Part shown: positions 1 through 64,000 of the stretch, in pieces | Layout: each line of letters starts with the position of its first letter | Numbering within the stretch: the first letter of the stretch is position 1 | Source of the DNA: Marinobacter algicola DG893 | GTDB lineage: Bacteria; Pseudomonadota; Gammaproteobacteria; Pseudomonadales; Oleiphilaceae | Length of the DNA: 64,000 nt | Assembly: GCF_000170835.1 (NCBI RefSeq) | Contig: NZ_ABCP01000012.1 | Span: forward strand, 1-64,000 | Direction: 5' to 3' | Notes under the pieces: model-generated | Told to the model about the DNA's origin: nothing | Databases searched by the model: none | The model's input: the letters and a program-made list of their open reading frames with translations, nothing else | Translations under genes and position numbers: made by a program

Positions 1-111
1 ACTGTTCAGCTGCCTTGGGGATAGCCGATAATTGGGGAGGTGTATTCACAGCGTGTTTCGGGAGAACCTGCCAGCCTGTTTAGCGGCCAGGCCAGGCTAG
101 ACTGGAAGGAC

Positions 112-146
112 AAAAAAAGGGGCCGGTACGTGACGGAACCGGCCCC
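112..146 (-). terminator. Rho-independent terminator after the ABC ATPase gene
   Basis: Read on the minus strand, a perfect 9-bp GC-rich stem (GGGGCCGGT pairing with ACCGGCCCC, loop of 10) is followed at once by seven T residues. It lies about 20 bases beyond the stop codon of the leftward ABC ATPase gene, so the glucosidase-ATPase transcript very probably ends here. Bases 1-111, to its left, show no gene I can support. Confidence 0.9.
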
Positions 147-166
147 TGGAAAGGTTTCAATGCAGG

Positions 167-1282
167 TCAGAAATCAATGCAGGGTTCCCGGTAAAGCCGG
201 GGGCAGGCGTTGCCGTCTTCTCGGAACAGATGGCACTTGATGGCCTTGATACCCAGGGTGACTTTCGAGCCTTCCTGGACCGGGTCGCTGCCGTCAGTGC
301 GCATGGTGATGACGCCATCCACGCCGTTCACGTCCATATGCACCAGAGTCTGGTAGCCCAGCCGCTCCACCACGGTCACTTCGCCGTCCAGGTACATATC
401 CGCTTCGTCGTCGTTGCTCAGGTGCTCCGGGCGAATACCTACGGTAACGGATTCACCAGCGGCCAGCTCATGGCCGTTGATGGGCAGTTCGAGAGAGTGT
501 TTGCCGGGCATGGTAACGGTCACGAACTGACTGCTGGCAGTCTCCACGGTGCAGTCGATGAAGTTCATCTTCGGGGAACCGATAAAGCCTGCCACGAACC
601 TTGTTGCGGGGTAGTGGTAGAGTTCCATGGGCTTGCCGACCTGGGCGATGGCACCGTTGTCCAGGGCGACGATCTTGTCCGCCATGGTCATGGCTTCCAC
701 CTGGTCGTGGGTGACGTAAACCATGGTCGCGTCCAGGCGCTTGTGCAGCCGGGAGATCTCGATGCGCATCTGCACTCGCAGGGAAGCGTCGAGGTTGGAT
801 AGGGGCTCGTCGAACAGGAATACTGTGGGTTCCCGAACGATAGTGCGGCCAATCGCAACCCGCTGGCGCTGACCACCGGACAGATCCTTGGGTTTGCGTT
901 CCAGCAGGTTGTTCAGTTGCAGCAGTTTGGCGGCGTCGTTAACGCGCCGGTCAATCTCGGCCTTGTCAGTCTTGGCGAGTTTGAGCCCGAATGCCATGTT
1001 CTCCGCCACATTCATGTGGGGGTATAGCGCATAGGACTGGAACACCATACCCACTTCCCGTTCCTTGGGGGGCAGGTTGTTGACCTTATCGTTACCGATA
1101 TACAGGTCGCCGGAGGTGATGTCCTCCAGCCCGGCGATCATTCTCAGCAGGGTGGATTTGCCGCACCCGGAGGGACCGACAAACACCACGAATTCACCGT
1201 CGTCGATATCCAGGTTCACATTGCGGGTGACCTGGGTTTCGTCATAACTCTTGCAGATGTTTCTTAATGTGACGCTGGCCAT
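167..1282 (-). CDS. MalK/UgpC-type sugar ABC transporter ATP-binding protein (AglK-like)
   Basis: A 371-residue ATPase that would power a CUT1-family sugar importer from the cytoplasmic side. Walker A lies at residues 36-43 (GPSGCGKS), the ABC signature LSGGQ at 134-138, Walker B at 154-159 (VFLFDE) and the switch histidine in VTHDQ near 192. The remaining C-terminal third fits the MalK regulatory TOBE-type domain. Length is usual for MalK/UgpC/AglK. It follows the alpha-glucosidase gene by 36 bases on the same strand and precedes a strong terminator. No permease or binding-protein gene lies in this pair, so the ATPase probably serves a permease encoded elsewhere. The alpha-glucoside assignment comes from the neighbour; the ATPase sequence alone only says MalK-type. 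Confidence 0.88.
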
Positions 1283-1318
1283 AACGTATGTCTTCTTGTT
1301 TGTTCAGTGAAAGCGAAT

Positions 1319-2932
1319 TCAGAGTGTTGCAATCTCCACACCCCAGGGCTGCAGTTCCAGCTCCCGGTCATTCCAGGAACCGCCGACGAAATCAGGCGTA
1401 CCGCTGACTGACTGGCCCGCAGCCGGGGCTGCGATCCAAACCGGGTTATCTGTCAGGTTCAGGGCCACCAGAAGGGTGGTGCCTTCATAAGTCCGGGTGT
1501 AAACCAGAGTGTTTTCCGGGCTATCCAGAAAGTCGATGTCGCCCTTGAGCAGCACCGGTTGCTGAGCACGCCAGCCCAGGAATGTTCGATATGCCTGCAG
1601 GATCGAATTGTCCTGACCGTGCTGCACGGCGACCGCTGCGTTGTAGTGTTCATCATAAACCGGCAGCCACGGACGTGCATCGGAGAAGCCGCCGTTGTCC
1701 TCTTTGTTGTGCCATACCATTGGGGTGCGGCAACCGTCCCGGCCCTTGTATTCGGGCCAGAAGTTGATGCCGTAGGGGTCCACCAGGTCCTTGTACTCCA
1801 GCTCCGCCTCGGTCAGGCCGAGTTCCTCGCCCTGGTAGATGCACACGCTACCGCGAAGGGTGAGCAGCATCGCCATATAGGTTTTCAACTGCTGGGGCGA
1901 GCGCGCCTGCCAACGGGTGGCAACCCGTGAAACATCGTGGTTGCCGATGGCCCAGCAGGGCCAGCCGTCGGTCAGTTTTTTCTCGATGGAGTCGACGGTT
2001 TTGTGGAAGAAGTCGGCCCCATGCTGTTCCGTCAGCAGGTCAAAGGAATAGGCCATGTGCAGCTTGTCGCCGCCACTGGTGTATTCCGCCATGGTTTGCA
2101 GGGAGTTGTCGTCGCCGATTTCCCCAACGGTAGTCGTGCCGGGGTACTGATCAAGCAGGGCACGCAGGCGCTGCAGGAAGGCCAGATTTTCCGGGCGGGT
2201 CTTGTCGTATTTGTGGAACTGGTAAGCGTAAGGGTTTTCCTTGCGCACACCGATGGAGCCTTCGGCAACGGCGTTGCTGGGCGGGTTGTCTCGCAGTTCC
2301 GGATCGTGGAAGCAGAAGTTGATGGCGTCCAGGCGGAAGCCGTCAACGCCCCGGTCCAGCCAGAACTTTACATCTGACAAAACCTGTTCAACCACGTCCG
2401 GACAGTGGAAATTCAGGTCCGGTTGGCTGGTCAGGAAGTTGTGCAGGTAGTATTGCTTGCGGCGGCTGTCCCAGGCCCAGGCGGAGCCGCCAAAAACAGA
2501 CAGCCAGTTGTTGGGTGGTGTGCCGTCGGCTTGCGGGTCTGCCCACACGTACCAGTCGGCTTTTGGGTTGTCACGGCTGGCGCGGCTTTCAGCAAACCAG
2601 CGATGCTGATCGGAAGAATGGCTCAACACCTGGTCGATCATGATCTTCAGGTCGCGTTTGTGGGCCTCGGCTATGAGTTCGTCGAAATCCTCGATGGTGC
2701 CGAATATCGGGTCCACGCCGCGATAGTCAGACACGTCGTAGCCAAAATCCTTCATCGGCGAGGTAAAGAAGGGCGACAGCCAGATGGCATCCACGTTCAG
2801 GCTGGCGATGTAATCGAGTTTCGCGGTTACCCCAGGCAGGTCACCAATGCCATCGCCATTGGAATCGTAGAAGCTGCGTGGATAAACTTGATAAATGACG
2901 GCGCCACGCCACCAGTCCGGGTTCTTCATCAT
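1319..2932 (-). CDS. GH13 alpha-glucosidase (AglA-like)
   Basis: A 537-residue glycoside hydrolase family 13 enzyme expected to hydrolyse maltose, sucrose-like or other small alpha-glucosides in the cytoplasm; no signal peptide is visible. Catalytic motifs in order are the nucleophile D202 in GFRLDAINF, the acid/base E270 in TTVGEIGDD and the transition-state stabiliser D332 in IGNHDVSR. These positions are nearly those I recall for Halomonas GH13 alpha-glucosidase. An upstream in-frame ATG at 2989 would add 19 residues. I chose the ATG at 2932 because GAGG sits just upstream and the protein then begins with the usual MKNPDWWRGAVIYQ. First gene of a two-gene unit with the ABC ATPase. Trehalose-6-phosphate hydrolase or oligo-1,6-glucosidase are the alternatives within the family. 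Confidence 0.9.
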   Translation of the reverse strand: MMKNPDWWRGAVIYQVYPRSFYDSNGDGIGDLPGVTAKLDYIASLNVDAIWLSPFFTSPMKDFGYDVSDYRGVDPIFGTIEDFDELIAEAHKRDLKIMIDQVLSHSSDQHRWFAESRASRDNPKADWYVWADPQADGTPPNNWLSVFGGSAWAWDSRRKQYYLHNFLTSQPDLNFHCPDVVEQVLSDVKFWLDRGVDGFRLDAINFCFHDPELRDNPPSNAVAEGSIGVRKENPYAYQFHKYDKTRPENLAFLQRLRALLDQYPGTTTVGEIGDDNSLQTMAEYTSGGDKLHMAYSFDLLTEQHGADFFHKTVDSIEKKLTDGWPCWAIGNHDVSRVATRWQARSPQQLKTYMAMLLTLRGSVCIYQGEELGLTEAELEYKDLVDPYGINFWPEYKGRDGCRTPMVWHNKEDNGGFSDARPWLPVYDEHYNAAVAVQHGQDNSILQAYRTFLGWRAQQPVLLKGDIDFLDSPENTLVYTRTYEGTTLLVALNLTDNPVWIAAPAAGQSVSGTPDFVGGSWNDRELELQPWGVEIATL

Positions 2933-3166
2933 CTTGCCTCGCTTAACACCCTGGCGGTGAAAGATTGTTATTGTGAGAGCGGAAAGCATCCGCTGGAATA
3001 GCTTTCATGCATAGTGCGACGATGGTCCCGGCCGTTCATCCTCCTGACGCACTTTTTGTTGGCGTAGCCGGGGGGATGAGGGGGGCGTAGAGGGGATGAG
3101 TCGTCATATTCTTCAGAGACTTCAAAGACAACGATCAAAACATGGATATCAAAACGAGGGCGGGCA

Positions 3167-4183
3167 GTGAGCAACGGACGGTTGAGTATGCGGGTGGTTG
3201 AACGGATGCTGGCGTGGGGTTTGGCTACGCTGGTGACCGTGGCCATGCCAGCCCGGGCCGAATGGGTGCGTGTGAGCGGCACGGCAATGACCACCGCCAT
3301 CGAGATGGAGTTCTGGTCCGAGGATCCGGCCGTGGCCAGCGAGGCAGGAGATGCGGTGTTGGCTTTGTTTGATCGTATCGACCATCAGATGAGCCGTTAC
3401 CGGGAAGATTCCGAACTGTCCCGGGTTAATCGCGAGGCGGCTGACGGTCCGGTGGAAGTGAGCGACAGTCTTTTTACGGTGCTCCAGCAGGCAAAGCGTA
3501 TTTCAGAATTAAGTAACGGCGCCTTCGACATCAGTTTCGGGTCGATCGGCTACCTGTACGATTTTCGCGCCAGACAACAGCCCTCCGATGAAGAACTGGC
3601 GGAGGGATTGGCAAAGGTGGATTACAAGTCCGTGGTGCTGGACCCCAGCGCCAACACCGTCCGGTTCCTCGATGAAGGCATCAGGCTGGATCTGGGGGGC
3701 ATTGCCAAGGGGTATGCGGTTGATCGCGGTATCGACATCCTTAAGTCCTTCGGCATTCGCCAGGCACGACTGAGCGCCGGCGGTGACCTGAGGCTGCTGG
3801 GTGACAAGCGCGGCAAGCCCTGGATAGTCGGTATCCGGGATCCCCGATCTGAATCACGCAACGCCATGGTTTTGCCACTGACCAACGTGGCTGTGTCGAC
3901 GTCAGGCGATTACGAACGCTTCTTTTTTGACGCTAACCACGAGCGTGTCCATCACATCCTGTCGCCAGCGACCGGCAAACCGGCCAAAGGCGTTCAGAGC
4001 GTGACCATCCTCGGTGACGACAGCATCACAACCGACGGACTGTCCACGGCGGTCTTCGTGCTTGGGGCGGCCAAGGGCCTGGAGATGATAAATGAATTGG
4101 AGGGCATTGACGCCATCATCATTGATGAGCGGCGTCAGGTGCATTATTCGGACGGGCTGATGGCGCCTGAATCTGGCTCATGA
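3167..4183 (+). CDS. apbE: FAD:protein FMN transferase (ApbE)
   Basis: A periplasmic enzyme that moves FMN from FAD onto Thr/Ser of target proteins. Visible ApbE motifs are SRYREDSELSRVN, GAFDISFGSIG, LDLGGIAKGYAVD, SAGGDLRLLG, HHILSPATGKPA and the metal-binding DSITTDGLSTAVF. The N-terminus is a Sec signal ending PARA without a lipobox cysteine. The GTG at 3167 gives 338 residues; the ATG at 3188 gives 331 and is an equally good start. The gene is convergent with the DUF1501-like gene, 25 bases apart, and divergent from the glucosidase gene. From memory of genome neighbourhoods, ApbE, TlpA-like, DUF4266 and DUF3570 genes often sit together; here the other three lie 10 kb to the right. No clear flavinylation substrate is adjacent. 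Confidence 0.92.
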   Translation: MSNGRLSMRVVERMLAWGLATLVTVAMPARAEWVRVSGTAMTTAIEMEFWSEDPAVASEAGDAVLALFDRIDHQMSRYREDSELSRVNREAADGPVEVSDSLFTVLQQAKRISELSNGAFDISFGSIGYLYDFRARQQPSDEELAEGLAKVDYKSVVLDPSANTVRFLDEGIRLDLGGIAKGYAVDRGIDILKSFGIRQARLSAGGDLRLLGDKRGKPWIVGIRDPRSESRNAMVLPLTNVAVSTSGDYERFFFDANHERVHHILSPATGKPAKGVQSVTILGDDSITTDGLSTAVFVLGAAKGLEMINELEGIDAIIIDERRQVHYSDGLMAPESGS

Positions 4184-4208
4184 CACTAAGAGTATGTCGT
4201 GTCTGTTG

Positions 4209-5762
4209 TCAACTGATCGGCTCAATTCCGACCAGCCTGTTGCGACTGGCAGGGTTACCAAGACCATGACCAGCCATGACATTTTCAAACTCTCCTTCTT
4301 GGCCGTTCAGTGCCATGTAGTTCAATACGATTGTCTGAACTAGCTGGTTGACGTTATTGGCAGCGGGGCTTGAGGACGTTTCAACTGATCCATCTGACCG
4401 CATAAAACCTATCTGCTGATTGCGGGCAACTGGTCTACCAGTCGGATTGTAAACTAGGTAAAAAGAGGCAGCGGTTTGTTGGTTGTCACCTGTCCACTCG
4501 CCTTTGCCTCGGCCACCTTGGCTATCATCTATGCGTCCGTTACTTGATACGGAACCATCGCTGAAGACGTAGAGCATGAGCGGAGTCTCGGTACGGTGCG
4601 CATACTCAAGGCAGGCGCCCATACAGCGGCCAGCAAGATAATCTCTGGCCTCGCCGGTCGCACGTTCGCCCGTGTGGTAGTCGTAGCCCCCCAGCGTGAT
4701 AGTACCCGCTCCGGCGTACTGATTCTGAACCAGTTTCATAACAGAGGCTGTCTTCCGAAACTCGCGACCCAGGCGATCATTGGCGAAAAATTCCGCGGTA
4801 CTAAAGATGCCGCTATCTCCGACGATTTTTGTGTCCAGGGACGGGTCGACTGCTGCAGGATTGCCGTACTCCTCGATTAAGTGTGCGCTCTTGATATACC
4901 CGCAATCCACTTGGCTTTTGACCGCTGCATCATTAGCCAGCCCCGTGTTTACAGCGTTCAGGTTGAGTTTGTCCAGACTAATGTTGCGGATGGACTCAAG
5001 CACTGAAACGGCATCTGACTGGCTGAGGATCGACGTGAGATCGCCAACGTCCACAAGGCCTGTCGCATCGGATGGGCGATCAACTTTGGTGGGACGTGCT
5101 TTCGGGTTAATAAGGTTCATCGGTGCCATCGAGTTGCCGCCACTTTCGGAACTCTGTGAGCCCACCAGGGACAGCAGCTCACCGTCAGCACCCGCTTTCA
5201 GAATGCCGTACATTGGGTTGTGCGGATTGTTCCCGGTATCGTTCTCAGAGCGTGCAGCAATAATAGCGCCATTGATAAGCGCTCGGGCGCCGATCGAAGT
5301 GCTGTCCTGCATTCCGCGCAGAAAGCCGCTGTCTGAGTGAAAGGCCAGGCCGAATTCCTGATTGACGAACTGGGGCTGATTGGGAAGCATATCACCGGGC
5401 AAGCCCAGCTTGTTGTAACCGGCAGTACTAAGAAAATCGAGTTGCCCGCCCTGCTTGCCCATCAGTACATTCGATCCGGCGATGTTGGCTCCACCTGCCA
5501 GGTCAAAACAGATGAAAGGCACCTTGCCGCCACCGACCGTTCTGATACCGCATTCCGGTTTCCGGTTTTCCAGCTCTTCTGACAGTGCGTAGGCCGCCTG
5601 GGGAGTAAGCAGGTTAAACAGTGACGCTCCAGATAGGGTGGCAGCCCCGGCCATAAAACCTTGGGCAATAAACTCCCGCCGGGTTTTCGGCCTGGCGTGG
5701 TCTGGGTGAAGCAGGGGCTCTTCAAGCGACAGAGCACTTTTCCGCTGGTTTTTGATAAGCAT
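4209..5762 (-). CDS. Tat-exported DUF1501-like protein
   Basis: 517 residues from the ATG at 5762, which has GAGGA eight bases upstream; a TTG at 5768 is less likely. The N-terminus carries a twin-arginine signal (TRREFI at residues 27-32, then a hydrophobic stretch ending in an Ala-rich site), so the protein is exported folded. The following VPFICFDLAGGANIAG and the overall layout resemble DUF1501, a family placed near the alkaline phosphatase/sulfatase fold, but I cannot identify metal ligands with certainty. It is last in a leftward three-gene run with two haem proteins, only 12 bases after the LamG gene. Planctomycetes pair DUF1501 proteins with cytochrome-domain proteins, which supports the reading. 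Substrate is unknown. Confidence 0.68.
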   Translation of the reverse strand: MLIKNQRKSALSLEEPLLHPDHARPKTRREFIAQGFMAGAATLSGASLFNLLTPQAAYALSEELENRKPECGIRTVGGGKVPFICFDLAGGANIAGSNVLMGKQGGQLDFLSTAGYNKLGLPGDMLPNQPQFVNQEFGLAFHSDSGFLRGMQDSTSIGARALINGAIIAARSENDTGNNPHNPMYGILKAGADGELLSLVGSQSSESGGNSMAPMNLINPKARPTKVDRPSDATGLVDVGDLTSILSQSDAVSVLESIRNISLDKLNLNAVNTGLANDAAVKSQVDCGYIKSAHLIEEYGNPAAVDPSLDTKIVGDSGIFSTAEFFANDRLGREFRKTASVMKLVQNQYAGAGTITLGGYDYHTGERATGEARDYLAGRCMGACLEYAHRTETPLMLYVFSDGSVSSNGRIDDSQGGRGKGEWTGDNQQTAASFYLVYNPTGRPVARNQQIGFMRSDGSVETSSSPAANNVNQLVQTIVLNYMALNGQEGEFENVMAGHGLGNPASRNRLVGIEPIS

Positions 5763-5774
5763 GGTCAACGTCCT

Positions 5775-7118
5775 CTACTGAATCAGTGTCACGGCGCTGC
5801 CGAGAACAGCCGCACAGCTTGCTTTCACAATGGTTTCGGTTCGTCCTTCCTCGCAGTCGCCCGAGCAGCTGGACAGCTTTGTCATCAGAGTACCCAGTTC
5901 GTCTTCGATAGCGACATTGCTCGGCTGGGTATCGAGGTCCTCACCGACAAATCGGGAGAGGAGCGGGCCGGTCACCTGTGCCTGACCCGCGGCATCGAAC
6001 GCAGTGGAGGCGTTTTCGAAAAAGTCGAACCCAGGGAAGAAGGCACTACGACGATCCTGATCGGAGACCAGAACGTCACAATATTGGATGGCCATCTGGG
6101 TGACTGCCATCTGCTGGGAGGACAAGAACCCCTGGATATTTTCAACCGTGGGCAACTGCTGTTTGACCTTGGTAAAGGTGCTCACCACGCCGGGCTCAGT
6201 CACTGGAATACTTGTTACCTTCGACATCGAGGCATTGATCTCGTCGAAGGTTTTTAGTCCGATGATAGAAAATTCCGTGCTACCTGTTGCCGGTGGCAGT
6301 GTTGGAATAGGGCCATCCTCCCTCGGGTCTCCGTAAACTCCGATTTCTTCAAAGGTCAGGAAGAACTGATCGTTTTCCGGGCCTTCCTCCAGCGCGAGAA
6401 CGGTGCCCAGTCTCGACAGTGGCTGGCCGGAACCTGCTACGTAATCACTGGCATTCAGTGTGAGATCCAGGTTGGCGAACGACTGGCCTACCACCACTTC
6501 ACGGCCGTTGATGCCAATTCTCATGCCCTTCAAGGGTATGCCCGATGGCGACTGGGTCTCGTCGAGACTGATGAAGAACGGGTTCGAGAACAGATAGCCG
6601 TAGTTGTCGAACTGGCTGACCTCAAAGACGATAAAACTTTCCGGCATATCTACCAGATGGGAGACGCTGAACAGCAGGAAAAACTTCTGGCCAACGCCCA
6701 CGTCGTAGTTAGCGGCAACCTGCTCTGCGGTGAGGGCGCGGTTGTGGATGGCAAGCATCCTGATGGCGCCTTCCCAGGGAGATTCTCCATCCGTCTCATT
6801 GCCTAGCACCAGGGCGAAGCTATCGTCCCAATCCGTCAGCAGGCCGGCGGAATCCGGGTCGACATCACCGGAGGGCTCGCCATTCACAAAGATCTCGCGA
6901 CCACCGTCCGGTGTAAAGTTCACCACCACGTGCTGCAGGGTCGCCTGCAACAGCATGGGATTGGCTTCGGTCAGCATTGGATCGTTCTGGTCGGTGGTGG
7001 TGCTCCGATGCAGGAACTCGTAGCTCTGCATGTCCTGGCCCAACGTGAAGTTCCGCGCTGTCGAGGAGCCGGAGTAGGTCACGATGCGGGAGTCTTCCTG
7101 GGTGATGTTGCCGGGCAC
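5775..7118 (-). CDS. 3' part of the split gene: LamG core and C-terminal region
   Basis: Continues the LamG domain of the preceding frame (VVVNFTPDGGREIFVNGE and AIRMLAIHNRALTAEQV are typical late LamG strands) and then a 300-residue region I do not recognise. That region has paired cysteines near its end (SSCSGDC) and a segment FLSSQQMAVTQMAIQYCD. There is no ribosome-binding site or signal peptide at the first in-frame methionine-like codon of this part, which argues that it is not translated alone. Coding sense actually extends upstream to the frame break near 7199. Confidence 0.6.
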   Translation of the reverse strand: MPGNITQEDSRIVTYSGSSTARNFTLGQDMQSYEFLHRSTTTDQNDPMLTEANPMLLQATLQHVVVNFTPDGGREIFVNGEPSGDVDPDSAGLLTDWDDSFALVLGNETDGESPWEGAIRMLAIHNRALTAEQVAANYDVGVGQKFFLLFSVSHLVDMPESFIVFEVSQFDNYGYLFSNPFFISLDETQSPSGIPLKGMRIGINGREVVVGQSFANLDLTLNASDYVAGSGQPLSRLGTVLALEEGPENDQFFLTFEEIGVYGDPREDGPIPTLPPATGSTEFSIIGLKTFDEINASMSKVTSIPVTEPGVVSTFTKVKQQLPTVENIQGFLSSQQMAVTQMAIQYCDVLVSDQDRRSAFFPGFDFFENASTAFDAAGQAQVTGPLLSRFVGEDLDTQPSNVAIEDELGTLMTKLSSCSGDCEEGRTETIVKASCAAVLGSAVTLIQ

Positions 7119-7153
7119 AACCCACGCTTCGATGGCGTATTCGCCAGCGGCGG

Positions 7154-8308
7154 TCAGCAGGGTGTGCAGTTTGCGGCTGTCAGCGGTGGAGCTTGAGCCT
7201 TGCCAGCGCGGATCATGTCGCCTTCTTCAGTTTCAAAGGCCGGGCCGATATCAATACCCCAGCCGCCAACCCAGCCAACGTTGCCGCTGAGCGTCAGGTC
7301 CAGAGGTGGGGAAATACCGCTGGTATCAAAGGCCGTTGGGCCTTCGCCTGCTTTGAATTCGTAGAGTGCGATGACGTTGTCTTCGTAGCGGCCGCCGGCA
7401 TTGGCCAGCAGACCGTCGTTGGCGAGGTTCAGTGCCTTGCTGGTCACCAGGTTGGAGGGGATTGGTTCCGGGTCCCCAAGGCGATCAATGAAGGCCTGGA
7501 TTGCGGCCAGCATCTCTGTAGCAGAGTCGAGGCAGTCAGCATCCCAGCAGTTATGGCGGTCGTCTCTCAGCCGCTCTACGAGTCTTGAAGAAGCTTCATC
7601 GGTAAGTATCCATTCATCGGTGACCGGGTCTTTCCCATCGTTCAGATCAATGCGGCTTTTGGACTGATCGTACGCAATGTCGACGTCGGAGCTCGCGATG
7701 TACGGTGTCTGGCCGTTGCTGGTGTGGCAGTCGCTGCAGTATTGGGTCAATACTGGGTAAATGGTGTTTGCAAAGTCGTCGGCGTCCGACGGAAAGGTAA
7801 GTGTGTTGTTCACGTCCTGGATGTTTGGAGCGCGAAGTTCAACCGTTTTAACCGATCCTTCAGAGCCACCCGCCCAGTTGGATATATAGACCGTCAGCAG
7901 GTCGGTACAAGCGGTAACGGACGTAGTCCAACAGTTGTGGCCACCCGCGACCTTGGTGACCATCTCGGACTGGGATGGGTCTGACAGGTTAACGATGGTG
8001 TTGGCCTGGGCGTAGGCAATGTTGATGTCGCCTTCATGCACAAACTGTGGTGACTGGCCGCCGGCGTTGTGGCAGGCGCCGCACTTGTTCTGGCCTGAGA
8101 GCTCATCCCAGACGCTGCGCTTGAAATTCAGCACATCGTCCGTGGCGGGTGCCGGGCCACTATAGCTAACGGTATTGGAGCCGCCGCCGGTGTTCGGAAG
8201 GGCTTCGGTGGATTCGCCACTGTTACAGCCCGCAAGAAAGAGCAGGGCGGCAAAAACGGAGAACAGCGCAGCTGGGGCTCGGGTTCCTTGTCTGATTATG
8301 GTTTTCAT
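7154..8308 (-). CDS. 5' part of the split gene: di-haem c lipoprotein with start of LamG domain
   Basis: 384 residues as it stands. The signal ends in a lipobox LAGC with C28, so the product should be lipid-anchored. There are two related cytochrome-like modules. Each has CXXCH (C76-H80 and C191-H195) followed some 45-75 residues later by an HNCW motif, suggesting duplication and a conserved second ligand or disulphide. The last 70 residues before the frame break begin a LamG jelly-roll. It starts six bases after the mono-haem gene on the same strand, so the two are co-transcribed. Electron transfer in the periplasm or at the surface is an inference from the haem motifs only. Confidence 0.75.
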   Translation of the reverse strand: MKTIIRQGTRAPAALFSVFAALLFLAGCNSGESTEALPNTGGGSNTVSYSGPAPATDDVLNFKRSVWDELSGQNKCGACHNAGGQSPQFVHEGDINIAYAQANTIVNLSDPSQSEMVTKVAGGHNCWTTSVTACTDLLTVYISNWAGGSEGSVKTVELRAPNIQDVNNTLTFPSDADDFANTIYPVLTQYCSDCHTSNGQTPYIASSDVDIAYDQSKSRIDLNDGKDPVTDEWILTDEASSRLVERLRDDRHNCWDADCLDSATEMLAAIQAFIDRLGDPEPIPSNLVTSKALNLANDGLLANAGGRYEDNVIALYEFKAGEGPTAFDTSGISPPLDLTLSGNVGWVGGWGIDIGPAFETEEGDMIRAGKAQAPPLTAANCTPC

Positions 8309-8314
8309 AGTGTC

Positions 8315-9568
8315 CTACTCTCCCCGGCAATACGCGGCAGATTCCGCAAAGGCGGTTTTGAGGTCGTACCCGCTGCGGAAACTCGTAACGATTTCGCTGA
8401 TCTTTGAGCGATCGCTATCGTTGGAAGGCTCTCGCAGGCAGACATTGCGGAATACTTTTTTCACCTGGCACTGGGCAAAGGCGTCGGAATTGGCAAACTC
8501 CCGCCCCAGGCTCTTGGCGCCATTGCCGGAGCCGGGTAGGGAACCATCCCAGCCCAGGCGCCGATTGGTGCCGGACCGCCAGTAGTTGTCCCAGCCATCG
8601 TCCGGCGTCACGTACCCCTGCTCAAACGTGGTTGAATTGATGTGGTACTTGGCAACAACACGGGTGCCCGTCTCCGAGTCCACGTCGCTGACAGAGTTGT
8701 AGATCAGCCTGCCCAGTTCGCCGTCAGGGTCGGTGTCCGCGTTGTACTGGTAGTCGTAGTAGGCAAAGGCCTGGGTCATAGGGTCCATGCCGGTGTGGCA
8801 GCCAACGCAGTTGCTGAGGAATACCCGGCTGTCGCCACCCGGGCTCCGCGACACATCCTGTCGGATGCGGTCCGGTGGCAGGGATACGTCTGCGACCTGC
8901 TCCAGGTCATTGCACATGTGGTTGAGCAGGGTGAAGCGGAACATAGCGCGGTTGGTGCCGGCGCTGAAGAAAGCCCTCGCGGCGGCCCGGGAAGTGATCA
9001 CGCCGGCCGTGGCGCCTGTGGGCAGCTCGGAATTCAAGCTGGACTGCGTGGTTTGTTCCAGCACGTTGTCGTCACTGAGGGAATATCCGGAGCGCTCAAG
9101 GTCCTCATAGTTGTCGTTATTCGATGTTGAATACGCCGAGATACCGCTCAGACTCGAATTACCCACGTAAAGTATGTCGTCATATAAGACGCGTCTAAAA
9201 TCATGATTATCCCGCACAATACCGATGACCGTTGCCGTGTAATCATTCAACGGCACGAACGGGGACATCGCCTCATTTGTCCATGGTGCAACGAAATTTT
9301 TGAGGGTAACATCGTAAAACGCTGGATCTTCCATGGCCGTATAGGCGGCGGAAACGGCGCCTGACGCGCCATTGTTGGTTATATTTGCCGCCATTTGGTC
9401 AAGCACTTCCGGCGAGGGAGGAACACCGGCGATGCGTTCATGGATGCGTTTTGCCTGGTCCCGCGGGCCAGCGCTTGCGATGGTAGCGTGCGTACCGACC
9501 AAAGCCAGCAGGACAGTGAGATAAAATGTCCTCTTTATAAGTTGCCGGGTCGTACATAAGACTGTCAT
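8315..9568 (-). CDS. Exported mono-haem c protein, DUF1592/DUF1588-like
   Basis: 417 residues from the ATG at 9568, which has GAGGG eight bases upstream; an ATG at 9601 would add 11 residues before the signal peptide. A Sec signal ends near ASAGP. One haem motif C254VGC257H258 is followed by TGMDPMTQAFAYYDY. That context, together with the earlier AGVITSRAA and NRAMFRFTLLNHM segments, recalls DUF1592/DUF1588 proteins of Planctomycetes and myxobacteria, where such a cysteine-histidine motif precedes a conserved DP. First gene of a leftward run with the LamG lipoprotein and the DUF1501-like protein. It also contains ELPTGAT at 9008-9028, close to the ApbE flavinylation consensus. Catalytic role unknown. 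Confidence 0.7.
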   Translation of the reverse strand: MTVLCTTRQLIKRTFYLTVLLALVGTHATIASAGPRDQAKRIHERIAGVPPSPEVLDQMAANITNNGASGAVSAAYTAMEDPAFYDVTLKNFVAPWTNEAMSPFVPLNDYTATVIGIVRDNHDFRRVLYDDILYVGNSSLSGISAYSTSNNDNYEDLERSGYSLSDDNVLEQTTQSSLNSELPTGATAGVITSRAAARAFFSAGTNRAMFRFTLLNHMCNDLEQVADVSLPPDRIRQDVSRSPGGDSRVFLSNCVGCHTGMDPMTQAFAYYDYQYNADTDPDGELGRLIYNSVSDVDSETGTRVVAKYHINSTTFEQGYVTPDDGWDNYWRSGTNRRLGWDGSLPGSGNGAKSLGREFANSDAFAQCQVKKVFRNVCLREPSNDSDRSKISEIVTSFRSGYDLKTAFAESAAYCRGE

Positions 9569-9674
9569 GATCGATTCCCTCGATTTCGTTAGCATTCGCA
9601 CATTAGTACCATTTTACAATTGTTCAAAGTCTAGGCGAGCTATTAACGGCGGTTTTGAGTGCTGCTCCACGTTA

Positions 9675-9692
9675 TTACATAGCGTTACGTAA
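9675..9692. promoter_or_regulatory. Palindromic candidate operator between divergent redox units
   Basis: TTACATAGCGTTACGTAA pairs with itself at 7 of 9 positions and lies in the 166-base region between the leftward cytochrome run and the rightward propeller gene. Its placement would allow one regulator to control both directions. I cannot assign a protein family to the site, and no regulator gene is adjacent. No convincing -35/-10 pair was fixed nearby. Confidence 0.35.
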
Positions 9693-9734
9693 AAGGCTTG
9701 GAGCGCAGGCCCCGTCTCGACTTAGCGTATGTAA

Positions 9735-12440
9735 ATGGATTTTCAGGCCAAACAGGGTTTGTTGGTGGTGACTAAACATTACGAAAATAAAATGTTCTCT
9801 TGCGTCAGTGGGTTACGTTGCTATTTCGCTGCCCTGGGCCGTGTATTCGCGCTTCTTCCTGTCGCGCTGGCCGCAGGGTGTCTCCAGAGCGGCGACAGTC
9901 AGTCCAGTGACCCTGTGGTTGTTGAAAATCCCGTTGTCTTTGTAAAACGCCCCTTGCTTTTCGATGAGGACAATGGCGCGCTCCTTGGTGACAACCTTGC
10001 AGAGCCGGCAGAATTTCGTCCCGGCGCTCGCCTGTTCCTGAAGGATCGCGCGTCTCCCGACGCTCCCTCGCGGGATATCACTTCATCCGCTTTCCCGGGG
10101 TCGCTTGGCTATGACGTCAAGGATCTCACCGTCTCCTACGATGGCACTCGCGCGCTCTTTGCCATGAGGGCGCCGGAGATTGAGGACGTGGATGAAGACG
10201 AACAGCCAACCTGGAACATCTGGGAATACGACGTAACCTCCGGCACTCTCCGGCGTGTTATCGAATCGGAAGTCACTGCTGAGGCGGGCCAGGACATCGC
10301 ACCGGCCTACCTGCCTGATGGCCGCATTGTCTTTTCCTCCACCCGGCAAAGGATTTCCCGCGCAATCCTTCTGGATGAAGGGAAACCGCAATATCCCGCG
10401 CTTGACGAAGAGCGTGAGGTTCCCGCTTTTGTCCTGCACGTGATGGATGACGACGGGGAAAACATCGAGCAGATCACGTTCAACCAGAGTCACGATCTGG
10501 ACCCATTGGTAACGGATGAAGGCACCATTGTGTTCAGCAGGTGGGACAACGCCGGCCAGACCCAGGGCAACGGGTTCAACCTCTACAAGGTCAACCCGGA
10601 CGGCACCGGGCTCAGTTATCTTTATGGCCGCCACTCTCATGGCTCTGTCAGCGATGACGTCAACATTGAGTATCTGCGCCCGCAAGCGACGGATTCCGGG
10701 CAATTGCTGGCGCAGCTTCGGCCCACCGAAACCGACAATTTCGGAGCGGTTCCGGTTGAGATTGATGTCGGAAGTTATGTCGAGGCGGGTATACGCGTTG
10801 ACGGCAATTCAGGCTCGGCGCAAACGCCTCTGGTCAGCGGATTGTCCCTGGGCAACGAGATCTCGTTGCGCGGAAACTACAGCTCCGTCTCGCCGTTTTT
10901 GGATGGCACCCGTCGCTACCTCGTTAGCTGGAGTCCATGCCGGCTGAGACTTGCCATTGGCAACGGCGACATCCTCAACTGCACGCAAGAGCGGATTGCC
11001 TCAGGTGCCTATCGGGCCGCCGCCCCGGTTTACGGGCTGTGGTTGCTGGATATGGCATCTGGTACCCAGCGACCCATTCAGCCACCTGAGGAAGGCCAGC
11101 AGTTTGATGAGGCGGTGTTGATGACGGAACGATCGCTGCCGACCTTCATTCCGGAGTCGCAGTTCACTGGGGATGCGGCGACTCTGGCAGAGGATGGTCT
11201 TGGCATACTGCAGATCCAGAGTGTCTACGACATTGATGGTGTTGATGTTTCTCCGGCGGGCATTCGACAGACAGCCGATCCGGCAATCGTTCCTCCGGAC
11301 AACCTTCCCAGGCGCTTCCTCCGACTCGAAAAGCCGGTCTCGATTCCCGATGAAGAGGTCAGGGACTTCGACAACACGGCGTTCGGTCGCAGCCAAGCCC
11401 AGTCCATGCGTGAAATTCTTGGTTATGTACCGGTTGAACCGGACGGTTCGGTACGGGTGGCCGTGCCCGCCAACGTCGCATTTGCCATCAGCGTGGTGGA
11501 CGATGAAGGACGACGGATTGGACCCCGCCACCAGAACTGGTTGAACGTCAGGCCCGGAGAAACCCTGGCGTGCAACGGTTGCCATAATCCGGGAAGTACG
11601 GTGCCCCATGGGCGCCCGGATGCAGGGCCGGCTCCGGTGTACGCGGGTGCGCCGACCACTGGCATTGAATTCCCGAATACCGATCCCGCACTCTTCGCAG
11701 ACATGGGTGAAACCATGGCGGAAACCTGGGCCCGGATTAACGAGACCCGTCGCCTCGGGCCAGACGCTGTCTATGTCGACCAATGGACCGATCCCGGTGA
11801 TGCCAGTCTCACACCGGGCACAGCCTTCTCGCTGAGTTATGCGGACCTTGAAACGCCCGCGCCGGTTACCCCCGAATGCTTTAATGACTGGCGTGGCGCC
11901 TGTCGAACCGTCATTAACTACGAGCAGCATATCCATCCGCTGTGGGGGCTTGAAAGAATCGTTGATGACGGCAACGGCAACGTCGAGGACTACACCTGTA
12001 CCGGATGCCACTCGGATACTGATGCAGCCGATGCGACACAATTGCCGATTGCACAACTGGATCTGAGTGACGGCGCCTCCCCGGATGAGCCCGATCATTT
12101 CAAGTCCTACCGGGAGTTGCTGTTTAACGACAATGAGCAGGAGTTGGTTGGTGATCAGCTCGTTGATGTGCAGGTTGAGTCCGGGGAATTCCTGCGGGAC
12201 GAAGATGGCGAGTTGATTTTGGACGATGACGATAATCCCATCCCCATTCTGGTGAACGTCAATGTGCCTCCCACCATTTCCGTCAATGGAGCCAGGGCCA
12301 GCGGTAACTTCTTCAACCGTTTCCGTGCTGGAGGGAGTCACGAAGACTTTCTAAGCCCTGCCGAGCTGCGCCTCCTGGCCGAATGGCTGGATGTTGGTGG
12401 CCAGTACTACAACAACCCCTTTGATGCTCCGGCGGACTGA
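9735..12440 (+). CDS. HzsA-like di-haem beta-propeller lipoprotein
   Basis: 901 residues from the first ATG. An ATG at 9792 (882 residues) gives a tidier signal that ends in a lipobox AAGC; neither start has a clear ribosome-binding site. Residues about 100-480 hold TolB/PD40-type propeller blades such as LPDGRIVFSSTRQ and DEGTIVFSRWDN. The C-terminal half holds two haem c motifs, C613NGC616H617 and C755TGC758H759, the second after INYEQHIHPLWG. Propeller plus two C-terminal haems is the layout of hydrazine synthase alpha subunit and its many HzsA-related homologues. No beta or gamma subunit gene is present, so hydrazine synthesis should not be inferred. Divergent from the cytochrome run and 20 bases before the SH3-barrel gene. 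Confidence 0.78.
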   Translation: MDFQAKQGLLVVTKHYENKMFSCVSGLRCYFAALGRVFALLPVALAAGCLQSGDSQSSDPVVVENPVVFVKRPLLFDEDNGALLGDNLAEPAEFRPGARLFLKDRASPDAPSRDITSSAFPGSLGYDVKDLTVSYDGTRALFAMRAPEIEDVDEDEQPTWNIWEYDVTSGTLRRVIESEVTAEAGQDIAPAYLPDGRIVFSSTRQRISRAILLDEGKPQYPALDEEREVPAFVLHVMDDDGENIEQITFNQSHDLDPLVTDEGTIVFSRWDNAGQTQGNGFNLYKVNPDGTGLSYLYGRHSHGSVSDDVNIEYLRPQATDSGQLLAQLRPTETDNFGAVPVEIDVGSYVEAGIRVDGNSGSAQTPLVSGLSLGNEISLRGNYSSVSPFLDGTRRYLVSWSPCRLRLAIGNGDILNCTQERIASGAYRAAAPVYGLWLLDMASGTQRPIQPPEEGQQFDEAVLMTERSLPTFIPESQFTGDAATLAEDGLGILQIQSVYDIDGVDVSPAGIRQTADPAIVPPDNLPRRFLRLEKPVSIPDEEVRDFDNTAFGRSQAQSMREILGYVPVEPDGSVRVAVPANVAFAISVVDDEGRRIGPRHQNWLNVRPGETLACNGCHNPGSTVPHGRPDAGPAPVYAGAPTTGIEFPNTDPALFADMGETMAETWARINETRRLGPDAVYVDQWTDPGDASLTPGTAFSLSYADLETPAPVTPECFNDWRGACRTVINYEQHIHPLWGLERIVDDGNGNVEDYTCTGCHSDTDAADATQLPIAQLDLSDGASPDEPDHFKSYRELLFNDNEQELVGDQLVDVQVESGEFLRDEDGELILDDDDNPIPILVNVNVPPTISVNGARASGNFFNRFRAGGSHEDFLSPAELRLLAEWLDVGGQYYNNPFDAPAD

Positions 12441-12460
12441 TAGGACCTGAACGATTAACC

Positions 12461-13213
12461 ATGAGACTGGCCCTGATACTGCTGTTTTTAACCGCGCCCC
12501 TGTCCGCTACCGCCGACTGGCTGTGGGGCGGTGCCGACGAGCCCATGCCCCAGGTTCAGGTGGCGGAACCGTTTGTGGAGTGGCGCACCGGGCCGGCCGT
12601 GGGCTATCCGGTGTTCCATACCAGTGAAAAGGGTGAGTGGCTGACCTTGCGCATGCGCAAGACCTCCTGGCTGAAGGTCACCGACCGAAAGGGGCGAGAA
12701 GGCTGGGTGCACATAGACGATGTGCAGCTGACACTGGACGGCGAGGGTGAACAGGTCTCACTCACCAATCCACGTTTTGACGACTTCAGCAGCCGCAGCT
12801 GGGAAGCTGGGTTGATGATGGGCGAATTCGAGGGTGCGGCGGTGACCGCCATTTACGGTGGCTATCTTATGACCCGTAATCTGTCGGCAGAGCTCTGGGG
12901 CTCTCAGGTGTTGGGAAGTGCTTCGGAGATTCGCATGGTGAACGCCAACATCGTGCACCAGCCGTTTCCGCACTGGCGGATTTCACCGTTCTTCACGCTG
13001 GGTGTGGGGCATATTTTCATCGAGCCCAAAGCCACCCTGGCGGACCCCGGCGACCGGGACAACAGTATCGGGCACGCCGGCTTTGGTGTGCGCGCCTACG
13101 TCACGGACAACTATTTTATCCGTGCCGAGGTCAAGGACTACAAGATTTTTACCAATCGGGCAACCAACGAAGAAGCAACAGAATGGAAAATCGGATTAAG
13201 CATATTCTTCTGA
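12461..13213 (+). CDS. SH3b domain plus outer-membrane beta-barrel protein
   Basis: 250 residues. A Sec signal (residues 1-19) is followed by a bacterial SH3 domain at about 35-90 (VEWRTGPAVGYPVFHT to GREGWVHIDDV) and then a small barrel of alternating polar and hydrophobic strands ending in Phe-Phe, the usual C-terminal signal for the BAM complex. The SH3b part could bind peptidoglycan or a partner protein. The architecture matches, as far as I recall, small outer-membrane proteins seen near AgmX-type genes (family TIGR04565). First gene of the long rightward array; its last 31 bases overlap the start of the next barrel gene, implying coupled translation. Confidence 0.75.
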   Translation: MRLALILLFLTAPLSATADWLWGGADEPMPQVQVAEPFVEWRTGPAVGYPVFHTSEKGEWLTLRMRKTSWLKVTDRKGREGWVHIDDVQLTLDGEGEQVSLTNPRFDDFSSRSWEAGLMMGEFEGAAVTAIYGGYLMTRNLSAELWGSQVLGSASEIRMVNANIVHQPFPHWRISPFFTLGVGHIFIEPKATLADPGDRDNSIGHAGFGVRAYVTDNYFIRAEVKDYKIFTNRATNEEATEWKIGLSIFF

Positions 13214-13830
13214 CCGTCCTGCCGTTTGCGGGCCTGCTGCTGGTGTCTACGGCTGTCAGCGCCCAGGAGGACGACCGGCCACTGATTGAGCCGGATGTGC
13301 GGCCCCAGAAGGTCGACGAGGCGTTGATCGACACCGAGAATTTCGAGATCGGTGCGTTTGCCGGCATCCTCAATATCGAGGATTTTGAGTCATCGTTCCT
13401 GTGGGGCGGCAAGCTGACCTACCACCTCAGCGAAACCTTCTTCTTTGAAGCCAATGTGGGGTTTGCGGAAGGCGGAGAAACCAGTTTCGAAAAGCTGGCC
13501 GGGGACGTTCAGGTGTTGTCGGACGAAGACCGGGACTACCGCTACTACAACATCAATATTGGCATGAATGTGCTGCCCGGTGAGGCCTTCCTGACTGAGA
13601 ACTACGCCTTCAATACCAACTTCTACCTGATCGGCGGGGCCGGTGCCACGGACTTTGCCGGTGACACCCGTTTTACCGTCAACGTGGGCGCTGGTTACCA
13701 GGTATTGCTGACCGACAGCGTATCGATCCATCTGGGGGTTCGTGAACACTTCTACCGGATTGATGTGCTGGGTGAGGAAAAAACGTCCATGAACACCGAG
13801 GTCAGCGGTGGCCTCACTGTCTTTTTCTGA
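13183..13830 (+). CDS. Small outer-membrane beta-barrel protein
   Basis: 215 residues with a Sec signal ending VSAQ. After an acidic linker (residues 25-50) the protein consists of beta-hairpin-like segments such as FEIGAFAGILNIEDF and FFFEANVGFAEGG, ending in TVFF, a BAM-type terminal aromatic. It looks like a companion to the preceding SH3-barrel protein and belongs to the same general outer-membrane barrel group. The start codon lies 31 bases inside the previous gene, whose terminal codons therefore encode part of this signal peptide in another frame. I do not know a substrate; a structural or anchoring role in the proposed trans-envelope complex is inferred. Confidence 0.75.
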   Translation: MENRIKHILLTVLPFAGLLLVSTAVSAQEDDRPLIEPDVRPQKVDEALIDTENFEIGAFAGILNIEDFESSFLWGGKLTYHLSETFFFEANVGFAEGGETSFEKLAGDVQVLSDEDRDYRYYNINIGMNVLPGEAFLTENYAFNTNFYLIGGAGATDFAGDTRFTVNVGAGYQVLLTDSVSIHLGVREHFYRIDVLGEEKTSMNTEVSGGLTVFF

Positions 13831-13842
13831 TAACAGGAGTCA

Positions 13843-14343
13843 ATGATGACAACACGGTTTTTGGGATTGGCCCTGACCCTGGCCACGCTGGTAGGCGTTT
13901 CATCCGTTCAGGCCGAGGAAATGAACATTCCGGCGCCGGACTTCACTCTTGAAAGCCGTCAGGGCGAGAACCTGCGGCTACAGGATTTTCGTGGCGAAGT
14001 GGTGATGCTCAACTTCTGGGCGTCCTGGTGCGGGCCCTGTCGTCAGGAAATGCCGTTGATGGACGACCTGTACGCTCAGTATAAGGATCTCGGTTTCACC
14101 ATCCTGGCGGTCAACGTTGACGAGAACCGCGACGAAGCGCACCGCTTCCTGGACAAGGTGCCGGTCAGCTATCCGATCCTTTATGACCCGCAGAGCGATG
14201 TCAGCGAACAGTATGAAGTGCAGGCTATGCCGACCACGGTCATGATTGACCGCGATGGCAATGCCCGTTTTCTCCACCATGGCTACCAGCCCGGCTATGA
14301 AGACGAATACGAAACGCAGATCCGGCAACTGGTGCGGGAATAG
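13843..14343 (+). CDS. TlpA/ResA-like periplasmic thioredoxin
   Basis: 166 residues. A Sec signal ends near VQAEE and is followed by an AhpC/TSA-Redoxin fold with the active site W62-C63-G-P-C66 and the cis-proline context AMPTTVMID. The insert NVDENRDEAHRFL is typical of TlpA/ResA proteins. It should act as a periplasmic thiol reductant or oxidase on partner proteins, for example haem-binding cysteines or the cysteine-rich tail of the DUF4266 lipoprotein encoded next. Reducing power could come from the DsbD encoded at 52.9-54.8 kb. AGGAG lies just upstream of two successive ATG codons; the second (13846) has the better spacing. Confidence 0.88.
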   Translation: MMTTRFLGLALTLATLVGVSSVQAEEMNIPAPDFTLESRQGENLRLQDFRGEVVMLNFWASWCGPCRQEMPLMDDLYAQYKDLGFTILAVNVDENRDEAHRFLDKVPVSYPILYDPQSDVSEQYEVQAMPTTVMIDRDGNARFLHHGYQPGYEDEYETQIRQLVRE

Positions 14344-14361
14344 CCTGAGGCAGGTGAGTGT

Positions 14362-14601
14362 ATGAACCCTTTCAAAGCAGTGATGGCATCGGCAATCGTG
14401 ATCCTCATGACGGCGGGGGCTACCGGGTGTAGCGACATCAAGCCCTGGGTGAAGCCCTATGAGCGCGACAAGCTCGCAGACCCGGTGATGAGCCTGAGCC
14501 GGCATGGAAAGGCTGACTCCTATATGCACCACGTTTACCAGGCTCGCGAATCCGCACGGGGGTCGGAAGGCGGCTCCGGAGGTGGTTGTGGCTGTAACTG
14601 A
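14362..14601 (+). CDS. DUF4266 mini-lipoprotein with Gly-Cys tail
   Basis: 79 residues. A short signal ends ATGC, giving a lipid-anchored mature chain of about 57 residues. The core KPYERDKLADPVMS and HVYQARESARG is the DUF4266 signature as I know it, and the protein ends in SGGGCGCN. Two vicinal-type cysteines in a glycine tail suggest metal binding, disulphide exchange with the adjacent TlpA-like protein or a modification site. The last codons contain GGAGG, which appears to be the ribosome-binding site of the overlapping DUF3570 gene. Easily missed because of its size, but its coding is well supported by the family match and by spacing to both neighbours. Confidence 0.85.
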   Translation: MNPFKAVMASAIVILMTAGATGCSDIKPWVKPYERDKLADPVMSLSRHGKADSYMHHVYQARESARGSEGGSGGGCGCN

Positions 14602-15751
14602 TCGCGCCGGGTTTTTATCGGCCCTGGTAACGGGCCTGGTGGGCTGGCTGTTGTTCGGTCAACTCGTCACGGCTGCCACCCTGCCGCAGGATAACGTGGA
14701 TATCCTTTACCACCGTTATGAAGGCGGCGGTATGGTTATTGATGGTCCTTCCGTGCTGGTGCGCAAGAGCGCAGGCCCACAGGTGTCTGTGTCAGGCCAG
14801 TATTACGTGGATATGGTGTCTGCGGCTTCGGTGGATGTCCTTGCCACGGCCAGTGAATACACCGAAGAGCGCACTGAATACACTCTCGGGGTGGACTATC
14901 TACATGAGGATGCGATCCTGAGCCTTGGTTACACCAATAGCTCGGAGAACGACTACGAGGCCAACACGGTATATTTCTCTACCAGCCAGGAATTCTTTGG
15001 TGGCATGTCGACCGTGACCCTCGGTTATGCTCGAGGTTGGGATGACGTCGGCGTGGCAGGCAATGATGCCTTCAATGAAGAGGCAGATCGCCAGAACTAT
15101 CAACTGGGGCTTAGCCAGGTAGTCACCCGTAACAGTCTTCTGGGGCTGGACCTGGAAGTGGTGACCGATGAAGGCTTCCTACAGAATCCGTACCGACAGA
15201 ATCGCTATATCGACCCCAATGATCCGACGGACTTCCTATACCAGCCCGAACGATACCCGGAAACCCGCACCAGTTTCTCCGTGGCCACCCGCGCCCTGTA
15301 TTACCTGCCATACCGGGCATCGATTCGCGGTGAGTTCCGCTATTTCAGTGACAGCTGGGGCATTGACGCCCAAACCTTCGAGCTCGCTTACGTTCACGCC
15401 CTGAATCCTCGCTGGACGCTTGAGGGACGTGCCCGGTACTACGTCCAGGACGAGGCGGATTTCTACAGCGACCTCTACGCCTTCGAAAACTCCCAGACCC
15501 ACCTGGCGCGCGACAAGGAAATGAGTGCGTTTTCCGGCACTACCCTCGGTGGCGGCGTGGTGTACGAGTGGAAACAGACTTCGTTGCCGGGCATTCAGCG
15601 CCTGCAGGCGAGTCTCCTGGTGGACTGGCTCGATTTCAGCTATGACAACTTCCGGGATGTCACTGCGTCCGGCGACTTCCTGCCGGGACAGGAGCCGCTT
15701 TATTCGTTCGATGCCTTTGTAACCCGGGCATCGCTGATTCTTGAATACTGA
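14588..15751 (+). CDS. DUF3570 outer-membrane protein
   Basis: 387 residues from a GTG at 14588, five bases after GGAGG and overlapping the DUF4266 gene by 14 bases. Longer readings from 14504 would add a non-signal extension. A Sec signal ends VTAAT. The rest is a run of amphipathic beta strands (VSVSGQYYVDMVSAASVDV, YTLGVDYLHEDAILSLGYT) that ends LILEY, consistent with an outer-membrane barrel. DUF3570 proteins regularly accompany DUF4266 lipoproteins, and the overlap here shows tight coupling. Function is not known; export, anchoring or display of the mini-lipoprotein is a reasonable guess. Confidence 0.83.
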   Translation: MAVTDRAGFLSALVTGLVGWLLFGQLVTAATLPQDNVDILYHRYEGGGMVIDGPSVLVRKSAGPQVSVSGQYYVDMVSAASVDVLATASEYTEERTEYTLGVDYLHEDAILSLGYTNSSENDYEANTVYFSTSQEFFGGMSTVTLGYARGWDDVGVAGNDAFNEEADRQNYQLGLSQVVTRNSLLGLDLEVVTDEGFLQNPYRQNRYIDPNDPTDFLYQPERYPETRTSFSVATRALYYLPYRASIRGEFRYFSDSWGIDAQTFELAYVHALNPRWTLEGRARYYVQDEADFYSDLYAFENSQTHLARDKEMSAFSGTTLGGGVVYEWKQTSLPGIQRLQASLLVDWLDFSYDNFRDVTASGDFLPGQEPLYSFDAFVTRASLILEY

Positions 15752-15771
15752 CCGAGTCGGGACGATTCATC

Positions 15772-16323
15772 ATGATGACCCTGAAGAACACATTTGCACT
15801 GCACGTTGCCAGCCTGGCATTAGCGCTCTGGCTGCCGACGGCAACCGCCCAGGACAATGGCGAATCCGGGACAGACGACGGCGCCGTGGCCCTGAGCGTT
15901 GAAGAGCTGAAGAAGCAGGTGATCCGTCTGAACCGGGACCTGTTCATTCTGGAAGAGGACCTGCTGTATCCCGCCAGTACCCAGTTTGCGGTGTTTCTCA
16001 GTCTCGACACCGGCGAATTCCTCAAGCTGGATTCGGTGAAGCTCAAGGTCAATGACGAAACCGTTGCAGCGTACCTGTATACCGAGCGCCAGGCCAAGGC
16101 CCTGCAGCGTGGCGGTATGCAGCGCCTGCACATCGGCAACCTCAAGACGGGCGAACACGAGGTGACGGTGTTTGTTGAGGGTATTGGCCCGGATAACCGA
16201 GCCTACAAGCAGGCCGCGACTTATCAACTGCAGAAGGATACGGATACCGCCGCCCTGGAAGTCCGTATCCGCGACCGCTCATCCGATTACCAGCCCGAAG
16301 TGGCCATTGTTGAGTGGGAGTAA
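15772..16323 (+). CDS. Periplasmic protein with N-terminal coiled coil, unknown function
   Basis: 183 residues. A Sec signal ends near ATAQD, followed by a helical segment (VEELKKQVIRLNRDLFILEEDLLYP, residues about 42-66) likely to form a coiled coil. Then comes a beta-rich part that resembles an immunoglobulin-like fold, with KLDSVKLKVNDETVAAYLY and TGEHEVTVFVEGIG. I do not recognise a named family. It sits 20 bases after the DUF3570 gene and overlaps the next TPR gene's longer reading, so it belongs to the same transcript. A periplasmic linker in the proposed machine is inferred from position only. Confidence 0.72.
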   Translation: MMTLKNTFALHVASLALALWLPTATAQDNGESGTDDGAVALSVEELKKQVIRLNRDLFILEEDLLYPASTQFAVFLSLDTGEFLKLDSVKLKVNDETVAAYLYTERQAKALQRGGMQRLHIGNLKTGEHEVTVFVEGIGPDNRAYKQAATYQLQKDTDTAALEVRIRDRSSDYQPEVAIVEWE

Positions 16324-16331
16324 CGCGGCCT

Positions 16332-18371
16332 GTGATTGAGTGGCTGAACCGAATAACGGCAGGTACACCGGCTGGACTGGCTCTTACCGGTGCGCTTGCT
16401 GCGTTGCTTCACGGTCCGGTGGCTGTGGGTGATGAACTGCCGCAGCGCGCCAATGATCCTGCCTATGGTGTGGCCCTGTACGAGTATTACCAGGGCAATG
16501 CGTTTGAGGCGCTGACCCGCCTCAACGTGGCCGCAGCGGAAGGTGGCATCGATGGCCATGGCGACCATCCGGCCCTCGTGGAGGGCGGCCTGCTGCTGTC
16601 CTACGGCATGACTCAGGAAGCCGGTGCGCTGTTCCGGGCGTTACTGGACGAAGACGCAGCGGTGGCGCCGGGCACCCGTAACCAGGCCTGGTTCTATCTG
16701 GGCAAGGTGTTCTACCTGGAGCAGGATCCTGCCGCGGCACGAGATGCCCTTGAGCGGGTGGATGACGAGTTGTTGCAGGACGAAAGCGACGAGCTTTACC
16801 ACGAGTGGCTGTACCTTAGGGGTCAACTGGCCTTGGCCGGAACGGCGCCGGCCAATGGGGAAAGCGTTGACGAACTGATCGATGCGCTGCCGGAGAGTTC
16901 TCCCTGGCGGGCCTACCTGCAATACAATCAGGCGGTTGGCCGGCTGGCAGAGGGCCAGACGGAAACCGCGATGGCCGATCTTGCCAGCCTTGATGACCTG
17001 GTTGACGAACTGATTAGGGAGCAGCCTGAAGTCGAGCCACCGTTGGCCAATGAAATGTCTGCGCTCCGCGAACGGGTAAAACTTTCAATGGGCCGGCTTC
17101 ACCTCAGTAAGGGCGACTTTGCAGGCGCGATGGCCAGCCTTGAACAGATTGCCCTGGATGGCGTGTTTTCCGACGAGGCGCTGTTTGACTACGCGGTTGC
17201 CGCCTCCCGCGAGGGCAAAGCGGGTTTGGCGTTGCAAGCGTTGAATACTCTTCAGCAACGCCCCCTGTTTACACCCTGGCTGCAGCAGGTGCCCTATGCC
17301 CGTGGCTTCCTGTTCGAGCAGATGGGGCGCCAGCAGCAGGCGCTCCAGGCGTACCGTGAGGCTGCCAGCCATTACCAGTCTCTGAACACCCGCCTGTCGA
17401 ATGAGCGGGAGCAGCTGACCGAAGCGCAATTGGTCGACGCCCTTCGCTTTGGGCGTGAGGGTGATAGCCCGGGACAGGCCGGGTCGATGGACCCGGCACT
17501 GGCGCGTCCCGAACCGGGAGCGCCAACCGTGCTGACCGATGCCTATGGACGCGTGAAGGTCAGGCCCGAGGATTACAGCCTGGCTGGTCTGTTAGCGACC
17601 GAGCGCTTTCAACTTTCCCTGCGTGATCTGCACGAACTCTATCGATTGCAGGATTCCCTTGGCCAGTGGCAGAAGCAATTGGAATCCTTCGATATCATGC
17701 TGGCAACCCGTGCCCAGCAGCGGGAACAACGTATTCGCGAGACCCGCGACGCACTAGAGGCGCTCAACGCAGATCAATGGCTGGCGCGGCAGGCTGAGTA
17801 CCGCAGCGCTATCGAAGACGCATTGGCCAGGGAAGACCTGCGCTTTTTCATGACGCAGGAACAGCATGAACTGGCGGACCGACTGGCGCAGGTGGAGCAG
17901 ACCCTGTCGCAACTACCGAATGATGAATCCACTCGCCAACAGCGAGAGACCTTCCAGCGGATGAAGGCGTACTTCAACTGGCGCCTTGCCGATGATTACG
18001 CGGTCAATCGTTGGGCTGCCGAAAAGCAGCTGCGGGAACTGGACCAGGCCATGGATGTGTTCGTTGATCAGCGCGCACTGATTGAACAGGAGATGGCATC
18101 GGGTGGCGAGAACCAGGCCCTGGCTGCCCGGGTAGCGGCCCGCCAGGCCGCGTTGCAACGATTGCAGGGCGAGGTGAACAAGGCGCTCTCGGCAGCACGC
18201 ACGGAACTGCTCACCCTGGTGGATGCTGAACTTCTGCAACAGAGCCAGGAAGTGCAGGGGTACCTCAGGGCAACCCGTCATGCAGCGGCAAGATTGGCTG
18301 ACACGCTGTTCCTTGGTCGCAATGGTGCGACGGTAAGCCCGGCTCCCGAAGCGGGAGGTGACCGTGACTGA
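16332..18371 (+). CDS. Large exported TPR and coiled-coil protein
   Basis: About 679 residues from the GTG at 16332; a GTG at 16314, overlapping the previous stop, would add six residues and has no ribosome-binding site. An N-terminal hydrophobic segment looks like a signal or anchor (ALTGALAALLHGPVAVG). Residues about 40-370 carry degenerate tetratricopeptide-like helical pairs (NQAWFYLGKVFYLEQDPAAARDALE). Residues about 450-680 are long charged helices likely to be coiled coil. No lipobox cysteine. It overlaps the next TPR gene by 8 bases. The closest analogy I can offer is the large periplasmic TPR proteins of Myxococcus gliding complexes; sequence-level homology is unproven. Confidence 0.75.
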   Translation: MIEWLNRITAGTPAGLALTGALAALLHGPVAVGDELPQRANDPAYGVALYEYYQGNAFEALTRLNVAAAEGGIDGHGDHPALVEGGLLLSYGMTQEAGALFRALLDEDAAVAPGTRNQAWFYLGKVFYLEQDPAAARDALERVDDELLQDESDELYHEWLYLRGQLALAGTAPANGESVDELIDALPESSPWRAYLQYNQAVGRLAEGQTETAMADLASLDDLVDELIREQPEVEPPLANEMSALRERVKLSMGRLHLSKGDFAGAMASLEQIALDGVFSDEALFDYAVAASREGKAGLALQALNTLQQRPLFTPWLQQVPYARGFLFEQMGRQQQALQAYREAASHYQSLNTRLSNEREQLTEAQLVDALRFGREGDSPGQAGSMDPALARPEPGAPTVLTDAYGRVKVRPEDYSLAGLLATERFQLSLRDLHELYRLQDSLGQWQKQLESFDIMLATRAQQREQRIRETRDALEALNADQWLARQAEYRSAIEDALAREDLRFFMTQEQHELADRLAQVEQTLSQLPNDESTRQQRETFQRMKAYFNWRLADDYAVNRWAAEKQLRELDQAMDVFVDQRALIEQEMASGGENQALAARVAARQAALQRLQGEVNKALSAARTELLTLVDAELLQQSQEVQGYLRATRHAAARLADTLFLGRNGATVSPAPEAGGDRD

Positions 18372-21231
18372 GCCGGTCATCCGCAGGCGCCTGGATGCTC
18401 TGCTGCCAGTGCTTTTTGCAGGCCTTCTCGGAGGCTGCCAGTCGCTTTCAATGCCGGATGTATTCGGCGGGGATGACAGGCAGCCTCAACCCGGGACACT
18501 GGCCACTCTTCAATCCATCGAGCCCACGCCCGATAGCGTCGGGGATAGTGCTAGTGAGGTATCCCTGGACGAGGTGATGGACAGTTACCGCGCCTTGCTG
18601 CCTTTGCTGGAAGACCCCGCCAAACAGGTTGCCGTGCGTCACCGGCTGGCGGACCTGGAGTTCCAGCGGGCGGAAAACACGATGGTTGAAACCGCTATGG
18701 ATGAGATGGCCGGGGCCATCGAGGCCTATGAACAGCTTTTAGCCGAGTACCCGGAGCGACCTGGTAATGATCAGGTGCTTTACCAGTTGGCCCGCGCCTA
18801 CGATCTACGCGGCATGAGCGATGAGCACCTTGCCACAATGACGACGCTGGTGAACGAGCATCCGGATTCGAAATTCTGGGTCGAGGCCCAGTTCCGGCGC
18901 GGTGACCTGCTGTTCAGTAATCGCCGTTACGCCGAGGCTGAGCAGGCGTTCCGTACGGTGATCGACGCCGACCCGACCAGAAGGGACGATGCCTCGTTCC
19001 TGGTCAACGCTCATTACATGCTGGGTTGGAGTCAGTTCAAGCAGGGGGATTATCGGGAAGCCCTGTTCAGCTACATCAATGTGTTGGACCTGGTCATGCC
19101 GGAGCAGCAGGACGTGGAATCTGTCGGGCAGGAATATCGCACCATGATGGAAGATCTGTTCCGCGTGTTCGGGCTTTCGCTGTCTTACCTGGACGGCGCG
19201 GACACCCTGCAGGCCATCTTCCGTGAGACCGGCGAGAAACCCTATGAAATCCTCGTGTATGACCGCTACAGCGACCTGCTGCTGGAACGGGAGCAATACA
19301 CAGACGCCATTGACGTGTTCGAGCGCTACATCGATGCGCGGCCACTGAGCCCATGGGCGCCTCGATACCACATGCGCATCATCGACACCCTGGCGCAAGC
19401 CGGCTTTACCGCCGACATACCGGATCGCAAGGCAGCGTTCGTTCGGGATTACGGCATTCACGGCGCCTACCTGCAACAGGCGGATGACGAAACAGCGCAA
19501 TATATCGGGCAGCAACTGGAAGAACTGATTCCGGAGTTGGCCAACCGCCACTATGTGCTGGCGGGCGAAACGGAAGGCGTGGAATCGGACGACCACTATC
19601 GACAGGCGGCGGTGTACTACGAGGCCTTCGCAGATACCTTCCCAGCGCACCCTCGCACACCGGAGATGCTGTTCCTGCTGGGTGAAACCCACGTTGAGCT
19701 GGCCCAGTGGCCGGAAGCCATCGAGGCCTTCGAACGGGTTGCTTATGACTTCCCCTGGGAGGGCGAGCCGCCCGAACGCGCTGCGGAGGCCGGTTATGCC
19801 TCTGTTCTGGCATTCCGGGAGTACGCCAGGACCTGGCCTCGGGAACCCGCTGAAACCTATAATGACTACGCCGAGTTCCAGCAGTTGAATCGCCAACGGT
19901 TCGTCAATGCTTTCCCTGATGACCCGCGCTCGGAAGAAGTGCTCTACATCGCCATGCAGCATGAATTTGAGCGGGGCCGTTACGGGCAGGTGGTGGAAAT
20001 GGCGGATCGCATGATCGCCCGCATTCCCGCCCCCGGGGCGGAGATAATGACCGAAACAGGGTTACTGAAAGCCCACAGCCTGTTTGAGCTGGGCCGCTAC
20101 GCCGAGGCGGAAACCACCTATCAACAGACGCTGCGAGTCATGGCTGAGACCGATGAGCGTCGGCCGGATGTTATTGAAAGCCTGGCCGCCTCCGTTTTCC
20201 GGCAGGCGGAAGCGCTGGCGGATGCCGGCGATACCGCGGGCGCGGTCGGTGAATTCCTGCGTGTGGGTGAGGTTGCGCCAACCTCGGCACTGCGGGCAAA
20301 CGCCGAATACGACGCTGCCACTCTGCTGATTGAGCTCAGTCACTGGCAGGATGCCATCGACGTAATGGTGGCGTTCCGGTCCCGCTATCCCGACCACGAA
20401 CAGATCGACACCCTGCCGGCGCGTCTGGCATTAGCCTACCGCGAGACAGAACAATGGGAGAAAGCCGGGGATGAGTTGAACAATCTCATTGCCATGGCGA
20501 CCACGGAAGAAGAGAAGCGCGAAACCCTGCTGATCGCGGCGGATCTGTACGAGCGTGCGGGCAATACCGGCAAGGCCATCGACACCTGGCGGCGATACGC
20601 CAATACCTATCCGGAACCACTGGACGTCTACATGGAAGCCGCCAACAGCCTGGCTGGACTGTACGACGAGATTGGCGACGACAGTAGCCGCCGTTTCTGG
20701 CTAAGGAAGCAAATGGATGCGGTGGACAACAATCCCGACGACGCAGACGACCGCATGCGTTACCTGGCGGCCGAGGCCTCGGCCATCCTCGCCCGGGAGG
20801 CGCTGGCGTATTACGACAGTATTCGTCTGACTCTGCCCCTGAATCAGAGCATGGCGGCTAAGACCGAAGCACTGGAAGAGGCCGTTATCGCCTATCAGAA
20901 AACTGCGAGTTACGGCGTGTCGTCCTTCTCCACCGAAGCCGGCTACCAGATTGCGCACATCTATGCGCGCCTCGGCCGCGACCTGATGGACTCCGAGCGC
21001 CCGGAAGGATTGTCGGAGCTGGAGTTGGCCCAGTATGAACTGTTGCTGGAAGAGCAGGCCTATCCGTTTGAGGACAACGCCATCGATATTCACGAACAGA
21101 ACGCCAGCCGCGCCCGCAACGGCATTTTCGACGAATGGGTTCAGCGCAGTTACGAAGCCCTGAAAACCCTGCTTCCGGGCCGCTACAACAAACCTGAAAT
21201 CACCGTAGAGGTTGTCGATGAGCTGGGCTAG
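18364..21231 (+). CDS. Very large TPR lipoprotein
   Basis: About 955 residues from the GTG at 18364, five bases after GGGAGG; an adjacent GTG at 18358 lies inside that site. The signal ends LLGGC, so the product is a lipoprotein, probably facing the periplasm from the outer membrane. Nearly the whole chain is tetratricopeptide repeats, with good copies around LYQLARAYDLRGMSDEHLA, AQFRRGDLLFSNRRYAEAE and MLFLLGETHVELAQWPEAI. Such a superhelix usually acts as a protein-binding scaffold. Its start overlaps the previous stop and its own stop overlaps the next TPR gene by 14 bases. One of the two largest proteins of the array. Confidence 0.82.
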   Translation: MTEPVIRRRLDALLPVLFAGLLGGCQSLSMPDVFGGDDRQPQPGTLATLQSIEPTPDSVGDSASEVSLDEVMDSYRALLPLLEDPAKQVAVRHRLADLEFQRAENTMVETAMDEMAGAIEAYEQLLAEYPERPGNDQVLYQLARAYDLRGMSDEHLATMTTLVNEHPDSKFWVEAQFRRGDLLFSNRRYAEAEQAFRTVIDADPTRRDDASFLVNAHYMLGWSQFKQGDYREALFSYINVLDLVMPEQQDVESVGQEYRTMMEDLFRVFGLSLSYLDGADTLQAIFRETGEKPYEILVYDRYSDLLLEREQYTDAIDVFERYIDARPLSPWAPRYHMRIIDTLAQAGFTADIPDRKAAFVRDYGIHGAYLQQADDETAQYIGQQLEELIPELANRHYVLAGETEGVESDDHYRQAAVYYEAFADTFPAHPRTPEMLFLLGETHVELAQWPEAIEAFERVAYDFPWEGEPPERAAEAGYASVLAFREYARTWPREPAETYNDYAEFQQLNRQRFVNAFPDDPRSEEVLYIAMQHEFERGRYGQVVEMADRMIARIPAPGAEIMTETGLLKAHSLFELGRYAEAETTYQQTLRVMAETDERRPDVIESLAASVFRQAEALADAGDTAGAVGEFLRVGEVAPTSALRANAEYDAATLLIELSHWQDAIDVMVAFRSRYPDHEQIDTLPARLALAYRETEQWEKAGDELNNLIAMATTEEEKRETLLIAADLYERAGNTGKAIDTWRRYANTYPEPLDVYMEAANSLAGLYDEIGDDSSRRFWLRKQMDAVDNNPDDADDRMRYLAAEASAILAREALAYYDSIRLTLPLNQSMAAKTEALEEAVIAYQKTASYGVSSFSTEAGYQIAHIYARLGRDLMDSERPEGLSELELAQYELLLEEQAYPFEDNAIDIHEQNASRARNGIFDEWVQRSYEALKTLLPGRYNKPEITVEVVDELG

Positions 21232-21817
21232 GTCATTCCAGGCGTGGACAAGAGTGGGCCTGCTGCTGGCTGTCGTGCTGGTGGCCGGTTGTGCGTCCTC
21301 GCCCAAAACCGATCCGGCGGATGCGGCGGAGGCAGAGCGCCAGGCCCGTGAGGCCGAACTAACCCAGGATTTCAGCGAGGCAGTTGCCTTGCTCAGGGGA
21401 GGGGATAGCGGCAACGCGCGGGACCTGTTTGAACAGATCCATCAGGCCGACCCGGAGCGAACTGGCCCCCTGGCCAATCTCGGCATTATTGCCCTGCAAG
21501 AAGGCAATGCCGACGAGGCGGAAGCGTATTTCCGGCAGGTGCTTGAGCGCGACCCGGAACACAGCGCAGCGTTGACCCATCTCGGCGTCATGGCCCGGGA
21601 GCAGGGCGAGTTCGAGCAGGCTGAAACCCTGTACCGGCAAGCCCTGGAGGCTGACCCCGGCCACTTGCCGGCGATGCTGAACCTGGCCATCCTGCTGGAT
21701 ATCTACCTCGGCAGGCTGGAGGAGGCACTGCCTCTCTACGAACAGTATCAGTCGCTGGCGGAAGAACCGAATCCACGCCTCAAGGACTGGATCTTTGATG
21801 TCAGGAACCGCTTATGA
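21218..21817 (+). CDS. Small TPR lipoprotein
   Basis: 199 residues from the ATG at 21218, six bases after TAGAGG; the TTG at 21212 is less likely. The signal ends LVAGC, giving a lipoprotein. Three to four consecutive TPR motifs occupy residues about 50-180 (GPLANLGIIALQEGNADEAEA, AALTHLGVMAREQGEFEQAE, AMLNLAILLDIYLGRLEEAL, each shortened here to its core). It overlaps both the preceding TPR gene (14 bases) and the following small gene (ATGA, 4 bases). Size and anchoring recall PilF or GltE-like pilotin lipoproteins, which help assemble outer-membrane complexes, but that role is inferred. Confidence 0.82.
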   Translation: MSWARSFQAWTRVGLLLAVVLVAGCASSPKTDPADAAEAERQAREAELTQDFSEAVALLRGGDSGNARDLFEQIHQADPERTGPLANLGIIALQEGNADEAEAYFRQVLERDPEHSAALTHLGVMAREQGEFEQAETLYRQALEADPGHLPAMLNLAILLDIYLGRLEEALPLYEQYQSLAEEPNPRLKDWIFDVRNRL

Positions 21818-22131
21818 CCGCGAAAAAACACCTACTCAGCCTGTTGCTGTTGACCATCGCATTTCCCTGCGTTGCCCAGGATGGTGTTGTGACCATCGAA
21901 GGCACGCGCATTCGGGGCGATCAGGAAGTGCCGACGGTACTCTACCTGGTGCCCTGGCAGGCGCCGGCCGTGCAGTCGCTGGCCCGGCCGGATGAGCAGT
22001 TGATGCTCCAGCGCCCCATCGCGCCCCTGGAGCGCCAGGAATTCCAGCGTTTGGTGTCCTATCATCAGTATTTCCGCGCCTCCGTGGAGGATGGCAATAC
22101 CTCCGGACGCCCCGATGCAACACCGGAGTGA
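21814..22131 (+). CDS. Small exported protein of unknown function
   Basis: 105 residues with a Sec signal ending CVAQD. The mature part of about 85 residues includes VVTIEGTRIRGDQEVPTVLY, which resembles a single plug- or STN-like beta element, and LMLQRPIAPLERQEFQRLVS. I do not recognise the family. The ATG overlaps the stop of the TPR lipoprotein as ATGA, so translation is coupled. It is the last gene before a 135-base gap that separates the envelope array from the ExbB-ExbD-ExbD-TonB group; that gap has no visible terminator. Confidence 0.7.
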   Translation: MTAKKHLLSLLLLTIAFPCVAQDGVVTIEGTRIRGDQEVPTVLYLVPWQAPAVQSLARPDEQLMLQRPIAPLERQEFQRLVSYHQYFRASVEDGNTSGRPDATPE

Positions 22132-22266
22132 GAACTGCGTCACACAATTTTTGTGCACATACGCATGTAAAAACAAACCGCTACAAAGACTTGCGCGAAC
22201 TTACCCCTGCCGGGGCGGTTGCCGCATACACTAGCCTGCAAACACGGACTATGGAGTGCCCTGAAA

Positions 22267-22974
22267 ATGATTGAAACTGCCGTTCGCTTCTTCCAGGAAG
22301 GTGGCTTTTTCATGTATCCGATCGCCATCGTGCTGATTATCGGACTCATCGTTGCCGCTGAACGTTACATCTACCTGTCTGCCCAGAAGATCACCAATCG
22401 TCGTGATTTCAACCGGTTGCACCACATGATTGGTGGTAAGGACCTGAAGGGCGCGCTGAACTACGCTACTGAGTCCGGCAGTGCCATGGCCTCCATGATC
22501 GGTTTCGGCCTCCAGCGCCTGGCCCGTCGCCAGTCCCGGGAAGAGATCGAGTACGCGATGGAAGAGGGGCTTCTGGAAGTCATGCCCCGACTCGAGAAGC
22601 GCACCCAGTACCTGTCCACCCTGGCCAACATTTCCACGCTGATGGGCCTGCTCGGCACCATTATCGGCCTGATCGCGGCCTTTACCGCGGTTGCCGCGGC
22701 AGACCCGTCTCAGAAAGCAAGCCTGCTGTCCCAGAGTATCTCCGTAGCGATGAACACCACCGCCTTTGGCCTGATGTCTGCGATCCCGCTGCTGTTGATC
22801 CACTCCGTGCTCCAGACCAAGACCAACGAAATCATCGACAGCTTCGAAATGGCTGGCATCAAGGTGCTGAACCTGATCACCGACGGAACAGGCGCAAGGC
22901 CGCAGGCACCGGCTGCTGCCCGCCCCGCAGAGCCTGCTTCCCGTGCGGCCAACCCCGCCGGATCAGTGGCGTAA
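22267..22974 (+). CDS. ExbB/TolQ/AglR-type proton channel subunit
   Basis: 235 residues from the ATG at 22267 (MIETAVRFFQEGG). A longer reading from 22219 lacks a signal-like or family-like N-terminus. Three membrane segments are visible: residues about 16-36, about 115-140 (LSTLANISTLMGLLGTIIGL) and about 155-180 (SVAMNTTAFGLMSAIPLLLI). The threonines in the last two match those lining the proton path in ExbB/TolQ. The extended first segment without the ExbB N-terminal periplasmic tail fits TolQ/AglR-type proteins. With the two following ExbD proteins it should form an inner-membrane motor that uses proton flow to move the AgmX-type protein. The C-terminus is a short Ala/Pro tail. Confidence 0.9.
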   Translation: MIETAVRFFQEGGFFMYPIAIVLIIGLIVAAERYIYLSAQKITNRRDFNRLHHMIGGKDLKGALNYATESGSAMASMIGFGLQRLARRQSREEIEYAMEEGLLEVMPRLEKRTQYLSTLANISTLMGLLGTIIGLIAAFTAVAAADPSQKASLLSQSISVAMNTTAFGLMSAIPLLLIHSVLQTKTNEIIDSFEMAGIKVLNLITDGTGARPQAPAAARPAEPASRAANPAGSVA

Positions 22975-22998
22975 CGGTTCAATCAGGGAGCTAAAGCC

Positions 22999-23496
22999 AT
23001 GAGGCGTAAGCATCGTCGGCTTCGCAGTGACGCGGACCTCGACATCACACCGTTCATGAACCTGATGATCGTGCTGGTGCCGGTCCTGCTACTGAATATG
23101 GTGTTTGCACACACCAGCGTGCTGGAACTGAATTTTCCCGACGTGGACAGCAGTTCCGTTGAAGAGCAGAAGGAACTTCAGCTACAGGTTGTCATCTTCG
23201 AAGACCAGCTTGTGGTGTCCGACAACCAGGGCGGCGTGATCAAGACCATCGCAAACCGCGAAGCGGCCCACGACTTCGAGATGCTCGGTAAGGTCATGAA
23301 GGAGCTTAAGGGCAGGCTCCCGGACAAACGCAACATCATCATTATGCCGTCCAGCGACACCTCTTATCAGACGCTGGTGTCGGTTATGGACAAGGTGCGC
23401 TCTTACGAAGCGGTTGTCGCAGGTGATGTTGTTGAGGCCGAGCTGTTCCCCGAGATCTCACTGGGCGACGCACCGAAGAGGGCTGAACAGTCATGA
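22999..23496 (+). CDS. ExbD/TolR-like protein 1, with Asn at the channel Asp position
   Basis: 165 residues: a basic cytoplasmic start, one membrane segment (residues about 16-37) and a periplasmic ExbD/TolR domain. The family motif ITPF-x-D, where Asp (D25 in E. coli ExbD) carries protons, reads ITPFMN here, with AAC at 23059-23061 encoding N21. Membrane segment, spacing and periplasmic domain are otherwise normal. The gene is 24 bases after exbB and overlaps the second exbD by ATGA. The likely reading is that this copy is a structural partner and the second ExbD supplies the acidic residue. Confidence 0.85.
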   Translation: MRRKHRRLRSDADLDITPFMNLMIVLVPVLLLNMVFAHTSVLELNFPDVDSSSVEEQKELQLQVVIFEDQLVVSDNQGGVIKTIANREAAHDFEMLGKVMKELKGRLPDKRNIIIMPSSDTSYQTLVSVMDKVRSYEAVVAGDVVEAELFPEISLGDAPKRAEQS

Positions 23497-23993
23497 AAGA
23501 GTCTGCGAAAGCCAAACGCCTGAAGCGCCATCATCGGCGTGGTAAACAACAGAGCAAGCTGAACCTGGTGTCGTTGATGGACATCTTTACCATCCTGGTG
23601 TTCTTCCTGATGGTGAACTCATCCTCCGATGTGCAGGTGCTGAACCAGGACAACGCCATCAAGCTGCCGGACTCCAGCGCCCAGCAGCCTCCGGGTGATG
23701 TGCTCGCGCTGACGGTCACGGACAACGATATCCTGGTGAACGGCCGTGTGGTGATGAAACGGGAAGTGCTTCAGGCCTTCGGTGGCCAAGTTGAGCCCGC
23801 CCTGAAGGAAGAGCTGGACTACCAGGCCAGCCGCTCCAGTGCGCCGGCACCGGATGCAGGGCGCCCCATCACCATCCTTGCCGACCGTGAACTGCCCTAT
23901 GAACTGCTGAAGAAAATCATGTCCACCTGCGTGGACGCGGGCTACGCCAGTATTTCACTGGCTGTAAACCAGAAAACAGAGCAGGGAGCCTAG
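23493..23993 (+). CDS. ExbD/TolR-like protein 2, channel Asp retained
   Basis: 166 residues with a strongly basic N-terminus, one membrane segment (residues about 25-45) and a periplasmic domain. The channel motif reads LVSLMDIFTILVFF with D30 in place, unlike the first ExbD. The segment ITILADRELPYELLKKIM is the usual conserved end of ExbD/TolR domains. Two unequal ExbD subunits with one ExbB match the arrangement AglR-AglQ-AglS of Myxococcus, although there, to my knowledge, both ExbD-like subunits keep the Asp. Overlaps the previous gene by four bases and is followed two bases later by the TonB-like gene. Confidence 0.88.
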   Translation: MKESAKAKRLKRHHRRGKQQSKLNLVSLMDIFTILVFFLMVNSSSDVQVLNQDNAIKLPDSSAQQPPGDVLALTVTDNDILVNGRVVMKREVLQAFGGQVEPALKEELDYQASRSSAPAPDAGRPITILADRELPYELLKKIMSTCVDAGYASISLAVNQKTEQGA

Positions 23994-23995
23994 CT

Positions 23996-24991
23996 GTGGC
24001 AGAGTATCGTCAGGGATTGCCCTGGAATCAGGAGGCCGGAGAACGCAAGCGCTTGTTTGCGGTTGCTACCCTCGTGGTCCCGCTGTTCCTTGTGGCGGCT
24101 GCGTACATCACCTGGGTAGAGTTACCGGAGCAGGACCGCAAAGAGCGTGAAGCCCTGCCGCCGCAATTGGCCAAGCTGATTGTTGAGAAACAGGAACCGC
24201 CACCACCCCCGGAACTGAAAACGCCAGAACCCGAGCCTGAGCCCGAAAAACCGGAACCGGAAGAGCAACCCGTTGCCGAGCCCGAACCCGTGCCCCAGCC
24301 GCCGGCGCCAGAGCCTGAGCCCGAACCGGAGCCAGAACCCCAGGTGGCGGAGAAGCCGGAGCCCACACAGCAGGACGTCGAAAAAGCCCGGGAAAAAGCA
24401 AAGAACACCGGTATCCTGGCCATGGGCGATGAGCTCTCCAAGCTGAGTGCCTTGGGCAAATCTGTCAAACTGGACACCCCGTCAACCGTCACAACGGCCG
24501 AACCAATCGCCCGCAAGACCGGCGATACCCTGGCACAGAAGGCCAACACCGGCCGCAGCTCCGGCGTCGATGAATCCGGCCTGACCCGCGAAACCCGCGA
24601 GGTTGCGCTGGCGGAACGGCAACGAGCACAGGTGGAGGAAGCGGAAGAAGTGGTCGCCCAGGCTAAAGCTGCTGAGCGCGAGCAACAGGCCGCTGCCAGC
24701 AAGCGCAGCCGCGAAGAGCTCCGCCGCACCATGGACGCCAACAAATCGGCCATCTACAGCATTTACAACCGCGAACTGCGCCGCAAACCCTCACTGCAGG
24801 GCAGCGTAACGCCGGAACTGGTGATTGAAGAGAGTGGGGCGGTCTCAAGCTGCTCGGTGGTTGAATCCACCCTGAACGAGCCAGCCCTTGAAAAGAAGAT
24901 CTGCAACCGCCTTCGATTGGTGGATTTCGGCGCCCGCCCGGGTGTCGACAGGACGACTATCCGCTATCCGATCGAATTGCTATCTGGTTGA
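23996..24991 (+). CDS. TonB-like protein with AgmX/PglI-type C-terminal domain
   Basis: 331 residues from a GTG two bases after exbD2. One membrane anchor (residues about 20-41) is followed by a Pro/Glu-rich rigid stretch (about 66-122), a charged helical region (about 180-245) and a C-terminal domain (about 250-331). That domain has paired cysteines (SSCSVVES and KKICNRL), typical of AgmX/PglI and similar TonB-like ends. It would span the periplasm and pass motor force to outer-membrane partners. Compared with Myxococcus GltJ/AgmX it lacks the cytoplasmic zinc-ribbon, FHA or GYF part, so a link to an MglA-type GTPase is not expected. Last gene before a strong hairpin. Confidence 0.85.
   Translation: MAEYRQGLPWNQEAGERKRLFAVATLVVPLFLVAAAYITWVELPEQDRKEREALPPQLAKLIVEKQEPPPPPELKTPEPEPEPEKPEPEEQPVAEPEPVPQPPAPEPEPEPEPEPQVAEKPEPTQQDVEKAREKAKNTGILAMGDELSKLSALGKSVKLDTPSTVTTAEPIARKTGDTLAQKANTGRSSGVDESGLTRETREVALAERQRAQVEEAEEVVAQAKAAEREQQAAASKRSREELRRTMDANKSAIYSIYNRELRRKPSLQGSVTPELVIEESGAVSSCSVVESTLNEPALEKKICNRLRLVDFGARPGVDRTTIRYPIELLSG
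24190..24367 (+). repeat. Low-complexity Pro-Glu codon repeat inside the TonB-like gene
   Basis: Repeated GAGCC/GAACC codons encode alternating Glu-Pro and Lys-Pro dipeptides. Such stretches form stiff extended rods in TonB proteins; at about 57 residues it could cover most of the periplasmic width. The DNA repetition makes this stretch prone to length change. Confidence 0.75.
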
Positions 24992-25011
24992 ACGGACGTT
25001 ATTGGCTACCG

Positions 25012-25035
25012 AGTCCCGGCCACCAGGCCGGGACT
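25012..25035 (+). terminator. Hairpin after the ExbBD-TonB genes
   Basis: A perfect 10-bp inverted repeat, AGTCCCGGCC and GGCCGGGACT with a four-base loop, starts about 20 bases past the stop of the TonB-like gene and just before the convergent GFA-type gene. There is no T-run on either side, so it may act as a Rho-dependent stop or an RNA-stabilising stem; its placement between convergent genes fits a bidirectional role. Confidence 0.5.
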
Positions 25036-25051
25036 AACCTGCAATTAGCGA

Positions 25052-25429
25052 TCAGCGGCGATCGGACGAGTGGTTGATGCCATCCGTGGTAGGAATATCG
25101 CCCAACTCAAAGGGGTTCACCCCCTCTATACACGCCACGTTCACCCCAAACTGATTCGGGTTTGAGCGCCGTCTATGGTGTGTATAAATCCCGCAGGTAG
25201 AGCAGAAGTAGTGTTCAGCGGTTTTGGTATTGAACTGATAGAGCGTTAAATTCTCTGCACCCTGCAAGATCCTGAAAGCAGCCAGTGGAACCGAGGTGAC
25301 AACAGCACCACGACGCGCGCACATTGAGCAATTGCAGCGGCTCAAGTCCTCAAAACCGTTGGGAAGATCAACTTCGAATTGAACGCTGCCACAGTGGCAG
25401 GTGCCGCAGTTTAAGCCTCGTACGTCCAT
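25052..25429 (-). CDS. GFA-family (Mss4-fold) zinc protein
   Basis: 125 residues. Zinc ligands of the glutathione-dependent formaldehyde-activating (GFA) fold are in place: CHCGS near residue 12, RCNCSMC near 32-37 and CSTCGIY near 77-82. The family name comes from one enzyme that binds S-hydroxymethylglutathione; most members have no known substrate. Start ATG at 25429 has GGAG ten bases upstream. It stands alone on the minus strand, convergent with the TonB-like gene, and seems unrelated to it. Confidence 0.85.
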   Translation of the reverse strand: MDVRGLNCGTCHCGSVQFEVDLPNGFEDLSRCNCSMCARRGAVVTSVPLAAFRILQGAENLTLYQFNTKTAEHYFCSTCGIYTHHRRRSNPNQFGVNVACIEGVNPFELGDIPTTDGINHSSDRR

Positions 25430-25515
25430 GTTGGGCGAACTCCTTATCTAAATCAAAGCGTTGAATTTCTGACAATCGAATCCCTGGACGAACTTGAGAG
25501 TGGTTTTGCTCAAGG

Positions 25516-25788
25516 TTACCACCCCCACCAACGCTCGACCTTGAGGATGCCACGCCAGATACTGCCAAGAATAGACGGAAACAGTTGCGGGAGTATCAAC
25601 GCTGTCACGGCGAACACGATGATACAGGTGAAAAGATAGTTACTGCTGAGAAAACCACCCGAGTAAGCCAGTTGCTTGTTTACCCCGAGCCAGATGAATG
25701 CTGCTGTGGGCACGGAGAAAAATAGAGATGCAAAGAGGCCAATCAATCTTGTTTCAATTGGCCCACCTTGGCTGCGCTTCCTTGCCAT
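25516..25788 (-). CDS. Small two-span membrane protein, unknown
   Basis: 90 residues with two hydrophobic segments (about 14-36 and 50-75) and basic ends, predicting an inner-membrane protein. No family is recognised. It precedes the GFA gene on the same strand by about 90 bases and follows the toxin-antitoxin pair; a short accessory gene of doubtful function. Coding is supported only by the continuous membrane-protein pattern. Confidence 0.5.
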   Translation of the reverse strand: MARKRSQGGPIETRLIGLFASLFFSVPTAAFIWLGVNKQLAYSGGFLSSNYLFTCIIVFAVTALILPQLFPSILGSIWRGILKVERWWGW

Positions 25789-25878
25789 TTTTTGTGACTA
25801 CTCCTTGTGTATTATGCCCGACATCACCGATTGCAAACCGCAACATAGCGAAGGGTTTGGCAGCGGTGCATGGCTTGG

Positions 25879-26178
25879 CTATGTTTCGCTTTGTGGTAAG
25901 TCAAGCTGCCTCTCACTCCGCCAGACTCGTATGAGCACAACCTCTTTCGCCTGCCTGAGATAGACAACCCGAAATGGTGCGTGAATAAATTCGCGAATAT
26001 GATCCAGGCTGAATTCAGGAACGACTCGGCCAGCATCGGGGTGGGTTTGAAGCATCCCACAGTGCTTCAGGATAGCAGCCACGATATCATCACCAATATG
26101 TGGCACATCCTGCTCTCTGTAATACGTCTGAATAGCCTGTAAGTCCTCAAGAGCGGACTGTGCGATGCGTAATTCCAT
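25879..26178 (-). CDS. ParE/RelE-type toxin
   Basis: 99 residues. MELRIAQSALEDLQAIQTYY is the characteristic first strand and helix of ParE/RelE toxins, and the end (FRVVYLRQAKEVVLIRVWRSER) is the usual strand pair with a final Arg. Its ATG is directly adjacent to the antitoxin stop, so the pair is translated together. ParE-type members poison DNA gyrase and RelE-type members cut mRNA on the ribosome; this sequence looks closer to ParE, but I would not decide. Expression is presumably repressed by the antitoxin at the palindromes near 26472-26502. Confidence 0.85.
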   Translation of the reverse strand: MELRIAQSALEDLQAIQTYYREQDVPHIGDDIVAAILKHCGMLQTHPDAGRVVPEFSLDHIREFIHAPFRVVYLRQAKEVVLIRVWRSERQLDLPQSET

Positions 26179-26448
26179 TTACTTGATGCCCAACGCTGTC
26201 TTGGCGTCCTCCAGCGATACGGTGTTGCCTTCGCGAACATCCATAAGGCCTTGCGCCACAGCCTTCACAAACCGCAATTCCTCGGCGGTTCTCTCATAAT
26301 CCTCGAGCCCCTGAACAACCGCTATGCCTCGGCCACGACTGGTAAGCAGGATCGGGCGATGCGTATCCTGCGCCCGGCCAACCACCTTTCCGGGATTGAT
26401 TTTCAGGTCTGAAAGAGGAATAACATCTTCGGAAAATTTCACATGCAT
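26179..26448 (-). CDS. Phd/YefM-type antitoxin
   Basis: 89 residues. The N-terminal half (IPLSDLKINPGKVVGRAQDT, RPILLTSRGRGIAVVQGLEDYE) is the Phd/YefM DNA-binding fold, and the C-terminal half is the flexible toxin-binding helix. As usual for type II systems the antitoxin gene comes first, abuts the toxin gene and should repress its own promoter. Palindromes 24-54 bases upstream of its start codon are likely operators. Confidence 0.87.
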   Translation of the reverse strand: MHVKFSEDVIPLSDLKINPGKVVGRAQDTHRPILLTSRGRGIAVVQGLEDYERTAEELRFVKAVAQGLMDVREGNTVSLEDAKTALGIK

Positions 26449-26471
26449 AGTGATTACCTAACCAACGAAAT

Positions 26472-26502
26472 GGTACTATTAATAGCACCAGTTAATAGGT
26501 GC
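26472..26502. promoter_or_regulatory. Overlapping palindromes upstream of the antitoxin gene
   Basis: GGTACTATTAATAGCACC (26472-26489) is a palindrome with one mismatched pair. Its right half, GCACC at 26485-26489, also pairs with GGTGC at 26498-26502 across an AT-rich spacer. Overlapping inverted repeats close to an antitoxin start codon are the usual operator design for Phd/YefM repressors; the AT-rich centre may also hold the -10 element. Confidence 0.55.
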
Positions 26503-26519
26503 GGTCAAAAAACGTAACG

Positions 26520-26762
26520 AGGCTGTTGAAAAAACTGTTTCTGAGCTGTTCCCACCGCCTGATTCCCGTAAATTTTTTCGCGGCCGAATATCGCGATTCC
26601 AGTGTTCGCTGTCAGTTTCGGCCCTTAGCTCGCCTACGCTGCTTTCGAAAATCCGGCTAACCCTTGATTCAAATAGAGTTAGCCGGGAATTCGTTGTATT
26701 GCCAGAAATCATGGTCAGAACGATCATTTTTCTGGACTCCAATAAGCGGTATACCGGAATGC
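26520..26762. other. Gene-free segment with hairpin, possible repeat remnant
   Basis: Part of the only gene-free stretch above 300 bases (26449-26762). It contains CCGGCTAAC at 26653-26661 pairing with GTTAGCCGG at 26678-26686 (loop of 16), and GGCTGTTGAAAAAACTG at about 26521-26537, which resembles the ends of some insertion sequences. No transposase fragment is recognisable. The stretch stays open in one minus-strand frame, which runs on into the symporter gene, but shows no protein-like pattern. Confidence 0.35.
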
Positions 26763-28133
26763 TTATTGCTCGTTCCGCCGCAAAACCAACGCTATCCCCA
26801 CACTGACCACAGAGGAAGCGACCAGCGCACCAACGAACGGCGCCAGGGTAGGAATGCCACCGGGGAAACTGGCGGCGAGAAGGCCCGCCGTCAGGCTGCC
26901 ACCGGTCACCCAGCCAGGAATAATAGCGCCTACCAAGCCAGCAAGGCCACCGAATACGGCTGCGGTGGTGGTCATGCGTTTCCAAAGCCCCATCAATACC
27001 GGTATTACCGCCGTCGCGCAGAGCAGGTCGGCGATCAGGAACAGTCTCAGTACCGAGACACCCTGGAGTGCCACAATCACCACAGGAATCATCAGGAGGA
27101 CGGTTACCCATCGTGCGGAGGTGATGGAAAGGCCCTGTTTCTCGGTTACTGCCAGGGAGGCGAGGGCGTTCTGGAGTGTGTCCACGGACGAGGCGACTAA
27201 CGTGAGGGCCAGCACCAGGGCGGGAATCGTCAGCCATGCGGGGGCACCGGACAGCAGCGCAAAGAACGGAATGGGGGGAGAGCCCAGATCCGCGCCGCTC
27301 ATGGCGGCGGCGATGCCGAGGCCGCCGACGACGGCAACCACGATAATGGTGACCAGGCCGCCCAACAAGGCGCCGCTACGTAGCGCCGAGATATCGCGGG
27401 CGGACCACAGGCGCTGCCAGTAGCCCTGGTGGAACAGGTTGGCGGCGGTTACGGCGATCACCAGTGTCAGGGCTACGCCCAGGGCACTGCCTACTGGCGC
27501 GGAAGGGGCGTCAGCCATTTGCAGTTCCGGTAGCCGGTCCATTGCCACGAACCCGACAATGGCCAGTAGCCCGATCAGCAGGAACGCCTGCCACTGGTCC
27601 GTGACGATGCTGGCTCGCAGACCACCCCAGGTGGTGTAGATGAGTGTGGCAACGGCCACGCCAAGCACCGCAAGGTTTCCGTTCACGCCTGATAGCAAGG
27701 AGGTGATGGCGCCGATGGCGGTGAGTTCGGCGGTCAGGAAACACAGCATGTAGAGCACGGAGATCAGCGACACATAGCGGCGAACCGATGTGCCGTAGCA
27801 GGCCTGGGCGAATTCTCCAATGCTGCGTCCCTCGGGCAGGTAACGGCGAATGGCCGGGCCACAGAAAGCGAAAACGATAAAGGGCAGGGCAGCGCCGAGG
27901 GCGTAGCCGGCCAGTGCCACGGGGCCCATCAGGGCTCCGACTTCCGGAGGGGCGAAGAGTATCCAGCCGCCCATGCCCGACGCCAGGAAGGATAGCCCGA
28001 GTGCCCGGGCGCCCTGACTGTTGCGGGCTGTCACGAAATCATCCAGGCCGCCATCGGCCAGGCGCGCCCGCAGTCCCAGCCAGGTGAACAGAATGAGTGC
28101 AGCCGCCAGGGCAGCTACCGTGGTGTAGAGCAT
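26763..28133 (-). CDS. Sodium:solute symporter family protein
   Basis: 456 residues, almost entirely hydrophobic, with about 12-13 membrane segments in the SSF (SLC5-type) pattern. Segments recalling the family are SFLASGMGGWILFAPPEVG near residue 48, IYTTWGGLRASIVTDQWQ near 165 (a highly conserved SSF stretch) and LASSVDTLQNALASLAV near 310. It should import a small solute with sodium; proline, acetate, pantothenate and others are all possible and the sequence does not decide. The gene stands alone, divergent from the DksA-type gene. A small palindrome (CGGTATACCG) overlaps the region just after its stop. Confidence 0.85.
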   Translation of the reverse strand: MLYTTVAALAAALILFTWLGLRARLADGGLDDFVTARNSQGARALGLSFLASGMGGWILFAPPEVGALMGPVALAGYALGAALPFIVFAFCGPAIRRYLPEGRSIGEFAQACYGTSVRRYVSLISVLYMLCFLTAELTAIGAITSLLSGVNGNLAVLGVAVATLIYTTWGGLRASIVTDQWQAFLLIGLLAIVGFVAMDRLPELQMADAPSAPVGSALGVALTLVIAVTAANLFHQGYWQRLWSARDISALRSGALLGGLVTIIVVAVVGGLGIAAAMSGADLGSPPIPFFALLSGAPAWLTIPALVLALTLVASSVDTLQNALASLAVTEKQGLSITSARWVTVLLMIPVVIVALQGVSVLRLFLIADLLCATAVIPVLMGLWKRMTTTAAVFGGLAGLVGAIIPGWVTGGSLTAGLLAASFPGGIPTLAPFVGALVASSVVSVGIALVLRRNEQ

Positions 28134-28194
28134 GGTGTGTTTCTCCGTTAATCATAAAGCCGGGAATAGTGACATATTCCACGCGGCGCTGCGA

Positions 28195-28224
28195 TTGACT
28201 GTCTGTCTTATGCTTTACTGTAGT
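28195..28224 (+). promoter_or_regulatory. Candidate sigma-70 promoter for the DksA-type gene
   Basis: TTGACT at 28195-28200 and TGTAGT at 28219-28224 with an 18-base spacer, 44 bases before the chosen ATG. The -35 is good and the -10 weak; TACTGT one or two bases earlier is an alternative -10. Confidence 0.4.
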
Positions 28225-28267
28225 AAGTCATCATCCGGAATTGAACCGACGGGGGAGGCCCCACCCA

Positions 28268-28588
28268 ATGAGTAATCGCAAATCGGAACTGGAAACCCTG
28301 CGCGCCGACCTTAAGGCACGCCTGTCAAAGTATGAGGCCCATCAGCATCGCCAGGGAGGCGCGCTGGAGAAAGACTTCGAAGAACAGGCCGTGCAGACCC
28401 AGAACGACGAAGTGGTCGATTCGCTGGAAACGGAAACCCGCAACGAGCTGGCCCAGATCGAACACGCCCTTGAACGCCTGGCTGAGGGGCTCGGGGGCGA
28501 ATGTGAAGGGTGCGGCGAAGACATTGATCCACGGCGCCTGCAGGTATTGCCCTATACCACTGTCTGCGTGAAGTGCGCCGAAGATTGA
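28268..28588 (+). CDS. DksA/TraR-type zinc-finger protein
   Basis: 106 residues from the ATG at 28268. A TTG at 28241 would add nine residues, but the GGGGGAGG sequence downstream of it is better placed for the ATG. A helical hairpin (residues about 1-70, with NDEVVDSLETETRNELAQIE near the tip region) is followed by a four-cysteine zinc finger, CEGC and CVKC, at the C-terminus. This is the layout of short DksA/TraR/YbiI proteins that bind the RNA polymerase secondary channel. The size fits short paralogues and not DksA itself (about 150 residues). Divergent from the symporter gene, convergent with the large regulator gene. Confidence 0.82.
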   Translation: MSNRKSELETLRADLKARLSKYEAHQHRQGGALEKDFEEQAVQTQNDEVVDSLETETRNELAQIEHALERLAEGLGGECEGCGEDIDPRRLQVLPYTTVCVKCAED

Positions 28589-28601
28589 CCCGTAATTACT
28601 A

Positions 28602-31367
28602 TCACTCTCCCTGAATCTTGCTGAGCAGGTCTTTGGCCAGTTCAATGGCTTCTGACCGATGGCTGATGTTCTGCTTCTGGTAGAGGCTGCGAATGTGCGT
28701 CTTCACCGTCGTGGATGCGACTTTCAGGTGTTCGGCAATCTGGTCATTCGACAGGCCGGCATGAATCAGGCTGAGTATCTGCCATTCCCGGCGGGTTAGC
28801 GGTGATGTGCGGATCAGTTCCGGCACATCCGGCCGGTCGATAATATCCTGGATGATGGCCTCATCCAGGGAAATCCGGATGGCGCGGCTGAAATCCCGTT
28901 GTTGTTGCGCCAACTGGATCAGGCGTTCCGCCCGCTGCAATTCCATGCCGTCAATGGCTTCGTCATTGATCAGTGCTTTCAGGATCACGATCAATACCTT
29001 GCCCATACGCAGGAAGCTGCCAACGGCCCCGGTGGTGCTTGCCAGTTGGAGCGCGGCGACCATGTGCTTCAGGGCGTTCTCTCGGTCTTCGGTGTCCCAG
29101 TAGAGTAGCGCCAGCGCGATATGGTTGCGGTTGAGGTCGGTTTTAAGTCCCACTTCTTCCGCTATGGCTTGCAGTCCTGTAAGCAGAGGCTGCGCCTTGC
29201 TGTACAGCCCCAGGCTCATGTAAGCCCGAGCCCGGTTGCGACCGTTGCACTGATTGAAGTGGTTGGTCGCCGTGGTGGGGTCGACGGGCGGTGCGATGGT
29301 CAGCCAGCGTTGTATGGCTTCCCGGTCCCGAACCGCATCCCAGTACGCGAGCATGGTGGCATGGGCATTGGCGACCCAGTCCAAATGATAGTCGCCGGAG
29401 GCAAGCATCTTCTGCATCTTGGCGATGTAGTCCGCACAGAGGCTTTGCCGGCCCCTGGCATGGGCCACCTTGGCCAGCGATGTATAGCTTTGCACGTACC
29501 AGCGCTCGCCCTGGGCTTCCAGGATCTCGATGCCCTGGAGCGCACACCGCTCAGCATTTTCCAGATGGTGCCATTCCCACATGATCTGGCTGCGGATGCG
29601 GAACAGGAATTCCAGTATCGGCAGGTGGTTGAGGTGATTTTCCTCGGCGTACTGGAAGCCCCGTTCCTGGATGTTGTAGGCCTTCTGCAACAAGCCCATG
29701 GCAACGCTGATTTCAGACTGCTGACACAGCGCCCAGATGACGTTCTGGTGGGCCTGGTGAGCCCGGGCAAGGTGTTCGGTTTCCTGCATGCGGGCGAGGG
29801 CTTCTTCCAGTTCCCCTTGCACAAACAGCGCTTCCCCAATCACCGAGGCCGCTGCAACCCGGGAAGTGGGAAGGTAGCGGGCTTCCTGGTCGATAGCCTC
29901 CCGGGCCAGTGCCAGGGCGCGCTCTCCATCCCCGTAATTCATGGCGACCTGGGCACGAATGGCACTGAACTCACCATGCACGGCGCGCTGTGTGTCCTCG
30001 GTCATGGATGCTTCCAGACGGGTTTCCGCAGCTGACAACCAGTTTTCAACTTCGTCAAATTTGTATTGGCCCTGGGCCACCCAGGCCCTAAGCAGGGTCA
30101 GTGTTGGATCCTGGGCAATCACATCCTGGGGCAGGGCGTCGAGGCATCGCTGCAGCAGGATAAACTGGCCTTCGGTGAAAAACTTGCGGCCGTGAATGGT
30201 CAATACGCGGGTGATACGGTCCGCGTCGTCGGCGGCGATGGCGTGGCGGGCGGCCTCTTCAGCGTGGTCCAGTTCCAGCCAGGCGTCACTGGCCCGCTGG
30301 TGCAGCTGTTGGCGGTTCTCTTCGGTGGTGCAGGTCAACAGGTGCTGGAGATAGACGGAAAACAGCGGATGGTAGCGGAACCACAGGGCGGAATTGTCCA
30401 CGGGCGTGATAAACAGCCCCATGGAGAGAAGGCTGCTTAGCAGGGCCTGGCCGTTGCTGTCGTCCATAACCCGCATGACCATCCGCGCGTTGAAGCGGTC
30501 CAGTATGCTGGTTCGTAGCAGGAATGTTCGCTGCTGTTCCGTCAGCCCCTGCCCAACCAGTTCGTCGAAGTAGTCAAAGATGTGCTGGTTGCCGTACTCA
30601 AGCTGATCCACAAAATCGTTGAATTCGATGCTGGTCAGTGCGGACGCGGACAGAAGCTGGAGCGCCGATACCCATCCTTCAACCCGTCTCACCGCCCGCT
30701 CGATGCTTTCCCGCGAAATTTCAAACGGCAATCGGCTGTCGAAGTAGCTCTGTGCTTCGTCGGCACCGAAAGCCAGGTCCCGTGAGGTGATCTCGGTCAT
30801 CCGTCCCTGCATCCTCAGTTGCGCAACGCCAATGGGTGGCACGGTCCGGGTGATCAGGACGAGCGTCAGGCAGGCAGGTTGATGTCGCAGCAGGAAGCGC
30901 AGTGCGTTGTGTATGACTTCGTTGTCAATCAGGTGGTAGTCGTCCAGCACCAGATACAGCGGATCCCCGTCCAGCCCTTCCAGTGGAAGCTCTGCCAGGA
31001 GGTCGGTGAGAAAACTCTCCAGATTGTCGTACCCCTTCTCCTGCAACTTCCTCAGCGTGGCCTTGCAACTGCCGGGAGCCGCAACCTCAAGTGCCTTGGC
31101 CAGATAGCCTGCAAACCGGGCCGGGTCGTTGTCGCCCACTTCCAGGCGATACCAGGCGCTGGTGGCCTCCAGTGCCTCAAGACGGTCCGCCACTGTGGTG
31201 GTTTTGCCATAGCCCGCGGGCGCATGCACCAGAAGCAGGCTTACCGGTTCCAGGCCGTGGAGAAGATCGTTGAATTTTTCCCGGTGTAAAAGGGCGGGTG
31301 GTGGTTGTGGGCTCTGGTTTTTGGCAGCGATGAACGTCAGTTGTCCCGGATTCAGTGTTGTTGTCAT
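28602..31367 (-). CDS. MalT-type LuxR-family transcriptional activator
   Basis: 921 residues, the full length of MalT/AlkS-like (LAL) regulators. Walker A is at residues 48-56 (HAPAGYGKT); VLDDYH near 155 fits Walker B. The middle 500 residues are TPR-like helices that usually bind the inducer. The C-terminal 65 residues form a LuxR helix-turn-helix (LTRREWQILSLIHAGLSNDQ, then STTVKTHIRSLYQK). It is divergent from the four-gene envelope operon at 31.6-36.2 kb, the most likely target. MalT responds to maltotriose and AlkS to alkanes; a MalM-like and a FadL-like gene both lie in the presumed target, so either kind of signal is possible. Confidence 0.9.
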   Translation of the reverse strand: MTTTLNPGQLTFIAAKNQSPQPPPALLHREKFNDLLHGLEPVSLLLVHAPAGYGKTTTVADRLEALEATSAWYRLEVGDNDPARFAGYLAKALEVAAPGSCKATLRKLQEKGYDNLESFLTDLLAELPLEGLDGDPLYLVLDDYHLIDNEVIHNALRFLLRHQPACLTLVLITRTVPPIGVAQLRMQGRMTEITSRDLAFGADEAQSYFDSRLPFEISRESIERAVRRVEGWVSALQLLSASALTSIEFNDFVDQLEYGNQHIFDYFDELVGQGLTEQQRTFLLRTSILDRFNARMVMRVMDDSNGQALLSSLLSMGLFITPVDNSALWFRYHPLFSVYLQHLLTCTTEENRQQLHQRASDAWLELDHAEEAARHAIAADDADRITRVLTIHGRKFFTEGQFILLQRCLDALPQDVIAQDPTLTLLRAWVAQGQYKFDEVENWLSAAETRLEASMTEDTQRAVHGEFSAIRAQVAMNYGDGERALALAREAIDQEARYLPTSRVAAASVIGEALFVQGELEEALARMQETEHLARAHQAHQNVIWALCQQSEISVAMGLLQKAYNIQERGFQYAEENHLNHLPILEFLFRIRSQIMWEWHHLENAERCALQGIEILEAQGERWYVQSYTSLAKVAHARGRQSLCADYIAKMQKMLASGDYHLDWVANAHATMLAYWDAVRDREAIQRWLTIAPPVDPTTATNHFNQCNGRNRARAYMSLGLYSKAQPLLTGLQAIAEEVGLKTDLNRNHIALALLYWDTEDRENALKHMVAALQLASTTGAVGSFLRMGKVLIVILKALINDEAIDGMELQRAERLIQLAQQQRDFSRAIRISLDEAIIQDIIDRPDVPELIRTSPLTRREWQILSLIHAGLSNDQIAEHLKVASTTVKTHIRSLYQKQNISHRSEAIELAKDLLSKIQGE

Positions 31368-31619
31368 CAGGATCTTCAGTAATTGGTGTCAGACAGTGGC
31401 AAGGAATGTGATACCGGCTTTGTGGCTCTGCGTCAACTTCCCGTTGTCGCGATTTGAGGGGCATGAACCAGTTCTCAAAACCGGCAGGGAGGGCCCCTTC
31501 TGCAGCGGCAGATTTGAGGCACAGTTATCTTTCAGGCGTTAGCGATTTCGGTATCTTACCGTAACAAGATGTAACTCGGAAAACGTGATGTCTAATAATA
31601 ACAGGGACTTCGTCTGACC

Positions 31620-32420
31620 ATGCTGCTGGTACTCGCCGGATCCATCCTCTCTTTCACTATGGCCCAGGAGGCGGTCGTCGTGGAGCCTTATGAACAGGGC
31701 ACCATTGTGATTGAGCAGGATTTTGACACCAGCCCCGTTGAGTTGCGGACGGACACCCGCGTTGAACCTCTCGTCGAGCAGAAGTTTCGCAACATTGTTC
31801 GTCAGGCCTACGACTACAGCTGCGGCAGCGCCGCGCTGACCACGGTTCTGAATTTTTACCTCGGTAGAAACCTTGGTGAGCGGCAAGTCATGGAGGGACT
31901 GCTCCACTACGGCGAAAGTGAACGAATCGTCCAGCGCCGCGCTTTTTCGATGCTTGATATGAAGCGCCTGGTCACCGCCCTTGGTTACCCCTCTGGCGGA
32001 TTTCGCGCCACGATTGACGACCTGATTGATCTCGATCACCCGGCCATCGTGCCCATTCAGCACGCGGGTTTCAAACACTTCGTGGTGCTTCGGACCATTC
32101 GCGATGGTCGGGTTTATCTCGCTGATCCGGCGGTCGGCAACATCTCCTTCACACTCGCCCAGTTTGAAGAGAACTGGGACGACAACGTGCTCTTTATTGT
32201 ATTCCCCGGCAGTGACAAGCCGCTGGACTACCTGGAATTGAAAGAAGAAGACCTCCGGTTCGTGGATGACCAGACGATGACGCTGTTGGCGTTACAGAAA
32301 CTACCCGAATTCCATGAATCCACGGAACGCCGGATCAGAAACATGCTGGAGCGCCAGAAGAATAATCCGGACGGCAGCGTTGAGAATACCCGGAAGCAGC
32401 TGTTTTACCGGCGCCATTAA
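31620..32420 (+). CDS. C39-family cysteine peptidase, exported
   Basis: 266 residues. A short hydrophobic N-terminus (no upstream start is possible: three stops precede it in frame) looks like a weak signal sequence ending near TMAQE. The papain-like C39 core has Cys68 in DYSCGSAAL, His153 in FKHFVVL and Asp169 in LADPA. C39 peptidases cleave after double-glycine leaders or act in secretion; FapD of Pseudomonas functional amyloid operons is a stand-alone member of this kind next to an outer-membrane barrel, as here. No leader peptide or amyloid subunit gene is visible nearby. First gene of a four-gene run. Confidence 0.85.
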   Translation: MLLVLAGSILSFTMAQEAVVVEPYEQGTIVIEQDFDTSPVELRTDTRVEPLVEQKFRNIVRQAYDYSCGSAALTTVLNFYLGRNLGERQVMEGLLHYGESERIVQRRAFSMLDMKRLVTALGYPSGGFRATIDDLIDLDHPAIVPIQHAGFKHFVVLRTIRDGRVYLADPAVGNISFTLAQFEENWDDNVLFIVFPGSDKPLDYLELKEEDLRFVDDQTMTLLALQKLPEFHESTERRIRNMLERQKNNPDGSVENTRKQLFYRRH

Positions 32421-32421
32421 C

Positions 32422-32443
32422 GTGCCGGGCGCAAAGCCGGCAC
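32422..32443 (+). other. Intercistronic hairpin after the C39 gene
   Basis: GTGCCGG and CCGGCAC pair across an eight-base loop directly after the C39 stop and 36 bases before the next start. No T-run follows, so it is more likely an mRNA-stabilising or partial-termination stem that sets unequal expression of the peptidase and the downstream membrane proteins. Confidence 0.45.
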
Positions 32444-32479
32444 ACAGGAACCAATACAATTAGAAATAAGGGAGTCAGG

Positions 32480-33490
32480 ATGAATCGTTGGTTAGTGCGA
32501 GGTTTTATCCTTTTTTCCGTGACTGGCCTTTTACCAACCATGGCATTGTCGCAGGAAGGAAACGTAGACGAGGCGAGGGAGGCGCTTGCCAGGCAGGAGG
32601 GTGATGAGGATTCATCCAAGCAGCTGGAAGAGGTGTTCCAGGCGGCCGAGACCAGCTATTCGCTGCAGAAGAAGGGCACTCACTCCCTGAACTACTCGTT
32701 CGATTATTCCTACACCGGTGACCAGCGTCTCGACCTGGCGATCACCGATGGTTCGGTCCGCAACCTCGACGTGGTGCCGTCCGCGACCCACAACTTCACT
32801 AATGCGTTTTCCTACGATTATGGCCTGTTGGATAACCTGACCGTCGGTACGCGGATCCCCCTGGTGGTTAAGTACGATACCCAGGACGAACTGAACATCT
32901 ATGATTTTGGCGATATCTCTGCGACCGCTCGCTGGCAGCCCTTCGCCTATGTTCCGGGCAAGATGTCCACGACGGTTTTCGGCACTTTCACAACCAAGAC
33001 GGGTGTCAGTCCCTACGAGATTGATATAGGTGAGCAACTGTCCACCGGCAGCGGTTACTATTCGGTTGCCGGCGGCGTAAGTTTCTCAAAAGTGTTGGAC
33101 CCAGTGGTTGTGTTCGGGTCTACCAGCGCCACCTATAACCTTCCTGAGAGGGACCTCCAACAAGTCCGGGGCGCCAGGGTGTTGCAGGAACTTGAGCCCG
33201 GCTTCGGGCTTTCTGGCTCCGCCGGTTTTGCCTATTCGCTGTCCTACGACATTTCCCTCAGCGTTTCCGCCCAGTTGAGTTACAGCGACCAGACCATCCT
33301 GTCCTTCAGCGACGGCACTCAGGCCGTTGCTCAGGACCAGATGAGTGGCTTCCTCAGTATGTCGCTGGGCACCCGCGTGAGTGACACCACCATTGTGAAC
33401 ACCAGCCTTGGTATTGGCCTTACCGAAGACGCACCTGATTTCTCGCTGGGCGTGTCCCTGCCCATCCGGTTCTCAGGTCTCAAAGAGTGA
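32480..33490 (+). CDS. Outer-membrane transporter-like protein (FapF/MetA-path type)
   Basis: 336 residues. A Sec signal ends ALSQE, then a short acidic helix (residues about 28-55: DEAREALARQEGDEDSSKQL) and LEEVFQAAETSYSLQKKGTH lead into a beta-rich barrel of about 260 residues. The helix-then-barrel plan next to a C39 peptidase recalls FapF, the trimeric exporter of Pseudomonas functional amyloid, but the general outer-membrane transporter family related to phenol-degradation MetA proteins is an equally good label. GGGAGTCAGG precedes the ATG. It lacks a terminal aromatic residue; the last Phe is five residues from the end. Confidence 0.7.
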   Translation: MNRWLVRGFILFSVTGLLPTMALSQEGNVDEAREALARQEGDEDSSKQLEEVFQAAETSYSLQKKGTHSLNYSFDYSYTGDQRLDLAITDGSVRNLDVVPSATHNFTNAFSYDYGLLDNLTVGTRIPLVVKYDTQDELNIYDFGDISATARWQPFAYVPGKMSTTVFGTFTTKTGVSPYEIDIGEQLSTGSGYYSVAGGVSFSKVLDPVVVFGSTSATYNLPERDLQQVRGARVLQELEPGFGLSGSAGFAYSLSYDISLSVSAQLSYSDQTILSFSDGTQAVAQDQMSGFLSMSLGTRVSDTTIVNTSLGIGLTEDAPDFSLGVSLPIRFSGLKE

Positions 33491-33527
33491 GTTCAGCCTC
33501 TGACGTTCTACGGGAAGGGAAGATTTC

Positions 33528-35153
33528 ATGGGAATAACCAGCCACAAAAGACAGATTGCCGCTGCCATGATGGCTGCCTCGGTGACCTGTGGTGTCGAGG
33601 CGCAGCTGGCGCAGAACCTGACCATCCATCCGAAGGCGCTGGCTCTGGGAAATGCGGTTACAGCCGATCCACCGGGCATTATGGCCATTCATTACAACCC
33701 GGCGGGGCTGACCAAGCTGGATGGGCGTCAGCTTGAAGTCAACCTGATGAGCGTTTATCTAGACATTGACGCTGATTTTCACGCACCGGATGGGTACGAG
33801 ATTTTCGGCATTGATGGCCTGGAAACCGACCCTCTCACCGGTAAGCAGAAAGATCCGGTCGCCAACAAGCACAGCCATACCAACAATGTTGCCCTGTATC
33901 TTCCAGGGTTTGGCATATTGCGCGCGCCGCCAGGCCCTGCCATCGCGCCGTCTGCCGGTATCAGCATCAACCCGCCGGGGTCCAAACTGACCTTTGGCAA
34001 TGCCTTCTACCTGCCGCTGGCCGCCGGTTTCTATCGTGACAAGGACGACCCGGGTCGTTATATGCCACAGGCAACCGCCCTGCAGCGGACAACCTATCTG
34101 TCGCCAACCGTTGGGTACAAGATTAACGACGAGTGGTCAGTGGGTGCCGGCATCCATCTGTCGCACATGGGGATTGCCGCGGACCAGTACATGCGTGCGC
34201 CCAACATGCTGCTGGGTGTCGCAGAGGTGCTCCAGGACGCGTTCAACTGTGAAAGCGGGGATGAACCCCTGCAGCCGTGGCTTGCCCTCTGTGGGGGAAA
34301 CGTTGGGCCCTGGGATGATATTGGCGCGTTGAGCATCAACGTGCAGGAAACCCTGTCGCCCACCTACGCGCTGGGTGTGATGTGGGAGCCGACGGAATGG
34401 TTCACCTGGGGGGCGAGTTATACCTCAGAAGCCGACATGAACATGAAGGGTACTTTTGAGATCGAGTACACCGATGACTGGTCCGGATTCTGGCAGAGCG
34501 TCAACGGCTCGGTACTGGGTGCCATCACTTCCGCGATTCTCAGTCTGCCTTCCGGTGCGCCGAGGGAAGCGGGTAACGTGTCCATGGATCTGACGTATCC
34601 CCAGCATTTCCAGACCGGCATCAGTCTTGATGTTCATCCCAAGTTGACGGTTAACGTGGATGTAGGTTGGACGGACTACAAACAGTGGGACGCCTTTGTG
34701 TTCCGCTTTGACCGTAATCTGGAGTTCCTGAACGCCGCGCGGATACTGTCGCCACAGAATGCCACGCCGAACACCCTGAGATTGCCGCTCGGCTTCACTG
34801 ATCAATGGAACTGGGGCTTCGGGCTGGAGTTTCACGCTTCTTCGCGGCTTGATTTGCGGGCCGGCATGGAAATTCGCGACTCTGTCATTCCGGACGACCA
34901 GCGCCAAATCATGGCGCCGTTCGGTGGCGCAAATCTCTACAGTGTTGGCATGGGTTACCAGTGGGACAAGGATACCGAGATCGACATGAACCTGAGCTAT
35001 CTGCACTCAGTGGAAACAATTCCAGCCAACGGTAGCTGTAACTTAAACTGTGACAATATCACCAATATCATCTACAACCCTTATGCGGGGCTGGATGTGA
35101 AGACATCACTGCGGGTTGTGATGGCGGGTCTCAGTTTCCGTACCAAATTCTGA
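33528..35153 (+). CDS. FadL/OmpP1-family outer-membrane transport protein
   Basis: 541 residues. An N-terminal signal (ending near GVEAQ) is followed by a FadL-type hatch region (KALALGNAVTADPPGIMAIHYNPAGLTKLDG, of which NPAGL is the family hallmark). A 14-strand-like barrel then ends LSFRTKF. FadL proteins pass hydrophobic molecules such as fatty acids, aromatics or alkanes across the outer membrane; Marinobacter species are known for growth on such compounds. It is longer than E. coli FadL (446 residues), mainly through extra loops with two Cys pairs. AAGGGAAG lies upstream of the ATG. Third gene of the run, six to 36 bases before the lipoprotein gene. Confidence 0.85.
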   Translation: MGITSHKRQIAAAMMAASVTCGVEAQLAQNLTIHPKALALGNAVTADPPGIMAIHYNPAGLTKLDGRQLEVNLMSVYLDIDADFHAPDGYEIFGIDGLETDPLTGKQKDPVANKHSHTNNVALYLPGFGILRAPPGPAIAPSAGISINPPGSKLTFGNAFYLPLAAGFYRDKDDPGRYMPQATALQRTTYLSPTVGYKINDEWSVGAGIHLSHMGIAADQYMRAPNMLLGVAEVLQDAFNCESGDEPLQPWLALCGGNVGPWDDIGALSINVQETLSPTYALGVMWEPTEWFTWGASYTSEADMNMKGTFEIEYTDDWSGFWQSVNGSVLGAITSAILSLPSGAPREAGNVSMDLTYPQHFQTGISLDVHPKLTVNVDVGWTDYKQWDAFVFRFDRNLEFLNAARILSPQNATPNTLRLPLGFTDQWNWGFGLEFHASSRLDLRAGMEIRDSVIPDDQRQIMAPFGGANLYSVGMGYQWDKDTEIDMNLSYLHSVETIPANGSCNLNCDNITNIIYNPYAGLDVKTSLRVVMAGLSFRTKF

Positions 35154-35188
35154 CGCGAATGCGCTTGCGAACAGGGTGTTGTGCCCCG

Positions 35189-36241
35189 ATGCCGAAAAGC
35201 CGTTTTATGGTTGTTGCCTGCCTGGCGCTGGTGCTGCATGGTTGCCAGTTGTCGGGCTCCGATTCGTCCGGAAGCCGCGAAGGCTATTTTACCTGGGTGG
35301 ACGAGCAGGGGCGGGTACGGCATTCGCCGATACCGCAGAGTTCCGGTGACAGGGATGAGGGCGAGAGCACGGAAGCAGAGGGCGATGGTGCTTCCCGGGC
35401 CAGCGCTGTCGAACCAACACCGGCCGGCGACACCTCGTCTGGCGGATATCACGAAGAGTACAACCTCGAGAACTATCCTGATGGCCATCAGCTTGAAAAA
35501 GATGGCTATGTTCGTCCGGGCGAACCCAAGCCCTATTTCACCTGGCGGGACGCTCAGGGCAACCTTCGTGTCAGCTATTACCAGCCGGATACCCGCACCG
35601 CTGTCGAGAAGGGGCGTATCAAGCCGCCGATTCAACTGACGGAGGCCAGTATCCACCAGCCGGGGGAAACAATCGGGCCGCCGGGCCTGCCGGAAGATGC
35701 TGACCCTGAGGCCATGGCAGTCCTGGGAATCGATCCTCGAGAGGAAAGTTTCTTCCAGCAATGGGCAGGGCAATGCTGTCAGGCGCTGGAACGGTCGGAG
35801 CCAGAGCAATGGCAGGAAGGTCGTGAATTCGGAGTTTCAATGGGTGACAACGCCCCGCGCCATTCGTTCAGCACGGGTGACAGCCATTACCGCCTGGTCA
35901 GGCTGCCGCCGGCGGAGCAAACGACCGATTTCATCCTCCACCTCAGGTCGTTCAACCACGAAGGAATGTTTGTGCCCTCAGTGGCGTTTCTTGATGCCTC
36001 GTTCGCCCCGGTTCGAATCGTGACCGATCTGGTGGCCAGATATGTTCCTGAATCCTGGTATCAGTACGGCTACCTTCACGCTTACATTCCGGTGTTTCCG
36101 AGCCGGGGTGAGCGTTGGATGGTGATCTTCACCCGCGAGGCGGATCTGGCGGGGCAGACGGTTATTGAGGGCAAGTACGGGCCCAAGGCCATCCCTCACA
36201 CCCGTACCGGTGAACTCAGTCTCTCCCGCGCTGGCGAGTGA
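35189..36241 (+). CDS. MalM-like lipoprotein with DUF4124-type N-terminal segments
   Basis: 350 residues from the ATG at 35189, which gives a standard lipoprotein signal (MPKSRF to LVLHGC). An ATG at 35159 would add ten residues before it. Two short repeats, YFTWVDEQGRVRHSP and YFTWRDAQGNLRVSY, match the DUF4124 pattern. The last 150 residues (HYRLVRLPPAEQTTDFILHL to RWMVIFTREADL) resemble MalM, the periplasmic protein of the E. coli maltose operon. Last gene of the C39-barrel-FadL run, convergent with the deacetylase gene three bases away. Its pairing with a MalT-type regulator upstream mirrors the maltose regulon, but the FadL neighbour points to a hydrophobic ligand. Confidence 0.72.
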   Translation: MPKSRFMVVACLALVLHGCQLSGSDSSGSREGYFTWVDEQGRVRHSPIPQSSGDRDEGESTEAEGDGASRASAVEPTPAGDTSSGGYHEEYNLENYPDGHQLEKDGYVRPGEPKPYFTWRDAQGNLRVSYYQPDTRTAVEKGRIKPPIQLTEASIHQPGETIGPPGLPEDADPEAMAVLGIDPREESFFQQWAGQCCQALERSEPEQWQEGREFGVSMGDNAPRHSFSTGDSHYRLVRLPPAEQTTDFILHLRSFNHEGMFVPSVAFLDASFAPVRIVTDLVARYVPESWYQYGYLHAYIPVFPSRGERWMVIFTREADLAGQTVIEGKYGPKAIPHTRTGELSLSRAGE

Positions 36242-36244
36242 CGT

Positions 36245-37279
36245 TCAGTCTTCCGGCTGGCTCAGGTCCAGCCATTGCTGTGACAGCCAATAATAGCTGC
36301 CATCGGGGGCCGGATGGGTGCAGTTGTAGCGAAAGCGGCGACTGTTAAAGCTTTTCGGTGCCTTCAGAACGACTCTGTCCCCACCTGATACCTGGAAGTC
36401 TACGCGCCCCTGGCCGGAGGCAAAACAACTCAACCGGTCGACGCTGATGGTGTTAGGTACGGTAAACGAGAGGGTTGGCGGGTTCTCCGAGATAACGCCG
36501 TCCGGCAGCTGGCTGGCATCGACCGGCAGCGCCTTGCTGCGTAATTTGTCCTCGAGGCTGTTCAGTTGTCCGTACGCGTTCGCCACCGGAAACCGGGGCA
36601 GACGTGTGGCGGCGGAAGTCTCCCCGATGGCGCCGGATTGCTGTCCAAAGCCGAGCCAGCCGCGTGCCTCAATCTTGCGTAATAATGCGTCGTCAAACTC
36701 ACCGTAGGGATAGGCAAACATAGGCACGTTGGTCCCCAGTTTTTCGGAGAGTGTTTCCTGGGCCCCATCCAGGCTGCGATCGACACGTGCTTCCCAGTCG
36801 CTATCGGATTCACCAGGGCGTTTTGCCAGGTGGCCGTGGTCTTTGCTGTGGTTGGCGATGGTCACGCCGTCGCGGTCTTTGACTTCCCGCAACTGATCCC
36901 AGGTCATATAGCCATGGCTACCCACCGCCTCGGTATTGACGAATATGGTGTACTCATACCCCCGCTCTTGCAGGGCTGGCGCCGCCTGTGAATAGACGGA
37001 CTCGTAAGCATCATCAAAGGTAATGGCAACTTGGGATTTGTTGCTCAAGTCACCCGCCAGTGCTGCTCGGGTTCCCGATTCGAGCGGAACGACCTCCAGC
37101 CCAAGGTCTTCAATCATATCCATTTGTCCCTGGAACAGGGACACTGACGTACTGGTGGAGGATGGCGTCGAGTCACTGACATGATGGTACTGAAGCACTA
37201 CCAGATCGGCATTGACCGTCAGGGCGAATCCCGCAAGGGGCATAAGCAAAAGGGATCGGATCGTCGTTCGTGTTGCCAT
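36245..37279 (-). CDS. Polysaccharide deacetylase family protein, exported
   Basis: 344 residues with a Sec signal ending VNADL. NodB-homology motifs are present: TFDDAYES near residue 86 (catalytic and metal Asp), NHSKDHGH near 142 (metal His pair) and YPYGEFD near 188. These enzymes remove acetyl groups from N-acetylglucosamine polymers such as poly-GlcNAc or peptidoglycan. The layout of signal, NodB domain and a C-terminal beta region of about 90 residues recalls PgaB-like or surface-polymer deacetylases, but no poly-GlcNAc synthase gene is nearby. Only three bases separate its stop from that of the MalM-like gene, so the two are convergent. Confidence 0.85.
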   Translation of the reverse strand: MATRTTIRSLLLMPLAGFALTVNADLVVLQYHHVSDSTPSSTSTSVSLFQGQMDMIEDLGLEVVPLESGTRAALAGDLSNKSQVAITFDDAYESVYSQAAPALQERGYEYTIFVNTEAVGSHGYMTWDQLREVKDRDGVTIANHSKDHGHLAKRPGESDSDWEARVDRSLDGAQETLSEKLGTNVPMFAYPYGEFDDALLRKIEARGWLGFGQQSGAIGETSAATRLPRFPVANAYGQLNSLEDKLRSKALPVDASQLPDGVISENPPTLSFTVPNTISVDRLSCFASGQGRVDFQVSGGDRVVLKAPKSFNSRRFRYNCTHPAPDGSYYWLSQQWLDLSQPED

Positions 37280-37313
37280 TGGGGTGTCCTTGAAATCGTG
37301 ATATCCGCTGCAA

Positions 37314-37976
37314 TCAGGTCCGAAAATGTGCCTTCAGCACGGCGAAGGCCTGGTTCAGGTCCTGGATGGCTTCGGTTTCGCCACCCCGGTCCGGATGTGC
37401 GTGCATGACTGCCCGGCGAAAGCGTTGTTTTACGTCGTCAAAGCCTGGCGGAATGGATTCAAAACCCAGGACCGCCGCTGCTTCACGTGCCTCCGTGGCT
37501 GCGGGCCGGTAGCCACTGCGCCCGGCCCAAAAGTCATCCATCATCCGGTTGATGGCGTCTTCCGGCAGCTCGTACTTGGATAGGTCCAGATAAAATTTTC
37601 GCAACTCATCCATGCGGTCGGGCATACCTGCGCCTGCCACTACAGCACTTTTCCGGAGTTGAATCACCAGTGGCGAAATGGCCAGTGCTTCTCCGCTGGC
37701 GGCGAGCTGATCTCTTAGCCGGTAAAGCACATGGAACAGCAGGAAATGAACCGGATAGAGCTTGTCCGGCTCACCGAAGTTGACCTCACCAATCAGCTCC
37801 CAGGGCGGCTTTTGCAGGGTTTTGATAAGGCCCAGCTCGTTGATTCCGGCTGGGTGCCGACGAAGGATATGCTCAGTGGCAACCAGCAGGTGCTGAATCT
37901 GAAAATTCAGCGTCTCATCGGGTGCGTCAGCATCCAGCGCCTTGGCGCCCTGTGTTGCGGTATCGGGTTGATTCAT
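37314..37976 (-). CDS. DnaJ-related protein with C-terminal J domain
   Basis: 220 residues. The first 120 form the DNAJ-related N-terminal domain (LYPVHFLLFHVLYRLRDQL is characteristic). A J domain at the end carries HPD within MHAHPDRGGETEAIQDLNQAF. It should stimulate an Hsp70 ATPase in the cytoplasm; its clients are unknown. Upstream of the deacetylase on the same strand by 34 bases, downstream of the TetR gene by 27 bases, so a three-gene transcript is possible though functionally mixed. Confidence 0.87.
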   Translation of the reverse strand: MNQPDTATQGAKALDADAPDETLNFQIQHLLVATEHILRRHPAGINELGLIKTLQKPPWELIGEVNFGEPDKLYPVHFLLFHVLYRLRDQLAASGEALAISPLVIQLRKSAVVAGAGMPDRMDELRKFYLDLSKYELPEDAINRMMDDFWAGRSGYRPAATEAREAAAVLGFESIPPGFDDVKQRFRRAVMHAHPDRGGETEAIQDLNQAFAVLKAHFRT

Positions 37977-38003
37977 GCCCCAATGGTAGGCGACAGGGCG
38001 CCG

Positions 38004-38648
38004 TTACGGAAGAGGCATGTCCCCCTCCAACCCTTTCAGGAACAGGTTGGTTGCGAACCGGGTGGCGTTCCTGGCTTCGGCCTCGGCGTCGGCGGGCCGA
38101 TCGTGGGCGCGGTACGCCAGGCGCAGGCTGAGCTCGTAGCCCACACCGAAAAAGGCGGCGCACAGGTACTCTTCGTCCATCTCCGGCAACAGGCCGCGCT
38201 CAACGGCGGTTCTGACGTCGTCCTCAAGGGAGAGCATGGCAAGCCCGAGAATGTCCGAGCCGAACAGTTCACGGATAGCACGGTCGTTACGATGCGCCAG
38301 CTCGTAAACCAATGGGTCGCTGGCGGTGGCCCGGAACAGCGCCAGGTACGCGAAATAGACGAAGTCTTCGGCAGAATTTGCGGACTTTCGGCACTCGGTA
38401 AGGTTGTGATTGAGGCCGCTCAGGAAATCTGTCAGCAGAGCTGCAAAAATGTCCTGTTTGCTGGAAAAGTAATTGTAGAAGGTGCCTGCCGCCAGGCCGG
38501 TGCGGCGTACGATATCGCGGATGGTGGAGTTGTCGTACCCCCGCTCCCGGAAGCACTCCCGTGCCGCGTCAAGAATGGCGCTGCGGTTGCGAATACGGTT
38601 GAATTCCCGTTTACCGGTGGCTTCCGGTTTTGTGTCTAACATATCCAT
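38004..38648 (-). CDS. TetR-family transcriptional regulator
   Basis: 214 residues from the ATG at 38648, preceded by ACAGGA; a GTG at 38678 would add ten residues. The N-terminal helix-turn-helix is clear (NRSAILDAARECFRERGYDN, then IRDIVRRTGLAAGTFYNYFS). The C-terminal ligand domain is generic, so the inducer cannot be named. Divergent from ttcA, whose promoter region it shares; TetR regulators often control the adjacent divergent gene, but ttcA is usually constitutive, so self-regulation or a distant target is more likely. Confidence 0.9.
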   Translation of the reverse strand: MDMLDTKPEATGKREFNRIRNRSAILDAARECFRERGYDNSTIRDIVRRTGLAAGTFYNYFSSKQDIFAALLTDFLSGLNHNLTECRKSANSAEDFVYFAYLALFRATASDPLVYELAHRNDRAIRELFGSDILGLAMLSLEDDVRTAVERGLLPEMDEEYLCAAFFGVGYELSLRLAYRAHDRPADAEAEARNATRFATNLFLKGLEGDMPLP

Positions 38649-38681
38649 GTCTGTATCCTGTCCCTGGAACTTTTGCACGCG

Positions 38682-38687
38682 TATAAT
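38682..38687 (+). promoter_or_regulatory. -10 element for ttcA
   Basis: A perfect TATAAT lies 35 bases before the ttcA start codon, within the 74-base gap shared with the divergent TetR gene. No good -35 hexamer is present at the right distance, so the promoter may depend on an activator or an extended -10. Confidence 0.45.
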
Positions 38688-38722
38688 CCGACGCTCACTG
38701 ACCTTATGAACGACGTTTTCCT

Positions 38723-39634
38723 ATGCCCGAAGCAATAACTGCCAACTCCGAAACCGCCCAGGCTCCTGAAGCGGAGCGCAAACAGAAACTGGAACTGAAC
38801 AAGCTGCAGAAGCGCCTGCGCCGGGAAATGGGGCAGGCGATTGCTGATTTCTCGATGATCGAAGCTGGTGACAAAGTCATGTGCTGCCTGTCTGGCGGCA
38901 AGGACTCCTACGCCATGCTCGATATCCTGTTGAATCTCCAGAAAAGCGCGCCGGTGCGCTTTGAGCTGATTGCTGTGAACCTGGATCAGAAACAGCCCGG
39001 CTTCCCGGAGGAAGTGCTGCCTGAGTACCTTTCGGCTCTTGGGATTGAGTATCACATCATCGAGAAGGACACCTACAGTATTGTTAAGGAAAAAGTGCCG
39101 GAAGGGAAGACCACCTGCGGACTTTGTTCCCGTCTACGTCGCGGAATTCTTTATAATTTTGCGGAAGAGCACGGCGTTACCAAGATTGCTTTGGGGCACC
39201 ATCGGGATGACCTGCTGGAAACGTTGTTCCTGAACATGTTCTATGGCGGCAAGCTGAAATCCATGCCGCCGGTGCTACACAGTGACGACGGCCGGAACAC
39301 GGTGATTCGCCCGTTGGCATACAGCCGGGAGAAAGACATTGCCCGTTATGCGCGCTTGCGCGAGTTCCCGATCATTCCCTGCAATCTCTGCGGCTCCCAG
39401 GAAAACCTGCAGCGTCAGGTAATCAAGGACATGTTTCAGGGCTGGGACAAGCAGCACCCGGGGCGCCTGGAAACCATGTTTCGGGCCATGTGCAACGTTG
39501 AGCCGTCACACCTCGCCGATACCTCTCTGTACAACTTCCGCGAGGGTCACCGCCATTCTGAACCGGGCCAAAGTGCCGGGACTGTCGAGCCGCAAACACC
39601 TGATTTCGGACGGTTGGATGTGCTCAATATCTGA
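38723..39634 (+). CDS. ttcA: tRNA 2-thiocytidine biosynthesis protein TtcA
   Basis: 303 residues. The PP-loop SGGKDS (57-62) binds ATP, and the iron-sulfur ligands appear as C132GLC135 and C220NLC223. TtcA adds sulfur to cytidine 32 of certain tRNAs using ATP and a [4Fe-4S] cluster. The length and motif spacing fit E. coli TtcA (about 311 residues). It stands alone on the plus strand between the TetR regulator and the convergent cbb3 assembly genes. The ATG at 38723 lacks a strong ribosome-binding site, but no better start exists. Confidence 0.95.
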
Positions 39635-39666
39635 CCGGTTCGAGCTGGCAGTCCGGCCCTTGCCTA

Positions 39667-40362
39667 TCAGTGACCTGTATGCAGAAGGGCGGTGACAGGA
39701 AGGGTCCAGATACCAAAACCGATCAGCAGTAGCCCGGCGATCTGCCGAAAGTGTTGGTGTTCCCGCAGTTTTCGTATCCAGGTGGCGGCGTAACCGGTGG
39801 CCAGCATGGACGGCAGGGTACCGAGGCCGAAGAACAACATGGTGGCGGCCGCGCTACCCACCGAGGGTTGCAGGGCGGCCCAGCCCAGGGTGCTGTAGAC
39901 CAGCCCGCAGGGCAGCCAGCCCCAGAGCGCGCCCAGGATGAGCGATTGGTGGAAGTGATGCACCGGGAGCACCCGAGCGGTGAGCGGTGATAGCCGTTTC
40001 CAGACCGGGGCGCCGATGCGTTCCACGTAGCGAATGCCTTGCCACCACTGCCCCATGGACAGCCCCATCAGGATCAGAAGAATTCCTGCCATTGTTCGAA
40101 GTATCGGGCCAAGTTGCGCCCAATAGGCCGAGGCGCTGGTGCTCAGCAGCGCGATCAGGGCGGCAATCGCCGCATAGCTGCCAATCCGCCCGCCATTGAA
40201 GGCGAGCAGCATGCCGGTCTGGCGAACACGAAAGCCCCGGCCAACGGGCAGTGCCATGGACAGGGACGCGCTGATCCCTCCGCACATACTCAGGCAATGG
40301 GTGCTGCCGAGCAGACCAATCAGGAAGGCACTGGAGTAACTCAGGTAAAGTTCTTCGCCCAT
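39667..40362 (-). CDS. TauE/SafE-like membrane protein of the cbb3 cluster
   Basis: 231 residues with about six membrane segments. It has the motifs THCLSMCGG near residue 21 and GWLPCGLVYS near 150, where paired cysteines could carry metal or undergo redox exchange, as in the related DsbD/CcdA membrane domain. Proteins of this type (labelled sulfite exporter TauE/SafE or UreH-like) regularly end ccoGHIS operons and are thought to help copper delivery to cbb3 oxidase. It overlaps the ccoS stop by one base and is the last gene of the leftward cluster. Confidence 0.82.
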   Translation of the reverse strand: MGEELYLSYSSAFLIGLLGSTHCLSMCGGISASLSMALPVGRGFRVRQTGMLLAFNGGRIGSYAAIAALIALLSTSASAYWAQLGPILRTMAGILLILMGLSMGQWWQGIRYVERIGAPVWKRLSPLTARVLPVHHFHQSLILGALWGWLPCGLVYSTLGWAALQPSVGSAAATMLFFGLGTLPSMLATGYAATWIRKLREHQHFRQIAGLLLIGFGIWTLPVTALLHTGH

Positions 40363-40583
40363 CAGGATTTGTGGCTATCGCCCGGCTCCTCGGCAGAGTT
40401 GGCATCCTGCTTGGGCTGTTTGGCGTCGTCCGGGATCATGTCTTTGTCATCGTCATAGAGGATGCGATGGGCTGGTCCATCAAGGTCATCGTACTGGCCA
40501 TTCTTGACGGCCCACGAGAACAGCAGGATGCCTAGTGCCACCAGGATCAGCATGACCGGAACCAGGATCATTACGATTTGCAC
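40362..40583 (-). CDS. ccoS: Cytochrome oxidase maturation protein CcoS
   Basis: 73 residues: one membrane segment (residues about 5-25, ending FSWAVKNGQYDDL) and a charged tail with DDLDGPAHRILYDDD, the hallmark of CcoS. It is required for inserting cofactors into cbb3 oxidase in organisms studied. It lies between ccoI (42 bases upstream) and the TauE/SafE-like gene (one-base overlap). Slightly longer than the usual 50-60 residues because of an extended acidic tail. Confidence 0.93.
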   Translation of the reverse strand: MQIVMILVPVMLILVALGILLFSWAVKNGQYDDLDGPAHRILYDDDKDMIPDDAKQPKQDANSAEEPGDSHKS

Positions 40584-40625
40584 AGGGCTACCTCAGACGT
40601 ATTGGGTGATTCAGTGTTCACGGTA

Positions 40626-43073
40626 TCAGGACGTTGCTTCGGCGCCAACCGCCGGGTTGTGAAACGCCGGGTTGCCTCGCTGCCTGCCAAGCCGCATGGC
40701 ATTGAGTACCACCACCAGTGAGCTGAGTGACATGCCGATGGCCGCCAGCCAGGGTGGAACCAAGCCTGCTGCTGCCAGGGGCAGGGCGCAGACGTTGTAG
40801 GCCAGTGCCCAGGCCATGTTCTGGCGGATGACGCGGCGTGTGTCCTGGCCGGCTTTCAGAGCTTCGGGCAGTTGCGTCAATTGCCCGCTCAACAGTACTG
40901 CATCGGCCTTGAGTTGGGTCAGATCGGCAGCGCTCCCCATGGCCACGGATACACCAGCACCGGCCATGGAAGGCAGATCATTGAGACCATCACCCACCAT
41001 CATGATGTGGTGGCCCTGGTCGCGGAGGTTCTCCAGCACACGGAGTTTGTCTTCCGGTGAAGCCTGGCCAATGGCCTCATCAATACCGAGCCTGCCCGCT
41101 ATCTGCTCAACGTGTCCTGAGCGGTCACCGCTGAGAAGGATGGTGCGCAGTCCTGCGTTTTGCAGGGCCTGGACGGCCTCTCGTGCATCCGACCTGGGCT
41201 CGTCGTCCAGTGTGAACCGGGCCAGCCAGTCACGGTCCGTGGCCAGCCAAATCTCTATACCATTGGAGGCGTTGGATGCGGGCGCCGGGCTACCCACCCT
41301 CTGTTCCACAAAATCCCGGTGTCCGATATAGAGGGGAGCACCGTTTACCTGTCCCGACAGACCACCACCCAAGTGGTTTTGTACGTGCCTGGCGGCGTTA
41401 CCGGGTATCTGGTGGAATACCCTGGCGATAGGGTGTTCCGAATGCTTCTCCAGGCTGGCAGCCAGTTGCCGGCACTGGCCCGCATCAAGGGCAGCAAAGG
41501 TGCGGGTATTCACCAGGCTGAGCTCGCCTCGGGTCAGGGTCCCGGTTTTGTCGAAAATCACCGTATCGATGGTGTTCAGGGATTCCAGGGTGTGTCCGCG
41601 TGTCGGAAGGAAGCCCAGCTTGCGGAGCCTCATGGTTGCCGACGTTATTGCCGTTGGAGTGGCAAGTGAGAGGGCGCAGGGGCAGGTTACTACCAATACC
41701 GAGAGCGTAATGTCGAAGGCATTATCGGCGCCGGCCAGCCACCAGCCAATCCAGATCAGCGGGGCCAGGATCAGCACGCGGCTGACAAACACACCGGCAA
41801 TTCGATCAGCCGCCAGCGCAACGGGCGGTTTCTCAGCCTGCACCCGATCCAGTACCCGTAAAATGCCGGACAGCCTGGTTTGTGCGCCGGCACGGCGAAC
41901 CTCAATGTCCAAAGGGCTGGCGCCGTTGATGCTGCCAGCATGGACGGGGTCACCCTCACTGCGGGTTTCTGGCAGATATTCACCGGTTAACGCCGCTTCG
42001 TTAAGGGTGGAGTGGCCGCTAACGATGACGCCGTCTGCGGGCAATGTCTCGCCGGGCCGGATGCGAAGGATATCGCCTGCAACGAGGTCGTGGGTGGCAA
42101 CGATATCACTGTCGTTCCCTCGGATGCGGTTGGCGACCATGGGCTGGAAGCCGGCCAGTGCATTGCCGGTCAGCCCGGCGCGGTAACGGGCCTGCATTTC
42201 GATGTAGCGGCCAAGCTGCAGGAAAAAGGTGAACATGCAGACAGACTCGAAATAGACTTCCTCGCCGCCAAACACCGTCACCCAGGCGCTGGCAACATAG
42301 GCCAGGCCAATGGCCGTGGCCACCGGCACGTCCATGGTCAGGTGGCGGCTGCGAAGATCCCTGAACGCGTTAGTGAAGAAAGGGCGAGCGCTATAAAACA
42401 CAACGGGGGTGGCGACCAGAAGACTGAACCAGCGGAAAAAACTGACAAACTCTGGCGACAGGTCATTCACCAGCTCGAAATATAGAGGAAAAGCCAGCAT
42501 CATACTCTGGAACGAGGCTATCCCAGCGACGGCAAGGCGGATCAGTGCGGAGCGATGTTCGGCTTTCAGGGCTTTTTCGGCCTCATCGGCCTGATAGGGG
42601 CGGGCACGGTAGCCCAGTTCATGGACCGCAATCAGTAACTGGCTGAGTTTTGAGTGCTCCGGGTTCCAGACGAGCCGCGCGCGCTGGGTGCTGTGATTGA
42701 CGGAAAACGACACCACGCCCGGTTGCCTGGCCATGTGGTTTTCCAGTAACCAGATGCAAGCAGCGCAGGTAATGCCGCTTACCAGCAATGTGGCTTCCTG
42801 GCCGGCGGTAACAGGAGATACAAACGACTTCTGAACCAGAGGATGGTCCACTTCGAGAATACGATTACGTTCGGAATCGCTGAGCGCCTTCGGCGTGACG
42901 GCCGGCTCGGTGCGGAACTGGTAGAACCCGGTGAGACCTTCGGCGCGAATAGTCTCACAGACCGCTTTGCACCCAACGCAGCAGAAGTGGCGCAGCGCCC
43001 CTTCGAGTTCCAGGGTGATGGGTGGCGTTCCAATGGCCGGCTCACCACAATGATAACAATCCAAGGGGGTCAC
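40626..43073 (-). CDS. ccoI: Copper-exporting P1B-type ATPase CcoI
   Basis: 815 residues. The N-terminus has extra cysteines (C6xxC9 and FCCVGC at 30-35), typical of CcoI/FixI, followed by a heavy-metal-associated domain (GITCAAC near 105). Then come eight membrane segments with the transport motif CPC in VTCPCALSLATPT, the phosphorylation site DKTGTLT and the hinge GDGLNDLPSM. It pumps copper out of the cytoplasm for assembly of the cbb3 binuclear centre. Start overlaps the ccoH stop as ATGA. The complete motif set suggests full activity. Confidence 0.95.
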   Translation of the reverse strand: MTPLDCYHCGEPAIGTPPITLELEGALRHFCCVGCKAVCETIRAEGLTGFYQFRTEPAVTPKALSDSERNRILEVDHPLVQKSFVSPVTAGQEATLLVSGITCAACIWLLENHMARQPGVVSFSVNHSTQRARLVWNPEHSKLSQLLIAVHELGYRARPYQADEAEKALKAEHRSALIRLAVAGIASFQSMMLAFPLYFELVNDLSPEFVSFFRWFSLLVATPVVFYSARPFFTNAFRDLRSRHLTMDVPVATAIGLAYVASAWVTVFGGEEVYFESVCMFTFFLQLGRYIEMQARYRAGLTGNALAGFQPMVANRIRGNDSDIVATHDLVAGDILRIRPGETLPADGVIVSGHSTLNEAALTGEYLPETRSEGDPVHAGSINGASPLDIEVRRAGAQTRLSGILRVLDRVQAEKPPVALAADRIAGVFVSRVLILAPLIWIGWWLAGADNAFDITLSVLVVTCPCALSLATPTAITSATMRLRKLGFLPTRGHTLESLNTIDTVIFDKTGTLTRGELSLVNTRTFAALDAGQCRQLAASLEKHSEHPIARVFHQIPGNAARHVQNHLGGGLSGQVNGAPLYIGHRDFVEQRVGSPAPASNASNGIEIWLATDRDWLARFTLDDEPRSDAREAVQALQNAGLRTILLSGDRSGHVEQIAGRLGIDEAIGQASPEDKLRVLENLRDQGHHIMMVGDGLNDLPSMAGAGVSVAMGSAADLTQLKADAVLLSGQLTQLPEALKAGQDTRRVIRQNMAWALAYNVCALPLAAAGLVPPWLAAIGMSLSSLVVVLNAMRLGRQRGNPAFHNPAVGAEATS

Positions 43074-43585
43074 CCGCGGTCTTCTGTGACCGCACCGAGG
43101 CTCAGGGAACGTTGCGACGGCAGGCTGGACTCACCCTTCAGTCGCCATTGGTTGTCCGGGCCACGCAGGTCAAAATACCAGCGGCCTTCAATCGGCTGAT
43201 TTAGGGTGGCGCTGTACAGTCCTTCACCGATTGCCCGGAACTGAATGGTGCGGTCGTACTCCGACATGGTCGGGTGGTACAGGCTCAGTATCAGGTAAGG
43301 GTAGTCTGCAGGACCGTTGGCAGTATCCATGGAGAGGGTGATTTCCCGTTCGCCAAACGTCATGTCGGCCTTCAGGCCCAGGTCTTCAGCTTTCTGGTCG
43401 CGGGCGATCGCCATGTTGATCCCGCGACCCTCCTTGGAATAGTCATCGGTAACCATGGAGTTATCGGTATTTATCGCGACGGTGATGGCAATGGAGCACC
43501 AGATAATAGCGGCGCCGGGGAATATCAGCAGGAACCACAGCCAGGGTTGCCGGTACCAGGGAACGACGGGTGCGTTTTCATTCAT
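43070..43585 (-). CDS. ccoH: FixH/CcoH assembly protein
   Basis: 171 residues from the ATG at 43585; a TTG at 43600 is an unlikely longer start. One membrane anchor (residues about 15-40: WLWFLLIFPGAAIIWCSIAI) precedes a periplasmic domain with YSKEGRGIN, the conserved FixH motif, and a beta-sandwich-like tail. CcoH stays with cbb3 oxidase during assembly. It sits between ccoG and ccoI, with an ATGA overlap to the latter. Confidence 0.9.
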   Translation of the reverse strand: MNENAPVVPWYRQPWLWFLLIFPGAAIIWCSIAITVAINTDNSMVTDDYSKEGRGINMAIARDQKAEDLGLKADMTFGEREITLSMDTANGPADYPYLILSLYHPTMSEYDRTIQFRAIGEGLYSATLNQPIEGRWYFDLRGPDNQWRLKGESSLPSQRSLSLGAVTEDRG

Positions 43586-43629
43586 AGTGCTGTCTCTCAA
43601 GGCTGGTCCCTCTGGTGGGTGTCAGGGAA

Positions 43630-45063
43630 TCAGCGATTTGGACCGACAAACCGGCTTTCGGTTTCAAGAACGAGCGATTTGTCGGATTGTGATTCAAGCG
43701 TGAAGACAATGGCATTGTTGCTTTCCGAGATGTTCTCAGGTGCGACATCCACCACCGTCGGCAGTGCCCGGTTTTCACTGCTCGCCACAGTCAGGGTGTT
43801 CTCGGTCAGCAGCCGGATGCCTTCCAGGCCTGAAACCGAGATCGTAAAGGTTTGCGGCACTTCCGACATGTTGTCGACTTTCAGCGTGTAGGTGTTCTCT
43901 ACCCGGCCTTCACCGTTAAAGCTGAAGAGGGCGCCCCGATCCCTCAGAACATCAAGTTGTGCCGGAACCCGGGTGGCAATGGTGAATATAATCGCACCAA
44001 CCATCAGCGCCAATACCAATCCGTAACCGAAGGTGCGCGGCCTCATCAACTTCGAGGTTTTACCCTCCAGTTCGTTCTCAGTGGTGTAGCGAATCAGGCC
44101 GCGGGGATACTCCATCTTGTCCATGACTTCGTCGCAGGCATCAATGCACAACGCGCAGCCAATACACTCGTACTGCAGTCCGTCGCGAATGTCGATGCCG
44201 GTGGGACAAACCTGAACGCACTGACCACAATCGATGCAGTCACCGAGGCCCAGTTCCGAAGGTTCAATGCCTTTTTTGCGCCCGCCGCGGGGCTCTCCCC
44301 GGTTGGGATCATAGGACACCACGCGGGTATCAGGGTCGAACATAACGGACTGGAAGCGGGCGTAAGGGCACATATACAGACATACCTGCTCGCGCAGCCA
44401 GCCGGCGTTCAGATAGGTGGCGGCTGTAAAGAAGGCCACCCAGAAATAGGCCCAACCGTTGGCCTGTAATGTGAACAGGTCGGTGATGAGCTCACGGATG
44501 GGGTAGAAGTAACCAACAAAGGTCAGGCCGGTGGCCAGCGCAATCAGCAGCCAGGCGGAGTGCTTCGCGGATTTTTTGGCGATTTTCTCGACGGAACGGG
44601 GCGCCTTGTCCAGTTTCATCCGCTTGTTGCGGCTGCCCTCTATACGCTCCTCCACCCACATGAAGATAAACGTCCAAACGGTCTGGGGGCATGTATAACC
44701 ACACCACACGCGGCCAAACAGCGTGGTGATAAAAAACAGACCAAAAGCGGCGATGATCAGCATACCCGACAGCAGGATAAAATCCTGGGGATAGAACGTG
44801 GTTCCATAAAGATGGAATTCCCGTGCCGGGAGATCGAAATGAATCAGTGGCTGACCATCCACGGTAAACCAGACGAACAGGAAGTACATGCCCATCAGGG
44901 CTGTCAGGCTGACATTCCGGATACGCTGAAAGAAGCCCTTCTTGACCCCTTTGACGTAGATCTTTTTGCGGCTGGCGTATAGCTCGACAGTTCCGGTGTT
45001 TTTATTGTTGTCGGAGGTGTCAGAGGACGGGTCAATCTGTTTGACCGGAATCTCACTGCTCAT
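43630..45063 (-). CDS. ccoG: Polyferredoxin CcoG (FixG/RdxA)
   Basis: 477 residues with about five membrane segments and two [4Fe-4S] motifs, CIDCGQCVQVCP and CIGCALCIDACD. Further conserved cysteines occur in CGYTCPQTVW and CLYMCPYARFQS. The C-terminal 100 residues form a periplasmic immunoglobulin-like domain. CcoG is a cupric reductase that supplies Cu(I) to the CcoI-dependent pathway. It starts the ccoGHIS group, 132 bases after ccoP, with a GC-rich hairpin in between; AGGTAACG precedes the ATG. Confidence 0.94.
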   Translation of the reverse strand: MSSEIPVKQIDPSSDTSDNNKNTGTVELYASRKKIYVKGVKKGFFQRIRNVSLTALMGMYFLFVWFTVDGQPLIHFDLPAREFHLYGTTFYPQDFILLSGMLIIAAFGLFFITTLFGRVWCGYTCPQTVWTFIFMWVEERIEGSRNKRMKLDKAPRSVEKIAKKSAKHSAWLLIALATGLTFVGYFYPIRELITDLFTLQANGWAYFWVAFFTAATYLNAGWLREQVCLYMCPYARFQSVMFDPDTRVVSYDPNRGEPRGGRKKGIEPSELGLGDCIDCGQCVQVCPTGIDIRDGLQYECIGCALCIDACDEVMDKMEYPRGLIRYTTENELEGKTSKLMRPRTFGYGLVLALMVGAIIFTIATRVPAQLDVLRDRGALFSFNGEGRVENTYTLKVDNMSEVPQTFTISVSGLEGIRLLTENTLTVASSENRALPTVVDVAPENISESNNAIVFTLESQSDKSLVLETESRFVGPNR

Positions 45064-45165
45064 CGTTACCTCCCGATGATGTGGCGCCCTGATTCACAGT
45101 GGACTGTGGGGCAGTCGATCTTCTCAAGCCTTGGTCCGCAGGTTGCAGGCCAAGGGTTGAGCAGA

Positions 45166-45192
45166 CCGGGCCGGGACAGAATCCCGGCCGGG
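45166..45192 (-). terminator. Strong hairpin between ccoP and ccoG
   Basis: GGCCGGGA (45169-45176) and TCCCGGCC (45182-45189) pair perfectly across five bases, and the stem extends by further G-C pairs. It begins just past the ccoP stop. No T-run follows on the minus strand, so partial termination or protection of the ccoNOQP mRNA 3' end is more likely than a full stop; it could keep assembly proteins below oxidase levels. Confidence 0.5.
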
Positions 45193-45195
45193 TAC

Positions 45196-46086
45196 TCAGT
45201 TGGACAGGCTATAGACGTACGCAGCCAAGATCTGGATCTGGTCGTCGGAGAGCCGACCGCCCTGTGCGGGCATCTGGTTCGCACGACCGTTCACCACGGT
45301 TTCCTTGATCCACTCGTAGGTGGAGCCGTACAGCCAGGTATTGTCAGTGAGGTTCGGAGCACCCATGGCCTGGTTACCCTTGCCGTTCTCACCGTGACAA
45401 GCCGAACAGGCCTGTGCAAACACCTGCTCGCCCTTGGCTGCCGCTTCCTCGTCCTTTGCCCGGTCGCTAAAGCTGAGCACGTAGTTGACTACCTGATCAA
45501 TCTGATCAGAGGTCATGCCCGGCATCATGCCCTTGGCAGGCATGTTTCCGTTACGGCCTTGGTGGAGGGTGGTCAGGATGGTGTCCGGATCGCCGCCATA
45601 CAGCCAATCGTCATCCGTCAGGTTAGGAAAGCCGAGGGAGCCGCGCCCGGCCGAGCCATGGCACACGGCGCAGTTGTTGGCGAACAAACGCTGGCCCATC
45701 TTCATGGCATCGTCGTTCTCAGCCAACTCGGCCACCGGTGTGTCACCGAACTTGGCGTAAAGCTCGCCGTAACGGGCATCCGCCTGTTGCATTTCGGCCT
45801 GCCACTGGTTCTCGGCAGTCCATCCCAGCAACCCTTTGTAGTTACCCAGGCCTGGGTACAGGGCGAGATAGCCCAGCGCGAAAACACAGGTCGCGATAAA
45901 AAGGTAGTACCACCACTTGGGCAGCGGGTTGTCGTATTCTTCAATGCCATCGAACGAATGACCAACGGTTTTGTTGGTTTCAGTATCGGTGGTCTGGCCC
46001 TTGCGGGTGGCATACAGAAGCCACCAACAGCCAAACACGGTACCGAGCACGATCACGCTGATCCAGATGCTCCAGAAGGTACTCAT
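45196..46086 (-). CDS. ccoP: cbb3 oxidase di-haem subunit CcoP
   Basis: 296 residues. Two membrane segments (about 5-27 and 58-78) come before two class I cytochrome c domains with C139AVC142H143 and C227SAC230H231; the methionine ligands appear in NMPAKGMMPGM and NQMPAQGG. CcoP takes electrons from soluble cytochromes and passes them to CcoO. Two N-terminal membrane segments match the Pseudomonas/Marinobacter form. Its ATG overlaps the ccoQ stop (ATGA). Confidence 0.95.
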   Translation of the reverse strand: MSTFWSIWISVIVLGTVFGCWWLLYATRKGQTTDTETNKTVGHSFDGIEEYDNPLPKWWYYLFIATCVFALGYLALYPGLGNYKGLLGWTAENQWQAEMQQADARYGELYAKFGDTPVAELAENDDAMKMGQRLFANNCAVCHGSAGRGSLGFPNLTDDDWLYGGDPDTILTTLHQGRNGNMPAKGMMPGMTSDQIDQVVNYVLSFSDRAKDEEAAAKGEQVFAQACSACHGENGKGNQAMGAPNLTDNTWLYGSTYEWIKETVVNGRANQMPAQGGRLSDDQIQILAAYVYSLSN

Positions 46087-46268
46087 TGCTTTTTCTCCGT
46101 CTGTTCCTGTTCAAGAGTACGCTTTTCCACGTCGTCATCCTCGAAGGGCAGGTGGGAAGCCTCTTCGTTGGGCTTCTTCCGGTGGGCGCTGTAGGCCCAC
46201 CAGATGATGCCAAGAAACATGGCCATAATGACCAGTGAGTGAATGCCGCGTAACTCGTTAATATCCAT
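46083..46268 (-). CDS. ccoQ: cbb3 oxidase small subunit CcoQ
   Basis: 61 residues from the ATG at 46268, five bases after GGTGA. A GTG at 46277, overlapping the ccoO stop, would give 64 residues. One membrane segment (VIMAMFLGIIWWAYSAHRK) is followed by a charged cytoplasmic tail, the standard CcoQ/FixQ layout. It stabilises the oxidase complex. Overlaps ccoP by four bases. Confidence 0.92.
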   Translation of the reverse strand: MDINELRGIHSLVIMAMFLGIIWWAYSAHRKKPNEEASHLPFEDDDVEKRTLEQEQTEKKQ

Positions 46269-46273
46269 GGGGA

Positions 46274-46882
46274 TCACCGTTTATCTGAAATCACGGTACC
46301 AAGCTGTTGCAGGTACGCCACCAGGGCTTCGATTTCGAATTTGCCCCTGACTTCGTCGGCGGCACCGGCAACCTGCTCATCGGTATAGGGCACGCCCAGA
46401 GTCTGGAGCGTTTCCAGCTTGGACTCGGTGCTGGTGTGATCGATGCGATTCTCGAACAGCCACGGGAAGGCGGGCATGTTGGATTCAGGCACAACGCTGC
46501 GGGGATCGTACAGGTGCTGACGCTGCCAGGCGTCGGAGTAGCGACCACCGACACGGGCAAGGTCAGGACCTGTACGCTTGGAGCCCCACAGGAACGGACG
46601 GTCGTAGACAAACTCGCCCGCGACGGAGTAATGGCCGTAACGCTCGGTTTCTGCGCGGAACGGACGGATCTGCTGGGTGTGGCAGACGTGGCAGCCTTCA
46701 CGGATGTAAATGTCCCGGCCTTCCAGTTCCAGTGCCGACAGGGGCTCCAGGCCCTCGACCGGCTCGTTGGTCTCATCCAGGAAGAACAGTGGAACCACCT
46801 CTGCCAGGAACCCGCCGCTGATGGTGAAGATGATCAGCACGATCATCAGCCCCAGGTTCTTTTCAACTATTTCGTGTTTCAT
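46274..46882 (-). CDS. ccoO: cbb3 oxidase mono-haem subunit CcoO
   Basis: 202 residues: one membrane anchor (about 10-34) and a periplasmic cytochrome c domain with C64HVC67H68 in [14 protein letters not shown], the CcoO hallmark. The segment [12 protein letters not shown] supplies the methionine ligand. It connects CcoP to the catalytic subunit. 15 bases after ccoN. Confidence 0.95.
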
Positions 46883-46897
46883 TGATTCTGTCTCCCG

Positions 46898-48328
46898 TTA
46901 CGCCGCTTGCGCTGCTGTGTTGTCCTGAGCAACGGCTTCTTTCTGACGCACGGTCATGTAAACGTTGTATGCCATTACCAGCATACCGGTCAGGAAAATC
47001 ACACCGCCAAGGAATCGCACGAAGTAGCCTGATTCGGACGCTTCAAGGGCTTCGACAAAGCTGTAGGTCAGGGTTCCGTCTTCGTTGACGGCGCGCCACA
47101 TAAGCCCCTGCATGATGCCGTTCACCCACATGGCAACGATGTAAAGTACTGTGCCCACGGTGGCCAGCCAGAAGTGGACGTTGATCAGGCTGACGCTGTA
47201 CATGGCCTGAAGGCCCCACAGCTTGGGAATCAGGTGATAGATGGCGCCGATACTGATCATGGCAACCCAGCCCAGAGCGCCGGAGTGAACGTGGCCAATG
47301 GTCCAGTCGGTGTTGTGCGACAGCGCATTCACCGTCTTGATGGCCATCATCGGGCCTTCAAACGTGGACATGCCATAGAATGACAGCGACACCACGAGGA
47401 AGCGCAGGATCGGGTCGGTACGGAGTTTGTGCCAGGCCCCCGACAGCGTCATCATGCCGTTGATCATGCCACCCCAGGAGGGTGCAAGCAGGATCAGTGA
47501 CATCACCATACCCGCGGTTTGGGCCCAGTCCGGTAGCGCCGAGTAGTGCAGATGGTGGCCACCCGCCCATACGTAGGTGGCAATCAGTGCCCAGAAGTGA
47601 ACAATGGAGAGGCGATAGGAGTAGATCGGGCGGTTGGCCTGTTTGGGAACAAAGTAATACATCATCCCCAGGAAGCCAGCAGTCAAGAAGAAACCGACCG
47701 CGTTATGGCCCCACCACCACTGCATCATCGCGTCTGTTACGCCCGCGTAGGCGGAGTAGGATTTAAACGCTCCCGCCGGTAAGGCCAGGTTGTTACCGAT
47801 GTGCAGAATGGCTACGGTCAGGATAAATCCGCCGTAGAACCAGTTGGCCACATAGATGTGGGCAGTGGCGCGCCGCATGATGGTGCCAAAGAAAACCAAT
47901 GCGTAAGACACCCAGACAATGGCGATAAGGATATCAATTGGCCACTCGAGTTCTGCGTATTCCTTGGAAGACGTGAGGCCCATTGGCAGGGTGATGATCG
48001 CCGCGACCATCACGGCTTGCCAGCCCCAGAAGGTGAACGCCGCGAGTCCATCGGAGATCAGTCGCGCCTGACAGGTACGCTGAACAACGTAATAGGAGGT
48101 GGCAAACAGTGCTGAACCACCAAACCCGAAGATGACGAGGTTTGTGTGGAGCGGCCGTAAACGACCGAAGTGAGTCCAGGAGAAATCCAGGTTCATCGAG
48201 GGCCAAACAAGCTGGGATGCGATCAGCACACCCATGCCCATGCCAACAATGCCCCAGACCAACGTCATGATGGCAAACTGTCTCACCACCTTGTAGTTGT
48301 ATGTCAGGTTAGCATTTACTGTGCTCAT
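46898..48328 (-). CDS. ccoN: cbb3 oxidase catalytic subunit CcoN
   Basis: 476 residues from the ATG at 48328 (preceded by TAAGG); an ATG at 48400 would add 24 residues with no membrane-protein sense. About 12 membrane segments carry the histidines for the low-spin haem b, the haem b3 and CuB, visible around [23 protein letters not shown] and [12 protein letters not shown]. CcoN reduces oxygen to water with high affinity, so the operon should serve low-oxygen respiration. First gene of the leftward ccoNOQP-ccoGHIS run. Confidence 0.96.
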
Positions 48329-48399
48329 AGCCTTACCAATGGGTTTAGAGTGGGGAAAATATGCGGGCGCAAGTATGGAGAAACGATTAGCTGTTTGCA

Positions 48400-48413
48400 A
48401 TGACGTAGATCAA
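48400..48413 (-). promoter_or_regulatory. Candidate FNR/ANR box upstream of ccoN
   Basis: On the minus strand TTGATCTACGTCAT matches the FNR consensus TTGAT-N4-ATCAA with a perfect left half and 3 of 5 bases in the right half. It is centred about 78 bases before the ccoN start, a sensible place for oxygen-responsive activation. The imperfect right half lowers confidence. Confidence 0.5.
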
Positions 48414-48556
48414 CTCTGGAACTCTGTCAACTGTGTCTAAATCAGTAACATGGCGAATCTACAAGGGTAATCACGAATGCTCCAAAAGCGGTTTTTGATG
48501 TTCGGTTGATGCATTGCTTCCCGGAACACTAATGATAGTCATAATTCGGAGGTTTG

Positions 48557-49219
48557 GTGAATTCTGTAACCGTATTCAAAACCAGGGCGCAAGGTAGTGT
48601 GGCCGCGCCGGTGCTTGTCCTTGCACATGGCGCAGGTGCACCTGCCGATTCTCCGTTCATGGAGCTCCTGGCGGCAGCGCTGTCAGCGCAGGGCGTGACG
48701 ACCGTCCGGTTTGAGTTCCCGTATATGGAGAAGCGACGGCAGGATGGCAAAAAGCGGCCACCAGACCGCCAGCCAACCCTGCTTGGACACTTCCGCGCGG
48801 TCATAGCAGAAGCCTGCGCCGGCGTCGACGGCCAGGCCGGCGTGTTTGTCGGAGGCAAGTCCATGGGGGGGCGAATGGCCAGCATTCTGGCGGCGGAGCC
48901 CGGTATTGACGACTCGGTCCGTGGTGCCGTGTGTTTTGGCTATCCCTTTCACCCTCCTGGCAAGAATGACCGGTGGCGGACGGATCATTTCCAGTCGCTG
49001 TGCCGGCCAATACAGATCATTCAGGGGACACGGGATCCTTTCGGCAGACAGGCAGAGGTTGCGGCGCGTGACCTGGATGCGCTGGATAACGTAAATCTGG
49101 CCTGGCTGGAAGGCGGAGACCACGATTATCGGCCGCTGGCGCGACAAAGTGAGAGCCGGGAAGACCTGATCCATCAGGCGGCGGCAACAGCTGCGAGGTT
49201 TATGACCAGGGAGGTGTGA
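48557..49219 (+). CDS. Alpha/beta-hydrolase (KANL3/Tex30-like)
   Basis: 220 residues from the GTG at 48557, four bases after GGAGG; the TTG at 48554 is too close to that site. The fold is shown by VLAHGAGAPADSPFM (oxyanion loop), the nucleophile elbow GGKSMGGRMAS with its serine near 100, IIQGTRDPFG (acid region) and GGDHDY (catalytic His). The combination matches the family containing human TEX30 and many bacterial dienelactone-hydrolase-like proteins. Substrate unknown. Convergent with the diguanylate cyclase gene. Confidence 0.82.
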   Translation: MNSVTVFKTRAQGSVAAPVLVLAHGAGAPADSPFMELLAAALSAQGVTTVRFEFPYMEKRRQDGKKRPPDRQPTLLGHFRAVIAEACAGVDGQAGVFVGGKSMGGRMASILAAEPGIDDSVRGAVCFGYPFHPPGKNDRWRTDHFQSLCRPIQIIQGTRDPFGRQAEVAARDLDALDNVNLAWLEGGDHDYRPLARQSESREDLIHQAAATAARFMTREV

Positions 49220-49220
49220 G

Positions 49221-51062
49221 TCAGGAACTCTCGGCTGTTGCCTGCTCGGTCCGGTTTCGACCGCGTGCTTTGGCGCGATAGAGTGCCTCATCGGCACGCC
49301 GGAACAGGTCTCGCTCATCATCCTCCTGCAATAACGTTGCGGTACCGGCACTCATAGTCAGCGTGACCGGTGTGCCATCGTCCGCAGGCACACGTATCGC
49401 GGCGATATCCTCAAGAATTCCGTTACAGACGCCCAGGGCGCCTTCCGCGTCAGTGCCGGGCAGCAGGATGGCAAACTCCTCTCCGCCAAATCGGATCGCA
49501 ACATCACGTGGTCGTTTGACATGGCGCCTGAGGATACCGGCAATGTGCTGCAGACAACGATCACCAAACTCGTGTCCCCAGGAGTCGTTGACAGCCTTGA
49601 AGTGGTCAGCATCGAGCAAGGCAATGGTCAGGGGTTGACCAGTGCGTCTGGCTTCTGCGCAGAGTTCGGGCAGCAGATTGTCCATATGGCGCCGATTATA
49701 GAGCCCGGTCAGAGCGTCATTGAGGCTGAGGTTCGCCAACTGCCGGTTTGCCTTTTCCAGCTCCCTCATGGTGCTACGCAGCTGAGCGGTGCGTTCATGC
49801 ACCTTGAGCTCAAGCTCCGTTCTGGCGTTATGTTCAACATCCAGCAGCTTTTCATTCAATAGTCGCCAGCGCTGGACCATGGCGTAATTGAGCAGGATGA
49901 CCTGCGCTCCCACGGCGGCCTGCATAAAGATTTCCCGGGCCAGGAAATCGGCCAGATAGCCAAAGGCAGCCATCGAATAGATCAGGGCGCCTGCGAGCAT
50001 GCCGGACCATGCCATCACGTACCACTTGGCGGGAGAGTAACCCTGGCGCCAGCGAACGATGCCCATGACAAACAGGCAGGCGATGATCACCAATGCAATC
50101 CCGGTGTTGAGAACGATGGATTTGTTGTAGGGCAACAGGAACGCCATGATGAACAGCCCCGTGCTGGTCAGGGCCAGCCCCGTCAGCACCTTGTCAGCAA
50201 TGGTGTTGGTGGGGATTTCGAGAAATGAACGCCCGAAAAGGGTCATGGCCAGCGAGCTGATCGACATCAACATGGGAATCGATGTATTGGCGAAACCGGT
50301 GCTGTCGGGCCAGAAATACTGGTTGGCGAAACCGCCCATGGCAAACAGGAACAGCCCCAAAGATGCCATGTAAAAGGCATTGTAGAAGTAGTAGCCAGTA
50401 CCGGAACTGAAAAAGAGCAGCAGGTTGAATACCGCGAAAACCAGCAACGCCCCATAGAAGATGCCGTGTATGAGGGTGAGATGGTTGCTTTCCGCGATTG
50501 TGGTTTCCGGCGTTTCCAGTGACAGCGGGACATTCAACGCCCCGCTACTCTGAATTCTCATGGTGATGGTTTGGGTTTCGCCAGCGCCGAGCGTGACGGG
50601 GAGCAGGAAATACCGGTAATCTATGCCTCGCGAGAGGAACGGGTGCTGGTCCCCTGTGGTCATGGCGGGTCCAACGATTTTACCGGAGCGCCAGAATGTC
50701 ACTTCATCCAGCAGTGGGTAATTGAGCTTCAGGTACCAGAGCTTCTGGGTGTTGCCAGAGTTCTGAACATTGAGGCGAACCCAGTAAACCGACTTGGTGT
50801 GGCTGAATACCAGATCGTGCCCCTTGGCGGATGTCCACTGAATATCCGCCGGCAGTTCATCGGGAGATTCGGCCCGATGTTCGGGCGTTCCCGGTGTTGC
50901 ACTCAGGAAGCAGACATGGCTCATCAGCGCTTCCCGCTGCGCCGGGTTGTTGGCGTCCAGTGCCGGACAATGCGGTGTCGTTCCCGCAAGGGCTGCCAGT
51001 GACAGGTCAGTGACCAGTAGTAGTCCTATCAGTGGGAGCAGATAGCGCAGGTACAGCGGCAT
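49221..51062 (-). CDS. Diguanylate cyclase with 7TMR-DISM sensor
   Basis: 613 residues. A signal peptide and an extracellular 7TMR-DISMED2 beta-domain (to about 190) are followed by seven membrane segments (about 195-395), a short coiled coil, and a GGDEF domain. Its active site reads RFGGEEFAILLPG near residue 545, an active variant. It should make cyclic-di-GMP in response to a periplasmic ligand, perhaps a carbohydrate. No RxxD product-inhibition motif was placed with certainty. Monocistronic on the minus strand, its stop one base past that of the hydrolase gene. Confidence 0.92.
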   Translation of the reverse strand: MPLYLRYLLPLIGLLLVTDLSLAALAGTTPHCPALDANNPAQREALMSHVCFLSATPGTPEHRAESPDELPADIQWTSAKGHDLVFSHTKSVYWVRLNVQNSGNTQKLWYLKLNYPLLDEVTFWRSGKIVGPAMTTGDQHPFLSRGIDYRYFLLPVTLGAGETQTITMRIQSSGALNVPLSLETPETTIAESNHLTLIHGIFYGALLVFAVFNLLLFFSSGTGYYFYNAFYMASLGLFLFAMGGFANQYFWPDSTGFANTSIPMLMSISSLAMTLFGRSFLEIPTNTIADKVLTGLALTSTGLFIMAFLLPYNKSIVLNTGIALVIIACLFVMGIVRWRQGYSPAKWYVMAWSGMLAGALIYSMAAFGYLADFLAREIFMQAAVGAQVILLNYAMVQRWRLLNEKLLDVEHNARTELELKVHERTAQLRSTMRELEKANRQLANLSLNDALTGLYNRRHMDNLLPELCAEARRTGQPLTIALLDADHFKAVNDSWGHEFGDRCLQHIAGILRRHVKRPRDVAIRFGGEEFAILLPGTDAEGALGVCNGILEDIAAIRVPADDGTPVTLTMSAGTATLLQEDDERDLFRRADEALYRAKARGRNRTEQATAESS

Positions 51063-51174
51063 TGAGGTATTCCTGCCAGCGGAAAGCCCAATAGTGTAGA
51101 CAAATGAGGGCTGTGTATATGTTAAACAGATTCAAATTTGGGATTTCTGACGAGAAGCCCTGTCCAGGTGCCTA

Positions 51175-52251
51175 ATGGAACAACTGATTGCAATTTGTCG
51201 TCCCGGGTTCGAGACGGAAGCGGGGCGGGAGTTAACCGACTCCGCAGCCGGGGGCGGGGTCTATGGTTACTTCGAGCCCTCTGTAAACCAGGGATTTCTG
51301 ACCTTTCACTGCCCGGGGCCTGGGCAGGTGGAAACACTGCTCCAGCGGCTGTCCATCGACCAACTGGTGTTTGTCAGGGACTGGTTTGTGGTTTTAGCGG
51401 ACGCAGCCCTACCCACATCTGACCGGGTCGGGGCTGTCATTGACGCATTGCGATCCGTTGAAGGGGCGATTCCTGTCTGTGCCCGCGTTGAAATTCGCCT
51501 TCCCGAAAACAACGCTGACGCAGATCTTGGTAATTTCGCACGCAAATGGGTCTCCCCGTTGTCGAAAGCGCTCAGGGGCGCCGGGTTACTGGGCAAGGAT
51601 TCGAAAGCTGAGTCGCCGGCCCGGCTTGAAGTGTTACTGACGGGATTCGAGCGCGCCATTATCGGGTTCAGTCTGGCTCGCAATCGTGCGCGCTACGTCG
51701 GTGGCATTCCAAGGCTTCGACTGCCCGCGTCCGCCCCCAGCCGGTCGGCGCTGAAACTGGAAGAAGCGTGGAAGGTATTCCTGCCTCCGGGCCAGGAACT
51801 GGACTACCTGGGAAGTGGCAAGCAGGCTGTGGACCTGGGTGCAGCTCCCGGCGGCTGGACCTGGCAACTGGTCAGGCAGGGTATGATGGTGACTGCCGTT
51901 GATAACGGACCCATGAATCCTGAGTTGATGGCTTCCGGGCACGTGGAGCATGTTGAGGCAGATGGTTATCAATGGCGGCCCCGGCGCGGTGTGGACTGGA
52001 TGGTGTGCGATATTGTCGACCACCCACGTCGAACATCGGAGATGGTGGTGCATTGGCTGTCCGCCAAGCTCTGCCGTTATACCGTTTTCAACCTGAAACT
52101 ACCGATGAAAAAACGGTATGACGAGTGGTTGGCATGCAGGGACATCCTGGAGGATGGCCTCGCACGGACGGAAATGAACTTCCTGCTGAGGGCCCGTCAC
52201 CTCTACCATGATCGTGAGGAGATCACCTGTTTCATAGAGCGCAGGGACTAA
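51175..52251 (+). CDS. rlmM: 23S rRNA (cytidine-2498) 2'-O-methyltransferase RlmM
   Basis: 358 residues. An N-terminal THUMP-like domain (to about 180) precedes a Rossmann-like methyltransferase with the AdoMet motif DLGAAPGGWTWQL near 220 and conserved acidic and lysine residues around DWMVCDIVDHP and FNLKLPMKKRYDEW, the K-D-K-E set of RrmJ-type enzymes. It methylates the ribose of C2498 in the peptidyl-transferase region before ribosome assembly. The length equals E. coli RlmM (366 residues). Stands alone between a divergent cyclase gene and a convergent monooxygenase-fold gene. Confidence 0.94.
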   Translation: MEQLIAICRPGFETEAGRELTDSAAGGGVYGYFEPSVNQGFLTFHCPGPGQVETLLQRLSIDQLVFVRDWFVVLADAALPTSDRVGAVIDALRSVEGAIPVCARVEIRLPENNADADLGNFARKWVSPLSKALRGAGLLGKDSKAESPARLEVLLTGFERAIIGFSLARNRARYVGGIPRLRLPASAPSRSALKLEEAWKVFLPPGQELDYLGSGKQAVDLGAAPGGWTWQLVRQGMMVTAVDNGPMNPELMASGHVEHVEADGYQWRPRRGVDWMVCDIVDHPRRTSEMVVHWLSAKLCRYTVFNLKLPMKKRYDEWLACRDILEDGLARTEMNFLLRARHLYHDREEITCFIERRD

Positions 52252-52271
52252 TCACCTGTGAATAGCGTGCT

Positions 52272-52556
52272 TTAGCTATGCTGCCACACGGTGATAATCT
52301 CGTCCCGGTCCATCATTGGAATCAGCTCCGCCATCAGTTCCCGGCGTTCCTCCGAGAGGAACCAGCGCTGCCAGTCAGCTTCGGAGCGCCAGTTCGAGAG
52401 GGTGAGGCGATGGTTGGAGTCGTTGGTATCGACCAGCGTTTCACCCGAAACGAAGCCGGGAGCGCCTACAGCGTTCTGAAGGACCTTGCGGGATCTGTCC
52501 TCGTAGGCGGATTCGAGTGTTTCAGCAATATGACGTTCAATCAGCACTCGGATCAT
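52272..52556 (-). CDS. Antibiotic biosynthesis monooxygenase (ABM)-fold protein
   Basis: 94 residues. The ferredoxin-like ABM fold is suggested by MIRVLIERHIAETLESAYED, APGFVSGETLVDTND, RLTLSNWRSEADWQRWF and the final strand EIITVWQ. Members range from quinol monooxygenases to haem-degrading enzymes, and many are uncharacterised. Convergent with rlmM and divergent from the TusA-like gene. Confidence 0.85.
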   Translation of the reverse strand: MIRVLIERHIAETLESAYEDRSRKVLQNAVGAPGFVSGETLVDTNDSNHRLTLSNWRSEADWQRWFLSEERRELMAELIPMMDRDEIITVWQHS

Positions 52557-52645
52557 TGTTTACCTCGTTTTGTTTTTTGACAGCTATAAACAATAATTTA
52601 GCACGTATTTTCCAAAATTCAGGTTGAATCGCAGGAGGAAGAACA

Positions 52646-52885
52646 TTGGAGCAACCGGAACACGATGCAGAGCTGGACGCCCGGGGGCTGTTTTGCCCGG
52701 AACCCGTCATGCTACTGCACAACAGGATCGTGGATATCAGTGTAGGCGGTGTCTTGAAGGTGGTTGCCACGGATCCGTCAACAACCCGTGACATACCAAG
52801 GTTCTGCCAGTTCCTGAATCACGAGTTGATGTACAGCGCCGAGGACGACCAGGAATTCGTTTATTTCATCCGCCGAGGAGAGTGA
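52646..52885 (+). CDS. TusA/SirA-like sulfurtransferase family protein
   Basis: 79 residues from a TTG start at 52646, supported by AGGAGGAA at the right distance; no ATG is available. The TusA motif DARGLFCPEPVMLL carries the single reactive cysteine (C17), and the KVVATDPST context is conserved in the family. TusA proteins relay sulfur for tRNA thiolation or molybdenum cofactor synthesis. This copy may be TusA itself or a paralogue; the surrounding FCQFLNHEL matches TusA well. Convergent with dsbD. Confidence 0.88.
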   Translation: MEQPEHDAELDARGLFCPEPVMLLHNRIVDISVGGVLKVVATDPSTTRDIPRFCQFLNHELMYSAEDDQEFVYFIRRGE

Positions 52886-52895
52886 CCGTAGGCTG

Positions 52896-54800
52896 TCAGG
52901 AGCCGCCGGACATGCCCAGTGTGTTCAGATGGCCGAGGAACTGTTCGCGGTCCATTTCGCCCAATATCCGGGCGGTTTCCAGTTCAGCCCCATCGTTGCC
53001 ATAAAACAGAATGGCTGGCGGGCCGAACAGGCCCAGCTCTTCAAGCAGTGCCTGCTGGGCCGGCGTGTTGTCCGTCATATCCAATTGCAGCAGTGTGTAG
53101 GGTGAAAGCGCCTGGATAACAGCGTCATGACTGAAGACGTTTCGCTCCATGACCTTGCAGGAGATGCACCAGTCGGCGTAGAAGTCCAGCATGACCGGGG
53201 TGCCGTCCCGCTTCGCCTGGGCCAGTTGATTGCGAATATCGGCGGGCGATTCCAACCGGAGGAACTGGGCGTGGTCCATCTGGGGCGCAGAGCCCCCAGC
53301 AACCGCCGGGTTGGCTGCCGTGAACGGTGCTAATGGCTTCATTGGATCATTGGCGCCAGACACCGCGCCGGCCAAGAGTGCAATACCGTAGGCAAACATC
53401 ACCAGGCCAAGGCCTTTGCGGGTTCGCTCCCAGCCAGCCTTTGCGGCATCGAAGGCTCCGAGCTGCACGCCCGTCACGGCAATCAGTAACCCCCAGAGTG
53501 TCAGTGCCAGCCAGGCTGGTACCAGCCGTTCCACCAACCAGATCGCAACAGCCAGCAGCATGACGCCGTAGAAGGCTTTAACCACGTTCATCCACGGACC
53601 GGTGGAAGGCAACAGTTTACGGCCACCCACCGCCACGAGCATCAGGGGAATGCCCATGCCGAGCCCAAGGGCGAACAGGGCCACGCCTCCGATGACGGCA
53701 TCCTGGGTGGTACTGATGTAGAGCAGGCTGCCCGCAAGCGGTGCCGACACGCAGGGCGACACGATCAGGGCTGATAGCGCACCGATACCGAAGATGCTGA
53801 CGACCCGGCTTCCGGTCAGACGATGGCTGGCATCGTTGAGCGGCTCCCGGATAAATCGGGGGAGCTGTATTTCAAACAGGTTGAACATGGACAGGGCAAA
53901 TACCACGAACAGCGCCGCGAAAACGCTCAACACCCACGGCGACTGTAGATGCGCCTGAAGGTTGAAGCTGGCACCCAGTAACCCGGTAATCACACCCGCT
54001 GCGGCATAGGTCAGTGCCATACCCAGGACATAACTGCCGGACAGTAACAGCGCGTGGGCGGTGGTACTGGTGTTGCGCCCGGACACCAGTGAGGAAATGA
54101 TCGGCACCATGGGCAGGACGCAAGGTGTAAAGGTCAGCCCCAGCCCCAGCAGCAGAAACAGGGCCGCGATAACCAGGACAGACTGGTTGGCCAAAAAACC
54201 GGCCAGGCCGGTCGCTGTGGATGTATCTGTGGGTGCATTTGCTGAAGATGATCGGGCACTGCCTGATGACCCCGAAGCGCCGGCAGGAACAGAGGCATCG
54301 TTGCTTCCGGTGCTGGCGTAGTACAGCGCGTCACGGGTTTGCGGCGGGTAGCACAGGCCGGCCTTGGCACAGCCCTGGTAGGTTACCTGGAGCTCCGCCT
54401 CGCGGACGCCTTCAGGGAGATTGACCGGGACGCGTGCCTGGACAGGGTCGTAGAAGACCGTGACCTTGCCGAAGAACTCATCCTCCGTATCGGTGCCGGT
54501 GTAGGAGAAATCGGGTTCACCCAGGGTGACGCCGTCGGTTTTGCTGCTGACCTGGATGCGACCTTTATAGAGGTAGTGTTCAGGAGTGACATCCCAGGAC
54601 AGCACAATAGCGCCGGCATCAACGGTGTAACTGAACGGCAGGGCTTCGTCCACCGGCAGGAAATCGTTACTGCCGCCGAACAGCGAATTGCCTGCCCCGG
54701 ACGCGAACAGTGATACGGCGGCCAGCGCCAGAAACACGAAAAAGCGGCTCAGCACCCGATAGAGAGTACTACTGCGTGAGGCTGTGTTGTTGCCGGTCAT
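52896..54800 (-). CDS. dsbD: Thiol:disulfide interchange protein DsbD
   Basis: 634 residues from the ATG at 54800; a TTG at 54806 adds two residues. Signal peptide; periplasmic N-terminal domain with the active cysteines C144 and C150 (GCAKAGLCYPP); eight membrane segments carrying FTPCVLPMVPI and VSPCVSAPLAG; and a C-terminal thioredoxin-like domain with DWCISCKVMER. All six catalytic cysteines are present. It passes electrons from cytoplasmic thioredoxin to periplasmic partners such as DsbC and TlpA/CcmG-type proteins; the TlpA-like protein encoded at 13.8 kb is a possible client. Confidence 0.95.
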   Translation of the reverse strand: MTGNNTASRSSTLYRVLSRFFVFLALAAVSLFASGAGNSLFGGSNDFLPVDEALPFSYTVDAGAIVLSWDVTPEHYLYKGRIQVSSKTDGVTLGEPDFSYTGTDTEDEFFGKVTVFYDPVQARVPVNLPEGVREAELQVTYQGCAKAGLCYPPQTRDALYYASTGSNDASVPAGASGSSGSARSSSANAPTDTSTATGLAGFLANQSVLVIAALFLLLGLGLTFTPCVLPMVPIISSLVSGRNTSTTAHALLLSGSYVLGMALTYAAAGVITGLLGASFNLQAHLQSPWVLSVFAALFVVFALSMFNLFEIQLPRFIREPLNDASHRLTGSRVVSIFGIGALSALIVSPCVSAPLAGSLLYISTTQDAVIGGVALFALGLGMGIPLMLVAVGGRKLLPSTGPWMNVVKAFYGVMLLAVAIWLVERLVPAWLALTLWGLLIAVTGVQLGAFDAAKAGWERTRKGLGLVMFAYGIALLAGAVSGANDPMKPLAPFTAANPAVAGGSAPQMDHAQFLRLESPADIRNQLAQAKRDGTPVMLDFYADWCISCKVMERNVFSHDAVIQALSPYTLLQLDMTDNTPAQQALLEELGLFGPPAILFYGNDGAELETARILGEMDREQFLGHLNTLGMSGGS

Positions 54801-54950
54801 AGTCAATCGATTACCGTAGCTGGTTCCGGAAATATCTGCGCGGTCTCAGTGTCTGTTGAAACCTTACATCTCAAGGTTGCAATGGACTCATTTGTCAGGC
54901 AAAAGTTCCCTCTGGTATTGAACGGTCTAAAGTCGCACAATAGCCGTCCC

Positions 54951-55529
54951 ATGAAACACGATCCTGATGATCTTATCATGCTGTTCAGTGACCTGTTCCG
55001 GGAGGACTACCGGACCGTTCTGGTCAAGGGCAGCGATGAGCCTGAATACCTGCCCGCAACGGCGTCTGGCAGTTACGCACAGATTATCTTTGCTCACGGT
55101 TATTATGCCAGTGCTCTGCACGAAATCAGTCATTGGTGTATCGCCGGTGAGCACCGGCGCACACTTCGGGACTTTGGCTACTGGTACTGTCCCGATGGCC
55201 GCAACGAGGCGCAGCAGCAAGCCTTTGAGAAGGCTGAAATCAAGCCGCAGGCCCTGGAGTGGCTGTTCTCTGCCGCATCGGGCACACGTTTCCACATCAG
55301 CGTCGACAATCTCTCCGGTTGCGGGGCATGGGATGAGAACGCCTTTCGCAGCAATGTGCGGGCGCAGGCAGATTATTACCTTGAGCACGGCATGCCGGCC
55401 CGCGCGGGCCTGTTTTTCGAAACGCTCAAGACATTTTACGGAACCGCGGCTGATTTTAACGAAGTCTGGAAGAAAGAGACCAGGCGCCTGATGCCCGACG
55501 ATTCCGACACAGACACTGAGGTAGATTGA
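54951..55529 (+). CDS. epmC: Elongation factor P hydroxylase EpmC
   Basis: 192 residues from the ATG at 54951, which aligns best with the family start and length (E. coli EpmC, 182 residues). ATG codons at 54882 (with AAGG upstream) and 54849 would lengthen it. The YfcM family signature is clear: SALHEISHWCIAGEHRR, DFGYWYCPDGRNE and EIKPQALEWL. The enzyme hydroxylates the beta-lysylated lysine of elongation factor P. Divergent from dsbD and 6 bases before the helicase gene, so probably co-transcribed with it. Confidence 0.9.
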   Translation: MKHDPDDLIMLFSDLFREDYRTVLVKGSDEPEYLPATASGSYAQIIFAHGYYASALHEISHWCIAGEHRRTLRDFGYWYCPDGRNEAQQQAFEKAEIKPQALEWLFSAASGTRFHISVDNLSGCGAWDENAFRSNVRAQADYYLEHGMPARAGLFFETLKTFYGTAADFNEVWKKETRRLMPDDSDTDTEVD

Positions 55530-55535
55530 AGCAAC

Positions 55536-56822
55536 ATGACATCTGACGCACCCGAAGCCGGCAAAACCTTTTTCAAGGATCTTAACCTTGACCAGCGAGT
55601 GCTCGATGCCATCACCGATATCGGTTTTGAGCATTGTACGCCTATCCAGGCAGAGACTCTTCCGTTCACCCTTGCGTGCCAGGACCTGATCGGCCAGGCG
55701 CAGACCGGCACCGGCAAAACCGCCGCGTTCCTGATTACCGCCATCCAGAGCATGCTGGAAACGCCGATTCCGAAAGAGGACCGGTTTGCCTCGGAACCCC
55801 GGGTTCTGGCCCTGGCGCCAACCCGTGAACTGGCCATGCAGATCGCCAAGGACGCGGAGCAGCTTTGCGGGTACACGGGCCATAATGTGGTCACCGTGGT
55901 GGGCGGTATGAACTACGATAAGCAGCGCGATCAGCTCCAGAACGAGATCGTTGACATACTGGTGGCAACCCCGGGCCGGCTGATTGATTTCCTGGGCTCT
56001 CAGGATGTGTTTCTCGACCAGCTCGACATCCTGATCCTGGATGAAGCGGACCGTATGCTCGACATGGGCTTTATTCCCGATGTGAAGCGCATTATCCGCA
56101 AATGCACGCCAAAGGAAGAGCGTCAGACCTTGTTGTTCAGCGCTACCTTTAATCAGGATGTTCTCAACCTCGCCTCAATGTGGACTAAAAGCGCGGAATT
56201 CGTCGAGATCGAACCGGAGCAAAAGACCGCCGAGCGAGTGAAGCAGACCGTCTATCTGGTGGGCGAGGATGAAAAACTGCCGGTGCTGGTGAACTATCTT
56301 CAGCGCCCCGAGGTGGAGAAGGCCATCGTCTTTGCGAACCGTCGTGACCAGTGCCGTGACCTCGATGAAGACCTTCGCAACCAGGGCGTAAAGGTCGCGC
56401 TGATGTCCGGGGAAATCGCCCAGAACAAGCGGCTCAAGACATTGGAACAGTTCAAGAATGGCAGTATTCAGGTACTGGTCGCCACGGATGTTGCCGGTCG
56501 CGGTATCCACGTCGACGGAGTAACCCACGTATTCAACTATAATCTTCCTGACAACGCTGAAGATTACGTTCACCGAATCGGGCGCACCGGTCGGGCGGGA
56601 AAGCACGGTGTCTCTGTCAGCTTTGCCAGTGAGGACGATGCCTTTTCACTGCCGGCCATCGAGTCCTACATCAGCCAGAAACTGACCACGGCGGTGCCGG
56701 ATGAAGCGCTGATGACCGAACTCGAGAAGCCACCCATCACTCGCAAACGTGGTGGCCGGCGTCCCCAGGGCAACCGCAGCCAGGGCGGACGTGGCGGTAA
56801 CCAGCGTCAACGCAGGAACTAA
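55536..56822 (+). CDS. rhlB: DEAD-box RNA helicase, RhlB-like
   Basis: 428 residues. Helicase motifs in order: Q-motif CTPIQAETLPF, I AQTGTGKT, Ia PTRELAMQI, II DEAD in ILDEADRMLDMGF, III SAT, IV-V in VATDVAGRGIHVDGV and VI HRIGRTGRAG. The C-terminus is a short basic Arg/Gly/Gln tail (RGGRGGNQ) suited to RNA binding. Domain length and the tail fit RhlB, the helicase partner of RNase E; SrmB or RhlE are less likely. A hydrophobic N-terminal tail is lacking. Six bases after epmC and 19 before pdxB. Confidence 0.85.
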   Translation: MTSDAPEAGKTFFKDLNLDQRVLDAITDIGFEHCTPIQAETLPFTLACQDLIGQAQTGTGKTAAFLITAIQSMLETPIPKEDRFASEPRVLALAPTRELAMQIAKDAEQLCGYTGHNVVTVVGGMNYDKQRDQLQNEIVDILVATPGRLIDFLGSQDVFLDQLDILILDEADRMLDMGFIPDVKRIIRKCTPKEERQTLLFSATFNQDVLNLASMWTKSAEFVEIEPEQKTAERVKQTVYLVGEDEKLPVLVNYLQRPEVEKAIVFANRRDQCRDLDEDLRNQGVKVALMSGEIAQNKRLKTLEQFKNGSIQVLVATDVAGRGIHVDGVTHVFNYNLPDNAEDYVHRIGRTGRAGKHGVSVSFASEDDAFSLPAIESYISQKLTTAVPDEALMTELEKPPITRKRGGRRPQGNRSQGGRGGNQRQRRN

Positions 56823-56841
56823 CAGGTTGGGAAGCAGGATC

Positions 56842-57996
56842 ATGCGGATAGTAGCGGACGAGAACATACCCTTACTGGAATCGTTTTTTGGCGATATCGG
56901 CGAGATACGACCAGTGTCCGGGCGCACGATGTCTGCTGCGGATGTTCAGAATGCGGATATCCTGCTGGTTCGTTCAGTCACCCGGGTCAATCAGGCATTG
57001 CTTGAAGGAAGCCGGGTCCGCTTCGTTGGTACCTGTACCATCGGTACCGACCATGTCGATCAGAAATGGCTTGAATCCAGTGGCATCGCGTTTTCGGCGG
57101 CTCCCGGCTGCAACGCCAACAGTGTTGTGGAGTACGTGCTGTCAGTGATCTCGCTGCACGCGGAAAAGCGTGGTATGGCGGACTGGTCAAAGCTCAGTGT
57201 TGGTATCGTGGGTGCCGGCAATGTGGGTGGAGAGCTTGCACACAAGCTGGACAGGCTCGGTTTCAATGTGCGCCTTTGTGACCCTCCAAGGGCCGAACGG
57301 GAAGGTGACGAAGGCGAGGAATTCGTCAGTCTTGAAGAGGCCATGGCGTGCGACGTGGTAACACTGCACACGCCTCTGACCCGCGATGGAGAGCATGCAA
57401 CGCTTCATATGCTCGGGCAGGAGCGATTGTCTGCCCTGACTGAAGACCAGTTGCTTATCAATTCCAGTCGCGGCGAAGTTATCGAAACCTCCGCCTTGCT
57501 GGCGCGTTTGGAAGCGCCAAACGCACCCACAGTGGTACTGGATGTTTTTGAGCATGAGCCCCGGGTTCACGCTGAACTGGTGGAAAAAGTATGGCTTGCG
57601 ACCCCCCACATCGCAGGCTATAGCCTGGAAGGTAAGGTGCAGGGTAGTGAGGTGGTGTACCAGGCACTGAGTCGTTACATGGGGTTGCCCACCCGCAAGA
57701 AGGCGGGGCAGTTCCTGCCAGAACCGGCGTTGAATAAACTCTCCTTTACCAGTGCCGCCGAAGAAATGGCGTCAGCCAATATTGCCATACGGTCCTGCTA
57801 CGATCCGCGCCAGGATGACGCCCGTATGCGGCTGGCGATGGCGTTGCCGCCGGAAGAACGGGCGCAGGCCTTTGACCGGTTGCGCCGGGATTATCCGGTA
57901 CGCCGGGAGTTTTCCAGTTTGAAGATCCAGCTCAAGGGCACCAGCAAATCCATGCAGGATACTTTCCGGGCCCTTGGCTTTAAGCTGAAGCTCTGA
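56842..57996 (+). CDS. pdxB: Erythronate-4-phosphate dehydrogenase PdxB
   Basis: 384 residues from the ATG at 56842, which has GCAGGA upstream; longer readings overlap the helicase gene and lack family sense. The D-isomer 2-hydroxyacid dehydrogenase fold is shown by the NAD motif VGIVGAGNVGGELAHKL and the catalytic residues Arg, Glu and His in INSSRGEVIE, FEHEP and TPHIAGYSLEG. The C-terminal 100 residues are the PdxB-specific dimerisation domain. It catalyses the second step of pyridoxal phosphate synthesis by the DXP-dependent route. Likely in one transcript with epmC and the helicase. Confidence 0.95.
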   Translation: MRIVADENIPLLESFFGDIGEIRPVSGRTMSAADVQNADILLVRSVTRVNQALLEGSRVRFVGTCTIGTDHVDQKWLESSGIAFSAAPGCNANSVVEYVLSVISLHAEKRGMADWSKLSVGIVGAGNVGGELAHKLDRLGFNVRLCDPPRAEREGDEGEEFVSLEEAMACDVVTLHTPLTRDGEHATLHMLGQERLSALTEDQLLINSSRGEVIETSALLARLEAPNAPTVVLDVFEHEPRVHAELVEKVWLATPHIAGYSLEGKVQGSEVVYQALSRYMGLPTRKKAGQFLPEPALNKLSFTSAAEEMASANIAIRSCYDPRQDDARMRLAMALPPEERAQAFDRLRRDYPVRREFSSLKIQLKGTSKSMQDTFRALGFKLKL

Positions 57997-58032
57997 CGTT
58001 CCCGCAAACGCGCCTGTTGCACCCATTCGCAA

Positions 58033-58917
58033 CTATGACAGTTGCGCGCTCTTCAGGGCCTCGATCCGGCTGTCCAGCGGCGGGTGTGTCATGAACAGGG
58101 CGCTGATGCCCGCCCTCGCACCTCGATTGATGCCAAACGCCTGCAGGCTGTCGGGCATCTGATCAGGCACTTCACTTTCCTGTTTCAGCCGCGCCAGGGC
58201 GTTGATCATGGCGCCACGGCCTGCCAGTTGCGCGCCAGCGATGTCGGCACGATACTCCCGGCGACGCGAGAACCAGAACACGATGGTACTGGCAAGAATG
58301 CCGAGCACAATTTCCGCCGCGATACTGACCACGAAGAAGCCGATACCGTGCCCGCTTTCGTTCTTGAACACCACTCGGTCAACAAACGAGCCGATCACGC
58401 GGGACGCAAAAATCACGAACGTGTTCACCACACCCTGAATCAGCGCGAGGGTTACCATGTCGCCGTTGGCCACGTGGCCTATTTCGTGGCCAAGGACTGC
58501 ACGGATCTCATCCTTGTTAAAGCGGTGCAGCAGGCCCTCGCTGACGGCTACCAGGGAGTTGTTCTTGTTCCAGCCGGTGGCAAAGGCGTTGGATTGTGAG
58601 GCCGGGAAAATGGCGACTTCCGGCATACCGATGCCGGCATTTTTCGAAAGCTCGCGAACGGTGTCCACCAGCCAGCGCTCAGCCGGCGTGCGTGGCGACT
58701 CGATCACCTTTGCCTTGGTGCTCCACTTGGCCACGGGCTTGGAAATCAGTAGCGATACAATGGCGCCGGCAAAGCCGAAGACCGCGGCAAAGGCAAGCAG
58801 TGAACCGTACTGGATCCCGTTCTGGGCGAGGTAGCTGTCAACACCCAAGAGCTTCAGGGTGAAACTGGCGACAAGAATGACAGCCAGGTTGGTGGCAAGA
58901 AACAGCAGAATACGCAT
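58033..58917 (-). CDS. htpX: Membrane zinc metalloprotease HtpX
   Basis: 294 residues. Two N-terminal membrane segments (about 5-22 and 37-57) are followed by the zinc site H144-E-I-G-H148 in [13 protein letters not shown], with E222-type ligand region [14 protein letters not shown] downstream. Two more hydrophobic segments follow the zinc site. HtpX degrades damaged inner-membrane proteins with FtsH and is usually stress-induced; I could not fix a sigma-32 or CpxR site upstream. Convergent with pdxB. Confidence 0.95.
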
Positions 58918-59014
58918 CTTGAATCCCTTGTTGAATCATCGGCCGCAGACCGCGGTTTGTGTCTGGCTATTTATATGTGGCCGGCGTGGCCATGTTCAAC
59001 AGGTTTACGCCAAT

Positions 59015-59479
59015 TTAATGATCGAAACGATCACGAAAGAATGTCGCCTGCATTACGCGGCTGATTTTTGCGGAGCTACCGCTCCGGAGAGCGTTGCGAA
59101 GCGTATGTATGTGCGTGGAAAAATCCTCGCGGACAGCCGGGGGCAGGTCCTGGCTGCTGTCGGAGTTGTCTTCCTCGTGCAGATCAGGGTTGGCAGGTGA
59201 GCTCAGCCGCACGAACGCCTGCTGGGTCAGAACGGCCTGGTCCAGGGCTTCCTGGCGGATGGTATCCACGTAGCGGAGCAGGCCTTCTTCGGCCAACCAG
59301 AGCAGGGTGCCGAAGCAGGCCATGTGCCGCTTGCTGTGGAGCCCGAACTCGTCTGGTTCGTCGGGGCCAGCAATGTCTTCCACAAACAGGTTCACCCTTC
59401 GGGGAAAGGCATTGTAGAGCTGAACCAGGGCGATTGCGGCGTCCTTGTAAAACTCTTCGATATGAATGTCCGCCATCAA
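59015..59479 (-). CDS. Conserved hypothetical cytoplasmic protein
   Basis: 154 residues, no signal or membrane segment. The first 95 residues are predicted helical (EEFYKDAAIALVQLYNAFPR, KRHMACFGTLLWLAEEGLLRY) and look like a compact domain. A Ser/Asp-rich linker (residues 100-113) and a basic C-terminus follow. I recognise no family with a known role; similar genes next to alaA in Marinobacter come to mind but are unchecked. Starts at ATG 59479 or the next codon; 7 bases after alaA on the same strand. Confidence 0.65.
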   Translation of the reverse strand: MMADIHIEEFYKDAAIALVQLYNAFPRRVNLFVEDIAGPDEPDEFGLHSKRHMACFGTLLWLAEEGLLRYVDTIRQEALDQAVLTQQAFVRLSSPANPDLHEEDNSDSSQDLPPAVREDFSTHIHTLRNALRSGSSAKISRVMQATFFRDRFDH

Positions 59480-59486
59480 GCCCCCT

Positions 59487-60701
59487 TTACAACTGGTAGG
59501 ACGACAGGAAGTGTGCCAAACGCTTCATGGCATCCTCAAGGGCGTCTTCACGGGGCAGGAAGACCACACGCAGGTGTTGCTTGTCGTCGATGTTAAAGGC
59601 GGAACCCTGAACCAGGAGAATGCGTTCCTGTAGCAGCAGGTCCAAAACCAGCTTTTCGTCATTGACGATAGGGAAGCGCTTTGGGTCCAGTTTCGGAAAC
59701 AGATATAGAGCGCCTTTGGGCTTCACACAGCTGACACCTGGAATATCATTGAGCAGGTTCCAGGCTGTTTCCCGTTGTTCGTACAGGCGACCACCAGGTG
59801 CTACCAGGTCTTCGATCGACTGGTAGCCACCAAGCGCGGTCTGGATGGCCAGCTGGGCCGGTACATTGGCGCACAGGCGCATGTTGGAGAGCATTTCGAT
59901 GCCCTCGATCAGGTCCCGCGCGCGGTGTTTGGCGCCGCTGATAATCATCCAGCCGGAACGGTAACCGGCGGCACGATAGTTCTTGGATAGGCCGTTATAG
60001 GTAAAGAACAGCACGTCATCGGCCAGAGACGCGGTGGGGACGTGTTCAGTGCCGTCATACAGGATTTTGTCGTAGATCTCGTCGGAGAGCACGATCAGGT
60101 TGTGTTGCCGCGCCAGCTCCACCACCTGTTCCAGCAATTCGCGGGAGTACACGGCGCCGGTCGGGTTGTTGGGGTTGATAAGCACGATTGCCCGGGTGCG
60201 GCGGGTGATCTTCTTGCGGATATCGTCGATATCCGGGAACCAGTCCTGCTGCTCGTCGCACCGGTAGTGCACCGGCTTGCCGCTGGACAGGGTCACGGCA
60301 GCAGTCCAGAGCGGGTAGTCAGGGGCCGGGATCAGCACCTCGTCGCCGGTATTGAGCATGGCCTGCATGGACATCACAATCATTTCGCTGACGCCGTTGC
60401 CAAGGTAGATATCGTCGATATCCACCTTGTCGATGCCCCGTTGCTGGCAATAGTGCATCACCGCCTTGCGGGCGGAAAACAACCCCTTTGATTCAACATA
60501 CCCCTGGGCCAGGGGCATGTTGTGAATAACGTCCTGCTGGATTTCTTCGGGAACGTCCAGTTCGAAAGCCGCCGGGTTGCCGATATTGAGCTTGAGAACC
60601 CGGTGGCCCTCTTCCTCCAGCCGACGGGCTTCACGCAGAACCACGCCACGTATCTCGTAACACACGTTATCCAGCTTGGCGGATTTGAGATAGTTCTGCA
60701 T
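59487..60701 (-). CDS. alaA: Alanine aminotransferase AlaA
   Basis: 404 residues of a class I/II aminotransferase. The PLP-binding lysine lies in YNGLSKNYRAAGYRSGW near 240; the NPTGAVYS substrate-loop motif and the conserved Arg near the C-terminus are present. The opening KSAKLDNVCYEIRGVV is typical of AlaA/YfbQ, which makes alanine from pyruvate and glutamate. Monocistronic or with the small hypothetical gene downstream; divergent from the peroxidase gene. Confidence 0.92.
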   Translation of the reverse strand: MQNYLKSAKLDNVCYEIRGVVLREARRLEEEGHRVLKLNIGNPAAFELDVPEEIQQDVIHNMPLAQGYVESKGLFSARKAVMHYCQQRGIDKVDIDDIYLGNGVSEMIVMSMQAMLNTGDEVLIPAPDYPLWTAAVTLSSGKPVHYRCDEQQDWFPDIDDIRKKITRRTRAIVLINPNNPTGAVYSRELLEQVVELARQHNLIVLSDEIYDKILYDGTEHVPTASLADDVLFFTYNGLSKNYRAAGYRSGWMIISGAKHRARDLIEGIEMLSNMRLCANVPAQLAIQTALGGYQSIEDLVAPGGRLYEQRETAWNLLNDIPGVSCVKPKGALYLFPKLDPKRFPIVNDEKLVLDLLLQERILLVQGSAFNIDDKQHLRVVFLPREDALEDAMKRLAHFLSSYQL

Positions 60702-60887
60702 AAGCCCGGTATTTCCTCAGATCGGTAAGATGGCAAGTGCCATGTTTCAAAGACAAGTCTGTATTCTAGCGGAGCAACGGCCGGCGGCAACAGGCCAATT
60801 GTGATGAATTGTGGCATAAATGCGGAGATTTAACGCCCAAAGCTCACAGATTCCATGAACTGAGCGTGACAACCGTGGCGGAATCAG

Positions 60888-60915
60888 TTGTAAATAGGGT
60901 TGTGCAAAATATAAT
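60888..60915 (+). promoter_or_regulatory. Sigma-70 promoter for the gpx-ohrR pair
   Basis: TTGTAA at 60888-60893 and a perfect TATAAT at 60910-60915 with a 16-base spacer, 26 bases upstream of the GPX start codon. GGAGG at 60931-60935 follows as a strong ribosome-binding site. An OhrR-type regulator could bind the AT-rich region here, but a clean inverted repeat was not found. Confidence 0.6.
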
Positions 60916-60941
60916 AGCGAGAAATACAAAGGAGGAATGTA

Positions 60942-61427
60942 ATGAGCAGGCAAAGCATCTACGACTTTAACGCGGCTGATATTCGTGGCGAGGAGCATTC
61001 CCTGGATGAGTTCCGTGGCAAAGTTCTGTTGATCGTAAACACAGCTAGCAAATGCGGTTTTACACCCCAGTTCGAGGGTTTGCAGTCTCTGTACGTCGAG
61101 CTGAAAGAAAAAGGCCTCGAAGTGCTTGGTTTCCCCTGCAATCAGTTCCGGAATCAGGACCCGGCGGACGACAAGGCCATCAGCGAATTCTGTAGCCTTA
61201 ACTACGGCGTGGACTTTCCCATGTTCGCAAAGATTGACGTTAACGGCCCTAATGCCCACCCGTTGTTTGAATACCTGAAGCACAGTGCCAAGGGACTGTT
61301 GGGTTCGGAAGCCGTTAAGTGGAATTTCACCAAGTTCCTCGTGAATCGTGACGGTGAAGTGGTGCGTCGTTACCCGCCGACCACCAAGCCGTCAGCCATT
61401 CGCGCCGACATTGAAGCGTTACTGTAA
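60942..61427 (+). CDS. Glutathione peroxidase family protein
   Basis: 161 residues, no signal. The catalytic tetrad is visible: Cys38 in NTASKCGFTPQ, Gln in FPCNQFRNQDP, Trp and Asn in VKWNFTKF. A second Cys66 in FPCNQ fits the atypical 2-Cys, thioredoxin-dependent bacterial enzymes (BtuE-like). It reduces organic peroxides and H2O2. Three bases upstream of an OhrR-type regulator gene, implying shared transcription and control by the peroxide itself. Confidence 0.92.
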   Translation: MSRQSIYDFNAADIRGEEHSLDEFRGKVLLIVNTASKCGFTPQFEGLQSLYVELKEKGLEVLGFPCNQFRNQDPADDKAISEFCSLNYGVDFPMFAKIDVNGPNAHPLFEYLKHSAKGLLGSEAVKWNFTKFLVNRDGEVVRRYPPTTKPSAIRADIEALL

Positions 61428-61430
61428 ACC

Positions 61431-61901
61431 ATGGTTAGCGAAGACGACGTCCTGGCGCTGGATAATCAGCTCTGTTTTGCCCTCTACGCTGCCAACCGGG
61501 CGATCACCTCACGCTACCGTCCGCTGCTGGCGGAACTGAACCTGACCTATCCGCAGTATCTGGTCATGTTGGTGCTGTGGGAAGCAGGGGAGGCCGGGCA
61601 GACAATCAGGGTGTCTGACCTGGGTAAACGACTGCGTCTGGATTCCGGAACCCTGACGCCGCTGCTCAAGCGTCTGGCCGAGCGTGATCTGGTAACCCGT
61701 TTGCGGGATACCGCCGATGAGCGAGTGGTTACGGTCGCCCCCACCGAGAAGGGCAGTGCCATGCGCCAGAAAGCTCAGGACATTCCCGGCCGCCTGCTGT
61801 GCGGCACGGGCATTGATCAGGAGCGCATTGTTGAGTTGAGAGAAGAGCTGCGATCTGTCCTCAGTCTTCTGGAGGCTGGGGAGGTGCCCAGCGGTCAATG
61901 A
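61431..61901 (+). CDS. OhrR-type organic-peroxide-sensing MarR regulator
   Basis: 156 residues with the OhrR signature: a reactive cysteine C15 in LDNQLCFALYAANRA, the helix YPQYLVMLVLWE and a winged helix-turn-helix (VSDLGKRLRLDSGTLTPLLK). Oxidation of C15 by organic peroxides releases OhrR from DNA. In most bacteria the regulated neighbour is ohr; here it is a glutathione peroxidase. Its last 41 bases overlap the convergent sensor-kinase gene. Confidence 0.9.
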   Translation: MVSEDDVLALDNQLCFALYAANRAITSRYRPLLAELNLTYPQYLVMLVLWEAGEAGQTIRVSDLGKRLRLDSGTLTPLLKRLAERDLVTRLRDTADERVVTVAPTEKGSAMRQKAQDIPGRLLCGTGIDQERIVELREELRSVLSLLEAGEVPSGQ

Positions 61902-64000
61902 TGGATTTCAGGTCGGCGCGATTGTAAGGTTTGGTGATGTAGTCGTTCATGCCGGACTCGATGCAGTCGTCCCGGTCGCCCTGCATGACGTTGGCGGTGA
62001 CCGCGATCACCGGCAAATTCCGCCACTCGGGGTTTTCACGAATAGTGCGGGTGGCCTCATAGCCGTCCATCACCGGCATCTGGCAATCCATCAATACAAT
62101 ATCGAATTTCCCTTCGCCCTGCTGTAACGCTTCCAGTGCTTGCTTGCCATTTTCGGCCAGGGTGACGGTGTGTCCCAGCTTTTTCAGCATGCTGCTGGCA
62201 ACCACCTGATTAACCTGATTGTCCTCGACCAGCAGAAGATTCAGTGCACGTGACACGACAGCCGGCGTTGCAATGGTTTTTGCCCTGTCCGCGGTGTCGA
62301 GCCCAGTGGCCCTGCACAATGTGCGGTACAACTGCTCACGTCTGAGTGGCATCGACAGTATCTGACGATCATCCGTAGGTTGGGCGGAGCCGTCCCGGTC
62401 CACCAGGATAATGCCGGGGCCGGACCAGGACGATGCCAGTTGTGCTGCGGTTTCGTCGCTTTCGTTGGCGACGACCATCAAGATTCCCTCTCCGCCAGAT
62501 GCCGCCTCGCGTAACGGAATGCTCCAGGCTCTCAGTTGATGCTCGATGGGAGCCCGGTGCGGATAGTCCTCAGGCATGCCAATATCCACACCTACCTCCT
62601 GGATCAGGCCAGGAATGGCCGGCATCGACGGTTGGCTCACCTGCTCATCGTGAACCGGCAGGGGCAGGTTCACGGTAAAGTGTGTGCCTTCATGTTCCTC
62701 GGAATCTACCAGGATCTGGCCATGCATCCGTTCCACCAGTTGCCGGCATAGTGTCAGGCCCAGGCCAGTGCCGCCATAGAGTCGGGTTGTGTCACTGTCA
62801 GCCTGTGAGAAGGGTGAGAATATCCTGTGCAGCCCTTCCTTGGACATGCCGATACCGGTGTCGATAACGTCAATGCGTACGTTGCCGTTGTAGCGGGTGG
62901 CGCGAATCCGGACGCAGCCTGACTCAGTGAACTTAATGGCATTGCTGAGAAGGTTGTTGAGGATCTGCCGTGTGCGGGTAGGGTCACCCAGGAAGGTTTC
63001 TGGTAGTTCGCAGTCAATATCTGCGACGACATCAATATTCTTGCGTCTGGCTTGCTGGGCATGCAGCGTCGCACATTCCTCCACCAGGTTGCGAAGCGAA
63101 AACGGGATGTTCTCCAGGCTCAGTTTGCCGGCTTCGACCTTGGAGATGTCCAGAATGTCGTTCAACAGACCGAGCAGGCTCTGGCCCGCATTGAGCGCAA
63201 TTTCCAGTCGATTCCTTTGCGCCTGCTCCATGTTGCCTTCCAGGGCCAGGCCCAGCATTCCCAGAACGCCGTTAAGCGGTGTGCGTATCTCATGGCTCAT
63301 GCTGGCAAGGAAATTGGCACGGGCCCTTGCGCGGCGTACAGCGTCCTCTTTGGCGCGAACCAGGGCGCGGTTGCCTCGCTGCAGGGCTTCGTTCTTCTCG
63401 GAAATTTCCCGCGTACGATCTTCCACCTCCTGTTCCAGCTGGCTGGAGTAGTTCTTCATCGCACTTTCGGCCATTCTGAGCTGTGCGAGGCTGGAATCAA
63501 TGGTTTCCAGGTGCTGGTTGATGACGCCCACCATCAGCCCGATCTCATCTTCGCGATGATTTTCCGGTACGGGAAGTCGGACCTTCTCGGGCGTTTCGGC
63601 CTTGACCCGGCTCAGAGCGCCGATGACGTTCAGCATGGGCCGGGTCAACACAAAGAAGAAAATGAACAGCAGCGCAGCGGTCAGCACCAGGCTTTTCAGC
63701 AGGCCGCTGACGACGGTATAGCCCGCGCGTTGGAGGAACAACAGACCGTAGTGGTAGGTGTCGATGGTGACCGTGAGGCTCCCGAGGGAGAGGTCGCTCA
63801 GCTGTGGTACCACCAGCTCCTGGCTGAATACTCGGCTATCGCCGAAGAGCAGGTCACTGATCCAGCGATAGCGCGAATCGGGGCTGCTCTGGCTCGCGGC
63901 GGCCATGGTTTGGCCATTGCTATCAATAATACGGGCGTCGATGGTCGCGGGGTGGCGGAGCAGGCCGTCAAGTAGCTCTTCCGCAAGCCGGATGTCGATA
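61861..64000 (-). CDS. Hybrid sensor histidine kinase, N-terminus beyond the window
   Basis: The frame stays open to base 64000, so the true start lies to the right; at least 712 residues are visible. Order: end of a periplasmic sensor region, a membrane segment (LLKSLVLTAALLFIFFFVLT), HAMP, coiled coil, the dimerisation box MSHEIRTPLNGVLGM, the ATPase boxes (NLLSNAIKFTESG, DTGIGM, GGTGLGLTLC), a degenerate receiver-like stretch without phospho-Asp, and a true C-terminal receiver with VLMDCQMPVMDGYEATR. There is no Hpt domain, which argues against BarA/GacS itself. The gene overlaps ohrR by 41 bases, convergently. Its response-regulator partner is not in the window. Confidence 0.88.
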   Translation of the reverse strand, partial: IDIRLAEELLDGLLRHPATIDARIIDSNGQTMAAASQSSPDSRYRWISDLLFGDSRVFSQELVVPQLSDLSLGSLTVTIDTYHYGLLFLQRAGYTVVSGLLKSLVLTAALLFIFFFVLTRPMLNVIGALSRVKAETPEKVRLPVPENHREDEIGLMVGVINQHLETIDSSLAQLRMAESAMKNYSSQLEQEVEDRTREISEKNEALQRGNRALVRAKEDAVRRARARANFLASMSHEIRTPLNGVLGMLGLALEGNMEQAQRNRLEIALNAGQSLLGLLNDILDISKVEAGKLSLENIPFSLRNLVEECATLHAQQARRKNIDVVADIDCELPETFLGDPTRTRQILNNLLSNAIKFTESGCVRIRATRYNGNVRIDVIDTGIGMSKEGLHRIFSPFSQADSDTTRLYGGTGLGLTLCRQLVERMHGQILVDSEEHEGTHFTVNLPLPVHDEQVSQPSMPAIPGLIQEVGVDIGMPEDYPHRAPIEHQLRAWSIPLREAASGGEGILMVVANESDETAAQLASSWSGPGIILVDRDGSAQPTDDRQILSMPLRREQLYRTLCRATGLDTADRAKTIATPAVVSRALNLLLVEDNQVNQVVASSMLKKLGHTVTLAENGKQALEALQQGEGKFDIVLMDCQMPVMDGYEATRTIRENPEWRNLPVIAVTANVMQGDRDDCIESGMNDYITKPYNRADLKSIIDRWAPPQPPED

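Follow-up and report, generated by a model that had tools for sequence, protein, structure and literature searches.

A co-inherited Marinobacter locus of exported haem proteins, flavin/thiol partners and an Agl/Glt-type motor, tentatively read as one envelope machine

At 3167-24991, the window (a stretch of 64,000 nucleotides from Marinobacter algicola DG893) harbours a locus some 22 kb long that, with a probability of roughly 0.4, encodes a single envelope machine, in which the genes of a haem block (4209-12440, one part of the locus) would provide the surface-facing redox part. Across Marinobacter and numerous marine relatives, the haem set, a flavin/thiol electron-relay set and a motor of the myxobacterial gliding type are inherited together as a unit, a pattern suggestive of a motor-coupled redox machine in the envelope. 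The modules are already known one by one; no earlier report of their combination was found in open-access journal papers. Since the Agl/Glt core, the DUF3570 system and the haem proteins share one co-inherited locus, the core and the DUF3570 system each gain a candidate partner and the question becomes testable, gene deletion being possible in Marinobacter, which is cultivable and harmless.

Exported haem proteins encoded back to back at 4209-12440 had been proposed by a sequence-only reading of this DNA, and the open reading frames, export signals and haem motifs bear this out. Four exported proteins are encoded. Those on the minus strand are an exported mono-haem DUF1588/DUF1585-like protein (8315-9601), a di-haem LamG lipoprotein (5775-8308; PF13385, 4.4e-15) and a Tat-exported, distantly DUF1501-like protein (4209-5768); the plus strand encodes a di-haem HZS-alpha-like beta-propeller lipoprotein (9735-12440, with a possible alternative start at 9792). 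Export is signalled by a twin-arginine sequence (TRREFIAQGF) and by lipoboxes (LAGC and LAAGC). The five CXXCH motifs lie at residue 265 of the DUF1585/1588-like protein, 76 and 191 of the LamG lipoprotein and 613 and 755 of the propeller lipoprotein; shuffled block proteins carried a mean of 0.009 such motifs in all and a maximum of one (5,000 shuffles). As a four-gene set the proposed block holds, but its limits are too narrow, as an ApbE gene (3167-4183) and the genes from SH3 to GltG (12461-24991) also belong to the locus. The latter follow the HZS alpha gene in operon-like packing, beginning 20 bp past its end; the spacing between neighbouring genes, from HZS alpha as far as GltG, lies between -98 and +87 bp.

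The propeller lipoprotein contains the HzsA middle domain (PF18582, 7.4e-16; 58.9 bits against a cut-off of 26.6), and it matches the HzsA structure 5c2v at 1.4e-15, collinearly along three stretches. Its propeller, PF18582 and C-terminal haem domain follow one another as they do in HzsA (PDB 5C2V) and the planctomycete relatives of the latter (PMC12758564). The bis-His ligands of haem alpha-II are retained, both being invariant; H869, present in 29/29 homologues, aligns to chain residue 745, which is the distal His772 of this haem. It differs from HzsA in being a gammaproteobacterial lipoprotein that lacks an equivalent of Tyr591 (the proximal residue of haem alpha-I, at H+4), this position being Ser in 27/29 homologues and otherwise Thr or Ala. 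On sequence comparison, the protein is an HZS alpha relative without the catalytic tyrosine. Nitrogen chemistry, i.e., the making or use of hydrazine, hydroxylamine or NO, would accord with PF18582 and the homology to HzsA along the chain; nevertheless, it is highly improbable in view of the near-invariant Ser at H+4, a score of 55.5 bits against a cut-off of 800 for the NCBIfam HZS alpha equivalog (NF052339) and the fact that no beta or gamma partner subunit was seen in the locus. Hydrazine synthesis in particular was rejected because the tyrosine is lacking and the equivalog score falls below its cut-off. The placement of a large HZS-alpha family in Gammaproteobacteria bears on the origin of the anammox enzyme.

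Family assignments for the minus-strand proteins had to be revised in part. Membership of DUF1501, which the earlier reading had put as a likeness, was rejected for the Tat-exported protein: PF07394 was above its cut-off in 0/30 homologues and nowhere in the genome itself, no Pfam family matched any of the 30, and comparison with true DUF1501 gave an hhalign probability of only 6%. A PDB sequence search with the family profile returned zero matches. The predicted structure aligns with 7mw8 (Z 12.2, rmsd 4.4, 222 residues), pointing to a predicted fold of the alkaline-phosphatase/sulfatase superfamily, and a GG(Y)DYH motif is common to this protein and DUF1501 (general form GG(W/Y)DxH). The twin-arginine pair R30-R31 is unchanged across the 30 homologues, and a profile search of a Pseudomonadota sample found the family in Gammaproteobacteria only. 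As for the supposed DUF1592/1588-like protein, the DUF1592 part was rejected, with no match in 29 homologues, and the DUF1588 part stands weakly (18/29); DUF1585 was matched in 27/29 (best 2.1e-6). The protein of the window itself scores 15.8 bits, below the domain cut-off of 25.8, and a PDB search with the profile gave chance matches to haem motifs or LIM only. A CxGCHxGMDP motif is invariant among the homologues, and by profile and motif the protein is a relative of DUF1588/DUF1585 (PSCyt3/PSD2). The suggested planctomycete-like parts list thus survives as a distant resemblance of fold and domain and not beyond that: the planctomycete DUF1501/PSD-PSCyt pairs likewise combine an alkaline-phosphatase-like fold, GG(W/Y)DxH and a DUF1585/1588-type haem neighbour, but their TDH motif, curated DUF1501 match and DUF1592 part were all not found here.

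Four genes of the locus constitute a recognised cluster, namely ApbE, DUF3570, a thioredoxin-like protein and DUF4266 (Meheust et al. 2021, PMC8238504). ApbE, the FAD:protein FMN transferase for periplasmic flavinylation (3167-4183, plus strand; PF02424, 6.8e-84), has a homologue adjoining the block in roughly half of the loci from relatives. The others lie on the plus strand beyond an SH3 plus small outer-membrane barrel protein (12461-13213; PF06347, 4.6e-6; PF13505 and TIGR04565 weak) and an outer-membrane beta-barrel protein of the OMP_myx_plus family (13183-13830; TIGR04565, 1.7e-44). They are an exported ResA/TlpA-type thiol-disulfide oxidoreductase with WCGPC (13843-14343; PF08534, 7.1e-31; ResA subfamily model 9.9e-39, under the model's cut-off), a DUF4266 lipoprotein (14362-14601; PF14086, 1.6e-22) and a DUF3570 outer-membrane barrel, the putative ApbE substrate (14504-15751; PF12094, 1.7e-35), which probably starts at about 14582. 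The predicted DUF3570 structure is a barrel of 16-17 strands (pLDDT 82) with barrel matches in the PDB. Flavinylation of a DUF3570 protein by ApbE has been established experimentally, covalent FMN having been demonstrated for Chlorobium luteolum only, and electron transfer based on DUF3570 was left uncertain by the same study (PMC8238504). As in these clusters, the C-terminal CXC of DUF4266 is strictly retained, in the form GGGCGCN in almost every one of 74 loci from relatives. The present locus differs by its added haem proteins and motor, the absence of an identifiable inner-membrane electron donor such as DsbD, and its motif sites, which read SAAS and ATAS instead of the two [S/T]GA[S/T] flavinylation motifs; relatives have S[AS]AS or, in some cases, SGAS at the first site and xTAS at the second. 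The ResA/TlpA-type protein may also simply serve cytochrome maturation. These flavin/thiol partners had no place in the sequence-only reading.

The remaining plus-strand genes form an Agl/Glt-type motor array. It comprises a conserved exported protein without family (15772-16323), a conserved TPR-type protein (16314-18371), a large TPR lipoprotein (18358-21231) and a small conserved exported protein (21814-22131), the last two assigned to the core complex, together with a GltE-like TPR lipoprotein (21212-21817; NF033758, 1.9e-11 and 43.6 bits, under the equivalog cut-off of 225). One MotA/TolQ/ExbB-type (AglR) proton-channel subunit (22219-22974; PF01618, 1.8e-28) is accompanied by two AglQ/AglS (ExbD/TolR-type) subunits (22999-23496 and 23493-23993; PF02472, 1.2e-15 and 2.0e-17), and a TonB-like transducer with the GltG/AgmX/PglI C-terminal domain (23996-24991; NF033768, 1.2e-18, 67 bits against a cut-off of 40) closes the array. 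An AglRQS-type motor, a GltG/AgmX-type transducer and clustered TPR lipoproteins are likewise features of the Agl/Glt core in the excerpted text of Luciano et al. 2011 (PMC3169522), where Marinobacter is already listed with duplicated clusters to which no function was assigned; the same study left the core outside Myxococcus without a known function. No redox genes (HZS-alpha, DUF3570, ApbE or others) accompany the core in that text, and the present locus showed none of the Group A genes of Myxococcus.

A link among the four block genes, as previously suggested, and with the adjacent motor array is supported by gene order and co-inheritance. The DUF1501-like, LamG and DUF1585-like genes, divergent from HZS alpha, SH3, outer-membrane protein, thioredoxin and DUF3570, keep this order in the majority of 80 named loci from Gammaproteobacteria (about 70-80), with the DUF4266 gene also in 74 loci. 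Close homologues of the DUF1501-like protein, HZS alpha, DUF3570 and the large TPR protein are all present in 15/37 Marinobacter genomes and all absent from 22/37. Among 232 gammaproteobacterial genomes spanning many families, and with shared ancestry not corrected for, 33/34 of those with HZS alpha also have DUF3570 (Fisher p 2e-22) and 32/34 the AgmX/GltG motor (p 2e-22), and 28 genomes share HZS alpha (34) and the DUF1501-like protein (32; p 4e-26). Pairwise-distance correlations between the gene families (0.72-0.98) cannot separate co-evolution from species history and are therefore not counted as evidence. A neighbourhood due to chance or vertical inheritance only, with haem block and motor functionally unlinked, would account for motor clusters without haem genes, including a second cluster of this genome; it is nevertheless improbable given the all-or-none pattern in Marinobacter, a second, independent arrangement with a divergent HZS alpha copy directly 3' of GltG (the paralogous clusters concerned belong to five other Marinobacter genomes and to one additional family) and a disrupted HZS alpha gene in a genome without the motor. 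The DUF1501-like, LamG and DUF1585-like genes are absent from four otherwise complete loci (L138, L140, L143 and L144) and are therefore regarded as accessory.

In the machine proposed here, the proton-driven motor, the GltG-like transducer and a TPR scaffold would span the periplasm. ApbE would attach flavins to the DUF3570 barrel, and the ResA/TlpA-type protein and the DUF4266 CXC lipoprotein would exchange electrons with the bound flavins. The outer end would consist of the HZS-alpha-like lipoprotein and, where present, the LamG, DUF1588/1585-like and phosphatase/sulfatase-fold proteins, and would bind or act on a glycopolymer, either at the surface or extracellular. The sequences establish the families of the proteins, their haem motifs and export signals, the operon-like packing, the conserved order and the joint presence or absence of the genes. 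We infer the path and direction of the electrons, the surface location, the motor coupling and the substrate; the block may perform extracellular oxidation or electron exchange, as the earlier reading had supposed. That the locus represents a new class of envelope machine, with an AglRQS-type motor mechanically coupled to a trans-outer-membrane flavin/haem relay so that surface redox and motion or transport are interdependent, is a speculative extension; if true, the coupled machine would give the gammaproteobacterial Agl/Glt core complex its missing role.

The strongest competitor, less favoured than the single envelope machine, is a motor whose task is to move a polymer or adhesin at the surface, or to assemble it, as Nfs does for the Myxococcus spore coat, with no electrons passing across the outer membrane. 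The redox proteins would then only form or check disulfides, attach haem and serve as structural lectin or enzyme parts of that surface layer. Such a role suits the ResA/TlpA-type gene beside genes of CXXCH proteins, the hint of glycans from the LamG and phosphatase/sulfatase-fold proteins and, in Myxococcus, the driving of gliding or spore-coat assembly by the Agl/Glt core (PMC3169522, PMC3858216); it leaves unexplained the five haem sites and the retention of ApbE, DUF3570 and DUF4266 with HZS alpha. Energised uptake of the Ton/Tol kind is unlikely; here the motor would open a barrel (DUF3570 or a different one), and a metal complex or a polymer fragment, once reduced or hydrolysed at the surface, would be imported. 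Although the ExbB/ExbD/TonB-like parts and 25 cases of DUF3570 clustered with VIT1 iron transporters (PMC8238504) are compatible with it, no TonB-dependent receptor of the plug type, no siderophore gene and no metal permease was seen among the genes of 3.1-25 kb, and the region upstream of HZS alpha lacks a good match to a Fur box.

The earlier description of a di-haem LamG lipoprotein stands for the domain and the two haem motifs and fails for a single open frame in the window, the gene being broken near 7.2 kb by one frameshift into ORFs 7154-8308 and 5775-7118; relatives have one uninterrupted ORF of about 840 aa. A scan for consensus sigma-70 promoters yielded nothing exceeding chance. The divergent intergenic region (9602-9734, no strand) contains conserved non-coding islands, with blocks conserved in at least 90% of 34 Marinobacter/Hahella loci, and is likely a shared control region of the divergent genes.

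The sequence-only reading had described four exported proteins with five CXXCH motifs in all, and these are genuine, the motif count being far above chance. The propeller lipoprotein (9735-12440, + strand) matched the middle domain of hydrazine synthase alpha (HZS alpha; PF18582, 7.4e-16). A profile built from 29 homologues aligned this protein to HzsA (PDB 5C2V) over three collinear stretches (1.4e-15). The invariant H869 falls on chain residue 745, which is His772 because the CXXCH histidine His587 is chain residue 560, and thus corresponds to the distal ligand of haem alpha-II. In contrast, the position of haem-I Tyr591 in HzsA is occupied by Ser in 27/29 homologues.

The remaining members of the block, all on the minus strand, fit their earlier labels in part. 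Judged by domain searches of 29 homologues, the mono-haem protein (8315-9601) is a DUF1588/DUF1585 relative, with DUF1585 detected in 27 (best 2.1e-6) and DUF1588 in 18 (best 0.03); DUF1592, the other half of its former label, was matched in none. The Tat-exported protein (4209-5768), described as DUF1501-like, has the GG(Y)DYH of true DUF1501 proteins without their TDH motif; profile comparison with them was weak, and none of 30 homologues gave a Pfam match above chance level. Its predicted model (pLDDT 78) resembles phosphodiesterases, alkaline phosphatases and sulfatases, with Z 12.2 and an rmsd of 4.4 A over 222 residues. The LamG lipoprotein (5775-8308; PF13385, 4.4e-15), taken to be a single di-haem gene, is one intact ORF of ~840 aa in relatives, whereas a frameshift near 7.2 kb splits it in the window; the break may be real or an assembly error. 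The genome (4.41 Mb in 104 contigs) has M. salarius and M. iranensis as its nearest named relatives. Across 4000-6500 (the D1501-like gene and the 3' part of LamG), nucleotide identity to M. salarius-like relatives is only 66-78%, against mostly 88-96% on both flanks (M. salarius), and part of the stretch is nearer to M. confluentis; this dip looks like allelic replacement by recombination. In the divergent intergenic region 9602-9734, non-coding islands resembling ACAATTGTTCAAAGTCT and GTTACGTAAAAG are conserved over 34 loci.

Directly downstream of HZS alpha (12461-15751, + strand) lie genes for an SH3-barrel protein, followed within the same set by an OMP_myx_plus barrel (TIGR04565, 1.7e-44), a ResA/TlpA-type thioredoxin, a DUF4266 lipoprotein (14362-14601; PF14086, 1.6e-22) and a DUF3570 protein (PF12094, 1.7e-35), while ApbE (3167-4183, + strand; 6.8e-84) stands on the other side of the haem block. 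ApbE, DUF3570, thioredoxin-like and DUF4266 genes together make up an already recognised type of cluster, and flavinylation of a DUF3570 protein by ApbE has been demonstrated experimentally for Chlorobium luteolum (PMC8238504). The extreme C-terminal GGGCGCN of the DUF4266 lipoprotein, the same in nearly all of 74 loci from many families, suggests a metal site or modified tail. The DUF3570 protein is modelled as an outer-membrane barrel (pLDDT 82, many barrel matches), with motif serines 109 and 117 in the inter-strand loop 106-120, which would be periplasmic by strand count back from the C-terminus; the strict [S/T]GA[S/T] motif is absent from the window protein, which has SAAS and ATAS instead.

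Among the following genes (15772-24991, + strand) are those for one ExbB/TolQ-type and two ExbD/TolR-type subunits, for TPR lipoproteins, of which one is GltE-like but scores below its cut-off, and for a GltG/AgmX C-terminal transducer that exceeds its own. This set resembles the Agl/Glt core complex, which was described from gammaproteobacteria, Marinobacter included, as having no assigned function (PMC3169522). From HZS alpha through GltG, all genes share one strand with intergenic gaps of -98 to +87 bp, which makes a single transcript likely.

Gene order is kept in most of 80 named gammaproteobacterial loci (Marinobacter, Hahella, Kangiellaceae, Alteromonadaceae, Porticoccus, Simiduia, Chromatiaceae MAGs and others), where many gaps in it fall at contig ends; one locus (L101) is a genuine exception. 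Close homologues of the D1501-like protein, HZS alpha, DUF3570 and the large TPR protein occur in the same 15 of 37 Marinobacter genomes and are absent from the same 22. Among 232 genomes sampled across Gammaproteobacteria, with AgmX counted only over its cut-off, the counts are 32 for the D1501-like protein, 34 for HZS alpha, 60 for DUF3570 and 54 for AgmX. HZS alpha is accompanied by DUF3570 in 33 of its genomes and by AgmX in 32; the D1501-like protein shares 28 genomes with HZS alpha and 29 with AgmX. Furthermore, four loci (L138, L140, L143, L144) have the motor, the DUF3570 set and HZS alpha, and lack the D1501-LamG-DUF1585 set. This nested co-occurrence points to the motor, the DUF3570 set and HZS alpha as the core and to the D1501-LamG-DUF1585 set as accessory. 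Further observations hint independently that HZS alpha goes with the motor. In five Marinobacter genomes that lack the block, and in a genome from another family, a divergent HZS alpha directly follows GltG in a paralogous motor cluster. A genome (G088) that carries the D1501 set, with neither DUF3570 nor AgmX, has its HZS alpha gene broken by a repeated insert. The proteins after GltG (L111-L115, L118) are ~980 aa long. The G088 insert, present as several short coding-like copies ending ...TVLRTLRNHLFAALHNSLSDSTPT (L137:3435-5255), is perhaps a small mobile element.

The most economical reading of the locus is a redox relay tied to the motor. The thiol protein and DUF4266 would form its periplasmic end, flavins carried by the DUF3570 barrel its flavin part and the HZS alpha and LamG lipoproteins its haem part, the relay being coupled to a proton-driven motor complex. 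Lipoproteins without Asp at position +2 generally reach the outer membrane; none of the lipoproteins here has it, and an outer-membrane location fits. The chief alternative is a machine for a surface polymer or adhesin, whose redox proteins would serve maturation only. Each module is already known on its own, and no earlier report of their union was found in openly searchable papers; there is a modest chance that the motor-tied relay represents a new class of machine.

The same genome encodes a second Agl/Glt-type core complex without HZS alpha (G000:C102, L145:6291-19243 and L146). Ahead of it are a MoxR-type AAA ATPase and VWA/CoxE proteins; shortly after it come AMP-binding and ketoacyl-synthase III genes, which resemble an olefin (ole) cluster.
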